Assembly (NCBI GenBank): GCA_036275915.1
Contig: DASUCV010000018.1
Coordinates: 62,001-126,000, forward strand
Source: Candidatus Polarisedimenticolaceae bacterium
Lineage (GTDB): Bacteria; Acidobacteriota; Polarisedimenticolia; Polarisedimenticolales; DASRJG01
DNA: 64,000 nucleotides
Direction: 5' to 3'
Shown here: positions 1 to 64,000 of the stretch, piece by piece
How the letters are laid out: every line of letters starts with the position of its first letter
Numbering within the stretch: position 1 is the stretch's first letter
The notes under the pieces: model-generated
Database searches by the model: none
What the model saw: the letters and a program-made list of their open reading frames with translations, nothing else
What the model was told of the DNA's origin: nothing
Made by a program: the position numbers and the translations under genes

Positions 1-381
1 GTCGCCGGCGTTCTGCTTGCGACGAGCCTCGCCACGGGTCGTCGCCCCATCACGCGTGCGATTCAACGCTTCAGGAATCAACCAGTCGAGGTCCGCATCT
101 GGGGAGCCCCGCCTCCTGCTTCGTCCGGCGACGCGTTGATTGTGAGCTCCGTGAACGCGCTGGGCGCAGGTGTCCACGTATTCTTCAGCGCCGAAGGGCG
201 TGCACGTATGCATCTCAAGGTGGCTCAACCCACGGAGTTGAACGTCACGTCCGACAGCGTCGTGATTGGAGCTGCAAGGTACGTGCAATGGGAAGGGAAG
301 AAGATGTCTCGCGCCGATTCCGCACCGGCGGTGGCCATCGTGTGTACGCGCGCGGTTCCGTTCCCACCCGCGCCGCATTGA
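1..381 (+). CDS. Uncharacterised protein, 5' end outside window
   Basis: The reading frame is open from the first base and ends at the TGA at 379-381, so this is the last roughly 126 residues of a protein that starts upstream of the window. The first visible residues (VAGVLLATSLATG) look like part of a hydrophobic export signal. The rest has alternating short hydrophobic stretches, as in a small beta-rich periplasmic protein, and ends in a proline-rich tail. I recognise no family. An internal methionine-like start at 136 exists but the frame clearly continues upstream of it. A GIY-YIG gene follows 12 bases later on the same strand. Confidence 0.5.
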   Translation, partial: VAGVLLATSLATGRRPITRAIQRFRNQPVEVRIWGAPPPASSGDALIVSSVNALGAGVHVFFSAEGRARMHLKVAQPTELNVTSDSVVIGAARYVQWEGKKMSRADSAPAVAIVCTRAVPFPPAPH

Positions 382-393
382 TATGATCGTCCG

Positions 394-663
394 GTGAAGG
401 GTTGGTTCGTCTACATCCTCCGGTGTTGCGACGGGACGCTGTACACCGGCACCACCGTCGATGTCGCAAGGCGCTTGGTCGCGCATCAGACCGGCGTCGG
501 TGCGAAGTACACCCGCAGTCGGCTACCAGTCACGCTCGTCTACCACGAGCGTCACCCCAATCGCTCCAGCGCGCTCAGACGGGAGGCGGCGTTGCGGCGG
601 ATGGGACGAGAGGCCAAGCAGACGCTGATCACGCGTCCGGCTGCGCCCGACGCGTATTCTTAA
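394..663 (+). CDS. GIY-YIG domain protein, YhbQ/UPF0213 type
   Basis: An 89-residue single-domain protein that begins with the classic GIY-YIG signature in the form VYILRCCDGTLYTGTT, followed by the conserved Arg of VARRLVAHQ and a TRSRLP segment. Size and order match the stand-alone YhbQ/UPF0213 group, small proteins with a nuclease fold whose cellular role is not settled. The start is a GTG at 394; an overlapping frame at 402 is a shadow. The stop at 661-663 overlaps the stop of the convergent gene on the other strand by four bases. Family assignment is secure; nuclease activity is inferred from the family. Confidence 0.85.
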   Translation: MKGWFVYILRCCDGTLYTGTTVDVARRLVAHQTGVGAKYTRSRLPVTLVYHERHPNRSSALRREAALRRMGREAKQTLITRPAAPDAYS

Positions 664-1340
664 GTGCGCGACCGTAACGGCAAACCGAGCGCCGCGCGGA
701 GCTGATTGAAGTCGTAGTCAGGAGCTCGTGGGCGGTCGCTGCCTTGGCTCTCCTCGAAGGCGGTCAGCAATGCCTCGACACGCTGTCGACCGTCTTCGGT
801 TTGCAGGGCCGTTCGCGGCGTCTGTCCGTCCAATGCCGGAAGAGGAGCGTCCGGCCACGTCGCGTAATGTGTCGCATTCATCTCCGCGATCGCCGCGCGA
901 ACTTCAGCGGGGTCTTGCACTGCGTGTTCGCGTTTACGCGCCGACCGGTCAAGTGTCGAGTCCGGGCGCGTCGGTGATTCGTGCGCCGCATCGTCGGGCG
1001 AATTCTGATCATTCGGAGCAAGCGTGTCGAGCTCAGGCACGATGCTCGCGATCTCAGCGGTGGTCCCAGAGTGACTCTTGTGGCGAACGCGGCGGCGTTG
1101 CTCGACGGGAACGGGCACGCTCGGGCGGACCACGGCGCGATCTCCACGCCGCGCAGGGCGCCGCGGAGCCGGGTCATCCGTGTGTTCAAGTTGGACCATG
1201 GCGCTCAAGAACTTTCTTGTTCCATGGTCGTCGAACACAATAGTCGTGTACTGGTCATTGGCGTCCTTGATCGTTCCCAACCCGTAGGTGGGATTGTTGA
1301 CACGATGACCTTCGGAAAAGGGACTAGGGGCCTTTGGCAT
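660..1340 (-). CDS. Tudor/CarD-like N-terminus with antitoxin-like C-terminus, unknown function
   Basis: A 226-residue protein. Residues 8-50 (FSEGHRVNNPTYGLGTI, then VFDDHGTRKFLSAMVQLE) resemble the small beta-barrel found at the C-terminus of UvrD/PcrA helicases and in CarD-type RNA polymerase binders. The middle, roughly 55-150, is charged and probably disordered. The C-terminus carries WPDAPLPALDGQTPRTALQ followed by GRQRVEALLTAFE, a pattern that resembles the toxin-binding half of Xre/MbcA/ParS antitoxins. Both resemblances are by eye. No partner toxin gene is next to it, so an antitoxin role is not supported by context. It converges with the GIY-YIG gene. Confidence 0.6.
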   Translation of the reverse strand: MPKAPSPFSEGHRVNNPTYGLGTIKDANDQYTTIVFDDHGTRKFLSAMVQLEHTDDPAPRRPARRGDRAVVRPSVPVPVEQRRRVRHKSHSGTTAEIASIVPELDTLAPNDQNSPDDAAHESPTRPDSTLDRSARKREHAVQDPAEVRAAIAEMNATHYATWPDAPLPALDGQTPRTALQTEDGRQRVEALLTAFEESQGSDRPRAPDYDFNQLRAALGLPLRSRT

Positions 1341-1513
1341 TTAGGGCCTTAGAGGGAAGCGTGGAAAGTTGCTTCTCGCTTCCCGTTGCGAGGATAGCCC
1401 CTCTAGCGACATCTCGCACGCCCAAGGGCGGCATCATACGCGTCAAAGCCCAGGTCTCCCGCTGGCGAGGTGCGCACTCGCCGCGACGCCGGAGGGCGGC
1501 GGGGTGACCCAGT

Positions 1514-1789
1514 CTAGATCTGACGGCCGGTGGCCTCGTCGAAGTCGGCCAAAGTGAAGGTGGTCAGCGCGATGATCTTGGCCTTCGCGCGGAAAGGTGG
1601 CGGCAGCACCAGCTGCGCTTCTTCCTTGCTGTCCGCGTCGATGACGACCCACCCGCTGTGCACGCCGTCCTTGCATCCCCAGTCGGCCTGCGTCAGGAAG
1701 TGCGAGCCGGACTTCAGTGCCAACCTGACGAAGGTGACGCACGCCCTTCCGTCGGCCTCGTGTGGGAATTCGATAAGGAATCTCGCCAT
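1514..1789 (-). CDS. Small conserved cytosolic protein, ferredoxin-fold-like
   Basis: A 91-residue protein beginning MARFLIEFPHEADG. Its alternating strand-helix pattern and conserved-looking core GSHFLTQADWGCKDG with VIDADSKEEAQ resemble small muconolactone-isomerase-like or dimeric alpha-beta barrel proteins seen in environmental bacteria. There is no export signal. I chose the ATG at 1789 over an upstream in-frame ATG at 1828 because the protein core begins there and an AGGAG lies upstream, although about 15 bases away, which is longer than ideal. The neighbouring cupin gene diverges from it. The function is unknown. Confidence 0.6.
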   Translation of the reverse strand: MARFLIEFPHEADGRACVTFVRLALKSGSHFLTQADWGCKDGVHSGWVVIDADSKEEAQLVLPPPFRAKAKIIALTTFTLADFDEATGRQI

Positions 1790-1974
1790 CGACGTGACTT
1801 TGTACTCCTGGGGGAGCGGATAGGGCAAGAGTTTTCCTCAGGGCTCACCATGGCGTTGGTCGCGCAACGCCTCTCCCGATACGCGCCTGGGACCAACCGG
1901 AACAGATCCTTCGAGGCACGGTATCCGGCACCGTCAAGCCGACCTAAGATAGGCCTCCGCTCAAGGAGGCTTTC

Positions 1975-2442
1975 ATGCGCATAAAGACGCTTGGGATTGG
2001 TCTCGCTTTCGTCGCCACCGCCGCACTGGGATTCGCCGCCGGCGCCACCGCCAAAAAACAGGGCGTGATGTGGGCCGCCTCCGAGGAGAAGTGGGTGCCG
2101 CTGACCAAGGACAGTCCGCTGTCGAAGGTCGCGTTGTGGGGCGACCGCGACACGGGTTCCGACTACGGGATGCTGCTCAAGCTCCCCGCGGGCGCGCACG
2201 CCGGGATCCACGCCCACACGTCCGACTACTACGCGATCGCGGTCCAGGGCAACTGGGTCCACACCTTCGAGGGCGGACAGCCGAAGGAGCTCACGCCGGG
2301 CAGCTACGTCTTCCAACCGGGCAAGCAGATGCACGACGACGAGTGCAAGGGGACGACGGACTGCATCATCTTCGTCCACCAGCACGGCAAGGGTGACTTC
2401 ATCGCCGCGGCGCCCGCCGCCGGCGCGCCCGCCAAGAAATAG
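1975..2442 (+). CDS. Exported cupin-domain protein
   Basis: 155 residues with a clear signal peptide (MRIKTLGIGLAFVATAALGFAAG, cleavage near residue 27). The mature part is a single cupin barrel. Motif 1 is present as HAHTSDYYAIAVQGNW and motif 2 is around PGSYVFQPGKQMHDDECKG, giving candidate metal ligands His-x-His near residue 79 and a later His. This resembles the ChrR-like or DUF4437 cupins, which bind a metal and may act on small molecules in the periplasm. It ends in an Ala/Pro/Lys tail. An upstream AGGAGG (cAAGGAGGcttt) supports the start at 1975. The substrate cannot be read from the sequence. Confidence 0.8.
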   Translation: MRIKTLGIGLAFVATAALGFAAGATAKKQGVMWAASEEKWVPLTKDSPLSKVALWGDRDTGSDYGMLLKLPAGAHAGIHAHTSDYYAIAVQGNWVHTFEGGQPKELTPGSYVFQPGKQMHDDECKGTTDCIIFVHQHGKGDFIAAAPAAGAPAKK

Positions 2443-2497
2443 AAACCCACGAGCGGTGGCGTTCGTCGAGACCGTCGCGCCCGGCCGAGAGTATGAG

Positions 2498-3109
2498 ATG
2501 AAGGTCTACCGCAATGTCGAGCGCGTCCTCGAAACGCCCCGGGATCATCCTTGGGACACAGCGATCGACAATGCCGACGAGCGGTACTACGACTTCAAAG
2601 AACACTCGGACTTGATCGCGGAAGTCCTCGAAGACTTCAAGCCGTGGTCCCGCTACCCCGCGATCGCGACCTTTTACGAGTTGCTTCGCTGGATCAATGG
2701 TCCCGAGTCCCTCGTGGAGTCAAACGACTGCGCGTTCCGAGGACCTCGAGCAAATGAATCCCGTGAATTTCCCAAGGCACGCGAGTGTACTGGGAGACTC
2801 ATGATCCTCATGCGACGCCTGGAGATGAATGTGACCTATCCAGTCGTCGCCGACCTCGAGGAACGCGTGCTCGTGGAGCTCCAGAGTCTCGACACCGATT
2901 TCGAGTGGGGTGCCGTAGGGACCACGTTAGCGAAAGTCGGCTACCACACCCTTCCCTTTGCCCCTGAAGGCTTCCAGCTCTGTATCTCGTTTTGGGCTTG
3001 GGGTGATACCGACGACGACGCGATGTCAAGTCTGGACCGGACGTTCAGCAACCTCGATCGCGCATTACGGTTGCTTTGCCGACATGCTCCAAGAATGGGA
3101 GAGAGCTGA
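2498..3109 (+). CDS. Uncharacterised soluble protein
   Basis: 203 residues beginning MKVYRNVERVLETPRDHPW. It is rich in acidic and aromatic residues, with no signal peptide or membrane segment, and looks like a compact alpha/beta protein (conserved-looking blocks DERYYDFKEHSDLIAEVLEDF and FQLCISFWAWGDTDDD). I do not recognise a family. The start is uncertain: a GTG at 2456 would add 14 residues, and an ATG at 2393 would overlap the cupin gene. It is 55 bases downstream of the cupin gene and could be co-transcribed with it. Confidence 0.55.
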   Translation: MKVYRNVERVLETPRDHPWDTAIDNADERYYDFKEHSDLIAEVLEDFKPWSRYPAIATFYELLRWINGPESLVESNDCAFRGPRANESREFPKARECTGRLMILMRRLEMNVTYPVVADLEERVLVELQSLDTDFEWGAVGTTLAKVGYHTLPFAPEGFQLCISFWAWGDTDDDAMSSLDRTFSNLDRALRLLCRHAPRMGES

Positions 3110-3221
3110 TTCCACTCCGCGCGTGGGATAGGGTCTGCACGCGCGGCAAGCAGGGTGGCCGAAGCGCGGCCACGTCGATCGGGTGTAGGCTCTCCGCCTC
3201 CCCGAACCAGGAGGAATCCCT

Positions 3222-3674
3222 ATGCATCATTCCAATGCCATTGCGCGAGCGGCCGGACTGGCGATCGTCCACGCGGCCCTCGTTCCGCTCCTGGCGGCTG
3301 AATGTCCGCCGGCGGTGAAGGCGGCCGTGGAGAAGGCGCACGCCGGCGCGACCATCGCGTCCTGCAAGCAGGAGCGGGAGAACGGTAAGACCCAATTCGA
3401 AGTCACGCTCGCGGCAACGACCGGGAAGGGGATGTCGCTCGACGTCAGTCCAGACGGGACCATCCTCTTGACCGAACAATACGTTGCACTGAGTGACGTC
3501 CCGCCCGCGGTCATGAAGGCTTTCGCTGCGAAATACGGCGCCGCGAATCCGACCCGGGCCGAGATGCAGACCGCCGCCGACGGGAAGGTGACTTACGAAC
3601 TCGCGTTCGCCGCCGGCACCAAGAAGAAGGAAGCAACGTTCGGCTCCGATGGCACCTTCGTCGAAGAGGAGTAA
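3222..3674 (+). CDS. Periplasmic PepSY-like protein
   Basis: 150 residues with an N-terminal hydrophobic export signal ending around AALVPLLAAECP. The mature part has two similar halves of the type PPAVKAAVEKAHAGA and PPAVMKAFAAKYGAA, each followed by an extended strand with a conserved Tyr/Phe and a short turn. This is the pattern of small PepSY-like or DUF2874 periplasmic proteins, which often inhibit or sense partners in the envelope. A strong AGGAGG lies 7 bases before the ATG. The next gene starts 3 bases after its stop, so the two form an operon. Confidence 0.7.
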   Translation: MHHSNAIARAAGLAIVHAALVPLLAAECPPAVKAAVEKAHAGATIASCKQERENGKTQFEVTLAATTGKGMSLDVSPDGTILLTEQYVALSDVPPAVMKAFAAKYGAANPTRAEMQTAADGKVTYELAFAAGTKKKEATFGSDGTFVEEE

Positions 3675-3677
3675 GAG

Positions 3678-4802
3678 ATGTCTCGATGCCTGTGTCCCAC
3701 CATCGTCATGAGCTTCGGTGTGCTGATCGCGTCCACCGCCATAGTCGCAGAGGCCGCTGAGCCCGCGGCGGTTCCGCCGGCCGCGACCGAGGCTGCCAAG
3801 CCGACCCCGGCAGCGGCCATCGCTCCAACGCCGGCCGTCGCAAGCTCCGAACTCACGCTTCTCGCGTTGCCGGGCGCGCCCGCAGACGGCGTCATGCTCG
3901 ATTACCTGACCGTCGACCGTGGCAGGAATCGTGTCTGGGTTCCCGCAGGAGGGACCGGCAACGCGGTTGTCATCGACACGAAGACCAAAGACGTCCGGAC
4001 GGTGGAGAAGTTCGCGACCAAGGAGGTCGAGCGCCGTGGGCAAAAGCGGATGGTGGGGCTCAGCTCGGCGACGGTCGGTGACGGCGTCGTCTATGTCGGC
4101 AACCGTGCCGACTCCAGCATTTGCGCCGTGGACGCGAAAACACTCGAACGCCGCGACTGCGTGACGCTCACGGGGTCGCCCGACGGCTTGGCGTACATCG
4201 CGCGCACGAAAGAAGTCTGGGTCACCACGCCACATGACCAGGCGATCGTGGTCCTGGATGTCTCCAAGCCTGGAACGCCGAAGGTGTCCGGCACCTTCAA
4301 GTTGGAAGGCGATCCGGAAGGCTACGCCGTGGATGACGTCCACGGGCTCTTCTACACGAACCTCGAAGACAAGGACCGGACTCTCAAGATCGATGTCGCG
4401 ACGCGCAAGGTGACGGCGACGTGGATGCCCGCCTGCGGAGAAGACGGTCCGAAGGGGCTCGCCATCGAACCCAAGGGCCAGCTCTTGATGGTCGCTTGCC
4501 CGGAGCACGTCGAGGTCCTGGACGCTGGTAAGGACGGTGCCATCCTTTCGAAGCTCGACACCGGTGAAGGCGTCGACAATATCGATTACCTGCCCGCGAA
4601 GCGCGCGTTGTACGTCGCGGCCGGTCGTGCGGCGAAGCTCACCGTCGCTCGCATCGATGAGAAAGGTGTTCTTCAGAGCGCCGCCATGGTCACGACCGCG
4701 ACGGGTGCCAGAAACGCCGTCGTCAGCGAGGACGGCACGGCCTACGTCGCGGACGGACGCGAAGGGAAGATCTTGGTCGTTCGACCAGCGCACGGTATTT
4801 GA
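3678..4802 (+). CDS. Exported YVTN/YncE-type beta-propeller
   Basis: 374 residues with a signal peptide (about residues 1-26) followed by an Ala/Pro-rich linker to about residue 55. The remainder consists of repeated 40-45 residue blades of the type GDGVVYVGNRADSSICAVDAKT, AYIARTKEVWVTTPHDQAIV and YVADGREGKILVV, typical of YVTN/YncE beta-propellers that sit in the periplasm or at the surface and bind small ligands or proteins. No catalytic residues are apparent. It starts 3 bases after the PepSY-like gene, so co-transcription is very likely. The ligand is unknown. Confidence 0.75.
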   Translation: MSRCLCPTIVMSFGVLIASTAIVAEAAEPAAVPPAATEAAKPTPAAAIAPTPAVASSELTLLALPGAPADGVMLDYLTVDRGRNRVWVPAGGTGNAVVIDTKTKDVRTVEKFATKEVERRGQKRMVGLSSATVGDGVVYVGNRADSSICAVDAKTLERRDCVTLTGSPDGLAYIARTKEVWVTTPHDQAIVVLDVSKPGTPKVSGTFKLEGDPEGYAVDDVHGLFYTNLEDKDRTLKIDVATRKVTATWMPACGEDGPKGLAIEPKGQLLMVACPEHVEVLDAGKDGAILSKLDTGEGVDNIDYLPAKRALYVAAGRAAKLTVARIDEKGVLQSAAMVTTATGARNAVVSEDGTAYVADGREGKILVVRPAHGI

Positions 4803-4875
4803 CGTGCACGGCAGCGGAACGCAATCGCAAGTTCCTGAGCACGCCCGAGGAGTGGCCTCTCGCGGGGAGGTCAAC

Positions 4876-5076
4876 GTGGACTTGACGAGGGAGCAATACG
4901 CCAGTGCGAAGATCTGCCCGTGGTGTCAGGAGACCCATCGGTGCGCGACGTGCAGCGGATCCGGCAAGCGCGTCCGGAAGACACGCTTCCTCCACCGCAT
5001 TCGAACGTCCGCTTGCGTGGCTTGTGAAGGCACCGGTGTGTGCCAACTCTGCAGACGTCGAGACACGCGACCGTGA
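4876..5076 (+). CDS. Small DnaJ-type zinc-ribbon protein
   Basis: A 66-residue basic protein with four cysteine pairs: CPWC, CATCSGSGK, CVACEGTG and CQLC. The CxxCxGxG pattern is that of the DnaJ cysteine-rich zinc-binding domain, here as a free-standing mini-protein with two predicted zinc sites. The GTG start at 4876 has a GGGGAGG 5 bases upstream; an earlier in-frame GTG at 4804, right after the propeller stop, is a possible longer start. It lies 73 bases downstream of the propeller gene. Such ribbons often bind partner proteins or RNA, but the function here is unknown. Confidence 0.6.
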   Translation: MDLTREQYASAKICPWCQETHRCATCSGSGKRVRKTRFLHRIRTSACVACEGTGVCQLCRRRDTRP

Positions 5077-5108
5077 GTCCGCTTCATTCGGCGTGAGCCT
5101 CGCTGTAA

Positions 5109-5226
5109 TTAGCGGCATCTGTGGGGCTGTGGTTGCGCTCGATACCACGACGGGCACCGAACTCTGGCGGACGAGCTCAAGGGGAGCGATTTCGTGAACG
5201 TCACGCTTCTCGGCGGCAACGTCTAG
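5109..5226 (+). pseudogene. Remnant of a PQQ-type beta-propeller blade, frameshifted
   Basis: Reading from about 5133 gives VVALDTTTGTELWRTS, a textbook PQQ-propeller blade start (ALD..TG.ElWRT), then the frame stops at a TGA. Shifting by one base in the middle continues sensibly as DELKGSDFVNVTLLGGNV and ends at a TAG at 5224-5226. The two halves join as one blade if a single base is restored. No start codon, ribosome site or further blades are visible, so this looks like a decayed fragment. Confidence 0.45.
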
Positions 5227-5274
5227 GCGGCGACAAAGGGCCAACAATGGGACCGGACGTGTTAGGCTTCGCGC

Positions 5275-5595
5275 ATGCCCCGCCGCTCCTCATTGAAACG
5301 CTCACTCACCGCCATCGAGCGCGCCTTTGCCGACCTCGAGCGCCAGCTCGCGCGGCTCACGAAGCGAGCTCGCCAAGCCGCCCGCTCCGCCGCTCGCTCC
5401 GCGAAGCCCGGAGCACGTAACCGCCGCACCCTCCGCCTCACGCCCAAGCGCCGCGCCCAGCTCAAGCTCCAGGGCGCCTACATGGGCTACATGCGGCCGC
5501 TGAAGCCGGCGCAGAAGGCGCGGGTCAAGGCTGTGAAGGAGAAGAGGGGATTCGAAGCGGCGATACGAGTCGCGAAGCGGCTGGCCACGCGCTGA
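5275..5595 (+). CDS. Small very basic protein, possibly nucleic-acid binding
   Basis: 106 residues, extremely rich in Arg, Lys and Ala. The N-terminal half (ERAFADLERQLARLTKRARQ) is likely a coiled coil, followed by a flexible basic segment. The C-terminal half has the conserved-looking run LKLQGAYMGYMRPLKPAQKA followed by an Ala/Lys helix. I take it to be a small DNA- or RNA-binding protein by composition only. A truncated second copy of the C-terminal part occurs about 700 bases downstream (6230-6334), with the glutaredoxin-BolA pair in between. Confidence 0.6.
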   Translation: MPRRSSLKRSLTAIERAFADLERQLARLTKRARQAARSAARSAKPGARNRRTLRLTPKRRAQLKLQGAYMGYMRPLKPAQKARVKAVKEKRGFEAAIRVAKRLATR

Positions 5596-5622
5596 AGCGT
5601 TTGGCGCCGCCGACGGATGCCG

Positions 5623-5871
5623 TCAGCCTCGCGATCCAGGAACCGACGTCTTGATCTGGAGTGCGTGAATCTCCTGGCTGAGCGGGGCCATCTTGTGTCT
5701 CAGCGCGGCGTGGATCATCTGGTGTTGGACGATGAGCCCCTTGCCCGCAAATTGCGGTGCGGCCACGATGACGGAGAGATGATCGCCGCCGCCCGTGAGG
5801 TCGGTGACGACGACGTCGGAACCAGGCAGCGCCTGCTCGATGAGGGACTTGACCTCCTCCAGACTTGCCAT
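5623..5871 (-). CDS. BolA family protein
   Basis: 82 residues spanning the complete BolA fold: an N-terminal helix with SLEEVKSLIEQALPGSDVVV, the loop TGGGDHLSVIVAAPQFAGK and the invariant QHQMIHAALRHKM segment with the conserved His near residue 52. BolA proteins bind a [2Fe-2S] cluster together with monothiol glutaredoxins and take part in iron-sulfur handling or iron sensing. Here the start codon directly abuts the stop codon of a CGFS glutaredoxin gene on the same strand, exactly the partnership known from the family, so the two are certainly co-transcribed. Confidence 0.93.
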   Translation of the reverse strand: MASLEEVKSLIEQALPGSDVVVTDLTGGGDHLSVIVAAPQFAGKGLIVQHQMIHAALRHKMAPLSQEIHALQIKTSVPGSRG

Positions 5872-6201
5872 TTACTTGATCGCTTCCGCAACCAACCTGT
5901 CGAACTCGCCGGAGGCCTTCATTTCGCGGACGATGTCGCAGCCGCCGATGAGCTTGCCGCCAACGAACACCTGGGGCAGCGTCGGCCACTCTGTATGAGC
6001 CGAGAGCACATGCCGGAATCTGGCGTCCGCGATCGCGTCGACGCCCACGTAGGGAACGTTCATCTTGTTGAGGATGTCCACGACCGCGGCCGAGAAGCCA
6101 CACTTCGGCTGGGCCGGCGTGCCTTTCATGAAGACCGCGATCTTGTTCTTCTCAATGGCATCCTTGATGGTCACGAGCATCTGTTCTTCCGTGAGACCCA
6201 T
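5872..6201 (-). CDS. grxD: Monothiol glutaredoxin (Grx4/GrxD type)
   Basis: 109 residues with a complete monothiol glutaredoxin: KGTPAQPKCGFS with the single active-site Cys34 of the CGFS motif, then the cis-Pro region TEWPTLPQVFV and GGCDIV near the C-terminus, which bind glutathione. Such proteins assemble and transfer [2Fe-2S] clusters with bound glutathione. The ATG at 6201 is preceded by GGAGG; longer frames upstream are spurious. The gene is followed without a gap by bolA, giving the classic Grx4-BolA iron-sulfur module. Confidence 0.95.
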   Translation of the reverse strand: MGLTEEQMLVTIKDAIEKNKIAVFMKGTPAQPKCGFSAAVVDILNKMNVPYVGVDAIADARFRHVLSAHTEWPTLPQVFVGGKLIGGCDIVREMKASGEFDRLVAEAIK

Positions 6202-6229
6202 GGCGGAACCTCCTTCGCTAGGAAAGCAC

Positions 6230-6334
6230 TTCAGGTTACCACTTGGGCCCAGGCAACAGACGCGAGTCAGGGCGGTCAAGGAGACCCGGAGGATCGAGGC
6301 GGGGATTAGATTGGCGAAACGACTCGCGCGCTAG
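6230..6334 (+). pseudogene. Truncated copy of the small basic protein at 5275-5595
   Basis: Read in the frame that ends at the TAG at 6332-6334, this stretch encodes RLPLGPRQQTRVRAVKETRR followed by IEAGIRLAKRLAR. It aligns without gaps to the end of the upstream basic protein (RPLKPAQKARVKAVKEKRG and then FEAAIRVAKRLATR). The N-terminal two-thirds are missing and replaced by the start region of grxD on the other strand. It has no start codon or ribosome site of its own, so it is a remnant of a tandem duplication. Confidence 0.6.
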
Positions 6335-6390
6335 GGCGATCGCGTGCGGTAGCAAGCCGGCATCACTCTGGAAGACGGCCGTCGTTCCGC

Positions 6391-7086
6391 TTATTCGCCG
6401 CTCGGCATATGGAGGTACATGGATTGCAAACCGAGCCGACCCGGACCGGTGAACCGGTTCATGATGAGGTTCATGCTGGACAGCATCCCAGTGGCGAGCC
6501 GCTGCATGTTCGTCTCCATCCCGACACCGGGGTCCTTGTACAACCAGCCTCCCGGCTCTACGTCGATCTGTTCGCCCGGAGCGAGGATCTTCTCGAAGAC
6601 GTTGCCGTAACCATGAAGCCAGAGGATGCCGTCGCCGTGAGCGCCGTGGAATTTGTCGATGAAAAACCCGGTTCCGCCGAAGAGCATGTTCGCGACACCC
6701 TTCACGCGCTCGAAGGTGTAGTCGACGTTGCCTGTCGCGGCGAGGAACTGGTGCTCGCGGACATGCACCCCCTCCCCTTGCTTGAGGTGAAGGGCGAAAA
6801 TGTGGCCTGCTCCGTCGCGACTGAATGCAATCTGGCCGCGCCCGGTAGCCTCCGTCACGAAGACCTGCATCCCGGCCATCATCCGTTTGAGCGCGCCCTT
6901 CATCGGTCTGATGCTGATCTCAACGGTCGGATGCTTCCACAGCAGAATGTGATGCTCAAAGTAGACTGGTACTTCTGAATTGAGCTCCACGGTCAACGCT
7001 GGCACCAGTTCGCCTTCGACGTGATACGTCACCCCCGCGAAGTTCTCGTCCTTGGCAGTTGTGGCTCGCAATGCCGGTCGTTCCAT
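6391..7086 (-). CDS. AIM24 family protein
   Basis: 231 residues with the glycine-rich double-stranded beta-helix pattern of the AIM24/TIGR00266 family: an early LNSEVPVYFEHHILLWKHP, a central ATGRGQIAFSRDGAGHIFAL, then GTGFFIDKFHGAHGDGILWLHGYG written in parts along the middle, and a C-terminal LGLQSMYLHM segment. These proteins are found in bacteria and mitochondria; the bacterial role is unsettled. There is no export signal. The ATG at 7086 follows AGGGGGCGACGC. It is divergent from the glycosyltransferase gene with about 160 bases between the starts. Confidence 0.85.
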   Translation of the reverse strand: MERPALRATTAKDENFAGVTYHVEGELVPALTVELNSEVPVYFEHHILLWKHPTVEISIRPMKGALKRMMAGMQVFVTEATGRGQIAFSRDGAGHIFALHLKQGEGVHVREHQFLAATGNVDYTFERVKGVANMLFGGTGFFIDKFHGAHGDGILWLHGYGNVFEKILAPGEQIDVEPGGWLYKDPGVGMETNMQRLATGMLSSMNLIMNRFTGPGRLGLQSMYLHMPSGE

Positions 7087-7249
7087 GCGTCGCCCCCTCC
7101 CTTTCGTTGTCGTTCTTGCTTCCGAGCGGAGAGCTTATCCCCGATCGGGTTGGGGAGCTGGGCATTCAGGGGCCCGCGCGAGCGCCTGCACTCTGGGCAG
7201 GGTGGGTAGTTTCCGGCGGCGCGAGGTGAAAGAGGTATCTAATGGCCTG

Positions 7250-9538
7250 ATGCACGAAGCACGCTCGGAGATTCGGCGCATCGCGTTCGTGGGTGACTAC
7301 CTGCCGCGCATGTGCGGCATCGCTACGTTCACCGCGGATCTGCTGACCGGCATCGCCGCCGAATACCCTCGATGCGAATGCTTCGCGGTGCCGGTCAACG
7401 ACATCGAGGGAGGCTACGACTATCCCGACGTCGTCCGGTTCGAGATCGAGGAGCAGGATCTGACGTCCTACCAGCGCGCCGCGGATTTCCTCAACATCGG
7501 GAACGTGGACATCGTCAGCGTGCAGCACGAATTCGGAATCTACGGCGGCCCTGCCGGGCGCAATCTCCTGGCGCTGCTGCGCGAGCTGAGAATGCCCGTG
7601 GTCACCACCCTTCACACCGTGCTTGCGGAGCCCGACCTCGACCAGCGGCGCGTCATGCGCGAGCTCATCGCACGCTCCACCCGACTCGTGGTCATGGCGG
7701 AGCGCGGGCAACGGATGTTGCAGGAGGTTTACGACGCGCCGCCGGCCCAGATCGATCTCATCCCGCACGGCATTCACGACATCCCGTACGTCGACCCGAA
7801 CTACTACAAGGACCAGTTCGGCGTGGAAGGGAGGATGGTGCTGCTGACGTTCGGACTCCTCTCGCCGAACAAAGGCATCGAGCACGTCTTGAACGCCCTT
7901 CCCGCCGTTCTCGCGGAGTTTCCCGACGTCGTCTACGTTGTCGTAGGGGCCACTCATCCCCACGAGCTGCGCGGGAACGGTGAATCGTACCGGCTCGGCC
8001 TGGAGAGGTTGGCCAAGAAGAACAAGGTTGACGGCAACGTCATCTTCTACAATCGTTTCGTCGCGCTCGAGGAGCTGCAGGAGTTCATCGGCGCGGCGGA
8101 TCTCTACGTCACGCCGTACCTCAATGAGGGGCAGATCACGTCGGGGACGCTGGCCTACGCTTTCGGCTCGGGCAAGGCCGTCGTCTCGACGCCGTACTGG
8201 CATGCCGCCGAGCTCTTGGCGGACGACCGAGGCGTGCTCGTGCCGTTCGGCGACCCTCGGGCCATCTCGGACGCGGTGACGGGACTCTTGCGCGACGACA
8301 CGCGCCGTCACGCCATGCGCAAGAACGCGTACAAGCTGGGGCGCGAGATGGTTTGGAGCAATACCGCGCGGCGGTACTGGCGCTCGTTCGAGCTGGCGCG
8401 TCTCGAGAAGGCCGCGATCACGCGCAAGTCGTTCGCGACGAAGACGCTGGCCGAGCAGCCTCGCGAGCTGCCCGCCATGATTCTCGACCATCTCTCCCGG
8501 ATGACGGACTCGACCGGGATGTTCCAGCACGCCGTCCTCACGGTGCCGAATTTCTCCGAAGGGTATTGCACGGACGACAACGCCCGCGCATTCATCTTGA
8601 CGGTGCTCCTCGACGAGCTGAAGGAGGAGCCGGCCCGCGTCCAGACGCTCGGCACCACGTATGCCGCCTTTCTCAACCACGCGTTCGATGCCACGACGAC
8701 GCGCTTCCACAATCACTTGAGCTTCGACCGCCGCTGGCTCGATCCGCAGGGCTCGGAGGATTGCCACGGCCGGGCCCTCTGGGCCCTCGGCGTCGCCGCG
8801 GGACGCTCACCTCACCGGAGCTTCCGGGTGCTGGCCGGCCAGCTGTTCACGCAAGGGCTGGTGATGGTGACGGAGTTCACGTCCCCGAGGGCGTGGGCGT
8901 TCACTCTCCTCGGCATTCACGACTACTTGCGGCGGATGAGCGGCGACCGCCAGGTCCAGCAGAGTCGCGATGCGCTGACCTCCCGGCTCTCGGAGCTTCT
9001 CGATCGGACCGCGCGGAAGGAGTGGCCATGGTTCGAGGACTCGCTGAGCTACGACAACGCCAAGCTCGCCCACGCGCTCATCCTGACCGGCCACGCGATG
9101 GGACAGGATGCGTTGGTTACGCGAGGCCTAGACGCGCTGCGCTGGCTGGGAGAGGTGCAGACCTCAGAGAACGGTCACTTCCGGCCCATCGGAAGCAACG
9201 GCTTCTACCGGCGTGGGGGTGCCCGCGCCCTGTTCGATCAACAGCCCATCGAGGCTCACGCCATGGTCTCGGCGTGTCTCGAAGCCTACCGCGTGACGTC
9301 TGATCCCTTCTGGTATGGTCAGGCGCATCGCGCCTTCGACTGGTTTCTCGGTTGGAACGACCTCGGTCTGGAGCTGTACTCCCCCAGCACCGGCGGGTGT
9401 CGTGACGCGTTGCACGTCGACCGGGTGAACGGCAACGAGGGCGCGGAATCGACTCTGGCCTTCTTGCTCGCTTTGGCGGAGATGCGAATGATGGAAAACG
9501 CCGTGACCGTGTTCAACGAGCCGGCGCCGCAATCTTGA
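7250..9538 (+). CDS. GT4 glycosyltransferase fused to an alpha/alpha-toroid domain
   Basis: 762 residues. Residues 8-410 form a GT-B glycosyltransferase of family 4: RIAFVGDYLPRMCGIATFT at the start, VQHEFGIYGG, LTFGLLSPNKGIEHVL at the start of the second Rossmann domain, and the nucleotide-sugar site YLNEGQITSGTLAYAFGSGK. Residues about 430-762 are a helical domain (FSEGYCTDDNARAF, CHGRALWALG, NGFYRRGG, EAHAMVSACLEAY) resembling the (alpha/alpha)6 toroids of epimerases and glycosidases. The start at 7250 is chosen because the GT fold begins there. The stop overlaps the start of the GH130 gene, so both act together, probably in making or turning over a mannose-containing glycan. The sugar is inferred, not seen. 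Confidence 0.8.
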   Translation: MHEARSEIRRIAFVGDYLPRMCGIATFTADLLTGIAAEYPRCECFAVPVNDIEGGYDYPDVVRFEIEEQDLTSYQRAADFLNIGNVDIVSVQHEFGIYGGPAGRNLLALLRELRMPVVTTLHTVLAEPDLDQRRVMRELIARSTRLVVMAERGQRMLQEVYDAPPAQIDLIPHGIHDIPYVDPNYYKDQFGVEGRMVLLTFGLLSPNKGIEHVLNALPAVLAEFPDVVYVVVGATHPHELRGNGESYRLGLERLAKKNKVDGNVIFYNRFVALEELQEFIGAADLYVTPYLNEGQITSGTLAYAFGSGKAVVSTPYWHAAELLADDRGVLVPFGDPRAISDAVTGLLRDDTRRHAMRKNAYKLGREMVWSNTARRYWRSFELARLEKAAITRKSFATKTLAEQPRELPAMILDHLSRMTDSTGMFQHAVLTVPNFSEGYCTDDNARAFILTVLLDELKEEPARVQTLGTTYAAFLNHAFDATTTRFHNHLSFDRRWLDPQGSEDCHGRALWALGVAAGRSPHRSFRVLAGQLFTQGLVMVTEFTSPRAWAFTLLGIHDYLRRMSGDRQVQQSRDALTSRLSELLDRTARKEWPWFEDSLSYDNAKLAHALILTGHAMGQDALVTRGLDALRWLGEVQTSENGHFRPIGSNGFYRRGGARALFDQQPIEAHAMVSACLEAYRVTSDPFWYGQAHRAFDWFLGWNDLGLELYSPSTGGCRDALHVDRVNGNEGAESTLAFLLALAEMRMMENAVTVFNEPAPQS

Positions 9539-10977
9539 CCGCCCACGTGAAGTCCGTCCGGGTCACGCGGAGTGATCTCGTCCTACATCCGGATCGCACG
9601 AGGGTCCTGGTCAGGCCGTTCCAACCGTCGAATCGGCTGCGCGCCGCCAACATCTGCGGCCTCGTCATGGCCCTTCCCGAGAGCGAGGTCGCGAGGCTCG
9701 TTGCGGAAATCGAAGCCGACTTCGGTGAGCGGCACGTGAGGGTCCGGGACTTCCTGAGACGGCGCTTCGAGGACGTGCGGCCGCTGCTGCGCTCCGTCAA
9801 CCAGTTGTCCCACGAGCGGCAGCTGCTCGTGGGTGCCTACTTCACGCACGAATACTCTCTCGAGGCGGCGGCGTTGTTCAACCCGTCGATCGTGCGCCAT
9901 CCGGATCAATCGGATGCCCCGCCGGGCACCCTGCGCTTCATCTTGAGCCTGAGGGCCACCGGCGAGGGCCACATCTCGTCGATCACGTTCCGGACGGGAT
10001 TCCTGGACGACCAGGGCGCCATCACGATTCAAGCGCCCACGCGCTACAGCCTCGAGCCCGCGCAAGTCCCCAACGCGTCCTACGACAACGCACTGTTCGC
10101 GCGGACGCTCCAGGAGCTCGGTCTCGACGGGGAATTCGCTCGTGGCGTACTCGGTGGGCTGGATGACACGTTCACGCTCGAGCAGCTCCGCGACAGGCTT
10201 CGTCCCTCGAGCGAGCATGCCGCGTTGGCCAGGAAGATCCTGACCTTGGCCGTGTCGAACTACGAGGTTCAATTCGACCCCGGCACGCGTCTGTCGGAGC
10301 GCGTCTTGTTTCCGGTGACGCCCTCGCAGCGCAACGGCATCGAAGACGCCCGCTTTGTGCGTTTCGTGCACGAGGACGGCACGCCGACGTACTACGCCAC
10401 GTACACCGCGTACGACGGCAAGCTGATCCTGCCCCAATTCATCGAGACGCACGACTTCCTCCACTTCAAGTTCATCACCTTGAACGGACCGGCGGCGCGG
10501 AACAAGGGCATGGCCCTCTTCCCGCGAAAGATCGACGGCGCGTACACGATGCTGAGCCGGCAGGACTACGAGAGCATCTATGTGATGTTCTCGGATCATC
10601 TGCATTTCTGGAACACCGCGAAGCTCGTCTTGAAGCCGAAGTTTCCCTGGGAGTTCATCCAGATCGGCAACTGCGGCTCACCGATCGAAACCGATGCCGG
10701 GTGGCTCGTGCTCAGCCACGGCGTCGGGCCGATGCGGAAATACTGCATCGGGGCGTTTCTGCTCGATCGCGACGACCCGACCCGCGTCCTCGGCCGCCTG
10801 AGCGAACCTCTGATCGCGCCGACCGAGAACGAGCGAGAGGGCTACGTTCCCAACGTCGTCTATTCCTGTGGCAGCCTCCTCCATGGGAAGCTGCTCGTCA
10901 TTCCGTTCGCGATGTCCGACTACGCCACGACGTTCGCGACGGTGCCGGTGGACGACGTCCTCGCGGCGATGTGCTAG
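9535..10977 (+). CDS. GH130 family glycoside phosphorylase or hydrolase
   Basis: 480 residues. The five-bladed propeller of GH130 is recognisable from RPFQPSNRLRAANICGLVMAL near the N-terminus, the NPSIV block, the segment NGIEDARFVRFVHEDG with the likely proton-donor Asp271, and the C-terminal GSPIETDAGWLVLSHGVG and EREGYVPNVVYSCG blocks. GH130 enzymes phosphorolyse or hydrolyse beta-mannosides such as mannosyl-glucose or mannosyl-N-acetylglucosamine. The proposed TTG start at 9535 overlaps the upstream stop by four bases; a GTG at 9547 is the alternative. The length exceeds the shortest phosphorylases because of an N-terminal helical region at 50-100. Subfamily cannot be fixed by eye. Confidence 0.88.
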   Translation: MTAHVKSVRVTRSDLVLHPDRTRVLVRPFQPSNRLRAANICGLVMALPESEVARLVAEIEADFGERHVRVRDFLRRRFEDVRPLLRSVNQLSHERQLLVGAYFTHEYSLEAAALFNPSIVRHPDQSDAPPGTLRFILSLRATGEGHISSITFRTGFLDDQGAITIQAPTRYSLEPAQVPNASYDNALFARTLQELGLDGEFARGVLGGLDDTFTLEQLRDRLRPSSEHAALARKILTLAVSNYEVQFDPGTRLSERVLFPVTPSQRNGIEDARFVRFVHEDGTPTYYATYTAYDGKLILPQFIETHDFLHFKFITLNGPAARNKGMALFPRKIDGAYTMLSRQDYESIYVMFSDHLHFWNTAKLVLKPKFPWEFIQIGNCGSPIETDAGWLVLSHGVGPMRKYCIGAFLLDRDDPTRVLGRLSEPLIAPTENEREGYVPNVVYSCGSLLHGKLLVIPFAMSDYATTFATVPVDDVLAAMC

Positions 10978-11048
10978 CTCGTTCTCGGCGCGATGATGAC
11001 GCCGTCGAATACACTTGGCGGACAACGGTGGAAGACGGAGGGCGTGCG

Positions 11049-11309
11049 ATGGCGACGGTCGACGAGCTGCAAAAGAAGCATGAAGCAAGACTGGACGAGC
11101 TACTGCGAGCAATTGGCGGCCAAAGCCGGGACAGCGACTGGGCCTTGGTCCGTGCCCTCATCCACAAGGCCGTGCATTTCAACGCAGACCGAAAGGCTGG
11201 CGAGTTCTGCGCCATGGCGACCTTCCTCGCCGACCAGACAGGGCATGCCCACAACCTCCTCCATGGCGGAGACAAGCCGACGGCGTCGCACGGCGACTTC
11301 AAGCACTGA
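11049..11309 (+). CDS. Small uncharacterised cytosolic protein
   Basis: 86 residues beginning MATVDELQKKHEARLDELL, mostly helical, with a His-rich second half (HKAVHFNADRK, QTGHAHNLLHGG). No signal peptide or known motif. A GGAGGG lies 5 bases before the ATG, which makes it a convincing small gene. It stands 71 bases downstream of the GH130 gene and might be co-transcribed with it. The concentrated histidines could bind a metal, but that is speculation. Confidence 0.55.
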   Translation: MATVDELQKKHEARLDELLRAIGGQSRDSDWALVRALIHKAVHFNADRKAGEFCAMATFLADQTGHAHNLLHGGDKPTASHGDFKH

Positions 11310-11400
11310 ACCAGGTCGCGGCGTCTGCTGATAACCGTGGCCGCGACTCCTCGCCCACCGTACTTCCGGTACGTCGGCCGAGGCCGAAGTGGGGGATACC

Positions 11401-13230
11401 ATGCGCGCGCACCCGAAACGAGACGGGATGGGGAGTCGTAGTCTCAAGTGGACCGGCATCGCGCTCGGCGTATGGCTGGTCGCGCGCCCCGAGGCACACG
11501 CGCTCTCGCCGGTCAGGCGGCCCGAATCGCCCGACTCGACTCAGTTCGTCGGTAACGGGGTCTACCCCGCGACGACGAGCAACTGCTACTCCGCGCCGGT
11601 ATTATGGCCAGACATTCGGATGCAGTCCAATTCGGGCACCGTCATGACCGCCCCCACCGTGGTGGGCGTCTACTGGCCGGCCCCATCAGGGGGGCCTGGA
11701 ACGGATCCGCAGGTGCGCGCGCTTTTCGGAGATTTCGTCACGGACCTGTTCAACGGCCCCTACTGGAACGCGACGATGCCGCAGTACGTCGGGACCGCTC
11801 ACGGGAATTACCAATCGAGCGTTGACATCACGACGCTGCTGACCCTCACGCCGAGCGCCACGGTTGACCGCAACACGATAGCCCCGGAGCTCGTCGCGCA
11901 GGTGCAGGCTGGAGTGCTGCCCGCATACGCCGCCGGTGGGAACACCATCTACGTGGTCCATTTCCCGCCGGGCGTCACCATCATCGACCCGGGCGGAATA
12001 GGGGAGTCGTGCGTGCAATTCTGTGCGTACCACGACTTCTATGTGGTGAACTTCCAACTAGCGTTCACCTTCAGCGTGCACCCTGATTTCACGCAAAACG
12101 CCACCTGCGCTTCGGGCTGTGGTCTCGGGACTGTGTTCGATCGCTACATGCAAACGCTGTCCCACGAGCTGTTCGAGACCGTGACCGATCCGTGGCTCCC
12201 GAACGGCTGGGAGAATGATTGCACTGGCGGGCAGGAGGAAGTCGCCGACGTGTGCGACGAGAGCAAGTTCTTCGTGCCGCGTCGCACGTCCAGTTCCGGC
12301 TCGCCGCAGTGCCCCAATCGATGGCCGATGTCATCCATCTTCTCCAACGCCGCGTACGTGTCGCCGCCGAACGGATGCGTGGTCAGCGATTCCACGGCCG
12401 TTCCGGACCTCACGATCTCCCTCAGCCACACAGGCAACTTCGCGCAAGGGCAGATCGGCGACCACTACAAGATCACCGTCGGCAACGCCACCGCCGGGAC
12501 GACCTGCGGCCCGGTCACGGTGACCGAGTCGGTCCCCGCCGGCCTGACGTTGACCGGCCTCAGCGGCAGCGGCTGGACCTGCGGGGGAACCACCTGCACC
12601 CGGTCCGACACGCTCCTTGCGAACGCGAGCTACCCGGACATCACGGCGACGGTCACGGTCGCTCCGAACGCCCCCGCGTCCGTCACGAACTCGGCGAGCG
12701 TTTCGGGTGGCGATGAGCTCAACGCGGCGAACGACTCCGCCAGCGACCCGACGACGGTCGCCCCTGGTTCGGCGGCCGGCTGCAACGACAGCAACGTGTG
12801 CACCGCCGACGCGTTCAATCCGGCAACAGGCTGCGTCTACACCAACGCCCCGGGCCCGTGCGACGACGCGAACGCTTGCACGACCGGCGACAGTTGTGCC
12901 GCCGGCATCTGCACCGGAACGCCGGTCGCCGCTCCTCCCGAGGTCCAGAGCGTGACGGTGGCCGCCGACAAGGCGACGTACAACTGGTCCGCGGCGGCGT
13001 CCGCCACGCGCTACGACGTCGTGCGCGGCAGCACGGGAGCGTTCCCAGTCGGTCCGGGCGGTGGCGACGAAGTGTGCTTCGACAACCTGCCCGGCACGAC
13101 GCTCAACGACCCAGCAGTTCCAGCTGTCGGCACCGGGTTCTGGTATCTCTCGCGGGGAGAGAGCGCTTGCGGCAACGGGACGTGGGGGAACGCGACGAGC
13201 GGGCCGCGCGTCACGACGACCTGTCCGTAA
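11401..13230 (+). CDS. Secreted Exordium/PHI-1-like protein with DUF11 and Cys-Pro C-terminal module
   Basis: 609 residues with a signal region (1-35). Residues about 75-325 match the Exordium/PHI-1 pattern: VGVYWPAP, GPYWNATMPQY, the CVQFCAYHDFYVVN block, then SHELFETVTDP (His255, Glu256, Glu259, Asp263) and EEVADVC, a zinc-protease-like arrangement. Residues 333-455 are a DUF11-type beta domain. At 461-505 comes a cysteine-rich segment (CNDSNVCTADAF, CDDANACTTGDSC). Residues 510-609 are the shared C-terminal module: YDVVRGS, PVGPGGGDEVC, VGTGFWYLSRG and the end ATSGPRVTTTCP. GGGGGA precedes the ATG at 11401; a GTG at 11389 is possible. Whether it is an active protease is unknown. Confidence 0.75.
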   Translation: MRAHPKRDGMGSRSLKWTGIALGVWLVARPEAHALSPVRRPESPDSTQFVGNGVYPATTSNCYSAPVLWPDIRMQSNSGTVMTAPTVVGVYWPAPSGGPGTDPQVRALFGDFVTDLFNGPYWNATMPQYVGTAHGNYQSSVDITTLLTLTPSATVDRNTIAPELVAQVQAGVLPAYAAGGNTIYVVHFPPGVTIIDPGGIGESCVQFCAYHDFYVVNFQLAFTFSVHPDFTQNATCASGCGLGTVFDRYMQTLSHELFETVTDPWLPNGWENDCTGGQEEVADVCDESKFFVPRRTSSSGSPQCPNRWPMSSIFSNAAYVSPPNGCVVSDSTAVPDLTISLSHTGNFAQGQIGDHYKITVGNATAGTTCGPVTVTESVPAGLTLTGLSGSGWTCGGTTCTRSDTLLANASYPDITATVTVAPNAPASVTNSASVSGGDELNAANDSASDPTTVAPGSAAGCNDSNVCTADAFNPATGCVYTNAPGPCDDANACTTGDSCAAGICTGTPVAAPPEVQSVTVAADKATYNWSAAASATRYDVVRGSTGAFPVGPGGGDEVCFDNLPGTTLNDPAVPAVGTGFWYLSRGESACGNGTWGNATSGPRVTTTCP

Positions 13231-13347
13231 GCGACTCGTCGGGGCCGCCGCCTGACATCGCCGACCGACCGAGAGTACTTGTTACGTTCTGGCGCCGACC
13301 ATGGGCCGCGGTCCGACCAAGATCGCTTGTGCCTCGGGAGATCGATC

Positions 13348-14133
13348 ATGAAGGGGTTGGTCTGCTGCGTCCTGCTCGCGTTGCCATCGCCGTTCGTGCG
13401 CGCCCAGAGCCCTTTTGACGGTACCTGGAAGATCGATCTCGCCGAGTCTCCCGCTCCGACGACGCCCTACGCCTACTCGTTGCAGGGTGGCGTGTACCGT
13501 TGCATGACGTGCGATCCCACCCTCGTGCTTCCGGCAGATGGACGGGACCATGCGGTCGCCGGGAACCCGTGCAGCGACACCGCCCGCATCGATGTGGTGA
13601 ACGATCGGACGATCCTCGAAACGGACAAGAAGGGTGGTCGAACTGTCGGGACTTCCGAGATGACGGTGACAGCCGATGGGAATTCCGCCACGGTCGATTG
13701 GATGGAAAGCTGCAACGCCAATCGTGAGGCGATCTCGGGGAAGGATGTCCTGAGCCGCGTGTCTGAGGGTCCGCCCGGCTCGCACGCGATATCGGGGGCT
13801 TGGCGCATCCTGAAGCGCGAGAATCGATCCGAGAGCGCGCTCGTCGTGACGCTCAAGCTCGAGGGCAATACGTTCAGCTTCAGCGACCCATCCGGGCAAA
13901 GCTACGCGGCGAAGCTGGACGGAACGGAGACACCCTTCAGGGGGGATCTCAACAAGACCAATGTCTCCGTGAAACGCTTGAAGGACGGGTCGATCGAGGA
14001 AACCGACAAACGAGACGGAAGGGTGGTCGAGGTCACGCGATTCGCGCCCACAGTCGACCGGAAGACGATGACCGTCGCCATGGAGGACAAGCGGACAGGG
14101 ACGGTCCGCGAGTTTGTCCTGCGCAGGCAGTGA
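13348..14133 (+). CDS. Exported lipocalin-like protein
   Basis: 261 residues with a signal peptide ending in VRAQ. The mature protein starts SPFDGTWKIDLAESP and shows two similar beta-rich halves, the second opening with AISGAWRILKRENRSESAL. The GTW/GAW openings and repeated strands with basic and acidic alternation are typical of lipocalin-like or DUF1579-type periplasmic proteins. Two cysteines (CMTC near residue 52, another at about 75) may form disulfides. A CGGGAG lies 8 bases before the ATG. A related exported protein occurs at 23901-24719. It faces the convergent kelch gene, with 30 bases between the stops. The ligand is unknown. Confidence 0.6.
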   Translation: MKGLVCCVLLALPSPFVRAQSPFDGTWKIDLAESPAPTTPYAYSLQGGVYRCMTCDPTLVLPADGRDHAVAGNPCSDTARIDVVNDRTILETDKKGGRTVGTSEMTVTADGNSATVDWMESCNANREAISGKDVLSRVSEGPPGSHAISGAWRILKRENRSESALVVTLKLEGNTFSFSDPSGQSYAAKLDGTETPFRGDLNKTNVSVKRLKDGSIEETDKRDGRVVEVTRFAPTVDRKTMTVAMEDKRTGTVREFVLRRQ

Positions 14134-14163
14134 CGGTGCGTACGGAAGGCGATCCCGCGCGTC

Positions 14164-17148
14164 TTACGGGCACGGGTTCGTGTTCGCCCTCGTCGCCCCT
14201 GCGCTGTTCGTGCCCAAGCTCCCTTCGACACCGCTAGTGACGCCCGTCACCAAGCTGAACCGGACCTTGCCGGGATCGGGAATGACGAGATCCTGCGCGA
14301 ACACGTCGGTCACGCCGCACTGGCGATCGGCCAGCGGGTTCGACCCGGGCGCCTGCGTATAGACGCCGCCGCTTCGAAGTACCGACAAGTCTCCTTCGTA
14401 CACATTCCAGCTTGTCGGGCCGGATTCCTGCTGCCACTCGATGTAGTTCTTGTCGTCGGTGCCGAAGACGTAGATCAGCCCATCGTCGAGATCGCAGACA
14501 TCGCCGATGCCGTCGAAGTCAGAGTCGGACTGCGTCGGGTTGTAGTCGAATCCACAGTTGTCGCAGGCATCTCCAACGCGGTCGCCGTCGATGTCGGACT
14601 GAGTCGGATTCGAGTTGAGCGGGCAGTTATCGCACGCGTCGCCGAATCCGTCATGGTCGGTGTCGGCCTGGCTCGGGTTCGAGACGAACGGGCAGTTGTC
14701 GCAGGCGTTCCCGGCGTGGTCTCCGTCGGTGTCGAGCTGTGTGGGATTCGGGGACAACGGGCAGTTGTCGCACGCGTTGTGGATTCCGTCACCGTCGGAG
14801 TCCACCCCCGAGGCGTCTTCGTCCACCTGGCCATTGCAGTTGTCGTCGATTCCGTTGCAGATCTCGGGGGCGCCGGGGTGCACGGCAGCATTGGTGTCGT
14901 TGCAATCGCCCTGGCAAATCCGGTATCCGTCGCCGTCCGCATCGGCCTCGTTCGAAGGAATCGTGGGCCACGAGGGATCGCTGCAGTTGTTGTTGATCCC
15001 GTCGCAGAGCTGCGAAGCGCCCGGGTAAACCGTTGCGCGGGTGTCGTCGCAGTCGCCCTGACAGATCCTGTAGCCGTCATGGTCGCCATCCGCCTCGTTG
15101 GCGGGAACGGTCGGCCACGAGGGATCGCTGCAATTGTCGTTGATGCCGTCGCACAGTTGCGGGGCGCCAGGGTAAACGACAGCGCGCGTGTCGTCGCAGT
15201 CTGCCGAGTTCGCCACGTATCCGGCCGGCATCTGGCAGAACGACGACGTCACCGCCGCATTGCCGAAGCCGTCACCGTCCGCATCGCGGTACCAGATCGC
15301 CGAGCCGCAGCCGTACTGCCAGGTGTCCGCGAACCCCGTAGTCGATGCGCCGTTGAAGTGCGAGCCTCCGAAGAGAACGACTCCCGCACGAGCCGAATCG
15401 TAGACCATTCCATGACCCGACCTCGCTGCAGGACCGGAGGACGCGCGCTGGGTCCACGTCGTGCCGTCCCACTCCCAGGTATCATTGGCGAAAGCCGTCG
15501 AGCTTCCATTGAGAGAGCCGCCGAAGAGCACGGTGCGGCCGCGTGCGGAATCGTAGGCCATTGCAGGCGCGGACCTCGCAGCGGGCCCGGTCGAAGCCCG
15601 TTGAGACCAGCTTGTGCCGTCCCATTCCCACGTGTCCGCAAGTCGGCCCGCGCTGCCGTTACCCCCGAACAGCACGACACGGCCCCGTCCCGAGTCGTAC
15701 GCCATCGCGTGAACCGACCTCGCGGGCGGGCCCGTGGTCGATCGCTGTGTCCACGTCGTGCCATCCCACTCCCAAGTGTCGCCCAAGTTCCCGGAAGCGT
15801 CGTTGCCGCCGAACAGAACCAACCGACCACGTCCCGAGTCGTACGCCATCGCCGTCGCTCTCGCAGACGGGCCGGTGGACGCCCGCTGTGTCCACGTCGT
15901 GCCGTCCCATTCCCACGTGTCCTGGAGGTATCCGGGGGAAACGGATCCACCGAAGAGCACGACGCGCCCGCGCGCGGAGTCGTACGCCATTCCGCATCCG
16001 GACCTCGCCGAAGGACCGGTGGTGGCCCGTAACGTCCATTTCATGCCGCTGAGCTCCCACGTGTCCCCGATGGATGGACTGACGGAAAACGCCCCGCCGA
16101 AGAGCACGGTGCGATTGCGCGCGGAGTCGTAGGCCATCCCGAAAGCGTTTCTTTGGCCCGGATAATCGGTCCGCTGCGTCCAGCTCGTACCGTCCCACTC
16201 CCAGGTGTCGCCAAAGGACGCGCCGGGGACAGGAACACCGAACCCGCCGAACAGCACGGTGCGGTTTCGCGTGGAGTCGTAGGCCATCGCGTGCGCGTAC
16301 CGCCCCGGAGCGCCGGTCGTCGCTCGCTGCGTCCAGGTCGTGCCGTCCCATTCCCACGTGTCGCCGAGAAAGCCTCCGCCGTCCCCGCCGAACAACAGGA
16401 CGCGACTGCGCGCCGAGTCGTAGGTCATCGCGTGACCGTAGCGCGCCGAGGGGCCCGTGGAAGCCACCTGCGTCCATGTCGTCCCGTCCCAGGCCCATGT
16501 ATCGCCGAGATTCGAGCCATTGTGGCCGCCGAAGAGCACGACGCGTCCGTGTGCCGCGTCGTACGCCATGGCATGATCTTGTCTCCAGGAAGGACCGGTC
16601 GTCGCGCGCTGGGTCCACGTCGTGCCGTCCCACTCCCACGTATCCGTCAGGCCTTGGCCGCCGAAGAGCACCGTGCGACCGCGCACGGAGTCGTAGGCCA
16701 TCGCGTGACCGTCTCGTACGGACGGGCCAGTGGACGATCGTTGCGTCCAGGAGGTGCCGTCCCATTCCCACGTGTCTCCGAGGCCCGCACCGTTCAAGCC
16801 GCCGAACATCACGACACGTCCTCGTGCGGAATCGTAGGCCATCGCGTGGCGATACCTGGCCGACGGCCCCGAAGAGGATCTCAGAGTCCAAGACGTGCCG
16901 TCCCATTCCCAGGTGTCACCCAGGTACTGGTCGCCGAAGCCTCCGAAAAGCACAACGCGTCCGCGCACGGAGTCGAACGCCATCGCATGGTTGGTCCGCG
17001 GCTCCATGGCCGCGATGCTCCAGCCGTCAGCCACGACGTCCGGTTGCGCAGGTACGAGATGTTCAGGGGTGAGTGCCTCCGCGCGAGCAACCGGAACCAA
17101 CGCTGGCACCACGACGAGCAGTGCTATGGGGAAAAGCAGCGCGAGCAT
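14164..17148 (-). CDS. Secreted kelch-propeller protein with MopE, TSP3 and Cys-Pro C-terminal module
   Basis: 994 residues. Signal peptide 1-24. Residues roughly 35-650 hold twelve near-identical 45-55 residue repeats of the type HAMAYDSARGRVVLFGG plus DTWEWDGTTWTQR. Then come MopE-type metal-binding motifs (CDDTRAVVYPGAPQLCDGIN and three variants, one with NDNCNGQVDED-like acidic cluster), then TSP type-3 calcium-binding repeats (DGDGIHNACDNCP and relatives). The last roughly 105 residues are the shared C-terminal module: IEWQQESGPTSWNVYEGDL, a Cys at RQCGVTD, and the end GSLGTNSAGATRANTNPCP. Start at 17148 has GGTGGAG upstream; the frame is open far upstream but only by chance. A close paralogue lies at 32711-36199. 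Presumably surface or extracellular; partner unknown. Confidence 0.85.
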   Translation of the reverse strand: MLALLFPIALLVVVPALVPVARAEALTPEHLVPAQPDVVADGWSIAAMEPRTNHAMAFDSVRGRVVLFGGFGDQYLGDTWEWDGTSWTLRSSSGPSARYRHAMAYDSARGRVVMFGGLNGAGLGDTWEWDGTSWTQRSSTGPSVRDGHAMAYDSVRGRTVLFGGQGLTDTWEWDGTTWTQRATTGPSWRQDHAMAYDAAHGRVVLFGGHNGSNLGDTWAWDGTTWTQVASTGPSARYGHAMTYDSARSRVLLFGGDGGGFLGDTWEWDGTTWTQRATTGAPGRYAHAMAYDSTRNRTVLFGGFGVPVPGASFGDTWEWDGTSWTQRTDYPGQRNAFGMAYDSARNRTVLFGGAFSVSPSIGDTWELSGMKWTLRATTGPSARSGCGMAYDSARGRVVLFGGSVSPGYLQDTWEWDGTTWTQRASTGPSARATAMAYDSGRGRLVLFGGNDASGNLGDTWEWDGTTWTQRSTTGPPARSVHAMAYDSGRGRVVLFGGNGSAGRLADTWEWDGTSWSQRASTGPAARSAPAMAYDSARGRTVLFGGSLNGSSTAFANDTWEWDGTTWTQRASSGPAARSGHGMVYDSARAGVVLFGGSHFNGASTTGFADTWQYGCGSAIWYRDADGDGFGNAAVTSSFCQMPAGYVANSADCDDTRAVVYPGAPQLCDGINDNCSDPSWPTVPANEADGDHDGYRICQGDCDDTRATVYPGASQLCDGINNNCSDPSWPTIPSNEADADGDGYRICQGDCNDTNAAVHPGAPEICNGIDDNCNGQVDEDASGVDSDGDGIHNACDNCPLSPNPTQLDTDGDHAGNACDNCPFVSNPSQADTDHDGFGDACDNCPLNSNPTQSDIDGDRVGDACDNCGFDYNPTQSDSDFDGIGDVCDLDDGLIYVFGTDDKNYIEWQQESGPTSWNVYEGDLSVLRSGGVYTQAPGSNPLADRQCGVTDVFAQDLVIPDPGKVRFSLVTGVTSGVEGSLGTNSAGATRANTNPCP

Positions 17149-17297
17149 GCTCCACCGCTCTCGCCGCCCAGGAGAGGGCGAGGTTTTCAGTGGTAGTTTC
17201 AAGAATGCCCCCAGCCTGAGCGCGTAGCGCGCTCGCCCTCCGGACTTGGTACCAACCTTCGTACGCTCGTCGGAAGGCGGGGTCAACCCTAAAACGA

Positions 17298-20072
17298 CTA
17301 CGGGCAGGCGCTCCCCGACGCCGAGATTCCTGCATCGCGGCTCGCCGCCTGCGACGGCGATGTGTCGTCGTACGTGCCGTGGGCGACGCATGTCATGGTC
17401 ACGGGGCGCAAGAGCGCGAAAGTGCCCGCGCCGGCCGGGGGCGCGCCGTACGGATCGGTGAAAGCAAGCGCCGCGGTGTCGTTCGCGAGGCACGCGTTCT
17501 CGCCAGGGGGGAGCGCGTTCAACGCGGCGGTGAAGTCGCCTCCCGACGACCGCAACGTTCCGAGGTCCCCGCGGACCAGATCGAACGCCGCCGCCCCTCC
17601 CGAGGTCCACGACCAGACGGTGTCGCCCGTAACGGACTTCGACGCTTCGAGCGAGCCAGCGTACGCCGCGACGGCGGGGCAGGGCGGCGTCGCCGAGACC
17701 TCCGCGGTGTTCGCGCTCGCACCGCCCGCGTCCGGACCTCCGGTGTAGACCGCGGCCACCGCGTAGTAGTACGTGGTGCCGGAGGTCAAGCCGGTGTCGA
17801 AGTAGGAGGTGCCCGATGGGCAGGCGATCGCGTCGTACGGACCTCCGGCGACGAGGGACCGCCCGACGCGGTAGCTCGAGGCGACGGTCGAGGCCGGCCA
17901 GGACAGCGTCACCTGGCCGTCCGACGGAACGGCCGAGACGGGATCGGGCGGGGCGAGATTCACAAGGAGTGTCGTCGAGGCCGTGTGGGAGAGCGTGCCG
18001 GAGGTCCCGCTGATCGTGAGCGACGTCGCGTACGGGACCGCCGCGGTGGTGGTGCTCATCGTGAGAACGGAGGTCCCCGATGCGGCGATCGTCAGCGGAC
18101 TGAACCCGCCGCTCGACACTCCGGCGGGAAGGCCCGTCTCGGTGCCGACCGCAAGCGAAACGGTCCCCGCGAACCCCGAGAGCGGCGTCACCGTCACTGT
18201 GAACGACGCGGATTGTCCGGGGACGACCGTCTGCGACGCCGGGGACACGGCGATGTCGAAATCGGCGGACGCGGGGAGGACCTTGATCATCCGCGTCGGC
18301 GGGCTGGGATCGGAGTTGTTGGAGGCATCCAGCACCGTCATCGAGACTTCGTACTCTCCCGCGTTGCTGAACGTCACGTTGCCGGGGGTCTTCGCCGTCG
18401 AGGTCGCGGGCGTTCCTCCCGGGAAGATCCAGGAGTACTTCGAGGCCGTGGTCGTCGTGCCGAACGCCACCGACTGCCCGGCATTGATCGTGGTGTCCGA
18501 CGCCGGAGAGCTGATGATGCCGGACGGAGAGGGGGTGGCGTAGCGTGTCAATTCCACCCAGCGCGCCACCGACGGAACCCCCGCTCCGTCCAGCAGGAAG
18601 AGCATGTAGTAGCCGGGAGGGGCCACGTTCGAGCTCGACGGGGTCGTCAGGCTGAGCGTTCCAGAGCCGGAGCACGCCGGCTGCGGCGACGGGCCGCACA
18701 GGCCGACGACGCGCTGGTCCATGTCGAAGGCGTGGGTGGTGGAGCCGGGGCGGACGAGGACTGCCGAGGAGATCGGGGACGCCGCCGTGTAGTCGACGGT
18801 GAACGAAGCGCCGTAGCCAAGGACGGAGGGCGAAACGCCCGTGATCTGCGGGCGGCCCGAGGTGATCAGGTGGTCGTTCGCGTCGTAGAGGTACGGCGGC
18901 GTGTAGATCTCCACCGTCGCCAAGTATTTTCCGCGGTCGCCGGGATTGCTCCCGAGGCTGGCCACCGTGGCGTCGGGCAGGAGCACGGCTGTGGAGTGAT
19001 ACAGGCGGGAATACGACGCGGTCCCTCCGGAGGTCATCGCGCCCGAGACCGAGTTGTACAGATCGGCGGTCTTCCCCGGTGTGTCCGGCGCCTCGTTGTT
19101 CACGGAGCCGCCCGACGCGAGAACCTGGCCGTTCGGGAGGAGGATCGCGTTCATCTCGATCCGCCCCGTGGACATGTTGGGTCCGGCGGTCCACGACGGC
19201 GATGCGGCGGAGAGATCGATGATCTCGGTGGACCTCGACGCGGGATTGCCGCCGCCGAAATTCATGACCTTCGGGGTGTAGCTCGGGGGCCAAAGCGGGA
19301 GCAGAACCGCGGAGCCGTACTGCCGGTCCCGTGTCGTCGCCACGGAGATCGTCCACGTCCGCGCCGATGGGTCGAAGAACCAACCGTTCGAAATCGAGCC
19401 GCCGGACCCGTGCCCCGTGAAGAAGGTCTTGCCGCTGGGCAGGAGGAAGTTGCGGGGAAACAGCGGAGGCGTGAACGGGTCGGTGACCGTCGAGCCCCAG
19501 CCCGCCCCCGCGTTGGTCAGGTCGTAGATCTGGACGGTGGTGTTGGTGGACCCGCCCTGGCCCAGGCCCGAGAACGCCATGATCCGGCCGTCGCCCAGCG
19601 CCGTCGCGCTCCCGTACCACCGGCCGCCGGCCATGTCCTGCGACTGGTTGAACTCACCGGTCGCGGGATCGAAGAACGATGCGCGTTTGTCCCCCTTGAA
19701 CGAATAGTCCGAGGTCCCGCCGACGGTGAGGGTTCGTCCGTGGGGAAGCTGCGCGGTGCCGCTGCAGAAGACGTCGTACTCCAGGTTCTGGACGACGATG
19801 CCGGTCGCGTCGAGGGCGGTGGGGTCCCACAACAGGGCGCGGTAGCTCTCGGAGCCGGTGGAGTTGTTGCTCGCGTCGTTCTCCGAGCCCGCGATCACCA
19901 GGACCTTCCCCGAGCGGAGTAGCGTCGCCGCGATGGGATTGATCGGCATCTGGTAGGGAAGGATCGTCCACGTGCCGGTCACGTGGGGGACGTTGCCTCC
20001 GCACTGAGCGCGGGCTCCGGCACCCGCGGCCAGCGCCACGGTCATGGCCGCGCAGATTCCCAGACGCCGCAT
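17298..20072 (-). CDS. Secreted copper-radical oxidase (galactose oxidase-like)
   Basis: 924 residues with a signal peptide (1-22). Residues 30-405 are a kelch propeller and 407-515 the DUF1929 domain of galactose/glyoxal oxidases. The active site appears complete: Cys103 in YDVFCSG and Tyr153 in GGRWYGS (the Cys-Tyr cross-link pair), Tyr358-His359 in SRLYHSTAV, and His447 in TTHAFDMDQR. Then follow a PKD-like domain (520-600), an Ig-like domain, a fibronectin-III domain (TLSWPAS, TYYYAVAAVY) and the shared C-terminal module ending in SGSACP. The family oxidises alcohols or aldehydes with O2 and releases H2O2. It lies 17 bases behind a di-haem peroxidase gene, a likely functional pair. The substrate is unknown. 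Confidence 0.88.
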   Translation of the reverse strand: MRRLGICAAMTVALAAGAGARAQCGGNVPHVTGTWTILPYQMPINPIAATLLRSGKVLVIAGSENDASNNSTGSESYRALLWDPTALDATGIVVQNLEYDVFCSGTAQLPHGRTLTVGGTSDYSFKGDKRASFFDPATGEFNQSQDMAGGRWYGSATALGDGRIMAFSGLGQGGSTNTTVQIYDLTNAGAGWGSTVTDPFTPPLFPRNFLLPSGKTFFTGHGSGGSISNGWFFDPSARTWTISVATTRDRQYGSAVLLPLWPPSYTPKVMNFGGGNPASRSTEIIDLSAASPSWTAGPNMSTGRIEMNAILLPNGQVLASGGSVNNEAPDTPGKTADLYNSVSGAMTSGGTASYSRLYHSTAVLLPDATVASLGSNPGDRGKYLATVEIYTPPYLYDANDHLITSGRPQITGVSPSVLGYGASFTVDYTAASPISSAVLVRPGSTTHAFDMDQRVVGLCGPSPQPACSGSGTLSLTTPSSSNVAPPGYYMLFLLDGAGVPSVARWVELTRYATPSPSGIISSPASDTTINAGQSVAFGTTTTASKYSWIFPGGTPATSTAKTPGNVTFSNAGEYEVSMTVLDASNNSDPSPPTRMIKVLPASADFDIAVSPASQTVVPGQSASFTVTVTPLSGFAGTVSLAVGTETGLPAGVSSGGFSPLTIAASGTSVLTMSTTTAAVPYATSLTISGTSGTLSHTASTTLLVNLAPPDPVSAVPSDGQVTLSWPASTVASSYRVGRSLVAGGPYDAIACPSGTSYFDTGLTSGTTYYYAVAAVYTGGPDAGGASANTAEVSATPPCPAVAAYAGSLEASKSVTGDTVWSWTSGGAAAFDLVRGDLGTLRSSGGDFTAALNALPPGENACLANDTAALAFTDPYGAPPAGAGTFALLRPVTMTCVAHGTYDDTSPSQAASRDAGISASGSACP

Positions 20073-20089
20073 CGCCGGTCTCCGGGAGC

Positions 20090-21169
20090 TCACAGCAGCT
20101 CCAGAAACGCGAGCAGGTCGTCCCGCTGGGCGGGCGTGATCTGGAACTGGAAGTGGTCGTTGTAGTGGTCGATCACATCGCCGAGCGTCGCGGCGGAGTT
20201 GTCGTGGAAGTACGGCGCCGTGTGCTTCAAGCCGCGCAGCGAGGGGATGTCGAAGGCATTGAGATCCTGGAGATCCCCCGTGATCGCCGCGCGCCCGGGA
20301 TCCGGCGTGTAGGTTTCCACGTACGACCCGTCGGGCTGGCGGAACGCGAGATGCAGCATCGCGAACCGCGGCGCGTTTCGCTCGCTGACGAACACGCTGG
20401 CGAAGCGGCGCGTGTCGGGCGCCGCGGGCACCGAGAGCGTCTCGCCGTCGTGGCACGTGCGGCAGTGAAGGTCGAAGACGGCCTGGCCGCGCTGCGCGGC
20501 GGGGCTGACGACGGGGATCGAGAACCCCGCCGGCTTCGGCAGGGGATCGGTGTCGTCCTCCACCGCGCGCAGTCGCAACGGGTAGTAGAGCTCCGTTTCG
20601 AACGCCGCGAGGGCGTCGAGCTCCTTCGGGGTCGGCGGACGCTTCGGAGCCATGTGCCCGAGGATCGCGCCCCGCGCTTGGCCCTGGAGCGTCGGCGAGC
20701 GACCATCCTGGAGGTAGGGGGCGGTCAGCTCCACGTTGGCCACGCCCGGGACCCCGCGCCACACGGTGATCGTGCGCTGTGACGGGTTCTCGGGGAGGAT
20801 CACGTTCGGGTGCAGGGGAATGGTCACGCGGAACACGGCGAGCGTCCGGAGGGTGGTGTAGTCGCGACCGGCCCCGTCGTCGCTGTCCTGGGGACGGAAG
20901 AGGGGATGGGCGGGATCGGATTGGAAGCGCTGCTCGACCAGCTCGGGCGAGACCGTGAACTCGTTGCGCGGGTCGTGGCACGTCGCGCAGGTGCGCCCGT
21001 TCCCGTCGAAGGTCTCGTGAAAGAAGAGGTCGCGGCCGTATTCGTAGGACGCGCGATGCGGCGTCTCGCCGCCGGCCGCGTACGCCGCGATGCCGATCCC
21101 GGTGAAGGCGGCGAGGGCGGCCGCCAGGCCTCGACGTTCGAGGAGAGCGCGCACGGTGGACTCCTTCAT
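20090..21169 (-). CDS. Di-haem cytochrome c peroxidase family protein
   Basis: 359 residues with an N-terminal signal or anchor (about 12-33). Two c-type haem motifs are visible: CATCH at 61-65 and CRTCH at 236-240, the spacing of bacterial di-haem peroxidases and MauG-like enzymes. Conserved surroundings include FFHETFDGNGRTC, APYLQDGRSPTL between the haems, and a C-terminal IPSLRGLKHTAPYFHDNSAA block typical of the family. It acts in the periplasm, reducing H2O2 or oxidising a protein partner. It is the first gene before the copper-radical oxidase, so it may consume the H2O2 made by the oxidase or help oxidise or mature it. Confidence 0.9.
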   Translation of the reverse strand: MKESTVRALLERRGLAAALAAFTGIGIAAYAAGGETPHRASYEYGRDLFFHETFDGNGRTCATCHDPRNEFTVSPELVEQRFQSDPAHPLFRPQDSDDGAGRDYTTLRTLAVFRVTIPLHPNVILPENPSQRTITVWRGVPGVANVELTAPYLQDGRSPTLQGQARGAILGHMAPKRPPTPKELDALAAFETELYYPLRLRAVEDDTDPLPKPAGFSIPVVSPAAQRGQAVFDLHCRTCHDGETLSVPAAPDTRRFASVFVSERNAPRFAMLHLAFRQPDGSYVETYTPDPGRAAITGDLQDLNAFDIPSLRGLKHTAPYFHDNSAATLGDVIDHYNDHFQFQITPAQRDDLLAFLELL

Positions 21170-21523
21170 TCGGGAAATACGACGGGCCGTTCGTGGGCGC
21201 TACCACCAACCGGAGCCGAGTGTCGCCACGTTTCCGGCTCTGTTCGCGTTGTCGGCGCGATCGTCCCACCGAGCCGAGCCGCTTCCATACCCGTAATGGT
21301 CGGCGAGCGCGCGCTCGTGAGACGCGCTGAGGCCTTTTGCGCGTGCGTAGCTCTGCGGGTAGGCTTCTGTTCTCGGCTCGCCGAGCCTGAGAGCCCTGGT
21401 GCAGGCCCACCATGCAGACCGGCGCGGATCTGGCGACTTGTCTGATGGACGGTTCAGGCGCGGTGCAGACCGAGGGGTCGCACACGGGGCGAGAACGATT
21501 CTCGCAGCTCGAAGGAGATGCAA
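21170..21523. promoter_or_regulatory. Divergent intergenic region between the peroxidase and the NHL propeller
   Basis: About 350 bases separate the start of the di-haem peroxidase (leftward) from the start of the propeller gene (rightward). It must hold both promoters. A leftward frame with an odd Gly/Trp-rich end (VATLGSGWW) runs through it, but it has no convincing start and I do not call it a gene. I see no strong palindrome or clear sigma-70 boxes. Confidence 0.4.
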
Positions 21524-22693
21524 ATGAACCTCACCATGACGGGCGTGGGACGGCGATGGGCTGCCATCGGATTCGCGGCGATGATCCTGAGCACCGGGAC
21601 ATTCGCGGCAGGCGCGGGCAGGGGTCCGGAGAGCGAGGGTTCCGAGCTTGCTCACGGCACCGCGTCCCGCTCCCACTTCAATCGAGCGGGCAACATCCTC
21701 ATTTCAGACCAGTACAACAACCGTGTCATCGAGATCGATGCGTCGGGCAAGATCGTCTGGTCGTTCGGCAAGGGTCCTGCGGACTTGACGTCCGGGAAGT
21801 CTCCGGTCGGTGTGAATGACGCGCAGCGCGTCGGCGACCTCACGCTCGTCGCGGGAACGGGAAATCCGGGCGGCTTCGGCGACTGCAACCCCGGACCGTG
21901 TCCCGACAATCGTGTGATGCTCGTCGATCCCGTGGGAAAGGTCGTCTGGCAGTACGGTCAATTCGGTGTCAGTGGCGCTGACCGGAATCAGCTCAATACC
22001 CCCGTTCAAGCGACCTATCTGCCGAACGGCGACGTCCTCATCACGGACCAAGCCAACGAGCGCGTCATCGAGGTCAGGCGGAACGGGAGTATCGCTTGGC
22101 AGTACGGAGAGACCGGCGTCACCGGATCCGACGACAATCTCCTCAACAACCCGAACAGCGCCGAGCTGCTCGCCAACGGCGACATCCTCATCGCGGACGA
22201 AAACAACAACCGAGCGATCGAGGTGAATCGAGACCACCACATCGTGGCGACCTTCAGCGCGACCGGCACCGTGGGCGCGATCGCCTTCGCCAGTCGTCTC
22301 GATGACGGCGACACTCTTCTGACCGACGCGGGGAATGCGCGCGCCGTCGAGGTCGACACAGGAGACAATGTCGTGTGGCAGTGCGTCACGAACGCCGATC
22401 CGAACAGCAATCCGGATCCACAACCGTCACGTGCGATTCGGCTTGAAGATGGGAACACAATCATCAGCGACCAGTACAACAATCGCGTCCTGATCGTCGA
22501 TCATGCGGCCTCCTGCAACACCGTGGCGGTCTACGGGCTGCCGCTCAACGATGGACTCAACACCGGCGTCGGCAATCAGAATGCGAATCAAGGGATGAAC
22601 GGGCCCTACGACGCCAAAGTGATCGGCGACTTCACCGGGCTGACCCCTCCGCACGGTTTTGACCCGTCGCTCGACGAGGCCTCGCACCGGTAA
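21524..22693 (+). CDS. Exported NHL/PQQ-type beta-propeller
   Basis: 389 residues with an export signal (ending near TFAAGAG, about residue 29). The mature protein is a chain of 45-55 residue blades with the motif LISDQYNNRVIEIDASGKIV, repeated as LITDQANERVIEVRRNG, LIADENNNRAIEVNRDH, LLTDAGNARAVEVDTGD and IISDQYNNRVLIVDHAA. Linkers contain WQYGQFGVSGADRNQLN-like segments. This is an NHL- or arylsulfotransferase-like propeller without visible catalytic residues. I prefer the ATG at 21524, with AAGGAG 6 bases upstream, to the ATG at 21518, which abuts that site. A strong terminator follows. The ligand is unknown. Confidence 0.75.
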   Translation: MNLTMTGVGRRWAAIGFAAMILSTGTFAAGAGRGPESEGSELAHGTASRSHFNRAGNILISDQYNNRVIEIDASGKIVWSFGKGPADLTSGKSPVGVNDAQRVGDLTLVAGTGNPGGFGDCNPGPCPDNRVMLVDPVGKVVWQYGQFGVSGADRNQLNTPVQATYLPNGDVLITDQANERVIEVRRNGSIAWQYGETGVTGSDDNLLNNPNSAELLANGDILIADENNNRAIEVNRDHHIVATFSATGTVGAIAFASRLDDGDTLLTDAGNARAVEVDTGDNVVWQCVTNADPNSNPDPQPSRAIRLEDGNTIISDQYNNRVLIVDHAASCNTVAVYGLPLNDGLNTGVGNQNANQGMNGPYDAKVIGDFTGLTPPHGFDPSLDEASHR

Positions 22694-22721
22694 CGCGGTC
22701 CACCGCTACACGAGATCAACG

Positions 22722-22750
22722 ACGGCGCCGAGTATCTCGGCGCCGTTTTC
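22722..22750 (+). terminator. Rho-independent terminator after the NHL propeller
   Basis: Perfect 11-base stem ACGGCGCCGAG / CTCGGCGCCGT around the loop TAT, followed by TTTTC. It begins 28 bases after the stop codon of the propeller gene and ends 40 bases before the next start. Confidence 0.85.
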
Positions 22751-22790
22751 ATTTCCGGTCCGACGGGTTCCAGAAGATAAGCTTGCCGGC

Positions 22791-23891
22791 ATGGAACACA
22801 GCTTCGACTGGCGCGAACGGCTCCGTGGCGGCGCAGCCTCCATTTTCAAGTGGAACCTGGTGTTCTTCGTCGCGGGGTTCGCATTCGACGTCGTGGCCAC
22901 GCGTGCAGGCGTGGACCACACCCTGCTGATCGTTCAGCAAATCGCCTATCTCGCGATCATCGGCGGCATCCTGTACGTTGATTTCGTCCGGGAAGAGCGG
23001 CCCGATGCGCTGCCGATGCCGCGGTGGATCGAACGGCCGTGGGCGTACCGCAGCTTCGTCTTCCATTTCTGCCTCGGCACGCTCATGAACCTCTACTCGA
23101 TCTTCTTCCTGATGAGCGCGTCGCTCTTCTCGTCGAGCGCGTTCGTCGCGATTCTTTTCGGCGCGATCTGGCTCAACGAGCTGCACACCGTCCGGCGTGG
23201 GCTGGACGTCAAGGTCGCGCTCTACGTCCTGTGTGTGTTCTGCTTCTGGTCGCTCCTGATTCCCATCCTGTTGCACTCGATCAGCCGGCTGACGTTCTTG
23301 CTGTCGTTCGCCGCGACGCTCGCGGTCTTGGCGGGCTTCGTGACCGCGCTGAGGCCGCGGATCGGCCGGGCGCGTCTCGTGGGGCGCCTGGTCAACCCGG
23401 GCGTCGCGGTGAGCGTTCTTTTCCTCCTGATGTACTGGGTCGGGCTGATCCCGCCGGTGCCGATCGCCGCACGGACGATGGGCGTTTACCACCGCGTCGA
23501 GCGCGTGGGCGATCAGTTCCGGCTGTCCTACGAATCGTCGTGGACGAGGCCGTGGCGGTACGACGATCGGCGTTTCGTTGCCGAGCCCGGAGATGTGGTG
23601 AGCGTGTTCTTCGCGATCTTCGCACCGACACGTTTCGATGACACCGTGTTCGTGCGTTGGTCGTTCCTCGATCGCACGTCGAGCTGGAAGGACTCCGACC
23701 GCATTCCGATTCGCATCACAGGCGGCCGCGACGAGGGCTTCCGCGGCGTGGCAACGAAGGAGAACTACACGCCAGGTGCCTGGCGCGCCATCGTGGAGAC
23801 CCGGGACGGACGCGAGATCGCGCGGCTGCGGTTCACGATCACGGAAGGCGAGTTGAACCCGGCGCGGGTGTTCAAGACCGAAACCTATTAG
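22791..23891 (+). CDS. Membrane protein with C-terminal DUF2914 domain
   Basis: 366 residues. An N-terminal membrane region of about seven helices (WNLVFFVAGFAFDVV, IAYLAIIGGILYV, FLMSASLFSSSAFVAILFGA, VALYVLCVFCFWSLLIPIL, FLLSFAATLAVLAGFV, VLFLLMYWVGLIPPV) covers residues 20-240. The rest is a DUF2914 domain outside the membrane: SVFFAIFAPTRFDDTVFVRW, DSDRIPIRITGGRDEGFRG, and PGAWRAIVETRDGREIARL. The short loop GVYHRVERVGDQF leads into it. The start at 22791 is the first methionine after the terminator. The function of DUF2914 proteins is not established. Confidence 0.8.
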   Translation: MEHSFDWRERLRGGAASIFKWNLVFFVAGFAFDVVATRAGVDHTLLIVQQIAYLAIIGGILYVDFVREERPDALPMPRWIERPWAYRSFVFHFCLGTLMNLYSIFFLMSASLFSSSAFVAILFGAIWLNELHTVRRGLDVKVALYVLCVFCFWSLLIPILLHSISRLTFLLSFAATLAVLAGFVTALRPRIGRARLVGRLVNPGVAVSVLFLLMYWVGLIPPVPIAARTMGVYHRVERVGDQFRLSYESSWTRPWRYDDRRFVAEPGDVVSVFFAIFAPTRFDDTVFVRWSFLDRTSSWKDSDRIPIRITGGRDEGFRGVATKENYTPGAWRAIVETRDGREIARLRFTITEGELNPARVFKTETY

Positions 23892-23900
23892 GCGTGCGGT

Positions 23901-24719
23901 CTATTCCCGGTCGAACACGAGAACACTCTTGGGCGCGCTTTGATTCACCAGGCGCTCTGTGATCGTCAAGGTCTTGAGATCAGTGGAAAGCTCGATCTGC
24001 TGGGTGCTCGTTGTTTCGCCTTTGGACTTGTGTGTGATCTCCAGGCCGCGCTCGTTCAAGCGGCGGCCCGAACGTGCAGTGCCTTGGTCTTTCCCGTTCG
24101 TATCGAGGTCTGGATAATCCTTACCATCTAACTTGATAGTCTTGGCCGTGTCTTCATCGGAACGCTTGAATGACAGGCCGTCACCCTCGTAGACCGCGGT
24201 CTTGAGCTCGATGCCCGTCCTCACCTTTGCGCTCTCGCTGTCCCACGTGCCAGGAAAACCTGACTGTCCCGCCGTCCGCTCGTACTCGTAGGGCAGGAAC
24301 AAGGTCGAGCCATTGGGCAGAGGTTGCGAGAACAACGTCATCCCGTCGGGAAGGTACTGGGTGAAGGCGTCGTTCAGAGTTCTGCCGTCTTCGGAAAGTG
24401 TCCATTCCGCCTTGAGCAGCGTGCGGCCCTTCATCTTCCGGACGACCTCCCAACTCTTGGGTCCTTTCACCGTGATGGAGAGCGTGGTGCCGCTCAGAGC
24501 CGGCTGGTCGGTTCCGTCGGCCACGATCGTGTCGACTGCGTCGGGCGCAAGGGTGAGCTTGTATCTGTTGGTGCCCGCAGTCTCGACCTTCATTTCGTCG
24601 ACGAGTTTGCTCTTGGACGAATTCACCCTCCATTGGCCCACGAAGGGATTGTCCGCTGCCCATAGCGTACCGGTCATTAGACAAGCGATCGACAGCAGCG
24701 GAAGAACGCGACGGTGCAT
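23901..24719 (-). CDS. Exported lipocalin-like protein
   Basis: 272 residues with a signal peptide (1-21, ending TLWAAD). The mature protein opens NPFVGQWRVNSSKSKL, a typical lipocalin-like start, and shows two beta-rich halves; the second opens GFPGTWDSESAKVRTG. It shares layout and the GTW-type openings with the 13348-14133 protein, so both belong to the same loose family of periplasmic ligand-binding-type proteins common in Acidobacteriota. It converges on the DUF2914 gene with nine bases between the stops. No ligand can be inferred. The 213 bases upstream of its start hold no gene that I can support. Confidence 0.6.
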   Translation of the reverse strand: MHRRVLPLLSIACLMTGTLWAADNPFVGQWRVNSSKSKLVDEMKVETAGTNRYKLTLAPDAVDTIVADGTDQPALSGTTLSITVKGPKSWEVVRKMKGRTLLKAEWTLSEDGRTLNDAFTQYLPDGMTLFSQPLPNGSTLFLPYEYERTAGQSGFPGTWDSESAKVRTGIELKTAVYEGDGLSFKRSDEDTAKTIKLDGKDYPDLDTNGKDQGTARSGRRLNERGLEITHKSKGETTSTQQIELSTDLKTLTITERLVNQSAPKSVLVFDRE

Positions 24720-24932
24720 GTGTGTCCTCGCAGAAAAGTGATGAGCGCACGCAGGCGGACTGAACAGTTCAGGCAGTCCGACTGGTTAGTACGGAAGCTC
24801 GAACGAAGAGTTTTGTCGGTGGGTCGGGGTCTTCAACGCCGCAGACCGATTCGGGACCGGCGCGAGATCTCCCCCAGGCGTAGCTCCTGATCGTCGCCAC
24901 GTCCTGACGATTACCGACCCCTGGGGCTTTGG

Positions 24933-25172
24933 CTACAGGAGAACGGGTCCCGGTCCGACGGGAACGCAGCCGGTGGCATGCGCGCAGCTCGCGAAGCACC
25001 CGTTCGTGTACGTCACCCCGTTACTGCACTTCACAGGGGCGTAGACATAAGGGCAAATGCAACCCTGTACCGCAGCGCGCGCATCGCTGAACAACGAAGC
25101 GGAGCCGGCCGTCAGGGCAGCGAACACCGTCACGGCGAGGAAGATCCTTCCTGGGACTTTGATGGTCTTCAT
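24933..25172 (-). CDS. Small secreted Kazal-like cysteine-rich peptide
   Basis: 79 residues with a signal peptide (to about residue 33, DARA). The mature part is about 45 residues with six cysteines in the Kazal pattern: CICPYVYAPVKCSNGVTYTN, then CFASCAHATGC. Kazal domains in animals and some bacteria inhibit serine proteases through the loop after the second cysteine; here that loop is PYVYAPVKC. GGGAGAAG lies before the ATG. Several secreted proteases are encoded within the window, but not next to this gene, so an inhibitor role is only a guess from the fold pattern. Confidence 0.65.
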   Translation of the reverse strand: MKTIKVPGRIFLAVTVFAALTAGSASLFSDARAAVQGCICPYVYAPVKCSNGVTYTNGCFASCAHATGCVPVGPGPVLL

Positions 25173-25265
25173 CGTGACTTCTCCCTAATGTGAAGAATGA
25201 CTGACCCCGATCATAAGCGAAGTCGCTCGGTCTCGACCTGTTCGTCTCCGGAAAGAGGGAGTCGC

Positions 25266-26282
25266 CTACGACGTGGCGGCAGGCGTTCGCGGTTCGGATC
25301 CGGCGGGAGCTCGCTGGCGCGACGTCGATCGCCATCCGGCTACGATGTAGGCGCCTAGAACGAGGAGCACGGCCAACCCTTGGGCCGCCAGGGTCTCCAT
25401 GGTCGGAAAGATCGAGAACCACAGTCCAGCCCAGGACGGCAGGACGGCGCCCAGCCATTCGATGCGCGTCGTCGATAGCCAGCCGGCGAGCTGCATTTCC
25501 TGCGCTTGCTCGCCCACCATGACGACGAGGACGGCGCCGAGCATGACTCCCGTGACCACGAGCATGCGCTTGTAGGGAAGCCGTCGGTGGCCGGCGAACG
25601 CCAGGACTCCGGTGATCGTGGTCAGGGACAGCCCGATCAGCACTCCCAGCCCAACGGCTCCGCTTCCCAGCTTGAGCCGATAGCTCTGGAGAAACAGCAC
25701 GACCTCGAACCCTTCGCGATAGAGCGAGGTGAATCCGAGGAACGCCAGGCCCCAGAACAATTTCCTCGGGGATGAAGATGCGCCGTCGGCCGGGTCGAGG
25801 AGCCGTCGCTTGCGTTCCGTGTGGAGGCTGATCCAGCCGGTCCAATAGACCTTGTGGAAGAACCAATTCATGATGACGATCAGAACGACGACCGCGAGCA
25901 ATCCCGTAAAAGCCTGGAGCTGCAGCGCCGAAATGCTCTGCCCGATGTCGGTCACGATGGCGACCGCGATCCGCCAGGTCAGGAGCGTGGCCAGAAACGC
26001 GAGCGCGGCTCCAAGGGCGACCGGTCGCCGGTACGAGCGGGCCTCGCCGGTCATACTGACCGTGATGGCGGTCAGCACGAGGATGCATTCGAGCCCCTCG
26101 CGAAAGACGAGGATGCCGACATCGACGGCCGCCGCGATCGTGCTCGAGCGAACGACGGGATCGGGAAGCGACATGACGCGCTGCCACGCGATGACGCCGA
26201 CAGCCAAGGCGCAGCATGCGATCAGGGGCCCGTACGGCAACCGCGGTCTTCCCGCTTGCGACGATGGTGGCATGGTCGGCAT
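25266..26282 (-). CDS. FTR1 family iron permease
   Basis: 338 residues with seven or so predicted membrane helices. Both iron-binding signatures of FTR1/EfeU permeases are present: REGLE at residues 61-65 in an early helix and REGFE at 189-193 in a later one. The protein would import ferric or oxidised ferrous iron through the inner membrane, normally with an oxidase or periplasmic partner. The start is not certain: I chose the ATG at 26282; an upstream frame start at 26342 would add 20 unusual residues. No EfeO or EfeB gene is adjacent, but a monothiol glutaredoxin-BolA pair elsewhere in the window also concerns iron. Confidence 0.85.
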   Translation of the reverse strand: MPTMPPSSQAGRPRLPYGPLIACCALAVGVIAWQRVMSLPDPVVRSSTIAAAVDVGILVFREGLECILVLTAITVSMTGEARSYRRPVALGAALAFLATLLTWRIAVAIVTDIGQSISALQLQAFTGLLAVVVLIVIMNWFFHKVYWTGWISLHTERKRRLLDPADGASSSPRKLFWGLAFLGFTSLYREGFEVVLFLQSYRLKLGSGAVGLGVLIGLSLTTITGVLAFAGHRRLPYKRMLVVTGVMLGAVLVVMVGEQAQEMQLAGWLSTTRIEWLGAVLPSWAGLWFSIFPTMETLAAQGLAVLLVLGAYIVAGWRSTSRQRAPAGSEPRTPAATS

Positions 26283-26453
26283 CGCTTCGTCGCACAGGTT
26301 ATCGGCGGTGCGCTGACGCGTCAAAGAAACAGGGCGCCTCAACCCGGGTGGCGGCTCCCGTTCGGAATGAGTTAGTGACGCTGAGGCAGAATGGTCATGG
26401 CCTCAGGGAGTCCTGGTTCGGAGCCACGTGTGACATCACATGAGGAAGCCGCC

Positions 26454-26789
26454 ATGAAGAAACTGATTGCCTTCGCCCTCGCCGTTACCTTCGTTCTCCT
26501 CGTGCCTGCCATCGCCAGGGCGCACGAGGGCCACAAATCCTCCACACCGCACTTCAGCGGCACGATCACCAGTTGGGATGACGCTGCGAAGCAGGCGACG
26601 GTCAAAGACTCCGCCGGCAAGGAGCATTCGTTCGGCTGGAACGAGAAGACCGCGGTCACCGGCGCGCCGAAGGTCGGCGAGCACGCGTCGGTGAAGTACA
26701 CCAAGGACAAGGATGGCAAGGTCTGGGCGACGCACGTGACCGTCGGGGCGAAGACGGCGTCCACGAAGTCGGGCACGTCGGGTTACTGA
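26454..26789 (+). CDS. Small exported protein, DUF5666-like
   Basis: 111 residues with a signal peptide (1-23, ending AIARAHE). The mature domain is a small beta barrel with SGTITSWDDAAKQATVKDSA followed by FGWNEKTAV and VKYTKDKDGKVWATHVTV. This resembles the small OB-like DUF5666-type domains that measure about 70 residues and occur in exported proteins. AGGAAG precedes the ATG at 26454, which is better than the upstream ATG at 26391. It ends in a Lys/Ser/Thr tail. The gene stands alone and converges on the Deg-type protease gene. The function is unknown. Confidence 0.65.
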   Translation: MKKLIAFALAVTFVLLVPAIARAHEGHKSSTPHFSGTITSWDDAAKQATVKDSAGKEHSFGWNEKTAVTGAPKVGEHASVKYTKDKDGKVWATHVTVGAKTASTKSGTSGY

Positions 26790-26837
26790 GCGAGAGGCGG
26801 CCCGGAGCGGGTGGGCCCCCGACCCGCCCGCGCGCGC

Positions 26838-28439
26838 TCAGCTGCCTTCCTTGCCGTTCCACACCGCCATCATGTCGGCGGAGCCCTGCTCGCGAACGCC
26901 GTTGTCCGAGAGTATCTCCTCGGTGGCGGCGAGCATTTCGCTGCGGCGGAAGATCAGATTCTCACCTTCGCGCTTGCCCTCGATCCCGATGACGACGAAC
27001 TCGTCCTTCAAGTTCCGGAGCAGCGTCACCAGGTGGCGCAGGTTTCGGACGGTGACACCGTTGATCGAGGACACCACGGCGTTGGCGACGTTGCCGTAGC
27101 CCTTCGAGATCGCGTGCGGGAACAGCGGTGCCGGGATGACGACCAGCTCATCGCGCTCGGGGGTCGGTGCGTCGAGCATCTGCGTCATCAGGGACCATGA
27201 GGCTGTGGGCGACGCGCCGGCGCCGCGCAATGCGGACATGAGGTCGACGGTGGCTCGGGAGAACACGACCGGTCCGTAGATGAAGTACGACGGATAGAGG
27301 CCGTCGAGAGACTTGACCAGGGCCGGCCGTTCGACCTGCAGGGGAACCTCGATCGATTGCTTCTTGCCGTCGCGAACGATGCTCAATCCGATGCGGCCGT
27401 CGCGCGCGGAGTGTTGAATCTGGTACTGCAGGGCGACGCGCAGGTTGCCGTTCGCCAGGATCATGCCCTGGTCGTCGACGGCGACGCCGCCGATCGCCGT
27501 GATCACGTCCCACTCGCGCAAGGGGTAGTCGGCCTCGTGGCGCGAAGGCCGGTGCACGATGATTCCGTGGACCGACGGATCGAGCTTGAGGAACCCCCGC
27601 AAGGCCGGGTTCTCGAGGGTTTGCAAGTCGTCGTGCAAGAGCGGCTTGCCGTCGTAATGCCCGTCGGCGAGGTCGCTCAGGAACAGCTCGATCTCCTCGT
27701 TCGGGATGATGTAGGCGATGTTCTGCGTCCCGCCCAGCGAGCTGAAGGCGAGGCCGATCATGCGGTCCCCGGCGGTGGCCGGCCCGCCGCTGTTGCCGGG
27801 ATTGATCGCCGCGTCGATCTGCACCCGCAGGCCGGCGGTATTCGCGTTGTAGGCGGCGAACTCGATGCGCGACACGATGCCCTTGGTGATCGAGAGCGAA
27901 TTGCCGCCGACCGGGAATCCGTAGGCGAGCACGGCATCTTTGATCTGCGGAAGCGAGGCCGATCGCTCGAGCGGCGCATGGCGCTCAAAAAAGGAGTCGT
28001 CGTCCAGCGTGAGCACGGCGAGGTCCATGCCGGGCGCCACCGCCGCGACCTTGGCACCGTACTTGTCTCCCTCGCGGTCGGCCTGCACCTGTAGCTGCCC
28101 GGCATAGGCCACGACATGCGCGTTCGTCAGGATGCGATGACCTTCGATGACGACGCCCGACCCGGTGATTTCGGCCGGCGACTGTCGGGTCCACGGATGA
28201 TTGAGGTCGGGCCGGCGGGTCGTGGCGAAGATTTTCACCACAGCAGCTTCGACACGCTCGGAGATCTGCGCGGCCGCGGCATCGGTGGCAGCGTTCCCCG
28301 CGCCGGCGGTGGAGGGGGCATCGTCCGCCCGCGCCGGCAGGCCGATGGCGACGACGGCGAGGAACGCCGCCATCGGAAGAACGGCTGGCCCGCCGCGGGC
28401 GAAGGCCCGCCACGGCGGGGGCAAGGTCGAACGAGTCAT
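26838..28439 (-). CDS. Exported Deg-type serine protease with PDZ domains
   Basis: 533 residues with a signal peptide (1-38). The trypsin-like domain has all three catalytic residues: His108 in ILTNAHVV, Asp139 in APGMDLAVL and Ser217 in AINPGNSGGP. A PDZ domain follows around residues 300-390 (GIIVHRPSRHEADYPLREWD) and a second, diverged PDZ-like region near 440-510 (VVSSINGVTVRNLRHLVTLL). The arrangement resembles the Deg group common in plants and also found in bacteria, more than standard DegP. It would act on misfolded or specific proteins in the periplasm. GGAGGT lies 8 bases before the ATG at 28439. Confidence 0.88.
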   Translation of the reverse strand: MTRSTLPPPWRAFARGGPAVLPMAAFLAVVAIGLPARADDAPSTAGAGNAATDAAAAQISERVEAAVVKIFATTRRPDLNHPWTRQSPAEITGSGVVIEGHRILTNAHVVAYAGQLQVQADREGDKYGAKVAAVAPGMDLAVLTLDDDSFFERHAPLERSASLPQIKDAVLAYGFPVGGNSLSITKGIVSRIEFAAYNANTAGLRVQIDAAINPGNSGGPATAGDRMIGLAFSSLGGTQNIAYIIPNEEIELFLSDLADGHYDGKPLLHDDLQTLENPALRGFLKLDPSVHGIIVHRPSRHEADYPLREWDVITAIGGVAVDDQGMILANGNLRVALQYQIQHSARDGRIGLSIVRDGKKQSIEVPLQVERPALVKSLDGLYPSYFIYGPVVFSRATVDLMSALRGAGASPTASWSLMTQMLDAPTPERDELVVIPAPLFPHAISKGYGNVANAVVSSINGVTVRNLRHLVTLLRNLKDEFVVIGIEGKREGENLIFRRSEMLAATEEILSDNGVREQGSADMMAVWNGKEGS

Positions 28440-28570
28440 GCAGGGCACCTCCAGGAGACAATCGGCGGCGCGAAGCGCCCGGTCACCGGCGCTCGTCGCT
28501 CTCCGCCGCGCGAAAGGATGGCTCACGACCCGATGGCGGTCAACGGACAAACTGGGCAGCAAGAAACCGT

Positions 28571-28618
28571 GTCAGCGACACTGACGGGAGGCCGCGCTCG
28601 AGCGGGAACCCGCTCGAG
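28571..28618. promoter_or_regulatory. Palindromes in the divergent region before the small DUF gene
   Basis: Two inverted repeats stand side by side: GTCAG-N5-CTGAC at 28571-28585 and a perfect ten-base repeat CTCGAGCGGG-AA-CCCGCTCGAG at 28597-28618. They lie between the Deg protease start (leftward) and the next gene (rightward). The second may act as an operator or as a hairpin in the 5' leader of the rightward transcript. Confidence 0.35.
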
Positions 28619-28656
28619 GCGCGCGCGTATCATCCCGCCGTAGGGAGGACGATCTC

Positions 28657-28941
28657 GTGGGCTTGATCAACTGGATCTTCGACTTCTATCAGCAGTACCG
28701 GATCGATCAGCTTCAGAAGGATGCCGCGCAAACTCGAGCCGAAATGACCGTGCGTGCTCCGAACGGCGCGCTCGACGCGGAAAAGCTCGAGCGAGCTGTG
28801 GGCGAGATGGCGTTGGCCGTCAAGACGCTCCAGCGCATGATGGTCGAGAAGGGACTTTGCACGCCTGACGAGTTTCGCGCCAAGCTCCAGCTCGTCGATC
28901 TCGAGGACGGTCGAGCGGACGGACGCGCGCCAATCGGATGA
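28657..28941 (+). CDS. Small uncharacterised cytosolic protein
   Basis: 94 residues beginning with a short aromatic-rich helix (LINWIFDFYQQYRIDQLQK) followed by a long helix and a C-terminal segment MMVEKGLCTPDEFRAKLQLV. The layout suggests a coiled-coil or helical-hairpin protein, with the C-terminal part resembling the short helix-turn of subunit-interaction domains. The start is a GTG at 28657 with AGGGAGG 9 bases upstream. No family is recognised. It converges on the CPBP protease gene. Confidence 0.6.
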   Translation: MGLINWIFDFYQQYRIDQLQKDAAQTRAEMTVRAPNGALDAEKLERAVGEMALAVKTLQRMMVEKGLCTPDEFRAKLQLVDLEDGRADGRAPIG

Positions 28942-28968
28942 GGACTTCCGTCTCGCCCTCGCGCTCTC

Positions 28969-29739
28969 TCAGGTCCCCCAGCCGGCGAGCATCGCGACGA
29001 TTGCGAACGTGTCTCGGAACCCATGGGCGAGAATCGTGACCCACAGGTTGCGGCGCGCCAGGAGGTACGTGGCTCCGAGCACGAGGCCCGAGACCGTCGA
29101 CGCGATGACTCCCGCAGGCCCTTTGTAGTAGTGCCCATATCCGAAGAGCACGCTCGCGACCACGAGCGCGGCGCCGTAGGCGAGTCGCGTACGACCGCCG
29201 GTTTCGGCCGCGCGATTGATCAGGTAGCCACGGTAAGCGATCTCTTCGCCGAAGGCGGCGAGCGTCCAGACGAGACCGAGCGAACGTAACGTCCAGCCCA
29301 AGTCATGCGTCGGGCTCTGGAACGCTTTCGAGACGTGCTCGGCGCCCAAGTAGCTTTCGGCAATGGGTCCCACGACGACGTCGGAGAGCACCACGATCGC
29401 CGCCGCCGACAGGATTGCGTACGCGACGGTCTTCCACCACGAACGCGGCGACTCGAGCCCGATGTCTTTCCACCCGCCCCCGCGCACTCGGACCGAGATC
29501 CAGCACAGCACGACGAGAATCGGCACTTCATTGGGCACGACGTGGTAGACGTTGTGGCCGATGACGATCGCGCCGGCCAGCAGCAGCTCGAGCCCACTCA
29601 CGACACGCGATCGCCCGATGTGGATCGAGTTGGTGCTGCCGTGGTTCTCCACGCCGAGGGAATACGCGTCCCCGTGAGGCACGGTTCCCAACTGCCGCCC
29701 GCGCAGGCGATTAGCGTCGACCGTTGATCTCCGTCGCAC
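28969..29739 (-). CDS. CPBP/CAAX-type membrane protease
   Basis: 256 residues with about six membrane helices. The CPBP (Abi) glutamyl membrane-protease motifs are visible: FGEEIAYRGYLI (motif 1), FGYGHYYKGPAG (motif 2) and LAHGFRDTFA (motif 3). In this family the paired glutamates and the histidines form the active site inside the membrane. Bacterial members process peptides or protect against bacteriocins; the target here is not clear. The start is a GTG at 29739 that overlaps the FMN reductase gene, so the two are probably co-transcribed; the first 45 residues are polar and may not all be translated. Confidence 0.82.
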   Translation of the reverse strand: MRRRSTVDANRLRGRQLGTVPHGDAYSLGVENHGSTNSIHIGRSRVVSGLELLLAGAIVIGHNVYHVVPNEVPILVVLCWISVRVRGGGWKDIGLESPRSWWKTVAYAILSAAAIVVLSDVVVGPIAESYLGAEHVSKAFQSPTHDLGWTLRSLGLVWTLAAFGEEIAYRGYLINRAAETGGRTRLAYGAALVVASVLFGYGHYYKGPAGVIASTVSGLVLGATYLLARRNLWVTILAHGFRDTFAIVAMLAGWGT

Positions 29740-30217
29740 GGTCCACGAGAGCAGCCATCAGCGCGCGGACGTGGGTCTCGAATTCTGGACCGCGCACGAT
29801 CGGCTGCTCGCCGACAACGACCGCCCGAACCGCTCGCAGCGTCTGCCCGAGCGCCTGGAGCCCGCGCCGACCGCGGTCAGCGTGAGGGACGACGGCAGTC
29901 GTGGCCACGACTTTGTTGTCGAGCTCGCCCGAGCCGATGACCCAATCGATGGCGTTCTTCAGTGCACCAGACAAGCTATGGCCGTACTCGGGCGAGGCGA
30001 TCAAGACCGCGTCGCTATTGGCGAGCGCGCGGCGCCAGGCGTCCACAGGCGCCGGTGCACCGCTCTCCTCGAGCTCCGGGTTGAACAACGGAAGCTCGCG
30101 AAGCAGGTCCGTAACGACCACCTCGACGCCCACGGGCGCTACCGTTGCCGCAGTTCGCAGGAGCTCCCGATTCCCGGAACTCGTCTGGAGGCTCCCGCAG
30201 ACACCGAGGATCCGCAT
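29711..30217 (-). CDS. NADPH-dependent FMN reductase
   Basis: 168 residues with a flavodoxin-like fold: the N-terminal MRILGVCGSLQTSSGNRELL binds the FMN phosphate, and the signature SPEYGHSLSGALKNAIDW is that of the NADPH-dependent FMN reductase family (SsuE/ArsH/chromate reductase types). It reduces flavin or quinones in the cytosol. The ATG at 30217 begins the flavodoxin fold; longer frames upstream are unlikely. It overlaps the start of the CPBP gene by 29 bases. The electron acceptor is unknown. Confidence 0.88.
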   Translation of the reverse strand: MRILGVCGSLQTSSGNRELLRTAATVAPVGVEVVVTDLLRELPLFNPELEESGAPAPVDAWRRALANSDAVLIASPEYGHSLSGALKNAIDWVIGSGELDNKVVATTAVVPHADRGRRGLQALGQTLRAVRAVVVGEQPIVRGPEFETHVRALMAALVDRATEINGRR

Positions 30218-30299
30218 GGTTCGGGACAGTATCGCCTTGGCGTCGCTGATGCACGCCGGCAGGTCGACTAGATCGCGGATTCTATCCCCGCGCGGTGAT

Positions 30300-30800
30300 T
30301 CACGGCTCCTTCCGCTGGACGACGGTGATCGATCCATTGTTCTCGAGGACGGCACAATGCACTTCGTCGACGGAGCTGCATCCGGCCTGACGGAGCGCGG
30401 CCTCCAGCTCGTGATGCGTGAGTTGCGCTCGGGCCATGACCGTCTTGTAGAGCCTCCCGTTGTGGATCAGGATTTCCGGCTGCCCCTCGATCAATTGTTC
30501 GAAGCGCTTGCTGCGGAACGTCCCGTAACCCACGATGAAGTTCAGACCGACCAGCGTCGAGGCCGAGAGCAGGCCGCCGATCAGCGAATTGTCCCCCGCG
30601 TTCATCGCGTTCTGGACCGCGTTCGAGAGGACGAGCAGCAGCACGAGGTCGAAAGGAGCCAGCTGCCCGACCTGCCGCTTGCCGGTGATGCGCAACAAGA
30701 TGATGAGAAAGACGTAGACCACGGCGGCGCGCAGGATCAGCTCCCACCACGGTTGATAGATGTCGAAGATCGTCAACCCGTGCGTTGCGGTGTCGTGCAT
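30300..30800 (-). CDS. DUF421 (YetF-like) membrane protein
   Basis: 166 residues with three membrane helices in the N-terminal half (LILRAAVVYVFLIILL, LVLLLVLSNAVQNAM, IGGLLSASTLVGLNFIVG), including the conserved RITGKRQVGQLAPFDLV block, then a cytosolic domain with GQPEILIHNGRLYKTVM and LRQAGCSSVDEVHCAVLENN. This matches the YetF/DUF421 family, found widely in bacteria. The cytosolic domain binds an unknown ligand; roles in spore or stress membranes are described for some relatives. GGGGAGGAG lies 4 bases before the ATG. Confidence 0.9.
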   Translation of the reverse strand: MHDTATHGLTIFDIYQPWWELILRAAVVYVFLIILLRITGKRQVGQLAPFDLVLLLVLSNAVQNAMNAGDNSLIGGLLSASTLVGLNFIVGYGTFRSKRFEQLIEGQPEILIHNGRLYKTVMARAQLTHHELEAALRQAGCSSVDEVHCAVLENNGSITVVQRKEP

Positions 30801-30866
30801 CGGTTCTCCTCCCCAGCCGGCCGCGCAGCGGCAGCGACGCGAAGGATACGCGCACGAGGAGCACGC

Positions 30867-30896
30867 GGGCGGCCCTCCGCCGGTGGAGGGCCGCCC
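30867..30896 (-). terminator. Strong stem-loop downstream of the small cysteine-rich gene
   Basis: Perfect 12-base stem GGGCGGCCCTCC / GGAGGGCCGCCC with a six-base loop, located 33 bases past the stop codon of the leftward small peptide gene. It has no T-run, so it may terminate through an accessory factor or stabilise the messenger end rather than act as a simple terminator. Confidence 0.45.
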
Positions 30897-30929
30897 CTCG
30901 GACTAGAGAACCCTGTCGATCGAAAAGCT

Positions 30930-31112
30930 CTAGTACGGGAAGCAGATGCAGAGGGCGTTGTTCGGACAGCAGAAGCTATGCCCGTTCGGGCAGGTGATCA
31001 GGTGCGAGCCCCTCGGGCAAGAGCTCGCCGCGGCGGGTGACGCCGTCATCAAGGACCCGATTCCGACGGTTGCGACCGCGACGATCGCCATGACGAAGAT
31101 CTTCCGACGCAT
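30930..31112 (-). CDS. Very small secreted cysteine-rich peptide
   Basis: 60 residues. A signal peptide occupies about residues 1-30 (MRRKIFVMAIVAVATVGIGS through TASPAAAS). The mature part is only about 30 residues and contains six cysteines: SCPRGSHLITCPNGHSFCCP and then NNALCICFPY. Such density predicts three disulfides or a metal site in an extracellular peptide. GGAGG lies before the ATG, and a strong stem-loop follows the gene. I recognise no family. It could be a toxin, a pheromone or an envelope peptide; no processing or transport gene is adjacent. Confidence 0.6.
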   Translation of the reverse strand: MRRKIFVMAIVAVATVGIGSLMTASPAAASSCPRGSHLITCPNGHSFCCPNNALCICFPY

Positions 31113-31196
31113 GCACGTTCCTCCTTCATGGTCAAGGTAGTCGACCATTCCGCGATTCTACGCCCGCCCGGCCTGGGCGTGGTAGCTTCAGAGGAG

Positions 31197-31454
31197 ATGG
31201 CGTACGTGAGGAAGCCGGTGCTGAGCGGCCAGTCGATCGACTGGCGCCCGTGGGCTGTCGCGAGGTTCCGAACCGAATACGCCCGCGACGGGTTCCTCTG
31301 CGCGATTGCCAACACGACGGAAAGCGGGTGGGACGCGGCGGTGATGCCCGACGACGGTCTGGGGGCGCAGGTCCGCTGGCGTCCAGGGTGGTTCCTACGC
31401 CTCAACGACCTGGCGTACTTTCACGGCGGCAGGATCGTCCTCAACGGATCGTAA
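31197..31454 (+). CDS. Small uncharacterised protein
   Basis: 85 residues rich in Arg, Trp and Gly (RPWAVARFRTEYARDGFLCAI is cut by no obvious motif; later SGWDAAVMPDDGLGAQVRW). No signal peptide. The start is doubtful: GAGGAG directly abuts the ATG at 31197, so the nearby in-frame GTG at 31206 could be the true start, and the frame is open back to 31128. Its end overlaps the end of the convergent DTW-domain gene by 34 bases. I do not recognise the family. Confidence 0.4.
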   Translation: MAYVRKPVLSGQSIDWRPWAVARFRTEYARDGFLCAIANTTESGWDAAVMPDDGLGAQVRWRPGWFLRLNDLAYFHGGRIVLNGS

Positions 31455-32653
31455 GAGTCCCGCTCGTCCCGGAGCCGCTCGAGCGCGCCGGCGAGCGCGG
31501 CGAGGCGGCGTCCGCCGCGCCCTCGAAGCGCGAGCGGGGCGGGCGACGAGCCGACGAGCTCCGAGCAGCGGTCGAGCGGGCCCATCTTCCGCTTGAAGAT
31601 TCGCGAGGCATGCTCGCGAAGCTCGATCTCGTGCTCCGGCATCGCGAGGCCTTCGCGCGCCGCGAGGTCGCGGTAGAACGTCCCCCAGAGAACGACCACG
31701 TCATCGGGCCGCAGGAAACGATTCCACGCATCCCGGCAGGAGTCGAGGCTGCCGCCCTCACGTAGCACGTCTTCGTCGAGGTCGATGTGCGTGCAGGTGC
31801 CGGGCGCGAGCGGCGACCTGGGTGCGATGACCCTCTCGAACGTCTCGGAGGTTGCGGGACGATGGGCGAGCCAGTGGACGAGCTCGGGCTCGCGCATATC
31901 TTTCGGCATGCGGGGCCAGGAATTGGCTTCGCCGTGGATGCAGATCAGGCGAGATCCGTATCGCGAGAGATGAGCTGCGAGAGCCGCGCGCGGAGAGACG
32001 CGGTGACTCCGATGCCGGCCGCGGTGCCGGCGCACGCCGACGGTCGTCTGGAACCACTGCTGCCTCGCCACCATCGCGTGGAACGGGGCAAGCAGCCGCT
32101 CGAAGCGTTCGCCGTCGCGCTCGAGCACGCGCAACACCTCGACGAGCGCCTCGATCGTCGAGACGCAGCCCGGGGCCGGCTCCTTGCGAATCAGGTAGGC
32201 GCTCTCATGCCGCGGCGTGAATCCGAGGCGGGGCAGGCGTTCGAGGATCGGATTCGTGCGGATGAGCTTCTTCGCCTGTGGCCATGTGCCGTCGACGACG
32301 ATCAGGTCGATCGGCCGATCGAGGGGCACACGCTCCACAGGGACCGCACCCGGTCCGGGGAAGAGCACATAGGTCGTCTCACGCCGCGACGCCGCCACGA
32401 TCTCCGGATCGGACGAAAAGGCGACGCCGACCGTGAGGCGCGAGTTGGGGAGTGCCAGATGCGCCATGCGCGCGGTGCCGATTCCCTTGTCCTCCTCGCG
32501 CGGATGCTGCAAAAGATGAATGCGGGTCCGCGTCGGCAGGAGCGTCGCCCGGTCGCAGAAGCAGACGCCCGCGGTCGCGACCTTCGTCGATCCTCCGGCG
32601 GACGGAATCCAGGCGACGAGCGGGCGGTGGCACTGGGCACAGGTCGGGCGCAC
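31421..32653 (-). CDS. Long DTW-domain protein, putative tRNA aminocarboxypropyltransferase
   Basis: 410 residues. The N-terminal half (about 1-215) carries the DTW/TapT layout: an N-terminal cysteine pair CAQCHRPL, HLLQHPREEDKGIGTARMAHL, and the core IVVDGTWPQAKKLIRTNP with PRLGFTPRHESAYLIRKEP. TapT-type enzymes transfer the aminocarboxypropyl group of S-adenosylmethionine to a uridine of tRNA. Unusually, another roughly 190 residues follow (LICIHGEANSWPRM, EPELVHWLAHRP, DDVVVLWGTFYRDLA), which I cannot assign; standard members are about half this length. No membrane segments. Confidence 0.75.
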   Translation of the reverse strand: MRPTCAQCHRPLVAWIPSAGGSTKVATAGVCFCDRATLLPTRTRIHLLQHPREEDKGIGTARMAHLALPNSRLTVGVAFSSDPEIVAASRRETTYVLFPGPGAVPVERVPLDRPIDLIVVDGTWPQAKKLIRTNPILERLPRLGFTPRHESAYLIRKEPAPGCVSTIEALVEVLRVLERDGERFERLLAPFHAMVARQQWFQTTVGVRRHRGRHRSHRVSPRAALAAHLSRYGSRLICIHGEANSWPRMPKDMREPELVHWLAHRPATSETFERVIAPRSPLAPGTCTHIDLDEDVLREGGSLDSCRDAWNRFLRPDDVVVLWGTFYRDLAAREGLAMPEHEIELREHASRIFKRKMGPLDRCSELVGSSPAPLALRGRGGRRLAALAGALERLRDERDSYDPLRTILPP

Positions 32654-32710
32654 GGCCGGTACGCTACACCGCTTCTCTATGTCACACGTGCGTCGCCGGA
32701 TCCCGGGAGC

Positions 32711-35700
32711 TCACGGACACGGGTTCGTATTCGGCCTCGGCATGCCGGCGCTGTTCGTCCCCAGGCTCCCTTCGACGCCGCCGGTGACACCGGTGACGAG
32801 CGAGAATCTCACTGAGCCTGCGGGGGGTGTGTTGGGGTCGGCCACGGATGTGTCGGTCAAACCGCAGAACCTGGCGGCGAGCGCATTCGAGCCGGGCGGC
32901 TGGGTGTAGCTGCCCGTGGCTCGAAGCACGGAGAGGTCGCCTTCGTAGAGGTTCCATGACGTCGGGCCGCTCTCTTGCTGCCAGCGCACGTGCGTCATGT
33001 CGCCGGCGGTGACGTAGATGAGTCCGTCGTCGAGATCGCACGCGTCGCCCACGCCGTCGTGGTTGAAATCGCTCTGCGACGGGTTGTACAGGCCGAGGCA
33101 GTTGTCGCAAGCGTCGCCGGCGCCGTCGGCGTCCCCGTCTGATTGATCCGGGTTCGCTACGGCGGGGCAGTTGTCGCAGGCATCGCCCCTGCCGTCACCG
33201 TCGGTGTCGCCGAACCCCTCGTCGATTCTCCCGTCGCAGTTGTCGTCGATGCCGTTGCACACCTCCTGGGCGTTCGGGTGGACCGCCGGGTTCCCGTCAT
33301 CGCAGTCCAGCGGGCACGCCGGGTAGCCGTCGTGATCGGCGTCGACGTAGCCCATGACATAGGCGCCCCCGGTGCCGAACGTGTAGACGTCGCCGCCGCC
33401 CCAGACCAAGACCGCCGATCCCGTCCAGACCCCCGTGGCGCCGTCCCGGGCGGGCGGCGCGTTCACCGTGGAGATCGGGTTCCACACGTCGATGAACGGG
33501 TTGTAGCGTGCCGAGCGGCTGCCCCACACGACCATGAGCGAGCCGGTCCAGACGCCGGCCGCGTTCGAAATGTTCGGCGGAGCCCCGACCGTCGTCACCG
33601 GAGCCCACAGGTCGTTTTGTGGGTCGTAGCGCCCCCCCGCGCCCAAGGTGTTTCCGCCCCACACGACCATCTGCGAGCCGGTCCAGACGGCGACGTGACC
33701 CTGACGCTCGGCCGGCGCGTTGATGGTCGTCGTCGGCAGCCACGCATCCGCGACCGGATCGTACCGCCCGCCATCGTTGTTGAAACTGAAATTGCCTCCG
33801 CCCCAGACGATCATCTGGGACCCCGTCCACACGGCGGTGTGCATCGAGCGCGCGCTCGGCGCGCCGGCCGTCGTGGTCGGAAGCCAAGAGTTCGTCGCGG
33901 GATCGTAGCGTCCGCCGGTGTTGAAACCGCCGCCGTTGGAGCCGCCCCAGACGATCATCCGGGATCCCGTCCAGACGGCCGTCTGCCTGGAGCGAGCGGT
34001 CGGTGCTCCGGCGAGAGACGTCGCAAGCCAGTTGTCGAGGATCGGATCGTAACGTCCGCCGGTGTTCGTTTCGCTCGGCGCGGCACCGCCCCAGACGATC
34101 ATCTGGGAGCCCGTCCAGACGGCGGTGTGGAACGATCGGGCAGTGGGTGCGCCCGAGACGCTCATCGGCGTCCACGTATCGAGCGCGGGATCGTAGCGGT
34201 AGCCGCTGTTGACGTTCCCGATCCCCTCGACCCCGCCCCAGACGAGCATCAGCGTGCCTGTCCAGACGGCGGTGTGCTGCTTGCGCGGCGGTGGCGTCGC
34301 GCCCGGAGACATCGACGTCCACGTGTCGGCCCCCGGATCGTACCGGCCGCCGTTCGCGAGCTCGGTGTTGTTCACGTCCCTGCCGCCGTAGACGAGGAGC
34401 CGCGATCCGCTCCAGACCGACGTCATGGCATTGCGCGCCGCCGGAGCGCCGGTCGTCGACGTCGCCGTCCACGTGTCCGTGGCCGGGTCATACGTGGCGC
34501 CCGTGTTGGTCGCCACGTTGCCCCCACCCCAGATCAGCATCCGGGAGCCGCTCCACACCGCTGCGGGGCCGCTCCTCGCGGACGGCGCGTTCGTGAGAGA
34601 CGTCGCGGACCACGTGTCGGTGGCCGGGTCGTAGCGTCCTCCCGTGTTGATGTCTCCCGGCGACAGACCACCCCACACGACCATCAGCGTCCCGGTCCAG
34701 ACGGCGCCGTGACGCTGCCGTGCCGCCGGAGCGTTTGTGCCCGTCATCGCCGTCCACGTGTTCGTCGAAGGGTCGAACTGCGCGCCGGAATCGAGATAGT
34801 TGGGGCTCGCGTAGCCGCCCCAGATCAATGCGCGGCTGCCGGACCAGACCGCGGTGTGCCCGAGGCGGGCGGCAGGGGCGCCGCTGGTGTTGGTGGCGAT
34901 CCAGGAGTCCGTCGCCGGGTCGTAGATCCCGCCGGTATTCAAGACGTTCGCAAACCCGGGCGACCCGCCCCAGACGATCATGCGACTTCCCGACCAGACC
35001 GCCGTGTGGGAGAAGCGCGCGCTCGGAGCGTTCAGGGTCGTCACCGGTGTCCAGGCGTCGGCGACGGGGTCATACCGCGAGCCGGTGTTCGTGTACGTGC
35101 CGTTCGCGTTGCCTCCCCAGACGATCATCTGCGTCCCCGTCCAGACCGCCGTGTGATCGCGCCGTCCGGGGGGAGCGCCCACGGTGGCCGTCGAGGACCA
35201 CGTATCCGTGGCCGGATCGTACCGGGAGCCGGTCGCGAGATACGAGTCGGTCCCGCCCCAGAGGATCATGACGCTGCCGGTCCAGACGGCCGTGAGCCCC
35301 GACCGGCGCCCCGGCGCATCGTCCAGCCCCTGGTTGTTCCACAGATCGTCGGGAGGGCACGCATCGACGGCGTCCGTTCCCGCACCAAGGTGCGGTAGCG
35401 GCGAGTCCGCGGTGCCGACGAGCTTCACGAGAGACTCTTCCAGTCGCGCGACGTTGTCGCTCGACCACTCCTCCCACGTCCGTTTGGACACGCGGTAGGT
35501 TGCGAGCACCAGGCGGCCCGGCTCGTCCGTCAGCGGGACGTGGACGAGAAACGCGTCCGCCTCCTCGGCCACCTCGCTAGGCTCTCCGGTCCGCTCGCCG
35601 AGCTTCGCGTGCCAGTAGGTGAGCGCATCGGCGTCCGTGATCTCGGCGACCGTGCGGCGTGTGTCACTCTTCCCGGCGTCGACACGACCGGAGAGCAAGT

Positions 35701-36199
35701 CCTCACGAAGCGTCTGCGCCGCCGCCCGCCGCTCCGCCTGGATCGACGCATCGGAGGCCACGTAGCGGCGCGCCAGACGATCGACGAGCGCAGGGCGGGC
35801 GAGGCACTCCTGCACGAGGAGCGGATCCCGATCGAGCGCCGTGAACAGCTCCAGGAGCCGCTCGGGCGCATGCGTTCCGAGCGTCATCCGCTCGACTTCG
35901 CCGCGCAGCATGTCGCCTGTGATGGGGACCGACCAGAGCTGTTCGAGTGCCGCCGATTGACGCAGGTAGGCGTGCACCTTGCTCGCCGCCACGGACGCCG
36001 GCACCGCCTTCTCGAACGGCTCGCTCACGCCGATCTGGTGGGAATAGTAGATGTGCTCGATCGCGCGCTCACGGGCGACGCGATCCTCGAAGGTGAGTGG
36101 CTCGGCTGCAGACGTGCGCGGATGGCCCGCGCTCTCTCCACCAAAGGTCGGCCCGGCGAACACGACCAACGCAAGCGAGAGGATCGCGCGAATGGACAT
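32711..36199 (-). CDS. Secreted kelch-type protein with MopE, TSP3 and Cys-Pro C-terminal module
   Basis: 1162 residues. Signal peptide 1-20. Residues 35-285 form a helical region (ERAIEHIYYSHQIGV, KVHAYLRQSAALEQLW, ALDRDPLLVQECLARPALV) of a conserved but unnamed type. From about 300 to 960 come fourteen propeller repeats of the form HTAVWTGSQMIVWGG and TGGRYDPATDTW. Then a MopE motif (CDDGNPAVHPNAQEVCNGID), TSP3 repeats (DGDGRGDACDNCP and relatives) and the shared C-terminal module: VRWQQESGPTSWNLYEGDL, a Cys at RFCGLTD, and the end GSLGTNSAGMPRPNTNPCP. That ending nearly copies the 14164-17148 protein. Start 36199 follows a G-rich site. Extracellular or surface location is inferred. Confidence 0.85.
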   Translation of the reverse strand: MSIRAILSLALVVFAGPTFGGESAGHPRTSAAEPLTFEDRVARERAIEHIYYSHQIGVSEPFEKAVPASVAASKVHAYLRQSAALEQLWSVPITGDMLRGEVERMTLGTHAPERLLELFTALDRDPLLVQECLARPALVDRLARRYVASDASIQAERRAAAQTLREDLLSGRVDAGKSDTRRTVAEITDADALTYWHAKLGERTGEPSEVAEEADAFLVHVPLTDEPGRLVLATYRVSKRTWEEWSSDNVARLEESLVKLVGTADSPLPHLGAGTDAVDACPPDDLWNNQGLDDAPGRRSGLTAVWTGSVMILWGGTDSYLATGSRYDPATDTWSSTATVGAPPGRRDHTAVWTGTQMIVWGGNANGTYTNTGSRYDPVADAWTPVTTLNAPSARFSHTAVWSGSRMIVWGGSPGFANVLNTGGIYDPATDSWIATNTSGAPAARLGHTAVWSGSRALIWGGYASPNYLDSGAQFDPSTNTWTAMTGTNAPAARQRHGAVWTGTLMVVWGGLSPGDINTGGRYDPATDTWSATSLTNAPSARSGPAAVWSGSRMLIWGGGNVATNTGATYDPATDTWTATSTTGAPAARNAMTSVWSGSRLLVYGGRDVNNTELANGGRYDPGADTWTSMSPGATPPPRKQHTAVWTGTLMLVWGGVEGIGNVNSGYRYDPALDTWTPMSVSGAPTARSFHTAVWTGSQMIVWGGAAPSETNTGGRYDPILDNWLATSLAGAPTARSRQTAVWTGSRMIVWGGSNGGGFNTGGRYDPATNSWLPTTTAGAPSARSMHTAVWTGSQMIVWGGGNFSFNNDGGRYDPVADAWLPTTTINAPAERQGHVAVWTGSQMVVWGGNTLGAGGRYDPQNDLWAPVTTVGAPPNISNAAGVWTGSLMVVWGSRSARYNPFIDVWNPISTVNAPPARDGATGVWTGSAVLVWGGGDVYTFGTGGAYVMGYVDADHDGYPACPLDCDDGNPAVHPNAQEVCNGIDDNCDGRIDEGFGDTDGDGRGDACDNCPAVANPDQSDGDADGAGDACDNCLGLYNPSQSDFNHDGVGDACDLDDGLIYVTAGDMTHVRWQQESGPTSWNLYEGDLSVLRATGSYTQPPGSNALAARFCGLTDTSVADPNTPPAGSVRFSLVTGVTGGVEGSLGTNSAGMPRPNTNPCP

Positions 36200-36337
36200 A
36201 GAGACCCCCCCTGGCTGACCGGTGGTATACGCTGATCGGGGGCGGCCTACAAGCCGAACCCAGCGTCTTCTATTTCGTATAGGACCGAGGAGAATCGAAT
36301 CCCTCGACATTCGCACCGCCAATCCTAGGAGTAGCGC
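36200..36337. promoter_or_regulatory. Shared promoter region of two divergent secreted-protein genes
   Basis: 138 bases between the kelch gene (leftward) and the subtilisin gene (rightward). Both products carry the Cys-Pro C-terminal module, so the region is a good place for common control. An AT-richer stretch TTCTATTTCGTATAGG at about 36267-36283 could hold a -10 element, but I cannot assign boxes with confidence. Confidence 0.35.
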
Positions 36338-38146
36338 TTGAGTTCCATGCTCGCCGCCGGCTTGTTCCTCGCCGCCATGAGCGGTGACGCGAAGATCGCG
36401 CCGTGGCTTGAGGGCCGCCTGAGTGTGGACCATGAAGAGTCGTTCCTCGTGCTCTTCGACGACCCGGAGAGTCTCGAGGCCACGCTCGCCGGCACCGATC
36501 ACGGATCGGCGCGCGGTCGCGGCGTCTATCAGGCGTTGGTGGCGCGCGCGCGGTCGTCGCAGGCCGCCGTGCGCGCGGAGCTCGCGCAAGCGGGGATCGC
36601 CTTCCGGCCCCTCTACGTGGTCAACGGCCTGGCGGTTCGTGGCAACCTGACTCTTGCGCGAAAGCTGGCGGCGCACGCCGAGGTCGTGCGGATCGTCGGC
36701 GATCCGGTCGTCCATGGTGTGACCGCGGACTTGCTCGCTCCGGTGCCGCTCGCTCCCGACGTCGGACCGGAGCTCGGCATCACGCAGATCGAGGCCGACA
36801 AGGTTTGGAACCTGGATGGGAAGCGCGGTGAGGGGGTGGTCGTCGCCTCGGGTGACACCGGGGTCGAATGGACGCACCCGGCCCTCAAGGGCAAGTACCG
36901 CGGGTGGAACGGCACGACGGCGAACCATGACTTCAACTGGTTCGATGCGATCGAGGACACCACCGAGCCGTTCGACGACAACAACCACGGCTCGCACACG
37001 ACCGGCACGATGGTGGGGGACGACGGCGCGGGGAATCAGATCGGCGTCGCGCCCGGCGCGCGGTGGATCGCCTGCCGGAACATGAACTTCGGAGACGGGC
37101 AGCCTTCGACGTACATCGCGTGCAATCAGTTTTTCCTGGCGCCCTTCCCGCACGGAGGCGACCCGGAGCTCGACGGCGATCCGTCGAAGGCCCCCGACAT
37201 CGTCAACAACTCGTGGGAGTGTCCTCCTTCGGAAGGGTGCGATGCCAACGTGCTGAAGGCGAGCTTCACGGCCCTTCGCGCCGCCGGAATTCTCGCGGTG
37301 GCCGGCGCAGCGAATTCCGGACCGGACTGCAGCTCCGTGTCGAACCCGCCGGGGATCTACGACGAGGCGTTCGTCGTGGGGGCGACGGACATGACGGAAG
37401 TCCTCGCGTCGTTCTCCGGCCGGGGACCCGTGACCGTCGACGGAAGCGGCCGGCTGCGGCCGGATGTCGTGGCGCCCGGCGTCGGCGTGCGGTCGTCGGT
37501 GCGCGGCGGTTTCTATTCGCACCTGAGCGGCACGAGCATGGCGAGCCCGCACGTCGCCGGAGCGGCGGCGCTCTTGTGGTCGGTCAAGCCGGCGCTCAAG
37601 GGGCTCGTCGCGACCACGCGGTGTCTCATCAGCCAGTCGGCGCGCGGCAACGTGCAGCAGTCGACTCCACAAACGTGCGGCGGGACGTCCGGCTCCGACC
37701 GTCCCAACAATCTCTTCGGCTTCGGGCTGATCGACGCCTACGACGCGATCCATCTCGGGCCCGACACCGATGCCGACGGTGTGGCCGATGCCTGCGACTG
37801 CGCGCCGTCGGACGCGGGGGTGTTCGCCCCGCCGGCCGAGCCGTCTGCGCTGGGGCTCTCGGCCGACAAACAGACCATCACGTGGAGCGTATCGGACCCC
37901 GCCGGTGGAAGCGCAACCGTGTACGACGTCATTGCCGGAGATCTCTCCAACCTCCGCGCGACCGGCCTCGTCGCCTCGGCGGTGTGCCTCGGCAGCTCGA
38001 GCGCGACGCCGCTGCGAACGGATCCCGTCGTGCCTCCGGTGGGGAGCGGCACCTACTACGTGATCCAGGCGCGGAACGGCTGCGGCACTTCCGGGTTCGG
38101 CGTCACCTCCGGCGGCATCCCGCGGGCGCACGCGAGCTGTCCATGA
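36338..38146 (+). CDS. Secreted subtilisin-like (S8) protease with Cys-Pro C-terminal module
   Basis: 602 residues. A short N-terminal hydrophobic segment serves for export. Residues about 35-127 look like an I9-type propeptide (LVLFDDPESLEATLAG, PLYVVNGLAVRG). The S8 domain has Asp173 (VVASGDTGVEWTHPAL), His217 (DNNHGSHTTGTMVG) and Ser400 (SGTSMASPHVAGAAALLW), with the oxyanion Asn probably in VAGAANSGPDC. It is most like bacillopeptidase F. Then one TSP3-type motif (DTDADGVADACDC) and the shared C-terminal module: ITWSVSDPAGG, YDVIAGDLSNL, VGSGTYYVIQA and the end SGGIPRAHASCP. GGAG lies 6 bases before the TTG at 36338; an ATG at 36347 is an alternative. Confidence 0.85.
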   Translation: MSSMLAAGLFLAAMSGDAKIAPWLEGRLSVDHEESFLVLFDDPESLEATLAGTDHGSARGRGVYQALVARARSSQAAVRAELAQAGIAFRPLYVVNGLAVRGNLTLARKLAAHAEVVRIVGDPVVHGVTADLLAPVPLAPDVGPELGITQIEADKVWNLDGKRGEGVVVASGDTGVEWTHPALKGKYRGWNGTTANHDFNWFDAIEDTTEPFDDNNHGSHTTGTMVGDDGAGNQIGVAPGARWIACRNMNFGDGQPSTYIACNQFFLAPFPHGGDPELDGDPSKAPDIVNNSWECPPSEGCDANVLKASFTALRAAGILAVAGAANSGPDCSSVSNPPGIYDEAFVVGATDMTEVLASFSGRGPVTVDGSGRLRPDVVAPGVGVRSSVRGGFYSHLSGTSMASPHVAGAAALLWSVKPALKGLVATTRCLISQSARGNVQQSTPQTCGGTSGSDRPNNLFGFGLIDAYDAIHLGPDTDADGVADACDCAPSDAGVFAPPAEPSALGLSADKQTITWSVSDPAGGSATVYDVIAGDLSNLRATGLVASAVCLGSSSATPLRTDPVVPPVGSGTYYVIQARNGCGTSGFGVTSGGIPRAHASCP

Positions 38147-38344
38147 CGATCCGGTGACACGCGGCGTCACTCGCTGACTGACCAAAAGCGGCAGTTCGCG
38201 GGCTTCCTCGGCTCGCCTCCGCACGGTCTCAAACGCTCGATCGCGCAAATCGCCCCGAACGGCCGACTCTCCTCGCCCGGCCAGTCCCTCGGACACCTCA
38301 TGGCATTCGGATTGCGGAATGGAGCGTTGGACGAGGGAGGCGGC

Positions 38345-38794
38345 GTGCCCAAGAAGCGGGATTCCAGCGGTTTCACACTGATCGAGCTGCTCATCGTGGT
38401 GGCGATCATCGGCATGCTCGCCGCCATCGCCATTCCGAACCTCTTGAATGCGATCGATCAGAGCAAGCAGAAGCGCACGATGGCGGAGCTGCGATCGGTC
38501 GGCACCGCGGTGGAGTCTTACGCGGTGGACCAGAACTTCTACCCGACCGCGAATACCGCGGCCACGCTCGCGACGCTCGTCACGCCGTTCTACGTCAAGA
38601 AGGTACCGACGGAAGATGGCTGGGCCCACACCTTCCTGGTGGAGTCCGCGGGCAACGACTACACCGTCGCGTCGCCGGGCAAGGATGGAGTGGCCAGCGG
38701 CTGCGTCGTCGGGACCGTGACCACACTGTTCAATCAGGACGTCTGCTTCTCCAACGGCCGGTTCATCCAGTGGCCGCTGGGGGTTCAGCAGTAG
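38345..38794 (+). CDS. Type IV pilin/type II pseudopilin-like protein
   Basis: 149 residues. The leader VPKKRDSSG is followed by a prepilin-peptidase site and the classic hydrophobic helix FTLIELLIVVAIIGMLAAIA with Glu5 of the mature protein; then IPNLLNAIDQSKQKRTMAEL leads to a globular part with a cysteine pair (GCVVG and VCFSN) near the C-terminus. It is either a pilin or the major pseudopilin of a type II-like secretion system. The start is the GTG at 38345 with GGGAGG 6 bases upstream. No assembly genes are beside it. If it belongs to a secretion system, the many secreted proteins here would be natural substrates, which is inference. Confidence 0.88.
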   Translation: MPKKRDSSGFTLIELLIVVAIIGMLAAIAIPNLLNAIDQSKQKRTMAELRSVGTAVESYAVDQNFYPTANTAATLATLVTPFYVKKVPTEDGWAHTFLVESAGNDYTVASPGKDGVASGCVVGTVTTLFNQDVCFSNGRFIQWPLGVQQ

Positions 38795-38824
38795 CGCGAG
38801 ACGGCGCTCGCGGCCGGCGCTCCC

Positions 38825-38857
38825 AAAAAAAAGGGCGCCTCGGTCGAGGCGCCCTTG
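38825..38857 (-). terminator. Rho-independent terminator after the RRM gene
   Basis: Stem GGGCGCCTC / GAGGCGCCC with loop GGTC. On the minus strand it is followed by eight T residues, so it terminates the leftward RRM gene, whose stop is about 20 bases away. The few T residues on the plus side suggest some two-way activity for the pilin gene. Confidence 0.85.
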
Positions 38858-38876
38858 TCGAGTCCGATGTGTTGGA

Positions 38877-39203
38877 CTAGTAGCGGTTGCGACGTCCGCC
38901 GCCGCCGCCGTAACCACCGCCGCCACCGAATCCGCCTCCGCCACCGCCGGTGGTCCGCTCCTTGGCCTCGTTGACCGTGAGCGGACGTCCGCCGAAGTCG
39001 CGACCGTTCAGGTCACGAATCGCGCCGTCAGCGTCCTGGCTGCTTCCCATCTCGACGAAACCGAATCCGCGCGGGCGGCCGGTGTCGCGATCGGTCACGA
39101 GCTTGACCTCGCTGACCGTGCGACCACCCGTCGAGAAGAGCTCGCGGATCGAGTTTTCGTCCGCCGAAAAAGGGAGGTTTCCGACATAGAGCCTGGTACC
39201 CAT
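38877..39203 (-). CDS. RRM-type RNA-binding protein with glycine-rich tail
   Basis: 108 residues. A single RNA-recognition motif spans residues 1-82 with RNP2 as LYVGNLPF and RNP1 as RGFGFVEM. The C-terminus is a glycine-rich tail (GGGGGGFGGGGGYGGGGG) ending RRNRY. This is the common bacterial and cyanobacterial-type RNA-binding protein, often raised in cold or stress, acting as an RNA chaperone. AGGAG lies before the ATG at 39203; the upstream 25 in-frame codons are not needed. A strong terminator follows. Mono-cistronic. Confidence 0.92.
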   Translation of the reverse strand: MGTRLYVGNLPFSADENSIRELFSTGGRTVSEVKLVTDRDTGRPRGFGFVEMGSSQDADGAIRDLNGRDFGGRPLTVNEAKERTTGGGGGGFGGGGGYGGGGGRRNRY

Positions 39204-39395
39204 ACTGAAACTCCTGGTGCCCGATGGGGCGACCGTTCTTCGGTTCTGGCCGCCGACCCAATCCGATGAGTCAGTCACACGCGCTCGAGCACGCGTTCGC
39301 CTTGGCGCGTCAATCTATCGTTTCTGTACGAGAGGTTGCCGACCAGAACTGCATTCAAGGTAGAGGGGTGAGCCGAGACTGTCAAGCGAGTCCGG

Positions 39396-39617
39396 TCACG
39401 CCGTCTGCTCGCCGTCCTCTTCGTCGTAGATACGAGGCTGCGGCCCCAGCTTGATTCCGGCCAGGTCCGGATCTTCCGTTGGGTCGGAAGCGTCGGCGAC
39501 GGCGTCGTCGGGCGCGGCCGCCTGCTCCTGCCGCTTGGCTTCCTTCTCCTTGCGCCGCGCCTGGCGGGCGAGCTCTTTCTGTCGCTTTTGAAAGGTCGAC
39601 CGGGTCTTGTTCGGCAT
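39396..39617 (-). CDS. Small basic conserved protein
   Basis: 73 residues. The first part, MPNKTRSTFQKRQKELARQA and RRKEKEAKRQEQ, is a highly basic helix; the second part is acidic (DDAVADASDPTEDPDLAG), ending in DEEDGEQTA. Short proteins with this exact basic opening are widespread in environmental bacteria but have no known function; binding to RNA or ribosomes is a guess from composition. GGAGG lies 7 bases before the ATG at 39617. It stands alone between the RRM gene and the BNR-propeller gene. Confidence 0.65.
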   Translation of the reverse strand: MPNKTRSTFQKRQKELARQARRKEKEAKRQEQAAAPDDAVADASDPTEDPDLAGIKLGPQPRIYDEEDGEQTA

Positions 39618-39790
39618 GGATGACCTCCGATCGCGCGTCAGCCCCGCACCGGAACCGGTGTCGCGGGCTCGACTCTTGGGAACCGGCCCCCGATCTCCGT
39701 AGCTCGCAACGTGCCGGCTACGTTCCCATCGGGAGACCACGAGGCGGAAGAACACCCGCATAGTAGAGCAAACGGGGGGGGCGCGTCGAA

Positions 39791-42700
39791 TCAGGGGCAG
39801 CTCCCCGAGGTGTTTTGCGTGGTTTCCGTGCAGAGCCCGCTCCAACCGGTGAACGATTCGGGGAGCCCGCTCGATACCTTCCCGAACGACGAGATGGCGG
39901 CGTGGATGTCGTCGGTGCCGGCCAGAACGAACCAGATCCCGCTTCCCGGCGGCGGCGCCGGGAGTGCCACGTTCGCGGCGACGCCGCTGGTCCCGAGGTG
40001 GCAGGCTGCGCCGGTGATCGTCGCGAACCCGGATGCCGAGCCGGTGAAGCTGCCCCAGAAGAGATCGAGGTCCGGGTTCGGGCAGCTCGACGGATCCCAG
40101 GTGACGTCCACGTTCGCGGGCGTCGTCGTGTTCCGCTTCGCCGTCATGGTCGCCGGGACCTCGTGGGGCGGGAACGATCCCGTCGTCCCGGGGAGGCGGA
40201 TCCCGTAAGCGCCGCGGCCGAACGTGTAGGCCGTCAGCGTCGTGCTGGCGAGCGGGGTCGCCTGGGATCCGCGATCGACCGCGAGGTAGTTCACCCGCGT
40301 GTCCGGCATGCCGTACTGATACCGGTACCAGACGGGCGGCGTCGCGTTGATGTTGTCGGTGTAATAGAAGCCCATGTACATGCCGACGAACACTTCGTTG
40401 ACGTTCGCCGGGTTGACCACCACGCTCGTGGCCGGGATGTCGGGGAGGTTGCCGGTCTTGTCGGACCATACGAACGTGCTGCCGTTGTACGCCGCCATGA
40501 ACAGGTGACCGGGCGTCGTCGGGGTGTTCTCGTTGAACCCGCCGACCGCCGCGTAGATCCGGCCGTTCGTCGTGGGGTCGAACGTCACGCCGAGGATGGC
40601 GCGGTTCGGCAGGACACTGTTGAAGTTGGTCGCGTAGTACCACGACGGCGTGGTGTTCGCGGCGCATGCGAACGAGGCGGTGTTCGCAGCGGCCGCCGTG
40701 CAATTGGCGCCGGCGAAGACCCCGACCGCGACGTCGACCTCGCCGTCGCTCGTCCCGACCACCACCGAGGTCGGCTCGGACCTCGCGACGTCGAGGGCGA
40801 TGATCGATCCGCTTCCCTTCGTCACGTCGACGTTGCCCGCCGCGGTCCACGTGGCCGCGCCGTCCGCGCTCGAATACAAGTGGGCGGCGCCGAAGACGAG
40901 GTTGTTGCAATTCGTGGTAGAGCAATGCAGCGTGTCCACGCGGAAGGGAGAGGCCCAGGACGGCCGGTCGTGGCCGGTGATCCAGGGCAGCGTCCCCAGC
41001 GTGAACGCCCCGGAAGCGCCGGCCGTCGATCGCACGAAGTTTCCGTTGGGAGCCTCGGCGTACCAGTTGCCGGCCGTGATCGTGCCCGCGATCGGGTCGA
41101 ACGCGGTGAAAAAGCCGTCGCCGGTCGTGGTGCGCGACTGCCAGACCGCGGCGGGCTCCGAGCTGTCCCAGCTCGCGTGGCCGTTGTCCTGGGCACCGGC
41201 GAAGATGAACTGCGTCCCGCCGCCGGCGAAATTCGGGCCGGATTGACCCGCATAGAACTGTGTGACGTTGAGCGTCTGGTTCAGGTTCTGGAACCCGGTC
41301 GGCGTGCCGTTCGACGCGTAGATGCCGCCGTCGTTGCCGATGAGGAATTGAGTCGACCCTCCGGTGCCGGAGATCCACGCCGCACCGTGCTGGTCGGAGT
41401 GGAGCCCGCCGTAGCCGGGACAGGCCGTCGAGTACACGTTGGCCAGATTCTGGATGGTCATGTTCGCGTAGGTCGCGTCGACCGTCGCCTTGTAGAGGCT
41501 CGTGCGGCCGACGTAGAGCGTCTTGTCGTTTCCGGGGTCCGCGAGCAGGAACAGGTCGTACCAGTCCTGGGTCTCGTTCGTCGCCGCCGCGGCGCAGTCC
41601 TTGTAGTTCGCGTCGGCGCTTCCTCCGAGGAGGGCCCACGAGGTCCCGGCGTTCGTCGTCACCCACGTGCCGAGCGCGTTCCCCGGCGCGACGCCCGCGA
41701 CCTGCGCGTAGATCGTCAGCGAGCTCGTTCCGTTGCCGCGCGAGCCGGCGAGGCGGATGCGGCCGACGTTCGTCGCGCCGCTCGTGCCGTTTCCGGTGTT
41801 CGCGGGCCAGCCGTTCGCCATGAGCGTGAGCGTCGGGCAGCCGCTCGCGGGAATCGTCCCCTTGTAGACGCCGTTGTCCCCGTTCAAGTTCGAGAACCGG
41901 AACCCGACGGCGACGTACACGGTCGTGGGGTTGGTGCTCGAGTCGACGAGGATGTCGGTGACTTGGTTCGCGGCGCCGCCGGTTCCCGTCATCGGATTGA
42001 GCGGGCTTGCGCCGAACGAGCAGATCGACCAGCTCACCGCCGAATCGTGGGAGATGTAGAGATCGTGGGAGGTCCCTGCGAGAAGGGTCGGGCTGTTGTT
42101 CGGATCGACACGGAGGACGGTGATGTTCGAGTCGCCGTAGACCGGAGACCCTGCGGCGAACGGCGTGAACACGGCGGGCGCCAGCTCCGCCCACGTCGCG
42201 CCGCCGTCGCCCGAGCGCATGATGCCCTCGCCGAACTGATCGCCGCTCGATCCCCCCGCGCCGTCGTAGTCGCCGGTGCCCGCATAGATGATGCTCTGGT
42301 TGTTCGGGTCCAGCTCGATCGCGCCGGCCGCCTGCGTCGCGGCGACGCCGCCGTCCCACAGCGGCGACCACGTCGAGGCCGAGCCGCAGCAGTTGGTCGA
42401 CTTCCACACGCCGCCCGAGGCCGCGGCGCCGTACGCGACGATCGCGCCCGGCGAGCCGGTCGTCCGCTTGTCGAGCGCGATCGCGTTGAAGCGGCCCGAC
42501 ACGAGCCCGGACGTGTAACCGCCGGGCGGCTTGGTCGATTCGTCGATCGGCCTCGGGCCGAGAAAGCTCCAGTCACCGGAATCGACGGGTGCGGAGGCCT
42601 CGCTCGTGCCGGGCGACGCGGGCAGCCCTTTCGTCGCGTAGGGCCACGGAGCGCCGTCCTTGACGTTGGCGCCAATCCACGCGCGCGCCTTCGTGAACGC

Positions 42701-42967
42701 CTGCGACGGGATCGTGGTCTTCGGGTAGGTGAGGAGCTTCCACCCCCACGCGACGCCGTTCTGGATGTCGTCGGATTCGTTCGTCTCGCCCGGCGGAGGG
42801 ACCGACTTGTTCAGGGCATCTTTCGTGTGTCTCGACTTGACCCGCTTGGCCGGCTTGGCCGCGGCCGGAGGGGCACCGGCCATGGCGCTTCCCACCGCGG
42901 CGGTCGCAGCGGCGACGGCCAACACGAGGTACACACTTCTCCCGAACGTCGATCGTCGAGCCTTCAT
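39791..42967 (-). CDS. Secreted BNR/sortilin-like propeller with Cys-Pro C-terminal module
   Basis: 1058 residues. Signal peptide 1-37 (YLVLAVAAATAAVGSAMAG). From about 115 to 930 it shows BNR/Asp-box and sortilin-like blades: GVWKSTNCCGSAS, IMRSGDGGATWAEL, LYISHDSAVSW, WVTTNAGTSWALLGG, IIYAGTGDYDGAG. The overall layout is that of large exo-facing BNR-propeller proteins (xyloglucanase or VPS10-like folds); catalytic residues are not identifiable. The last roughly 120 residues are the shared C-terminal module in a longer version: VTWDPSSCPNPDLDLFWGSF, a Cys at AACHLG, PGSGIWFVLAG, FGKVSSGLPE and the end QNTSGSCP. G-rich site before the ATG at 42967. Extracellular location inferred. Confidence 0.8.
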   Translation of the reverse strand: MKARRSTFGRSVYLVLAVAAATAAVGSAMAGAPPAAAKPAKRVKSRHTKDALNKSVPPPGETNESDDIQNGVAWGWKLLTYPKTTIPSQAFTKARAWIGANVKDGAPWPYATKGLPASPGTSEASAPVDSGDWSFLGPRPIDESTKPPGGYTSGLVSGRFNAIALDKRTTGSPGAIVAYGAAASGGVWKSTNCCGSASTWSPLWDGGVAATQAAGAIELDPNNQSIIYAGTGDYDGAGGSSGDQFGEGIMRSGDGGATWAELAPAVFTPFAAGSPVYGDSNITVLRVDPNNSPTLLAGTSHDLYISHDSAVSWSICSFGASPLNPMTGTGGAANQVTDILVDSSTNPTTVYVAVGFRFSNLNGDNGVYKGTIPASGCPTLTLMANGWPANTGNGTSGATNVGRIRLAGSRGNGTSSLTIYAQVAGVAPGNALGTWVTTNAGTSWALLGGSADANYKDCAAAATNETQDWYDLFLLADPGNDKTLYVGRTSLYKATVDATYANMTIQNLANVYSTACPGYGGLHSDQHGAAWISGTGGSTQFLIGNDGGIYASNGTPTGFQNLNQTLNVTQFYAGQSGPNFAGGGTQFIFAGAQDNGHASWDSSEPAAVWQSRTTTGDGFFTAFDPIAGTITAGNWYAEAPNGNFVRSTAGASGAFTLGTLPWITGHDRPSWASPFRVDTLHCSTTNCNNLVFGAAHLYSSADGAATWTAAGNVDVTKGSGSIIALDVARSEPTSVVVGTSDGEVDVAVGVFAGANCTAAAANTASFACAANTTPSWYYATNFNSVLPNRAILGVTFDPTTNGRIYAAVGGFNENTPTTPGHLFMAAYNGSTFVWSDKTGNLPDIPATSVVVNPANVNEVFVGMYMGFYYTDNINATPPVWYRYQYGMPDTRVNYLAVDRGSQATPLASTTLTAYTFGRGAYGIRLPGTTGSFPPHEVPATMTAKRNTTTPANVDVTWDPSSCPNPDLDLFWGSFTGSASGFATITGAACHLGTSGVAANVALPAPPPGSGIWFVLAGTDDIHAAISSFGKVSSGLPESFTGWSGLCTETTQNTSGSCP

Positions 42968-43092
42968 CGGAGCCCCCTTCCAGACTGCGCCGGCGGAAAG
43001 CATACGGCGATCGCGTAGCAGCAAGTGGCGGTAAGGAAATCGGAAAAATCTCCATTCGTACGGCGTTCAGGCGGCTTCGTTGCGAGCCCAGA

Positions 43093-44253
43093 TCAGGAGC
43101 GCGCCGCGAACGCGTCGTCGAGGGTGGCCGCGAGCCGGCGCGCCGTGTCGTCCCAGCTCAGCGACCGCGCCTGGATCGGTCCGCGCTCCCGTAGCTCCGC
43201 GCAGCGTCGGGGGTCGGAGAGCAGCGCTTCGATCGCCGACGCGATGACGTCGGGTGTGGGCGCATCGAGGTAGAAGACCGCGTCACGGGCGAACTCGCGG
43301 TTCGCCGCGATGTCGGAGCAGAGGACGGGGACGCCCGCGGCCAGGGCCTCGAAGATGGTGTTGGGGCAGTCCTCGTGCACGGAGGGATGGACGAAGAGCC
43401 GGGCGCCGGCGTCGAGGGCGTACACGTCCTCGTGCGACACGTGACCCAGATGAGTCGCAAGGCCGGCGCGCGCGAGCGGCGCGAGGAGCTCGAGGCACTC
43501 CGCCTCGTACCCCGCGTCCTCCTGCCGTGCCTTCCCCGCCCAGACGAGACGCGGGAGGCCGGCCGTCCCGCGCTCGGAGAGGAGGCGGTACGCGAGGATC
43601 AGCTCGCGCGTGCAGCGATACGGCGTCGCTTGGCCGATCGTGAGCACGTACGGGCCCGAGCGCTGCAGCTCTTCGACGGCAGGACTCGGTCGGATCCGCG
43701 CAAACGCCGAAGGGTCGATGCCGTGGGGCACCACGGCGAATCGCGACGCGGGCTGACCCGTCTGAGCGACATAACGCGCCCGCGAGTGAAGGGACGCGCA
43801 CACCGGCCGGAGCGCACGCTTCGCGTTGGCGAGATAGACATGCCTGAGGATGCGGATCCGGTTCCGGTCGGCCTTGCCGATCCGGCGCTCGGAGGGCTTC
43901 AGCAGGACGATGAGGTTGTCGAGGCGAACGACCGCCCGGCGCGCGAGGCGAAGATTCAGAAACGGACCGAACATCGCGAGGAGCATCGCCTGGCGATCCG
44001 CGCGCAGGAGGCGCGGAAGCTGCAGGAATTCCCATCGCAGCCGGGCGCCGCGCCCTTCGTTGTCCCAGACGTGCATCCAAGGCTCGTCGGTACGGCCGAA
44101 GGCGTCGCGGAAGACCTCCTGCGGCCCGTAGACTTCGAAGCGCCAGTCGGGCCGAAGGGCGCGCAGGCGCGGGAGGACATTGCGGATGTGGGCGTAGAGC
44201 CCGCCCGAGGTGACCGGCGCCGAGACGATGACGCGCCGCTCCGCCGGCATCAC
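43093..44253 (-). CDS. GT4 family glycosyltransferase
   Basis: About 386 residues. A GT-B fold: VIVSAPVTSGGLYAHIRNVL at the N-terminus, a linker with FAVVPHGIDPSAFARIRP, YVLTIGQATPYRCTRELILA at the start of the second domain and the nucleotide-sugar site HPSVHEDCPNTIFEALAAGVP. It transfers a sugar from a nucleotide donor to a glycan in the cytosol or at the inner membrane. The start is GTG 44253 or the ATG 44250; the GTG overlaps the upstream stop. It is the last gene of an overlapping three-gene operon with an FAD oxidoreductase and a sugar-nucleotide epimerase. Confidence 0.9.
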   Translation of the reverse strand: MMPAERRVIVSAPVTSGGLYAHIRNVLPRLRALRPDWRFEVYGPQEVFRDAFGRTDEPWMHVWDNEGRGARLRWEFLQLPRLLRADRQAMLLAMFGPFLNLRLARRAVVRLDNLIVLLKPSERRIGKADRNRIRILRHVYLANAKRALRPVCASLHSRARYVAQTGQPASRFAVVPHGIDPSAFARIRPSPAVEELQRSGPYVLTIGQATPYRCTRELILAYRLLSERGTAGLPRLVWAGKARQEDAGYEAECLELLAPLARAGLATHLGHVSHEDVYALDAGARLFVHPSVHEDCPNTIFEALAAGVPVLCSDIAANREFARDAVFYLDAPTPDVIASAIEALLSDPRRCAELRERGPIQARSLSWDDTARRLAATLDDAFAARS

Positions 44254-45530
44254 ATCAGCTCGGCGGCCGCTCGCAGTCCGGTGTCGAGCGTCTGGGCGAT
44301 GTTCGAGTACGCCCAGCAGCCGTAACGCCCCGCGACTCGAACTCCTCGCTCGGCGAGGTACCGGATCGCCGCCTCGGCTCCGTCGCGGTGCCCGTGCTTG
44401 AAGAGAACGTAGGCGTGAGGGATGACGAGCGATCCGGCGACGCGAACGTCGCCGTCGCCGGCCACGCCGAGCTCGCGACAGAGGGCCACGATCGTCTCTT
44501 CCTTCACCGGATCATCGCCCGCGCATTCGAGCAGGCACGCCTCCGCGCCCGGCGGCATGAGGTCGGGGGAGATGCTCGAGAGACGCGAGAGCCGGTAGAA
44601 CGGGATCTCCGGGTCCGGGAAGTACGTCCACAGCCCGGGTAGTCCGTCTCCCGATCGGGCGATCGCCACGCGAATGTTGGTGACCGGCCTCGCGTGGAGC
44701 CTCACGCTCCAATCCGCGATCGAAGCGGGCAGCCCCTCCACGCACCGGAGGAGCGTCGGGAGAGGGAGCGTGCTGACCATGTCGCGGTAGTGAAAAATCT
44801 TTCCGCGCGCCGTCCACGCGGTCCGTGCGTCGAGGTCGACGCGGGTCACCCGTTCCCCGAGGAGGATCTCGCCGGTGCCGCGCTCGGCGAGGCGTTTGGG
44901 AACGACGTGAATGCCGTCCAGGCCCGTGGGGTACGTGCACTCCACGACCGCCCCGCCGGGGTGCGGTGCTCGTGCGCCCCTCAAGGCGGCCTCGCGGTTG
45001 TCCGCGGGAATGGTCCAGGTCATCGGCGCCGCCTCCAGCTCGGAGGGATCGACGCCGTAGAGCTTCCGGTTGTATGGCTCGAAGAAATGACGGTAGAAGC
45101 CCGGTCCGAACTGGTCGAGCAGCCACACCTCGAAGCTCCGCCGGTCGGGGGACGGAGCGTCCCGCCGTGCGGCCGGAAGCCCCGCGAGGCACTCCTCGCG
45201 GACCTCGTGCGGAAGCGCGTGGGAGTTGAATTGATAGGGGTAGTCGATGACGCGACCGCGCTGCCAGACCAGGTTCCTCTTCGGGAAGGCGCGGGCTTCA
45301 TCGCCGATCAGCGATTCGAGGATGGTGCCCGCCATCGCGCTCCGCGACGGGAGCACGTGCAGCGTCGTGTCGAAGGTGAAATCCCCATGACGGAACATCC
45401 GTAGCAGGCCGCCGACCTCTTCGGCCGCCTCGAGGCAGACCACGTCTCTCCGTCCGGACAACGCGTACCTGCAGGCGAGCCCTGCGGCGCCGGCGCCCAG
45501 CACCAGGACATCCACGTCTGTCGCCGGCAT
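44250..45530 (-). CDS. FAD-dependent oxidoreductase, UDP-galactopyranose mutase-like
   Basis: 426 residues. The dinucleotide site GAGAAGLAC (12-20) is followed by CLEAAEEVGGLLRMF. The FEPYNRKLYGVDPSEL segment and the C-terminal AGRYGCWAYSNIAQTLDTGL are typical of the FAD amine-oxidase/UDP-galactopyranose mutase superfamily as found in polysaccharide clusters. A UGM would turn UDP-galactopyranose to the furanose form, which agrees with an epimerase gene and a glycosyltransferase beside it, but residues exact to UGM cannot be confirmed by eye. The start abuts the epimerase stop and the end overlaps the glycosyltransferase start. Confidence 0.75.
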   Translation of the reverse strand: MPATDVDVLVLGAGAAGLACRYALSGRRDVVCLEAAEEVGGLLRMFRHGDFTFDTTLHVLPSRSAMAGTILESLIGDEARAFPKRNLVWQRGRVIDYPYQFNSHALPHEVREECLAGLPAARRDAPSPDRRSFEVWLLDQFGPGFYRHFFEPYNRKLYGVDPSELEAAPMTWTIPADNREAALRGARAPHPGGAVVECTYPTGLDGIHVVPKRLAERGTGEILLGERVTRVDLDARTAWTARGKIFHYRDMVSTLPLPTLLRCVEGLPASIADWSVRLHARPVTNIRVAIARSGDGLPGLWTYFPDPEIPFYRLSRLSSISPDLMPPGAEACLLECAGDDPVKEETIVALCRELGVAGDGDVRVAGSLVIPHAYVLFKHGHRDGAEAAIRYLAERGVRVAGRYGCWAYSNIAQTLDTGLRAAAELM

Positions 45531-46529
45531 TCAGCGCGACTCGTGGACCGCCGATCGATGATGAATCGCGAGAGTACGGCGCAGCCCTTCCGCGAGGGGA
45601 ACCCGCGGCTCGTAACCGAACAGCTCCCGGGCTCTTCGGATGTCGGGAACGCGATGCCACCCGTCGTCGAACGGCCGGCTGTACATCTGGGCGCCGGTCT
45701 CGACGGGAAGGGGCTGCTCGATGAGGCCGAGCTCGATGGCGGCACGCTGGACCGCGTCCGCGATCTCGAGCACCGTGAGCGTCTCGGTCCCGCCGAGGTT
45801 GATCGTGGCATCGACCCGGCCCCGCTGCCCGGCCAGCCAGTCGATCGCCGCAGCGACGCCGTCGACAAGATCCTGGAAGTAGCAGAGGGTCCGCGTCTGC
45901 GTTCCGTCGCCGCTGACGCGCAGGGGCTCGTGGCGGAGGACCTGTCCCACGAACTGAGGCACGACCCGCTTCGGGTACGGCTGATCCATGTAGGGGCCGT
46001 AGCAGTTGAAGAACCGGATGTTCATCACCCGTGCCGCGCTCGTCGAGAACAGGAGCTCCTCGAGGGCCTTGACCTTCGCGTACGCCCAACGGTTCACCCC
46101 GGCGTGCTCGAACACCTGGAGGTCGTCCTCACGCATCTCGCGGTCGTACACACGCGAGTGCAGGCCGTACACGTCGGCGGACGATCCGAACACGGCGACA
46201 TGCGTGTCGGTGAGGCGCTCGATGACGTTGAGCGTGCCCTGCAGATTGCGGACGGTCTCGACCGGCTGCCGGATCGTCTCTTCGACACCGACCACCGATG
46301 CGAAGTGCACCACGATTCGATGCGAGCCGAGGAGCGTCGACACCAGGCCGGCGTCGAGGGTGGACCCGTGTACGGCGCGGATGTTCGGATGGTCCAGCTC
46401 GGCGACGTCGAGCCTGCTGTTGGCGCAGGAAAGGTCGTCGAGCACGGTCACCGGCGTTCCCGCCGAGGCGAGCTTACGCGCGAGATGACGTCCGAGGTAG
46501 CCGGCCCCCCCCGTGATCAGGGCTCTCAT
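45531..46529 (-). CDS. NAD-dependent sugar-nucleotide epimerase/dehydratase
   Basis: 332 residues of the extended SDR family: GGAGYLG at 7-13 binds NAD, the active-site Ser pair is at 116-117 in FGSSADVYG and the YxxxK pair is Tyr150/Lys154 in WAYAKVKALEE. The C-terminal half has MYSRPFDDGWHRVPDIRRA for the nucleotide sugar. It is closest in layout to GalE or UDP-glucuronate decarboxylase enzymes; the precise substrate is uncertain. It is the first gene of a compact operon with the FAD oxidoreductase directly after it. A longer frame upstream to 47471 is part of the MscS gene in another frame and is rejected. Confidence 0.88.
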   Translation of the reverse strand: MRALITGGAGYLGRHLARKLASAGTPVTVLDDLSCANSRLDVAELDHPNIRAVHGSTLDAGLVSTLLGSHRIVVHFASVVGVEETIRQPVETVRNLQGTLNVIERLTDTHVAVFGSSADVYGLHSRVYDREMREDDLQVFEHAGVNRWAYAKVKALEELLFSTSAARVMNIRFFNCYGPYMDQPYPKRVVPQFVGQVLRHEPLRVSGDGTQTRTLCYFQDLVDGVAAAIDWLAGQRGRVDATINLGGTETLTVLEIADAVQRAAIELGLIEQPLPVETGAQMYSRPFDDGWHRVPDIRRARELFGYEPRVPLAEGLRRTLAIHHRSAVHESR

Positions 46530-46609
46530 GATCCCGGCTACATACCGCGATTTTGCGGCTGTGCCAACCCCCAATCCGAGGTCAAAGTTCTTTTGGGGCC
46601 GGCCCGGCG

Positions 46610-48385
46610 TCAGGCGACCGGCGGCTCCGATGACGGGCGCTTCCCGCGCTGCACGTCGATCAGCGCGCGGTAGATCGTGGAGCGCAGTGTGTACCGCTCG
46701 TTCGCGCGCGTGATGTACCGAACGGCCAGGCTCACGCCGGAGCCGGTGGGCCGCACGCTCGTCACCGGCTCCGCGCGGAACGATTCGGGGGCGGCGGTCG
46801 GGGCGACGCGGCGCCACTCGTCGGCGGCCTGGTCGGCGTTCTTCCGGGTCGCGCCGGCGACGATCTCCTTCACCTTGTCGGCCACGACGAAGGGATCGGC
46901 GTCCGCGGGCAGCGTGAGCTGGATCTCGTCCCACATCCACTGGCCCGACGTCGAGAAGTTGAAGTAGGTGCCTTCGACCGCGAATCCGTTCATGAAGGCG
47001 ATCTTCCGGCCGGTGGGGTGTCCGGCGTCCGACCAGTTCCCCGTCTCGAGCAGGACGGTGCGCATGGGGCCGACCTCGAGGACTTCTCCGGAGACTCCGT
47101 TGATCTCGACCCAGTCCCCGGCGCGGATCCCGTTCCGGCCCATGAGCACGAACCATCCGATGAACGCGATGATGAAATCCTTGAGCGCGACGGTGAGCCC
47201 CGCCCCCGCGAGCGCCAACACGGCCGCGAACTGCGTGGGTGGGCCGAACACCACGAGCAGGATCACGAGCGCGCCGACGGCGCGGATCGCATAGCCCGCC
47301 ACGGAGTGGAACGCCTGCGCCTGCTTGCGATCCTCGGCGCGCGCGGCGGCCCACGTCCTCACGCGGAGATCCGCCGCGGCGGTCACCATGCCGATGATCA
47401 GGATCCACAGGAGGCAGAAGAGGAGCCCGTGCACCGCGATGCGCTGCTTCTCCTGCACGACCGCCGACCATCGCTTGTACGTATCGGCGAGCTGCGTCTC
47501 GTTCTCGATGCGATTGTCGACGACGATCGAGCTCTTGCGGTCCGCGGCGCGCTTCTTGAGTGACGACATCTTCTGATCGGCGGCGGGCGAGGGAGCCTCC
47601 GAGGTCGGCGCCTCGCTTTTCTCGTGGCTCGCCGTCAGCTCGGCCGCGCGGGCCCGCGGGGCCGCTTCGGCGTTTCTCAATTCAACGCCCTTGCCGTAGA
47701 GCGAGTACCAGGCCCGCGCCAGCGCGACGACGTTCTGCGAGGCCCCCGTCTCGACCGAGCTCTGCACACCGGTCGGGACCAGTGTCTGGAGCCCGCCGCT
47801 CTGTTGCTCTCGGGCTTCGTACCGATCCTTCATCCGCTGGATGATTCCCTGCGGGTCACCGCCGGCGCGCGTGAGGTCGTGGTGCGCATCGTCGACGTCG
47901 TCCTGGTCGAGATCGGCCTGAGCTTCCGCGAGCTGGAGCTGCTGCTCGAGCGCATCGGTCGAGCTCGCTTTGTGCGCCTCGATTGCCTTCTTGAGCCGCG
48001 CGATCTCGGCCTGACTCGCGTCGAGCTGCGCCTCGGCGCTCTTCAGCCGCTTGGCGATCTCCTGGGCTTCCGCGGAGAGCGCGGGAGGATGCGTGTTGGC
48101 TTCTCTGAGAGCGCTCGCGAAGGCGAGGTCGACCTCGCTGTCGGCGATCCGGATGACCTCGCGCGCGGTCCACTGCTCCTCGGGCGACACGGCGCGCGCG
48201 GCGAGCTGTCGAGCCGTATCGAACTGATCCTGCGCCGTCTTGATCAGCTTGTCGAAAGGCTGGTTGCGATACGCACTCTGCGACCGGGGCGCTTCGATCG
48301 GCCGGCTCGTCAAGACGAGCCCCGCGATGGTCGCGACCAGAACCCCGACGAGAGCGACGGAGAGGATGCGGTAGCGGCGGTTCAT
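46610..48385 (-). CDS. MscS family mechanosensitive channel with long periplasmic coiled coil
   Basis: 591 residues. A first membrane segment (8-26), then a periplasmic region of nearly 300 residues rich in coiled coil (AQEIAKRLKSAEAQLDASQA, ALEQQLQLAEAQADLDQDD). From about 325 come further helices, and the MscS pore and beta domain: LALAGAGLTVALKDFIIAFI, GIRAGDWVEINGVSGEVLEV, with the C-terminal domain following. It opens under membrane tension to release solutes. The extended periplasmic part is unusual for small-conductance channels and is known in some large relatives. It lies 44 bases downstream of the sedolisin gene on the same strand. Confidence 0.88.
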   Translation of the reverse strand: MNRRYRILSVALVGVLVATIAGLVLTSRPIEAPRSQSAYRNQPFDKLIKTAQDQFDTARQLAARAVSPEEQWTAREVIRIADSEVDLAFASALREANTHPPALSAEAQEIAKRLKSAEAQLDASQAEIARLKKAIEAHKASSTDALEQQLQLAEAQADLDQDDVDDAHHDLTRAGGDPQGIIQRMKDRYEAREQQSGGLQTLVPTGVQSSVETGASQNVVALARAWYSLYGKGVELRNAEAAPRARAAELTASHEKSEAPTSEAPSPAADQKMSSLKKRAADRKSSIVVDNRIENETQLADTYKRWSAVVQEKQRIAVHGLLFCLLWILIIGMVTAAADLRVRTWAAARAEDRKQAQAFHSVAGYAIRAVGALVILLVVFGPPTQFAAVLALAGAGLTVALKDFIIAFIGWFVLMGRNGIRAGDWVEINGVSGEVLEVGPMRTVLLETGNWSDAGHPTGRKIAFMNGFAVEGTYFNFSTSGQWMWDEIQLTLPADADPFVVADKVKEIVAGATRKNADQAADEWRRVAPTAAPESFRAEPVTSVRPTGSGVSLAVRYITRANERYTLRSTIYRALIDVQRGKRPSSEPPVA

Positions 48386-48429
48386 CGTGCCTCGATTCTC
48401 GAGGCGATTCTATGACGATCCCGCCCGCT

Positions 48430-51303
48430 CTACGGACAGCTCGTGCTCACGTCCGGCGTCCCGTTGCTCTGCGCGCCCCACGCGCCGTGGCCGCACGCAT
48501 TGGTGCCGCGGACCAGGTACCAGAAGCCGGCGCCCACCCCGGGGTCGGTTGCGTCGCTGAACGAGTTCGACGGGACGCCGGACGCCAGGCAGGACTCGTC
48601 GCCTCCGCCGGGACCGACGGGCAGACCGGTGAAGAGACCACGCAAGACGTCCGAGGACGCCGCGGACTGCGGGATGTTCCAGGAGATCGAAGCGGCGCCG
48701 CCCGACTTGTCGACGCGAAGCCCGGCGTCGACCTCGGCCGGCGCGTTACCGCCGGGCAGGATGCCCGCGTAGTTCGACGGGCCGGAGGGCGACCACGGCA
48801 CGGTGCCCGAGCCGCCGGCGACCGTCACCTCGCTGAAGGTGTCCGCGCCGTCGGCGTCGACGCCCTGCACGATCACGTAACCGGGTGCGCCGGTGCCGGC
48901 GTGGAACACGCCGGTGGTGACGTTGATCGTCGAGCAGCCCGTGAAGGAGGCGCTACAGGAGGTGTCATAGGGGATGTACCAGCGCATCGGGGGCACGCCG
49001 CCGGCCACGGTGTAATTGATCGTGGCGCCCGCGGCCACGCTCGCCGTGGGCGGAGAAACGCACATGGGTACGGGGCCAAACGTGATGTGCTGCGGCGAGG
49101 AGAATGAGGGCAGGTGGTTGGCGTCGCCGTTGTACATCGCGAATACGTCGACCGCCTGATTCGGCTGCACCATCCCCGGCGGGATCGCGGTGCTCAGCGT
49201 GGTGGACCCGGTGGTGGGCGTGCCGTTCGAGATCGCGACGTCGCCGAGGTTCCACGACAGGTCGAGCACGCCGTTCTGCAGGTAGGACCGAAAGACGAAG
49301 GACACGTTCCCCGCGAGCGCGTGGGCGTTGACCCCGTTGACGTTGACGGTCGCCGTGAGAGTGACGCTGCCGCCCTCCACGGTCGAGGTCGGAGCGGCAC
49401 CGATCAAAGTCGCGGTCGGAGTCTGCGTGGCCCAGGCGCTCACGAGGCTCGTGGCGTTGACGGATCCGAGGCCGCTCGCGCAGTCGTAACCGGAGACCGC
49501 CGCGTAACCGGTTTTCGCGTTGGTTCCCGGGCAGCCCGGGTCGGAGAGGCGGCAGGTGACCTCGTTGTTGCCGGTGGTGATGTCGTGGAAGGTCGACGGC
49601 GCCGAAGCGTACGTGCCGTAGAGGAGAGGGTTGATGTTCCCGAGGCGTCCGCCCGTGGCCTGGTTGGCGAGAGCCACGACACCGGCGAACGCGGGCGCGG
49701 ACGCCGAGGTGCCTCCAACGGCAAGGACCATGGGGTTGGCGCCGGTGTTCGTGCAGTCGCTGCCGCCTGCGTCAAGGGTGCACTCGACGAAGGTGCCGTA
49801 CTGGGTGCCGCCCCCGCCGGCGGTGAAGGAGACGTCGGGGACTTCTCGCTGATTGGCGGGGTTCACGGGTGTCGGCAGGCCCCCGACGGGCGTGCACGCG
49901 GCGACTCCGCTCTGGTACAGCGGCCGACTGTAGATCTGGCTGACCCCGCCCCCGCTCGCCGCCACGGAGCCCGTGTAGGCGTTGCTGGCTTCGTTCCAGA
50001 CCGCCTCGGTGCCCACTGAGGTCACGTTGCCGCTCGTGAACGTCAACCCGCCGGGGATGGCGTAGCCCGTGCCGCCCACCGCCGTGACCTGCGGGAGGGA
50101 TGCCGGCATGTTCACCCACAGGCCGCCCGTTCCCCCGCAATCGGCCGCGCCGCTGTCTCCCGACGCCGCGAGGTGAGTGATGCCTTCGAGCGCGGCGGCG
50201 GCACCGTACACCTCGAGCACGTCGGCGTCCGCGGGGGCTGCGCCTTGCTCGCACCCTCCCCAGCTATCGCTGAGGACGCCACCGTAGTTCTGCTCGATCG
50301 CGTAGAAGATCGCGTCGTTCACGTTCTGATCGTTCGCACCGGTGTAGACGTAGTTGATGGTGGCCGCCGGCGCGATCGCGCCCGCCCACTCGGTGTCGAG
50401 CACGGCCTCGAGTCCCCCGCCGTTGTCTCCCTGAGCCGCGCCGGTGTTCGGCACGACCGTCTTGGTGATGTTGTTGACCGCGAGACCGTACCTCGCGCGG
50501 AACTGGGTCAGGTCGTTTTGCGCAATGTCGGTGATGCCGACGACGGCGATGGTCACACCGGTGCCCGTGATCTTGGTCCCACCGATGCCGGGGTTGTAGA
50601 GCGGGCCGACGTTGTAAATGGTCGCCCAGTCCGGGGGAGCGATGCCGTTGCCGCTGCAGTAAGGATCCCCGGCCGGGCATGTCGCGTCGGGTTGCGGGAC
50701 CCGGCGGATTTGGGGCTTGGCGTGGCGGGGGTAGAAGTCGTGCGTGTTCGTGACGCCGAGCACACGGTCCGCGATCTCGGCGGGAACCGACGGGGGGCGG
50801 GCCATCGCGAAGTGCCGCTCGCCGCCCACGTCGTACACGTGCATCTCGGTCCGGAACGCCACCTCGACCTGAGCGACGGTGCCTGTGAACCTGACGCGCG
50901 CGCCCAGCGCCGGCGTCTCGTGCACCGTGAATCCTTGTGAGGCCAGCCACGAGGTGGCGCGGGAGACCGTCTCCGCACCTGCGCCGAAGCGCGCCGCGTA
51001 CTCTTCGGGCGTGAGCCAACGGTGGTAGCTCGGGGAGCCCGGCCGCTGGATCTCCGTGAGGAGCGCGTCGCGGTCCGCCTGCTGCGCCGCCGTGAGCTTG
51101 AAGACCAGGGACATGTTGTTGAGCACCTTGGCGCCGTCGAGCCGGCCCGCGTCGAATTCTGGCAAGGCCAGCGGATGCGTGGCGCGCTCCAGCTTCACGT
51201 AGCGGGGAGCGCTCGCCGCAGAAGCGGCCACGGCGGCCACGAGCGCAAGTCCGGCCAGGAAGACCTTGGACAGGGAAGCATGGGGCGCGGAGCTCGATTT
51301 CAT
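48430..51303 (-). CDS. Secreted sedolisin/kumamolisin-type (S53) protease with Cys-Pro C-terminal module
   Basis: 957 residues. Signal peptide 1-31. Pro-kumamolisin activation domain at about 35-190 (PSYHRWLTPEEYAARFG). The S53 domain (215-630) keeps Glu299 and Asp303 in GGGLEAVLDTEW, Asp383 in AASGDSGAADC and Ser533 in VGGTSASAPAFAG, plus a calcium-site HDITTGNN. Such proteases act outside the cell at acidic pH. After it come Ig-like regions (640-850), and at the end the shared C-terminal module: ISWNIPQSAASSDVLRG, LPVGPGGGDESCL, VGAGFWYLVRG, and the end QSNGTPDVSTSCP. The PVGPGGGDE segment is shared with the Exordium-like protein at 11401. The start ATG at 51303 fits the signal peptide. Confidence 0.9.
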   Translation of the reverse strand: MKSSSAPHASLSKVFLAGLALVAAVAASAASAPRYVKLERATHPLALPEFDAGRLDGAKVLNNMSLVFKLTAAQQADRDALLTEIQRPGSPSYHRWLTPEEYAARFGAGAETVSRATSWLASQGFTVHETPALGARVRFTGTVAQVEVAFRTEMHVYDVGGERHFAMARPPSVPAEIADRVLGVTNTHDFYPRHAKPQIRRVPQPDATCPAGDPYCSGNGIAPPDWATIYNVGPLYNPGIGGTKITGTGVTIAVVGITDIAQNDLTQFRARYGLAVNNITKTVVPNTGAAQGDNGGGLEAVLDTEWAGAIAPAATINYVYTGANDQNVNDAIFYAIEQNYGGVLSDSWGGCEQGAAPADADVLEVYGAAAALEGITHLAASGDSGAADCGGTGGLWVNMPASLPQVTAVGGTGYAIPGGLTFTSGNVTSVGTEAVWNEASNAYTGSVAASGGGVSQIYSRPLYQSGVAACTPVGGLPTPVNPANQREVPDVSFTAGGGGTQYGTFVECTLDAGGSDCTNTGANPMVLAVGGTSASAPAFAGVVALANQATGGRLGNINPLLYGTYASAPSTFHDITTGNNEVTCRLSDPGCPGTNAKTGYAAVSGYDCASGLGSVNATSLVSAWATQTPTATLIGAAPTSTVEGGSVTLTATVNVNGVNAHALAGNVSFVFRSYLQNGVLDLSWNLGDVAISNGTPTTGSTTLSTAIPPGMVQPNQAVDVFAMYNGDANHLPSFSSPQHITFGPVPMCVSPPTASVAAGATINYTVAGGVPPMRWYIPYDTSCSASFTGCSTINVTTGVFHAGTGAPGYVIVQGVDADGADTFSEVTVAGGSGTVPWSPSGPSNYAGILPGGNAPAEVDAGLRVDKSGGAASISWNIPQSAASSDVLRGLFTGLPVGPGGGDESCLASGVPSNSFSDATDPGVGAGFWYLVRGTNACGHGAWGAQSNGTPDVSTSCP

Positions 51304-51485
51304 GGTGTCCTCGACGTCGTGGTGGGCGAGGGCCGCGCAAGCGTGAACACACGAACGGCAGGAGAGTCGTCGCGCACGGGTGCCCCCAACAAGGAGCCTA
51401 TCTATACGAGCAATCGCCGTCGGTCATGAGGGCGTCGTGGCGCGTGTTCGGTTGCCGTTCAGCAGACGAAAGCAAGGACGTTCGT

Positions 51486-52235
51486 CTAGCGCTCGGCGTC
51501 CTCGACCCTCGACCCCGCGACGACGTCGAGTCGGTCTCCCTCGTCGAAACGGACCCAGCACTTGGTGCCGCCGTCGTAGTCGGGCGCTCTTAAGAGGAGC
51601 GTGGCGGGCTCGCCCAGTGCCCGGCAGCGAGTCTCGCGCTTCGCATCGGTGCCTCGCCAGAGGCGAATGAAAGGGTTCTGCTCCCATTCCGCGCCGATCG
51701 TGGTGGGATCGGTGTGGCCGGGGTGGACCGGCATCTCGCGCCGGAGCCGCATCAGAACATCCATGATGGAATGCCGCAGCTCGTCAAAGGTGCCGTGCCC
51801 GGGAGCGCGTGTCCCGCCGACGCTGCCGCGGAAGAGCGTGTCGCCGGTGAACACGCGCTCGTCGTTGACGAGGTAGGCGAGCTGTCCCACCGTGTGGCCT
51901 GGAACGTGGAGCGCGCGGACGTGCAGGTCGCCCGTCACGATCTCATCGCCGTCGGCGAGCTCGACGTCGAGTCCATCGAAGAGCTTGCGCTCCTTGGCGT
52001 GTCCACAGACGGGGCAGCCGAACCGTGCCTTGTAGTCGGCGTTGTGGACGACGTGGTCGGCGTGGTGGTGCGTGCACAAGACGTGGCTCACGGTCAACCG
52101 GTGCTCCGCGATCTTCGCGAAGATCGGCTCGGGAGGTCCGCCGGTGTCGATGAGCACGGCGTGGCCGCCCGGCTTGTCGGCGACCAGGTAGGTGTTCGAC
52201 AGCCAGCCGGCGTGCATCGTCCGCGCGACGATCAC
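51486..52235 (-). CDS. MBL-fold hydrolase, glyoxalase II-like
   Basis: 249 residues. The metallo-beta-lactamase metal site THHHADH is at 55-61, with further ligands in HVPGHTVGQLAYLVND, FTGDTLFRGSVGGT and VHPGHTDPTTIG. This arrangement is typical of hydroxyacylglutathione hydrolases and related persulfide or thioester hydrolases. The final 60 residues form a small C-terminal extension. The GTG at 52235 stands one base after the stop of the metalloprotease gene upstream, an ATG at 52217 is an alternative. The tight packing with a secreted protease gene does not imply a common function. Confidence 0.85.
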   Translation of the reverse strand: MIVARTMHAGWLSNTYLVADKPGGHAVLIDTGGPPEPIFAKIAEHRLTVSHVLCTHHHADHVVHNADYKARFGCPVCGHAKERKLFDGLDVELADGDEIVTGDLHVRALHVPGHTVGQLAYLVNDERVFTGDTLFRGSVGGTRAPGHGTFDELRHSIMDVLMRLRREMPVHPGHTDPTTIGAEWEQNPFIRLWRGTDAKRETRCRALGEPATLLLRAPDYDGGTKCWVRFDEGDRLDVVAGSRVEDAER

Positions 52236-52236
52236 G

Positions 52237-55200
52237 TCAGGGGCAGCTCCCCGAGTCGTCGCGCGTGCTCATGCCGCACTGTCCCGAGGGCGAGGTTCCG
52301 CCGCGCTCGCCCGATGTCGCGGTGCCCCAGCTCCCCTCGGTCGCCGTGCCGTCGTCGGCGGCGACGACGAACCAGAGGCTGCCGCCGGGAACCGCGGTCC
52401 AGGTATACGAGCCGGACGTGCCGACACCGCACACCGACCCGGATACCGTCGAGGACGCGACGCTCGCGAGGTCGCCGTAAAGGATGTGATAGCCGGTCGA
52501 CACGCACGTCGCCACGTCCCACGTCACGCCGATGCGCGTGCCGTCGGGAGCGCTCCGGGTCGCGTGCATCGCGGCACCGAACGTGCCGTCGGGGACCGGC
52601 TTCACCGAGGTCGCTCCGCCCGGGCACACCGTCTGGTTGCAGCCGGCGACGGTGACGTAGGTGATCTGGACGTTGTCGACCTGCCACCACCCGTCGCTCT
52701 TCGCCTGCCAGTAGTGGAAACGGACCTGGACGTTCGTCGCGCCCGCCGCCTGGGCGGTGATGTCGATCGCGGTGTGCGCGGGGTTCGCGCTGGATGCGCC
52801 GTGCTGGTGGAGCACGTTGACCCACCCGCTCGTCCTCGACGACTGGACGTCGACGTCGGCGATCTCGTCGAGCCCGCCGGTCAGCCAGTGGAAGTTCTCG
52901 TCGAAGACGAGGCTGACGGTGGCCGTGGTCGAGAGGTTCATCGCCGGCGTGATGAGCTGCTCGTCCTGGTTGGCGCCGCCGCCGGCGGCGTCGCTGTCGA
53001 TGATCGGCGTCGGCGTCGCCATCGGAGTCACGATGGGGCGAGCGCCGGGATTTGTGGTCGTCCACGTGGCGGCGGCGCCGCCGCCCTTCCCGCCGTTGAC
53101 GACCGTCCACGCGGCCGGAATGCCGCTCGCGAAGTTCTCGTTCAACGCCGTCCCGCTGCCGGGTGCGACCGGCTGGCCGACGATCTGGTTGAACGTGCTG
53201 CTCCACGATCCCTGGTCGCTGGCGACGTCGATCCGGAACGCGATCGTCGAGCCGCACACGAGACCCGTCGACAGCTTCGCCGTGAAGTCGGGCGCGTTCG
53301 AATCCGAGTTCGCCCCGAGGGCGATCGACGGGTAGCTCGCCGTCGGATCGGGCATCGCGACGCCCGAGGTCAGCGGAACCACCGTCGCCGTCACGCCGGT
53401 CAAGGCGGTCGTGCCGTCGTTCACGAGGTTGACCTTGAAGTTGACCGTCTCGCCGGCTTCCCAGAGGCCGTTTCCCGGAGCGCCGCCGCTCGTGCAGGTG
53501 TCGCCGACGAGCGTGTGCGCGTTGTACGCGGCATGCGGGCCGCAGGCCGCAGCCGGGAAGGTGAAGTTCAGCGAGACCGCGACGATGTTGCCGACGTCCT
53601 GGGCCGCGGAGTCGACGACGAAGAACTTCCACGTGCCGGCGGCGTTCTTGCCGTTGAAGACCGACAGCGGCTGGTCGGGCCGGAACGATCCCGTGAACGG
53701 AGACGCTCCCGAGGAGACCGGCGTCGCCGCGGAGTCGTCGAAGACGGTGTTCGTGTAGTTGTCGCCGGAGCCGCCGTGATTCCCGGACAGGAGGACGTCG
53801 GTGTTGTCGGGACCGATGACGTGCAGCGCGATGTCGCCGTCGTACGTGTGCGTCAGGCTCCCGACCGTCACGTTCAGGTCGACGATCTGCTTGCTGTCGG
53901 GGACGAAGATCGTCGCCGTCGCGCCGACGGGGTTGTTGTCGGGGATCGGAACCGGCGGTCCGGTGTAGGGATAGGTCGGCTGGACGTTCTTCACCGTCGC
54001 GAAGGAGTAATACGTGCCGCCGTTGTCGTCGGTCGCCGAGTTTCCGACGCTGTCGGCCGATTGCACGGAGTAGACGTACGAGGTGCACTCGGCGAGGCCG
54101 GTGAGGTCGACGGTGTGGGCGGACACGAGGCTCGCGCTCGCCGCCGTCGCTCCGGGGGGAGCGGTCGGCCCGTAATGGACGGTGCTGTTCGAACTCTCGT
54201 TCGTGCTCCACGTGATCCGCGCCCCGTTCCCGGTCACGTTCGTCGACTGGACGTTCGTGATGGCGGGAGCGGCGCAATCGACCCCGGCGGTCGCCGTCCG
54301 GGTGAGGTTGTGCCCGCCCTGGCCGTCGTCGGCATCGATGTAGGTCGCGGTGATCGTGTTCCCGTCGGCGACGGAGAGGAGGCCGTCGGCCCCCGCGGGG
54401 GCGCTCGTCGCCTGGATCGTCCCGACGTAGTTCGCCGAGCCGGCGACCTGGGTCAGCGTGACCGTCTCGCCGAGGGGCTCGGCGTTCGACGTGAGCTTGG
54501 CGGTGGTCGTCGTCGATCCGATGTTGGCGTCGGTCACCGTGACGGTGACGAGGCCCGAGCAGTTGTACGCGCTGGCGTCGAGCTTCACCGCGCCGGCGAA
54601 CGGCTGCGGCGTCGCGCTCGAGCAGTTCGACAGCACGCCGTCGCAGTTGGCGTTCGCTCCGATCGCCTGCACGTGGTAGTACTCGGCGAATCCGTTGGCG
54701 AGCCCGGAGTCGGTGTAGGTCGTCGTCGGGGCGGTCACGGTCGCGACGATCGTCGAGCCGGCGTCGCAGCCGGCGTCGTTGCGGAGAACGAGATAGGTCG
54801 CTGCGTTCGCGACCGGCGTCCACGAGAGGCCGGCCGAGGACGACCCTGCGGTGGTCGTCAGCGCGGGCGCCAGGATCGACGGGCAGCTCGAAGAGCTCTG
54901 GTTCGAGGCGTCGCTCGCGTTGCCGCACGCGATGTTGTGCCGGTTGAACGCCGCGAAGATCGCCGCGGCGTGCGGCGTGCCGTTCGCGAGGTTGCCGTCG
55001 TCGTCATCCTGGACGCGGACTTTCGAGAACCAGCTCGTCGAGGCGCACCCATCGGAATTGGGGAGGGCGCAGTTGTACGCATTGCCCCCCGAGCCGTCGC
55101 GCGACTTGTACCAGAGCTTGTCGGCGAGCTGCCACGACGACGGGAGATCCATCCCGGCGGCGGGCAGATCGCGCGTCGCGAGGTCCCACATCGTCTCGGC

Positions 55201-56922
55201 GCTGACGTAGCTCTCGCAGTGCGGCTCCTTGCCGCAGGGGCCGCCTCCGCCTCCGCAATCGTTTGTGAGAAATCCTTGCGGGGTCGCCGGTGTGTGGCTG
55301 GCGTGCTGGTCCCAGTCCTGGTCGCGGATGCCGGTGCAGTTGAGGCAGGCGTCGCCGTAGCCGGAGCAGTTCGTCGGCGGACTGGAGTAGAACCCGCGCC
55401 CGACGCAGGAGACGTGCGTCGACATGAGGGCGGTGATGTCGGCGTACGCCTCGCTCGGATTGTCCGCGCCGCCGCCGTCGTTATAGTCGAGGCCGTGCCC
55501 CCACTCGTGGAGGAACACGCCGGCGATCTCGCCCGTGTTCGCGCAGCCGCCGCCCGACTTGAAGAAGTTCACCGTGCCCGCGCTCGGCGACCAGTAAGCG
55601 TTGCAAGTCTGGTTCAGGTTGACGTTGTCGGTGAGCTGCTGGGTCAGCCAGACGTTGTTCGGAAGCCAGGCGCGGCCGTGCTCTTGGATGCGGTTGATGT
55701 GGTAGAACGAGCTGCGGGCCGCGTGCGTGTCGCCCGCGCTCGCGCCGGCGGGCACGGTGCAGTCGGTGCCCGCGCTGACGCCGACGTCCAGGTCCGCATC
55801 GCACGCGATCGACTGCGAGATCGGGCCGCAGGTGTCGACGACGTTCACGTACCGGCCCGAGAGGTTCGTCGTGGCGGTCGATCCGCCCGGTGAACAGGTG
55901 AAGAACCCCATGTCGGTCGCGAAGCTGGTCGAGGCGCCGATCGTGATGTCGGCGAACGGCATCGGATAGGCCGGCTTCTCGATCCCGTCCGGCGCGTTGC
56001 CGTCGTTCGACACCGGGAAGACGCCGCCCTTGACCTGGGCGTATTCGTTGACGTCGAAGAAGGCGACGATGGTGCCGTCGCGTGCGTCGACGAGGCCGAC
56101 CCACTCGCCCGGCTCGTTCGCGATCTCGAGGGCGACGCGCCAGATCAGGCGGGACTGGTAGCCGGCGCCGACCGTTCCGGTGTACGGACCGGGAACCGCA
56201 CCGGCGCCTTCGCCGACGCGGACGGGGAGCATCTGGAGTGCGCCGCCTTCGAGTAACTTGACGGTGTCATGGGGCGTGATCCCCATGTAGGCCTGCAGGC
56301 GATCGCGCGCCGCCGCGGCATCGATGTCGGGAACCGGGGCGCTCGTGAGCTTCGTCCAGCGCGGAGCGCCGAACTGCACCAGGTTGCCGTTGTTGATCGC
56401 GAAGAGGTAGCGGTCGCCGAGAACGGGCACGCCGGACACGTAGCGGTCGAAGACGACCTGCCACGAGCTCGGCCCGGATTTCCCGGACGCCGCCCGGTTC
56501 AGCACCAGCTCGGAGTCGTTCGCCATGAGCAGCGCGCGGTTCGACGATGCGAACTGCCGCATGAGAGCCTCGAGCGCGTCGAGGCTGGTGGGGGCGCCGG
56601 CCGGCAGCGCATTGCCCGCACCCGCGATCATCGGCATCCCTTGCCCTTCGACGAGCATCGGCGCCCCGGACCGCCGGTCGAGCCACACCTGCCACTCCCG
56701 GCCGTGCGCCGCGCGGAAGGCGTTCCACCTCACGCGCAGGGCGTCCTGCGTGCCGAGCGAGTCGACCGGCGCCGTCGCGACGCCGGAGACGGTGCTCGGG
56801 TCGGGGATGACGAGCGCGTCGAAACGACCGCCCGGCTTCTTGGCCTGGAATGCGAGCGCCGCCGTGACGGCGATCAAGGTAAGAGCGCTAGCAAGGATTC
56901 GCGTCGATCGCCGAAGATGCAT
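52237..56922 (-). CDS. Secreted M36/gluzincin-type metalloprotease with Cys-Pro C-terminal module
   Basis: 1561 residues. Signal peptide about 1-25. A PepSY/FTP-like prodomain spans roughly 55-300 (LQAYMGITPHDTVKLLEGG, RLIWRVALEIANEPGEWV). The zinc site is HEWGH at 472-476 with the third ligand Glu491 in NPSEAYADI, as in fungalysin-like enzymes. After it come fibronectin-type and Ig-like domains, a P/Homo-B proprotein-convertase-type domain (GSLTHTYDGDIALHVIGPDN, AAGTWKFFVVDSA), a galactose-binding-like region (VNVLHQHGASSANPAH) and the shared C-terminal module: VTWDVATCVSTGYHILYGDL, a Cys at SVCGVG, GSLWFVVAADDG and the end RDDSGSCP. G-rich site before the ATG at 56922. Confidence 0.85.
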   Translation of the reverse strand: MHLRRSTRILASALTLIAVTAALAFQAKKPGGRFDALVIPDPSTVSGVATAPVDSLGTQDALRVRWNAFRAAHGREWQVWLDRRSGAPMLVEGQGMPMIAGAGNALPAGAPTSLDALEALMRQFASSNRALLMANDSELVLNRAASGKSGPSSWQVVFDRYVSGVPVLGDRYLFAINNGNLVQFGAPRWTKLTSAPVPDIDAAAARDRLQAYMGITPHDTVKLLEGGALQMLPVRVGEGAGAVPGPYTGTVGAGYQSRLIWRVALEIANEPGEWVGLVDARDGTIVAFFDVNEYAQVKGGVFPVSNDGNAPDGIEKPAYPMPFADITIGASTSFATDMGFFTCSPGGSTATTNLSGRYVNVVDTCGPISQSIACDADLDVGVSAGTDCTVPAGASAGDTHAARSSFYHINRIQEHGRAWLPNNVWLTQQLTDNVNLNQTCNAYWSPSAGTVNFFKSGGGCANTGEIAGVFLHEWGHGLDYNDGGGADNPSEAYADITALMSTHVSCVGRGFYSSPPTNCSGYGDACLNCTGIRDQDWDQHASHTPATPQGFLTNDCGGGGGPCGKEPHCESYVSAETMWDLATRDLPAAGMDLPSSWQLADKLWYKSRDGSGGNAYNCALPNSDGCASTSWFSKVRVQDDDDGNLANGTPHAAAIFAAFNRHNIACGNASDASNQSSSSCPSILAPALTTTAGSSSAGLSWTPVANAATYLVLRNDAGCDAGSTIVATVTAPTTTYTDSGLANGFAEYYHVQAIGANANCDGVLSNCSSATPQPFAGAVKLDASAYNCSGLVTVTVTDANIGSTTTTAKLTSNAEPLGETVTLTQVAGSANYVGTIQATSAPAGADGLLSVADGNTITATYIDADDGQGGHNLTRTATAGVDCAAPAITNVQSTNVTGNGARITWSTNESSNSTVHYGPTAPPGATAASASLVSAHTVDLTGLAECTSYVYSVQSADSVGNSATDDNGGTYYSFATVKNVQPTYPYTGPPVPIPDNNPVGATATIFVPDSKQIVDLNVTVGSLTHTYDGDIALHVIGPDNTDVLLSGNHGGSGDNYTNTVFDDSAATPVSSGASPFTGSFRPDQPLSVFNGKNAAGTWKFFVVDSAAQDVGNIVAVSLNFTFPAAACGPHAAYNAHTLVGDTCTSGGAPGNGLWEAGETVNFKVNLVNDGTTALTGVTATVVPLTSGVAMPDPTASYPSIALGANSDSNAPDFTAKLSTGLVCGSTIAFRIDVASDQGSWSSTFNQIVGQPVAPGSGTALNENFASGIPAAWTVVNGGKGGGAAATWTTTNPGARPIVTPMATPTPIIDSDAAGGGANQDEQLITPAMNLSTTATVSLVFDENFHWLTGGLDEIADVDVQSSRTSGWVNVLHQHGASSANPAHTAIDITAQAAGATNVQVRFHYWQAKSDGWWQVDNVQITYVTVAGCNQTVCPGGATSVKPVPDGTFGAAMHATRSAPDGTRIGVTWDVATCVSTGYHILYGDLASVASSTVSGSVCGVGTSGSYTWTAVPGGSLWFVVAADDGTATEGSWGTATSGERGGTSPSGQCGMSTRDDSGSCP

Positions 56923-57182
56923 CGGAGCCCCCCGATTGGACAAATCGGCGTGAATATACCGGCACTTTCGTGCCGGTGGAACAAGTCTTCGGGGCCACGA
57001 GCCCGCGACGACGCCGGGGCGGCCGCCCGATCGAGCCTCCATTTCTTTCAGCGGACGCATACGAATCGGTGATCGCGCTTTCATCTTCGCTACGTCCCGA
57101 CGTCCCGTTTCGCGACACTCGACAACCCCCCGGGCGCTCCTTAGGTTTTGACCCGACGAGGTCGTACCTCGGGGAGTACAAG

Positions 57183-59285
57183 ATGAAGCCACGTCACGCC
57201 GGACTTCCGCTCGCCATTCTCACGCTCGCCGCCACGTTCGCCGTCCTCGCGGACGAGCCCGACGTTCAGGTCGCACGGGTCAGCTATACCGGCGGCGACG
57301 TCTCCTATCAGCGCGGAGACAGCGACGGCTGGAACGCGCTCGGCGTCAACACGCCGATCGTCACCGGCGATTCCGTCTACACCGCCGACGACGGGCGCGC
57401 CGAGGTGTATCTCGGAAACGGCAACGTCCTGCGCATGGATACCGGCACGCAGGTCGATCTCGTCAGCAACACGCGCGATCTCGCGCAGCTCGGGTTGCGC
57501 AGCGGCTATCTCAGCCTGCGCGCGCGCGGGGGGTCCGAGAACGGCGGCCTCGAGATCGATACGCCGAACGGCGCGGCGACGGTGGAGGGCCCCGGGATCT
57601 ATCGCGTCGAGATGACGAAGGACACGGCGCGCTACTCCGTCGTGAAGGGACGCCTCTCGGTCGCGCTCGCCGGGCAGCAGCTCGACGTGGACGCGGGGGA
57701 GACCCTCACGATCGAGGGAAGCGACCAGCCGAAGTATTCGTTCGGTCCGATCGCCCCGCAGTCCGCGTTCGATTCGTGGGCGCACGATCGTGACAATCGC
57801 GCGGATCGGGCGGCGAGCGCCCGCTACGTCCACCGCGACGTCGTCGGCGCGGAAGATCTCGACGGCAACGGAACGTGGCGTGAATCGTCCGAGTACGGTC
57901 GGGTGTGGGTCCCGTCGGGCGTCTCCGCCGGGTGGGCGCCGTATCAAGCGGGAAGCTGGACGTGGCAGGACCCGTATGGCTGGACGTGGGTGTCGAGCGA
58001 GCCGTGGGGATGGGCGCCGTACCACTACGGCCGCTGGGTCTCGATCCAGGGCACGTGGGGCTGGGTGCCGCCGCCTCCGGCCGGCGCGCCCTGCCCGGCC
58101 GTCGTCGCCGATCTGCGCCCGGTCTACGCGCCGGCGCTCGTCGCCTTCGTCGGCGGCAGGAACTGGAGCGTCGGCGTCTCGATCGGCGGCGCCCCGTCGA
58201 TTGGCTGGGTGCCGCTCGCTCCCGCGGAGCGCTACTACTACCCGTGGCAGCCCGCGCCGCACGTGACCAACAACTACACCTACACCAACATCACGGTGAA
58301 CAACGCCGTGACGGTCGTCAATACGACGAACTTTTCGGGCGGCCCGGTCCGGCCGATCCACGTTCCTCCGGGGCAGCTCAAGCACGCGCCTCCGATGGGG
58401 TGCGTCGCGACCGAGATCGTCCCGACGCACGACAGCATCACCCCGTTCCATCAGCGCGACCCGCACTCGCGCTACGTCCCGCAGCACGACGTCGACCGGC
58501 CGCTCATCGTCCGAAACGCGCCGCCTCCCAGGCCCGTGCCGTTCCGCGAGAAGGTCGTCGAGATCCAGAAGACCGGCCGCCCGTTCGACGCGCACGACCG
58601 CGGGCAGCACAACGGCTGGAGCGACCGCGGCGACAAGAACGACCGCATGACGACGGTCTCGGCGCTCGCGCCCCAAGGCCGCCGCTCGCTGACGCCGCGG
58701 GAGGGCGCGCCCGCCAAGGCGCCCAAGGCCATCGACCGTGCGGCCGTGCCGCCGCGTCAGACGGCGGACCCTTACGCGAACGAGCACGCCAATCAGAGCG
58801 CGCACACCGCGCCGCCTTACGCGAACGAGCACGCCGCTCAGAACGCACGCACGGAGCCGACGCACGGATCGCGGGACCATCGTCCGAGCGACGCCGATCG
58901 TCCGGAGCACGCCGAGGTCTCCGCCGTACCGCCGTCGAGCGACCGCAACGGGCACGGCTCGTGGAAGGACGATCACCACACGGCGCCTCCCGCGCAAGGG
59001 AACCGCGCGCATGCGCCGGCGTCCGAGCCGGCGGTGGCGATGACGCCGGTGGGCGACTCCGAGCGCCACGGACAACCGGCGGAGTCGATGCACGACTCGC
59101 ACGCCTCGGCGTCGCAGTCGCACGCGCCGGCCCCTGAAGCGCCGCCTTCCGCGCAAGAGAATCACTCTGCGCCGCAGCACAACGGTGCGAAGCAGGAACC
59201 GCCGAAGGCGAAGGACCAGAAGGGCGCAGAGAAGGACAAGAACGGGAAGGGCAAAGAGAAAGAGAAGCACGACGGGCAGTCGTGA
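57183..59285 (+). CDS. Exported FecR-domain protein with DUF6600-type region
   Basis: 700 residues. Signal peptide 1-23. A FecR-type domain spans about 28-180: VARVSYTGGDVSYQRGD, GDSVYTADDGRAEVYLGNG, GLEIDTPNGAATVEGPG. Residues 230-300 hold repeated Trp-rich segments (GWAPYQAGSWTWQDPYGWTW, SEPWGWAPYHYGRW) typical of DUF6600. From about 440 the chain is low-complexity, rich in His, Pro, Ala, Lys and Asp, and ends KEKHDGQS. Such proteins sit at the envelope; no sigma factor or TonB receptor gene is adjacent, so signalling is not implied. GGGGAG precedes the ATG at 57183. Followed by a terminator. Confidence 0.8.
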   Translation: MKPRHAGLPLAILTLAATFAVLADEPDVQVARVSYTGGDVSYQRGDSDGWNALGVNTPIVTGDSVYTADDGRAEVYLGNGNVLRMDTGTQVDLVSNTRDLAQLGLRSGYLSLRARGGSENGGLEIDTPNGAATVEGPGIYRVEMTKDTARYSVVKGRLSVALAGQQLDVDAGETLTIEGSDQPKYSFGPIAPQSAFDSWAHDRDNRADRAASARYVHRDVVGAEDLDGNGTWRESSEYGRVWVPSGVSAGWAPYQAGSWTWQDPYGWTWVSSEPWGWAPYHYGRWVSIQGTWGWVPPPPAGAPCPAVVADLRPVYAPALVAFVGGRNWSVGVSIGGAPSIGWVPLAPAERYYYPWQPAPHVTNNYTYTNITVNNAVTVVNTTNFSGGPVRPIHVPPGQLKHAPPMGCVATEIVPTHDSITPFHQRDPHSRYVPQHDVDRPLIVRNAPPPRPVPFREKVVEIQKTGRPFDAHDRGQHNGWSDRGDKNDRMTTVSALAPQGRRSLTPREGAPAKAPKAIDRAAVPPRQTADPYANEHANQSAHTAPPYANEHAAQNARTEPTHGSRDHRPSDADRPEHAEVSAVPPSSDRNGHGSWKDDHHTAPPAQGNRAHAPASEPAVAMTPVGDSERHGQPAESMHDSHASASQSHAPAPEAPPSAQENHSAPQHNGAKQEPPKAKDQKGAEKDKNGKGKEKEKHDGQS

Positions 59286-59311
59286 GCATCAACACGAGTG
59301 ATGAGTGAGTC

Positions 59312-59340
59312 GAAGGCCCCGCAAGGGGCCTTCGTAGTTT
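59312..59340 (+). terminator. Rho-independent terminator after the FecR-domain gene
   Basis: Perfect stem GAAGGCCCC / GGGGCCTTC with loop GCAA, followed by GTAGTTTT. It begins 27 bases after the stop codon of the FecR-domain gene; the next gene is convergent. Confidence 0.8.
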
Positions 59341-59370
59341 TCACCGCAAGGCATTCGACGAGCCTCAGAT

Positions 59371-59862
59371 TCAATCACCGCGTGGATCGTCACGCGGCAC
59401 GACGGTGACCACACCCATCATCGGCGTCCCGTAGTTGCCCGTCGTCGGATCTTGGATCCCGCCCATCGGCCCGGGCGCGGTCGGTTGATGCTCGTCGTCC
59501 AGCATGGAGTGGAACCGGCAGTAGTAGTTCCACACGCCCGTTTTCGTGAACTTCAGCTTGAACGTGCCGGGGCTCCCGTTATTGTTGTCGGTCCCCGGGA
59601 CGAGCATGTCCACGTTCTTGTCGCCCGTCGTGTTGAACACGTCGTTGCTGACGACGGTGTGATCGTCGGTGTCGGCATTGATCCACTCGACGGTGTCGCC
59701 CACATGGATTGTGATCGAAAACGGCTTGAACCGGTCCTCCCCGGGTACGATGACCTGCTGGTGCGTCTTCGAGTGAGCCGCCGCGGGAAGCGCGCCCGCG
59801 ATCAGCGCTCCGAACGCAAGGAGAACCGCCATCGTCAACCGGGCAGTGTGATTCCGTGTCAT
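59371..59862 (-). CDS. Exported cupredoxin-type copper protein
   Basis: 163 residues with a signal peptide (1-29, ending AAAHS). A plastocyanin-like fold with copper ligands His68 in NADTDDHTVVSND, Cys115 and His118 in WNYYCRFHSM, and a nearby Met as the fourth. The middle is FKPFSITIHVGDTVEWIN and TFKLKFTKTG. It would carry electrons or copper in the periplasm. GGAGG lies 5 bases before the ATG. It faces the FecR gene through the terminator. No electron-transfer partner is adjacent. Confidence 0.88.
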   Translation of the reverse strand: MTRNHTARLTMAVLLAFGALIAGALPAAAHSKTHQQVIVPGEDRFKPFSITIHVGDTVEWINADTDDHTVVSNDVFNTTGDKNVDMLVPGTDNNNGSPGTFKLKFTKTGVWNYYCRFHSMLDDEHQPTAPGPMGGIQDPTTGNYGTPMMGVVTVVPRDDPRGD

Positions 59863-60072
59863 CTCAACCTCCGTGTCTGGCCGTGCATCTCAACGTTGCG
59901 GCCGGATTCAATGAGCGTACGCGCACGGCGAGAAACCGGAGTGGGTCGAGCGGAACACTTTCGGAACTCTCGAAGGGGCGTCCCCGGATGAAGGGCGGGG
60001 AGCGCGTAGCGCCTCTGCGCCGCCTCAACCAGGAGCGAGGATAATCGCCGCTCGAACTCGGAGGTCACCTGC

Positions 60073-60579
60073 ATGGAAACCAAGGCCGCAACGGACGCCA
60101 TCCGCTTCCACCGTCCGCACTTGCATCTCAGCAGCCCGTTCGGCACCGGTGGGTTCGGGCGGAGCGCCGAGGCGTTCGCCCGCTTCTTTGGCACTCCGAC
60201 GTTCCTGGTCGGGCAGACGTTGATCGTCGCGACATGGATCGCCTTGAACGTGCTGGGATACGCCCACTTCGACGCGTATCCGTTCATCCTGCTCAACCTT
60301 GCGTTCAGCCTTCAGGCGGCTTATGCCGCCCCTCTCATCCTGCTGGCGCAGACGCGTCAGGCCGACCGTGACAAGGCGCATGCCGAGGCCGATGCGGAGC
60401 ACCGTGAAGAGTTGGCCCGCGCGACCGCCGAACGGCAGGAGATCGCGGCGCGACAAGCCGACGCGCTGCGCGAGCTGCTCGAGGCGAACACGCGACTGAC
60501 CGAACAGGTGCAACAGCTGGCCGCTCGCACCGATACGCTGACACGCGAGCTCCACCAGAAGCTCGTCGGGTCGCGTTGA
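60073..60579 (+). CDS. DUF1003 membrane protein
   Basis: 168 residues. The N-terminal part has two membrane helices (FLVGQTLIVATWIALNVLG and YPFILLNLAFSLQAAYAAPL) in the order typical of DUF1003: a short soluble lead FHRPHLHL, then the two helices with FDAYPFILLNL between them, followed by a charged coiled coil (HREELARATAERQEIAARQA, LTEQVQQLAARTDTLTRELH). Function unknown in the family; some are suspected of a role in ion or lipid transport. GGAGG lies 8 bases before the ATG. It converges on the DUF4337 gene. Confidence 0.88.
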   Translation: METKAATDAIRFHRPHLHLSSPFGTGGFGRSAEAFARFFGTPTFLVGQTLIVATWIALNVLGYAHFDAYPFILLNLAFSLQAAYAAPLILLAQTRQADRDKAHAEADAEHREELARATAERQEIAARQADALRELLEANTRLTEQVQQLAARTDTLTRELHQKLVGSR

Positions 60580-60588
60580 TCACGCCTT

Positions 60589-61173
60589 TCAGTGTGCGAG
60601 CCACGTCACCGCGAGGACACCCGTTCCGATGACGCCGGCGATCAACGAGACCCACCAGACGGGCTTCTGACGGCTGAGCGCCGCGACCGCGCCGAGCGCG
60701 ATCCCGATCTGGAGGAGGACGACCGACGCGGCGAAGCGATGGTGCCGGTGAAGCAGATGCTCCGACGCCTCGATGCGCTCGTCGCGGCGGTGCTCGAGCT
60801 CCTGCGCCTCGCGCTGCAGCTCGGCTTGCTCCTCGGTATAGCGGCGTTGCTTCTCGGCGTACTCCGGGGGCGGCTCCTTGCCGATCGACAGCCACGACGT
60901 GCGGGAGGCTTCCTGCACGGCAGCCTTGATCCCCTTGGCCTGGTAGTAGGCCCACTTGTCGGAGGCCTCGGCCTGGAGGCGGCCCGCGTCGCTCCGAAGG
61001 AAGAGCGCCTCGTTGACCGACGATCCCGACTCGAGCGCGGCGACCGCCGCGACGACCGCGAGCATCGCCGTCGTGAGCGCGATCGTCTTCAGGAACCTCC
61101 CGCCCTCGTGCTCGAGCTCCTCGTGGACGGCCTCGCGGAGCTTCTCCATCTCGATCTCGGATTCTTCGGGCAT
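60589..61173 (-). CDS. DUF4337 membrane protein
   Basis: 194 residues with an N-terminal helix at about 28-46 (TIALTTAMLAVVAAVAALES), a long charged region with ASDKWAYYQAKGIKAAVQEA and a coiled coil (YTEEQAELQREAQELEHRRD), and two C-terminal membrane helices (ASVVLLQIGIALGAVAALS, VSLIAGVIGTGVLAVTWLA). This is the DUF4337 layout. Function not known. The two flanking DUF proteins face each other with nine bases between stops. GGAG precedes the ATG at 61173 (a CAGGAGAGC site). Confidence 0.85.
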   Translation of the reverse strand: MPEESEIEMEKLREAVHEELEHEGGRFLKTIALTTAMLAVVAAVAALESGSSVNEALFLRSDAGRLQAEASDKWAYYQAKGIKAAVQEASRTSWLSIGKEPPPEYAEKQRRYTEEQAELQREAQELEHRRDERIEASEHLLHRHHRFAASVVLLQIGIALGAVAALSRQKPVWWVSLIAGVIGTGVLAVTWLAH

Positions 61174-61238
61174 CGAATGCTCTCCTGGCGCGGCGGCGCC
61201 GGAGCATCATATCGGTCGTGGCGCCGGCGTCACCCTGA

Positions 61239-61532
61239 CTAGGCGACCAGCTCCGGCGGCACGCCCTCCGCTCGCATCCGGAAGAAGTCGTCGAGCTCGC
61301 GGTCGCCTTCGACCGCGACATACACGAAGCGGGCCCCGCGCTTCCGGCCGAGATGGGACTGCTCGGCGATGGCCACCAGGAGGTCGACCTGCGCCTCCTG
61401 AGCGAGCCGCGCGCGCTCTTCGGTGGAGGTGGAGTGGGGGTACGTGACGACGGCGTGGATGGCGTAGCGCGACCGGTCCAGGAATCTTCCCTCAACGCGG
61501 ACGGCGTATCCCGAGTGAAGGCAGCAGATCAT
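61239..61532 (-). CDS. Small uncharacterised protein
   Basis: 97 residues: MICCLHSGYAVRVEGRFLDR, then IHAVVTYPHSTSTEERARLA and VDLLVAIAEQSHLGRKRGAR. It looks like a compact alpha/beta protein without signal peptide. Start ATG 61532 has AGGAC and GGAGG-like bases upstream. A longer frame to 61787 is open but atypical in composition. I do not know the family. It precedes the DUF4337 gene in reverse order on the same strand, with its end 65 bases before that gene's start. Confidence 0.5.
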   Translation of the reverse strand: MICCLHSGYAVRVEGRFLDRSRYAIHAVVTYPHSTSTEERARLAQEAQVDLLVAIAEQSHLGRKRGARFVYVAVEGDRELDDFFRMRAEGVPPELVA

Positions 61533-61834
61533 CGGGAGGTCCTCCCGAACCAAATTCGTTGACGGACGCGACCGTGTCGTGACAGCCGTGAACGAAATCT
61601 GTGCCAAGGCCTCGACAACGCAGGATGGGCCGTTGGGCGAGTATCGACGACGAACCGGCGGAAGCCGGCGCGCATTTTCGCCGCGCAATTTCTTTCCTGG
61701 TGGTAACGAAGACACACTCGAATCGCGCGGCGTTCGACGCTGATGCACTTGAACGCGGCACCGAAGTCGCTGGCGGAGAAGTTGCAAATGACACGCGTCG
61801 AGGGCGCGCGACGTCTAGAGCCCCCTCGACGATT
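61533..61834. other. Intergenic region without recognisable gene
   Basis: About 300 bases between the small 97-residue gene and the end of the VWA gene. It must contain a promoter for the leftward small gene. Open frames here are short and of shadow type. No clear terminator with a T-run is visible. Confidence 0.4.
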
Positions 61835-63481
61835 TCACTGACAGCACGAGCCGGCGACGTTCGGCGTGCAATCGTCGATGACGCCGTTGCAGTCGTCGTC
61901 GACTCCGTTGCATCCGCCCGCCGCCTCGGCGGTCGGGCAGAGCGCGGGGTTCGTCGCGCACGTCGGCGCGTTGCACACCTCGCCGCGCTGGTCGGCCGCG
62001 CATGTGTAGACGCCCGACGCGAAGCAATGTGTGGCCGTCACGGCGCCGTTGCTACAGGCACGCGCGGCGTGCGCGTTGGAGCAGCCTGGTCCCGACACGG
62101 CGACGTCGGGGAAGTTCTCGTCGCATTGTCCGTTGCAGTTGTCGTCGATACCGTTGCAGAGCTCGTTGCTCGAGACCACGGAGGCTTGCACGACGTCGTT
62201 GAGCGCGGCGTCGATGTCGGCGCGGCTGTTCGCCAGGCGCGCGGTGCCGGTGCCGCCGGCCTTGGCGATGGCGTCGAGCCCGGGGACAGGCCCAGCGCCG
62301 AATCCCAGGCCGATCACGTAGACCTTGTTGGCGTGCTTGGCGCCGCTCACCGTGGCGGCGACGAAGCTGCCTGCGGCCGCGACGGGGCCGTTGACGGTGT
62401 CGGTCTCGCAGTTGTCGAGCCCGTCGACGATCTCGACGAGCACGTACGGCCGACAGAGGATCTGGGGGTCTTGATTTCCATTCTTGATGGCGTTGTACCA
62501 GGCGGTGGCGCTGCGTGCGGCGCCGGCGACCGGTCCGGCCCCGCTCGCTCGTAGCTCGGGGTTCGTTCCGGCCGACCCGCCGGGAAGGCCTTCGACCCCG
62601 TCGAGCCAGGGAAGGACTTGAGTGGTGGGGGTCGGCGACGTCGGGTCGACGAGAATCACGCCTCCCGGGTTCTGGCAGGAGGCGTTGTAGACGCATCGGT
62701 TGGCGCTGCACGCGTAACCCGCCGGGCAGTCCGAAGGTCCCGTGCACGCGCACGAGGCCGCGGGGCCGCCGGCGATGAGCGCGCACTGCCCGGAGAAACC
62801 GGCGGCGCAGTCGGCGTCGGCATAACACACCTGCGGGGTCGCGCAGGCCGTGTTCCCCGCCGCGACGGTGGTCCCGCAGTCCCCGTTGTACGTCGCGGCG
62901 GTGTCGTTGTGCACGTCACACGCGATGTCGTAGGCGGGTGCGTCATAGCAGAGGTTGTTGTCCTGCTTGCAGGAGCCGCCGATGCAGAAGCTGTAGAGAG
63001 GGCAGGTCGCATCGGACGTGCACGCCGCGCCTGCCGGTCCTGTCGTGTTGACCACGGGACAGGTCGTGCCGGAATATCGCTCGAGACCCCATTGCACGTC
63101 GCTCGCAGCGGTGAGCGAGTCGCTGAGCGCGGCCTTCATGGCGTACATCCGGCTGTTGATGCCGTCGTAGGAGGAGGGTGTCATCGACGTCGTTGGACAT
63201 GCGCCGGTGAGCTTGTATCCGGGGTAGAGGGCGAATCCGGGACCGTTCGGTGGAATTGCGGTGATCTGGCGGGTCATGATCGCGTCGGAGAAGACGGTCG
63301 ACCCGTCACCGCCGGACAGGACGCCGTCGGCCATGCGCCGGGTCATCGACCCCGACGTGTCGGCGAGGACGAGGATCCTCGGCTTGAAGCCCGTCGTGCA
63401 CTGGGCCGTCGCCGGTCGCGGTGCTGCCAGGAGCCCCAAGGCCAGAGCCGCGGCGACGCGGAGGACGTGAGCTCGTTTCAT
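61835..63481 (-). CDS. Secreted VWA-type protein with Cys-rich and MopE motifs
   Basis: 548 residues with a signal peptide (1-26, ending ATAQC). A von Willebrand factor A domain begins PRILVLADTSGSMTRRMADG with the metal site DTSGS, later YVLVEIVDGLDNCETD and VYVIGLGFG; it is interrupted by a large cysteine-rich insert (CTSDATCPLYSFCIGGSC, CYADADCAAGFSGQC, CTGPSDCPAGYACSANRC). Two MopE-type metal-binding motifs close the chain (CNGIDDNCNGQCDENFPD, CNGVDDDCNGVIDDC) and it ends NVAGSCCQ. Unlike eight other secreted proteins here it lacks the Cys-Pro module. It is 23 bases downstream of the formylglycine-type domain gene. Confidence 0.82.
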   Translation of the reverse strand: MKRAHVLRVAAALALGLLAAPRPATAQCTTGFKPRILVLADTSGSMTRRMADGVLSGGDGSTVFSDAIMTRQITAIPPNGPGFALYPGYKLTGACPTTSMTPSSYDGINSRMYAMKAALSDSLTAASDVQWGLERYSGTTCPVVNTTGPAGAACTSDATCPLYSFCIGGSCKQDNNLCYDAPAYDIACDVHNDTAATYNGDCGTTVAAGNTACATPQVCYADADCAAGFSGQCALIAGGPAASCACTGPSDCPAGYACSANRCVYNASCQNPGGVILVDPTSPTPTTQVLPWLDGVEGLPGGSAGTNPELRASGAGPVAGAARSATAWYNAIKNGNQDPQILCRPYVLVEIVDGLDNCETDTVNGPVAAAGSFVAATVSGAKHANKVYVIGLGFGAGPVPGLDAIAKAGGTGTARLANSRADIDAALNDVVQASVVSSNELCNGIDDNCNGQCDENFPDVAVSGPGCSNAHAARACSNGAVTATHCFASGVYTCAADQRGEVCNAPTCATNPALCPTAEAAGGCNGVDDDCNGVIDDCTPNVAGSCCQ

Positions 63482-63504
63482 CGTGAGGACTCCCCGCAGC
63501 TCGC

Positions 63505-64000
63505 TCATGGCGCGTTGTCCGAGCAGCAACGGAACCCGACATCGGGGCTCGAGAAAGTTGCCAGCCCCCATCGAACGTCGGTCTCGCACGTCGTGCCCGC
63601 GTTTCCCGAGCCGTACGATCCGCCGCGCAGCCGGTAATAGGTGGTGCCGTTGTAGGTGACCGTCGAGGAGGTCCACTCTCCGAGGTTGCCGCTGAGGTCG
63701 TGGAGCTTTCCGGCGGCGCCCCAGTCCGTGTAACAGAAGTTGGTGGGGGAGCTACCGTTGGATCCGGTCGGCCAGACCTGGCAGCCCGCACGGTTCCAGT
63801 CGTTGCAGACCCCGGATACATAGGTCGCCGGCGTCACGGATTCGGACCACTTGGAAGCGGCGGGACCTGTCGGACCCTCGCACGCGGACTGCCATTCGGC
63901 GGCGGTGCAAAGGCGCATGGGTTGATTGGCGCTGTCCCGGATCGCGGCGCAGGCCGCCGCTGCTTGCGTCTCGCTGACGGCGGACCAAGGCAGGACGCCG
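63505..64000 (-). CDS. Formylglycine-generating enzyme-type (SUMF1) domain protein, N-terminus outside window
   Basis: The last 165 codons of a protein entering from the right edge. The visible part is the C-terminal half of an FGE-sulfatase (SUMF1) domain: LPWSAVSETQAAAACAAIRD, RLCTAAEWQSACEGP, KLHDLSGNLGEWTSS, LRGGSYGSG and VRWGLATFSSPDVGFRCC. Cysteines are numerous. In this superfamily most bacterial members are not true formylglycine generators but bind or modify unknown partners; the two catalytic cysteines cannot be assigned without the rest. It is followed after 23 bases by the VWA gene, so the two are probably one operon with a common extracellular role. Confidence 0.85.
   Translation of the reverse strand, partial: GVLPWSAVSETQAAAACAAIRDSANQPMRLCTAAEWQSACEGPTGPAASKWSESVTPATYVSGVCNDWNRAGCQVWPTGSNGSSPTNFCYTDWGAAGKLHDLSGNLGEWTSSTVTYNGTTYYRLRGGSYGSGNAGTTCETDVRWGLATFSSPDVGFRCCSDNAP

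Follow-up and report, generated by a model that had tools for sequence, protein, structure and literature searches.

The 64,000-nucleotide stretch of DNA analysed here (the window) carries the gene of a copper-radical oxidase (CRO) with a complete active site, directly preceded on the same strand by the gene of a MauG-like di-haem protein. Relatives of the two, including three with both parts in one protein, suggest that this partnership is real. By analogy with characterised systems, the two products may form an exported redox pair in which the di-haem protein most likely serves as one-electron oxidant of the CRO, for its activation and/or maturation, a reading to which we give about an even chance. 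In CROs, a Cys-Tyr bond has to form with the help of copper, and the enzyme must lose one electron to reach the radical form; in vitro, they are activated by added horseradish peroxidase or chemical oxidants. The question at stake is how cells mature CROs and hold them in the active radical state. The relevant features of the window are the following.

20090-21169, minus strand: di-haem gene, 359 aa, upstream of the CRO gene
20073-20089, minus strand: intergenic gap of 17 nt, with a ribosome-binding-like GGAG ahead of the CRO start codon
17298-20072, minus strand: CRO gene, ATG start, 924 aa, predicted secreted CRO
18540..20072, minus strand: CRO catalytic core (aa 1-511) with Cys103, Trp152, Tyr153, Tyr358, His359 and His447, from ligand alignment and model
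14164..17148, minus strand: possible, uncertain third gene of the transcript, 994 aa, 149 nt beyond the CRO stop codon
21170..21517, no strand assigned: divergent intergenic region of 348 nt between the di-haem gene (minus) and the gene of an NHL-repeat protein (plus)

The positions of both genes and the gap of 17 bases agree with the first-pass annotation. From this arrangement the CRO and di-haem genes apparently constitute one operon and would be co-transcribed. The divergent intergenic region is the probable promoter region, and no sigma-70 consensus was found in it. The product of the possible third gene is a predicted secreted kelch-repeat/thrombospondin-type-3-like protein with a related C-terminal domain and NPCP at its end. 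This same-strand gene 149 nt downstream had been absent from the first-pass annotation, as had the C-terminal PKD and lineage-specific domains of the CRO.

Alignments and a structural model identify the 924-aa protein as a CRO of the GlxA/galactose-oxidase type whose active site is complete. It comprises a signal peptide, a kelch propeller, a galactose-oxidase-like E-set (407-507) and a PKD domain (524-588), followed by middle Ig-like and Fn3-like regions and a lineage-specific C-terminal domain (about 810-924). In a profile search, the galactose-oxidase E-set family PF09118 matched with 95.6 bits; at an E of 2e-27 the match to the CRO family is not due to chance, and it is the single PF09118 match in the genome of the window. 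The nearest solved structures are Streptomyces lividans GlxA and fungal galactose/alcohol oxidases. All ligands align with those of GlxA (4unm) and galactose oxidase (E down to 1e-55), which bears out the earlier assignment of Cys103, Tyr153, Tyr358-His359 and His447, and the same five residues also align across other bacterial CROs. Trp152, directly before Tyr153, occupies the position of GlxA W288, the residue altered in 5lxz/5lqi. The AlphaFold model, built from 14 aligned sequences (pLDDT 83, pTM 0.87), has GlxA as its closest match (Z 46, rmsd 2.3-2.4 A over 455-458 residues) and superimposes on galactose oxidase (1gof) with Z 44. Both the PF09118 match and the superpositions on GlxA and 1gof place the kelch propeller before the E-set, as in other CROs. 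However, the window protein differs from galactose oxidase in beginning with the propeller and from GlxA in lacking the roughly 110 residues which the latter has inserted between its Cys and Tyr blades, and it scores 246 bits against the GlxA equivalog NF052501, whose cut-off is 800.

The upstream product had been described as a two-haem cytochrome c peroxidase. The two haem motifs are indeed present, CATCH at 61-65 and CRTCH at 236-240, together with an N-terminal signal-like segment and a CCP_MauG match (PF03150, 35 bits, cut-off 25.6); the peroxidase assignment fits less well, as the axial residue is Tyr and not Met, and the distal pocket lacks Pro and Glu. Tyr336 fills the column which holds the Met haem ligand in bacterial peroxidases (1iqc, 3o5c, 4aal), so that the Met-His ligated high-potential haem of these enzymes (bCCP) would be missing from a protein that otherwise shares their CCP_MauG domain and two CxxCH motifs. 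In an alignment with solved structures, the same column is Tyr in 6e1c, which we take to be MbnH. Tyr336 further pairs with residue 294 of MauG, the ligand Tyr, a pairing taken from the coordinates of equal-length aligned ranges (profile 311-347 to MauG 262-298) rather than from a residue-by-residue alignment. The window protein thus appears to carry the hallmark of the MauG/MbnH/BthA group, two CxxCH motifs and a Tyr in the ligand column of the six-coordinate haem (PMC6405878). It differs from that group in three respects: its distal Pro and Glu are absent, it stays below the cut-offs of TIGR04039 (MbnH family; 68 bits, cut-off 363) and TIGR03791 (MauG; 37 bits, cut-off 444), and its partner is a CRO.

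The distal pockets of bCCP, MauG and BthA have in common a Gln, a Pro at +4 and a Glu at +10 (PMC6405878), and the corresponding motif Q-x3-P-x5-E (spacing 0/+4/+10) was used for the comparison. This pattern is intact in the L059 and L068 proteins. The window protein keeps the Gln (Gln164), has Ala168 instead of the Pro, and has no Glu; His172 lies nearby. Its orthologue in the sister genus (G001) and more distant relatives in G369, G174 and G361 likewise combine the Gln with Ala at +4 and no Glu, and all five proteins have a His eight residues past the Gln. The Glu of an 'EQA' motif was considered as the distal catalytic residue and rejected, as it contradicts the published spacing (PMC6405878). 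In BthA, which has Tyr-His ligation, exchange of the Tyr for His keeps peroxidase activity and abolishes the bis-Fe(IV) state, while a Glu to Gln exchange harms both activities (PMC6405878). Without the distal Pro and Glu, ordinary peroxidase activity of the window protein is doubtful, and so is removal of H2O2 by the usual chemistry. Judged by its residues, the di-haem protein resembles MauG at one haem and departs from the canonical pattern at the second, and the name 'cytochrome c peroxidase' is unwarranted without an assay. An AlphaFold model of the di-haem protein alone was uninformative (pLDDT 33).

The pocket residues bear directly on the main rival explanation, according to which the di-haem protein would work in the periplasm as a cytochrome c peroxidase, reducing H2O2 from the CRO without acting directly on the CRO itself. 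The axial Tyr in place of the bacterial-peroxidase Met and the absence of the distal Pro and Glu argue against such a function (PMC6405878), although the Tyr by itself is compatible with it, since BthA has a Tyr ligand and is a peroxidase. The CCP_MauG match and the generation of H2O2 by CROs fit peroxide removal, DtpA is also thought to clear the H2O2 of GlxA (PMC4736821), and local scavenging would be equally compatible with placement in an operon or a fusion. We consider this explanation unlikely, but the best of the alternatives.

CRO and di-haem parts also occur within single polypeptides. One genome of the phylum (G319) contains a single 2290-aa open reading frame with NPCBM, CRO, F5/8C, PKD, YNCE propeller and di-haem domains, and a homologous fusion is found in a second genus (G419; 64% identity). 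These two fusions (L114, L191) thus come from two genera of another family in the same phylum. A Comamonadaceae plasmid (CP099607) encodes a third fusion, 44% identical to L114 across the aligned part, UST56369.1, annotated only as a 'discoidin domain-containing protein'; its gene is followed by those of a small CxxCH protein and an SCO copper chaperone. The Cys, Tyr, Tyr-His and His ligands are intact in 3/3 fusions, and the plasmid fusion has Ala at the Trp position. The axial column of the fused di-haem domains holds His, not Tyr, from which we conclude that fusion and operon are parallel solutions and not one lineage; the fused domains would be analogues rather than close orthologues of the window partner. 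Three further cases with CxxCH motifs were rejected. L115_6045 has CxxCH but is not the reading frame of the CRO, and in L104 and L118 a single CxxCH lies within the CRO propeller region.

The accessory modules of the fusions, sugar-binding-type F5/8C or NPCBM domains and the YNCE propeller, could also be read to mean that both proteins act in sequence on one external substrate or chain, in the manner of RoxA, or that the haem protein passes electrons from the CRO to respiration. A RoxA-like segment (PF21419) in the window di-haem protein, in L099 and in the fusions points the same way. However, PF21419 is just a 39-residue C-terminal motif common to the whole superfamily, and we regard a sequential or respiratory role as distinctly improbable.

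Linkage without fusion is seen in the sister genus. In G001, the sole other genome of the window's family among those compared, a di-haem orthologue (50% identity to the window protein), a 907-aa repeat protein and a CRO follow one another in an overlapping three-gene run. This CRO is not orthologous to that of the window: in the tree it groups with the CRO of G005, whereas that of the window falls with L032 in an Acidobacteriota/Rokubacteria clade. One di-haem orthologue is therefore found beside two different CROs, and as these belong to different clades, the proximity of the partners outlasted a change of CRO. Being members of one family, the window and G001 are not fully independent cases. 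A CRO-like protein of G001 (L100) has lost ligands.

Within the phylum, PF09118 occurs in 20 of 396 genomes, at 25 places. A CCP_MauG gene lies within 5 kb at three of these loci (window, G001 and G319), compared with 0.14 expected by chance (P about 4e-4 in a simple Poisson model which treats the loci as independent). Adjacency was not found at any of the 22 CRO loci nearest in sequence, several of which end early at contig ends (Acidobacteriota, Rokubacteria, one 'Nitrospirae' and one Chloroflexota), nor at any of 14 Chloroflexota loci. Upstream of the nearest CRO (L032, whose core is 69% identical), 2.2 kb of sequence contain no CCP_MauG or other peroxidase gene, and no di-haem gene was seen in the unannotated plasmid neighbourhoods L130, L132 and L136. 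Weaker support for linkage comes from L037, close to the window CRO in the tree, where two di-haem genes, one of them DHOR (PF06537), are found on the other strand at a distance of 3-6 kb. Conversely, the di-haem subfamily is also present in G369 and G174, where no CRO was detected. The two parts are linked in both compared genomes of the family and fused elsewhere, and the di-haem gene is absent beside most CROs. CROs do not generally require a di-haem partner, since most of them, the closest relatives included, have no such neighbour.

The first-pass annotation had proposed a functional pair and had named a misplaced copper ligand, or lack of conservation of the gene pair elsewhere, as what would refute it. 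No ligand is misplaced, and the pair gains from the G001 operon and the CRO-di-haem fusions, but it is not kept in most relatives. Least probable of the alternatives is that two unrelated exported redox genes are neighbours by chance and that the G001 arrangement and the fusions are coincidental or otherwise explained: nearly all other CROs, including the 69% identical L032, do lack a di-haem neighbour, and the di-haem subfamily exists without CROs, yet the excess over expectation, the non-orthologous CRO beside the same di-haem orthologue and the homologous fusions in two phyla speak against coincidence.

A functional pair is therefore supported by the same-strand gap of 17 nt, the G001 operon, the fusions, the excess of 3/25 and the axial Tyr. 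Rarity, the CRO-less members of the di-haem subfamily, the missing distal Pro and Glu and the His of the fusions would count against a role in servicing the CRO. Activation or maturation is nevertheless put first because of the analogy with two known pairs. In Streptomyces, the CRO of the nearest structural type, GlxA, is likewise tied to an exported haem peroxidase, DtpA, which is needed for maturation of the GlxA Cys-Tyr bond under low copper; a dtpA mutant to which no copper was added showed no mature GlxA, and the H2O2 that GlxA produces is a reactant of DtpA (PMC4736821). However, DtpA is a mono-haem DyP peroxidase, whereas the window partner is a two-haem, c-type, MauG-like protein adjoining its CRO. 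In the fungi Colletotrichum and Magnaporthe, the genes of a secreted CRO, AlcOx, and of a haem peroxidase, the Tandem Peroxidase, are neighbours, and the peroxidase activates the CRO through one-electron oxidation; in Colletotrichum, EPR showed that it turns inactive AlcOx active without substrate (PMC9770985). These genes are arranged head-to-head, in contrast to those of the window, and the class II peroxidase belongs to an unrelated family of haem proteins. Action on another protein has a precedent in MauG, which modifies a partner protein (PMC6405878).

In the activation or maturation reading, both proteins would be exported and co-expressed, and the di-haem protein would serve the CRO. 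From its family and active site, the CRO would act on an external substrate, most probably a glycan or a small carbonyl compound, whose primary alcohol or aldehyde group it would oxidise while reducing O2 to H2O2. The di-haem protein, with a MauG-type Tyr-His low-spin haem, would draw one electron directly from the CRO and convert the inactive Cu(II)-tyrosine enzyme into the Cu(II)-tyrosyl-radical form. It may also, or instead, help to make the Cys103-Tyr153 cross-link. Its own oxidant could be H2O2 from the CRO itself or another acceptor.

Pairings of CROs with DyP and class II haem peroxidases are known already. None of the open-access papers searched describes a bacterial CRO with a di-haem MauG-like partner, whether encoded next to it or fused to it. 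With the natural fusions, the activator hypothesis could be tested on a single recombinant protein; if it is true, they would offer self-contained oxidases for biotechnology. We tentatively suggest, as a possibility short of expectation, a so far undescribed bacterial enzyme system: a MauG-like di-haem protein, either separate or fused to the CRO, would build the Cys-Tyr radical cofactor of the latter or bring it into its active state, and the CRO would then count among MauG-type substrates as one of a new kind. Different haem peroxidases are used by Streptomyces and by plant-pathogenic fungi, and the bacterial di-haem partners and fusions, if their role is confirmed, would represent a third, independently evolved haem activator of copper-radical oxidases besides the DyP and class II peroxidases.

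Fusion of a copper-radical oxidase (CRO) to a di-haem domain occurs naturally in two phyla, where a single protein of 1737-2290 residues combines the two with a YNCE-type propeller:

L114:7270-14142, CRO/YNCE-type propeller/di-haem fusion (another family of the phylum)
L191:5798-12208, CRO/YNCE-type propeller/di-haem fusion (a second genus of that family)
L135:6773-11986, CRO/YNCE-type propeller/di-haem fusion (Comamonadaceae plasmid)

Genes for a CxxCH protein and for SCO lie downstream of the plasmid-borne fusion. On a Burkholderia ambifaria plasmid (L131:5843-9192), the CRO gene overlaps an SCO-family copper chaperone gene, which echoes the GlxA-Sco link of Streptomyces.

The subfamily of the window's di-haem protein also occurs as tandem proteins in genome G369 (L138:6924-9765); these share the absence of the distal proline and glutamate, and no CRO was detected in that genome. 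Separately, the sister genus encodes a second CRO-like protein (L100:8830-11334) which has lost its copper ligands (tyrosine to phenylalanine and leucine) and is possibly a non-enzymatic paralogue.

A HisC-like PLP aminotransferase is a conserved neighbour of the CRO in 11 of the 22 loci closest in sequence, with several different gene layouts and across several phyla; none is encoded in the window.

HisC-like aminotransferases beside CROs
L034:10462-11664
L035:10381-11583
L038:10197-11345
L033:6299-7420
L042:4747-5901
also at L043, L045, L046, L048, L051 and L052

Most carry an N-terminal twin-arginine motif (SRRNLLR) together with a tail rich in Met/His (KMAM, HQMSM, NMHHH). The aminotransferase may be an exported CRO partner, acting in aldehyde-to-amine conversion or copper binding.

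The window CRO ends in a strictly C-terminal domain of ~110 residues (17298-17645, minus strand) with ..ACP or ..CP as last residues, which also closes at least 14 further proteins of the genome. Ends that look similar are found in the genome's other di-haem peroxidase (L167:7674-9248) and in six other window proteins:

11389-13230
14164-17148
32711-38944
39791-43024
48430-51303
52237-57192

This domain looks like a lineage-specific sorting or anchoring signal.
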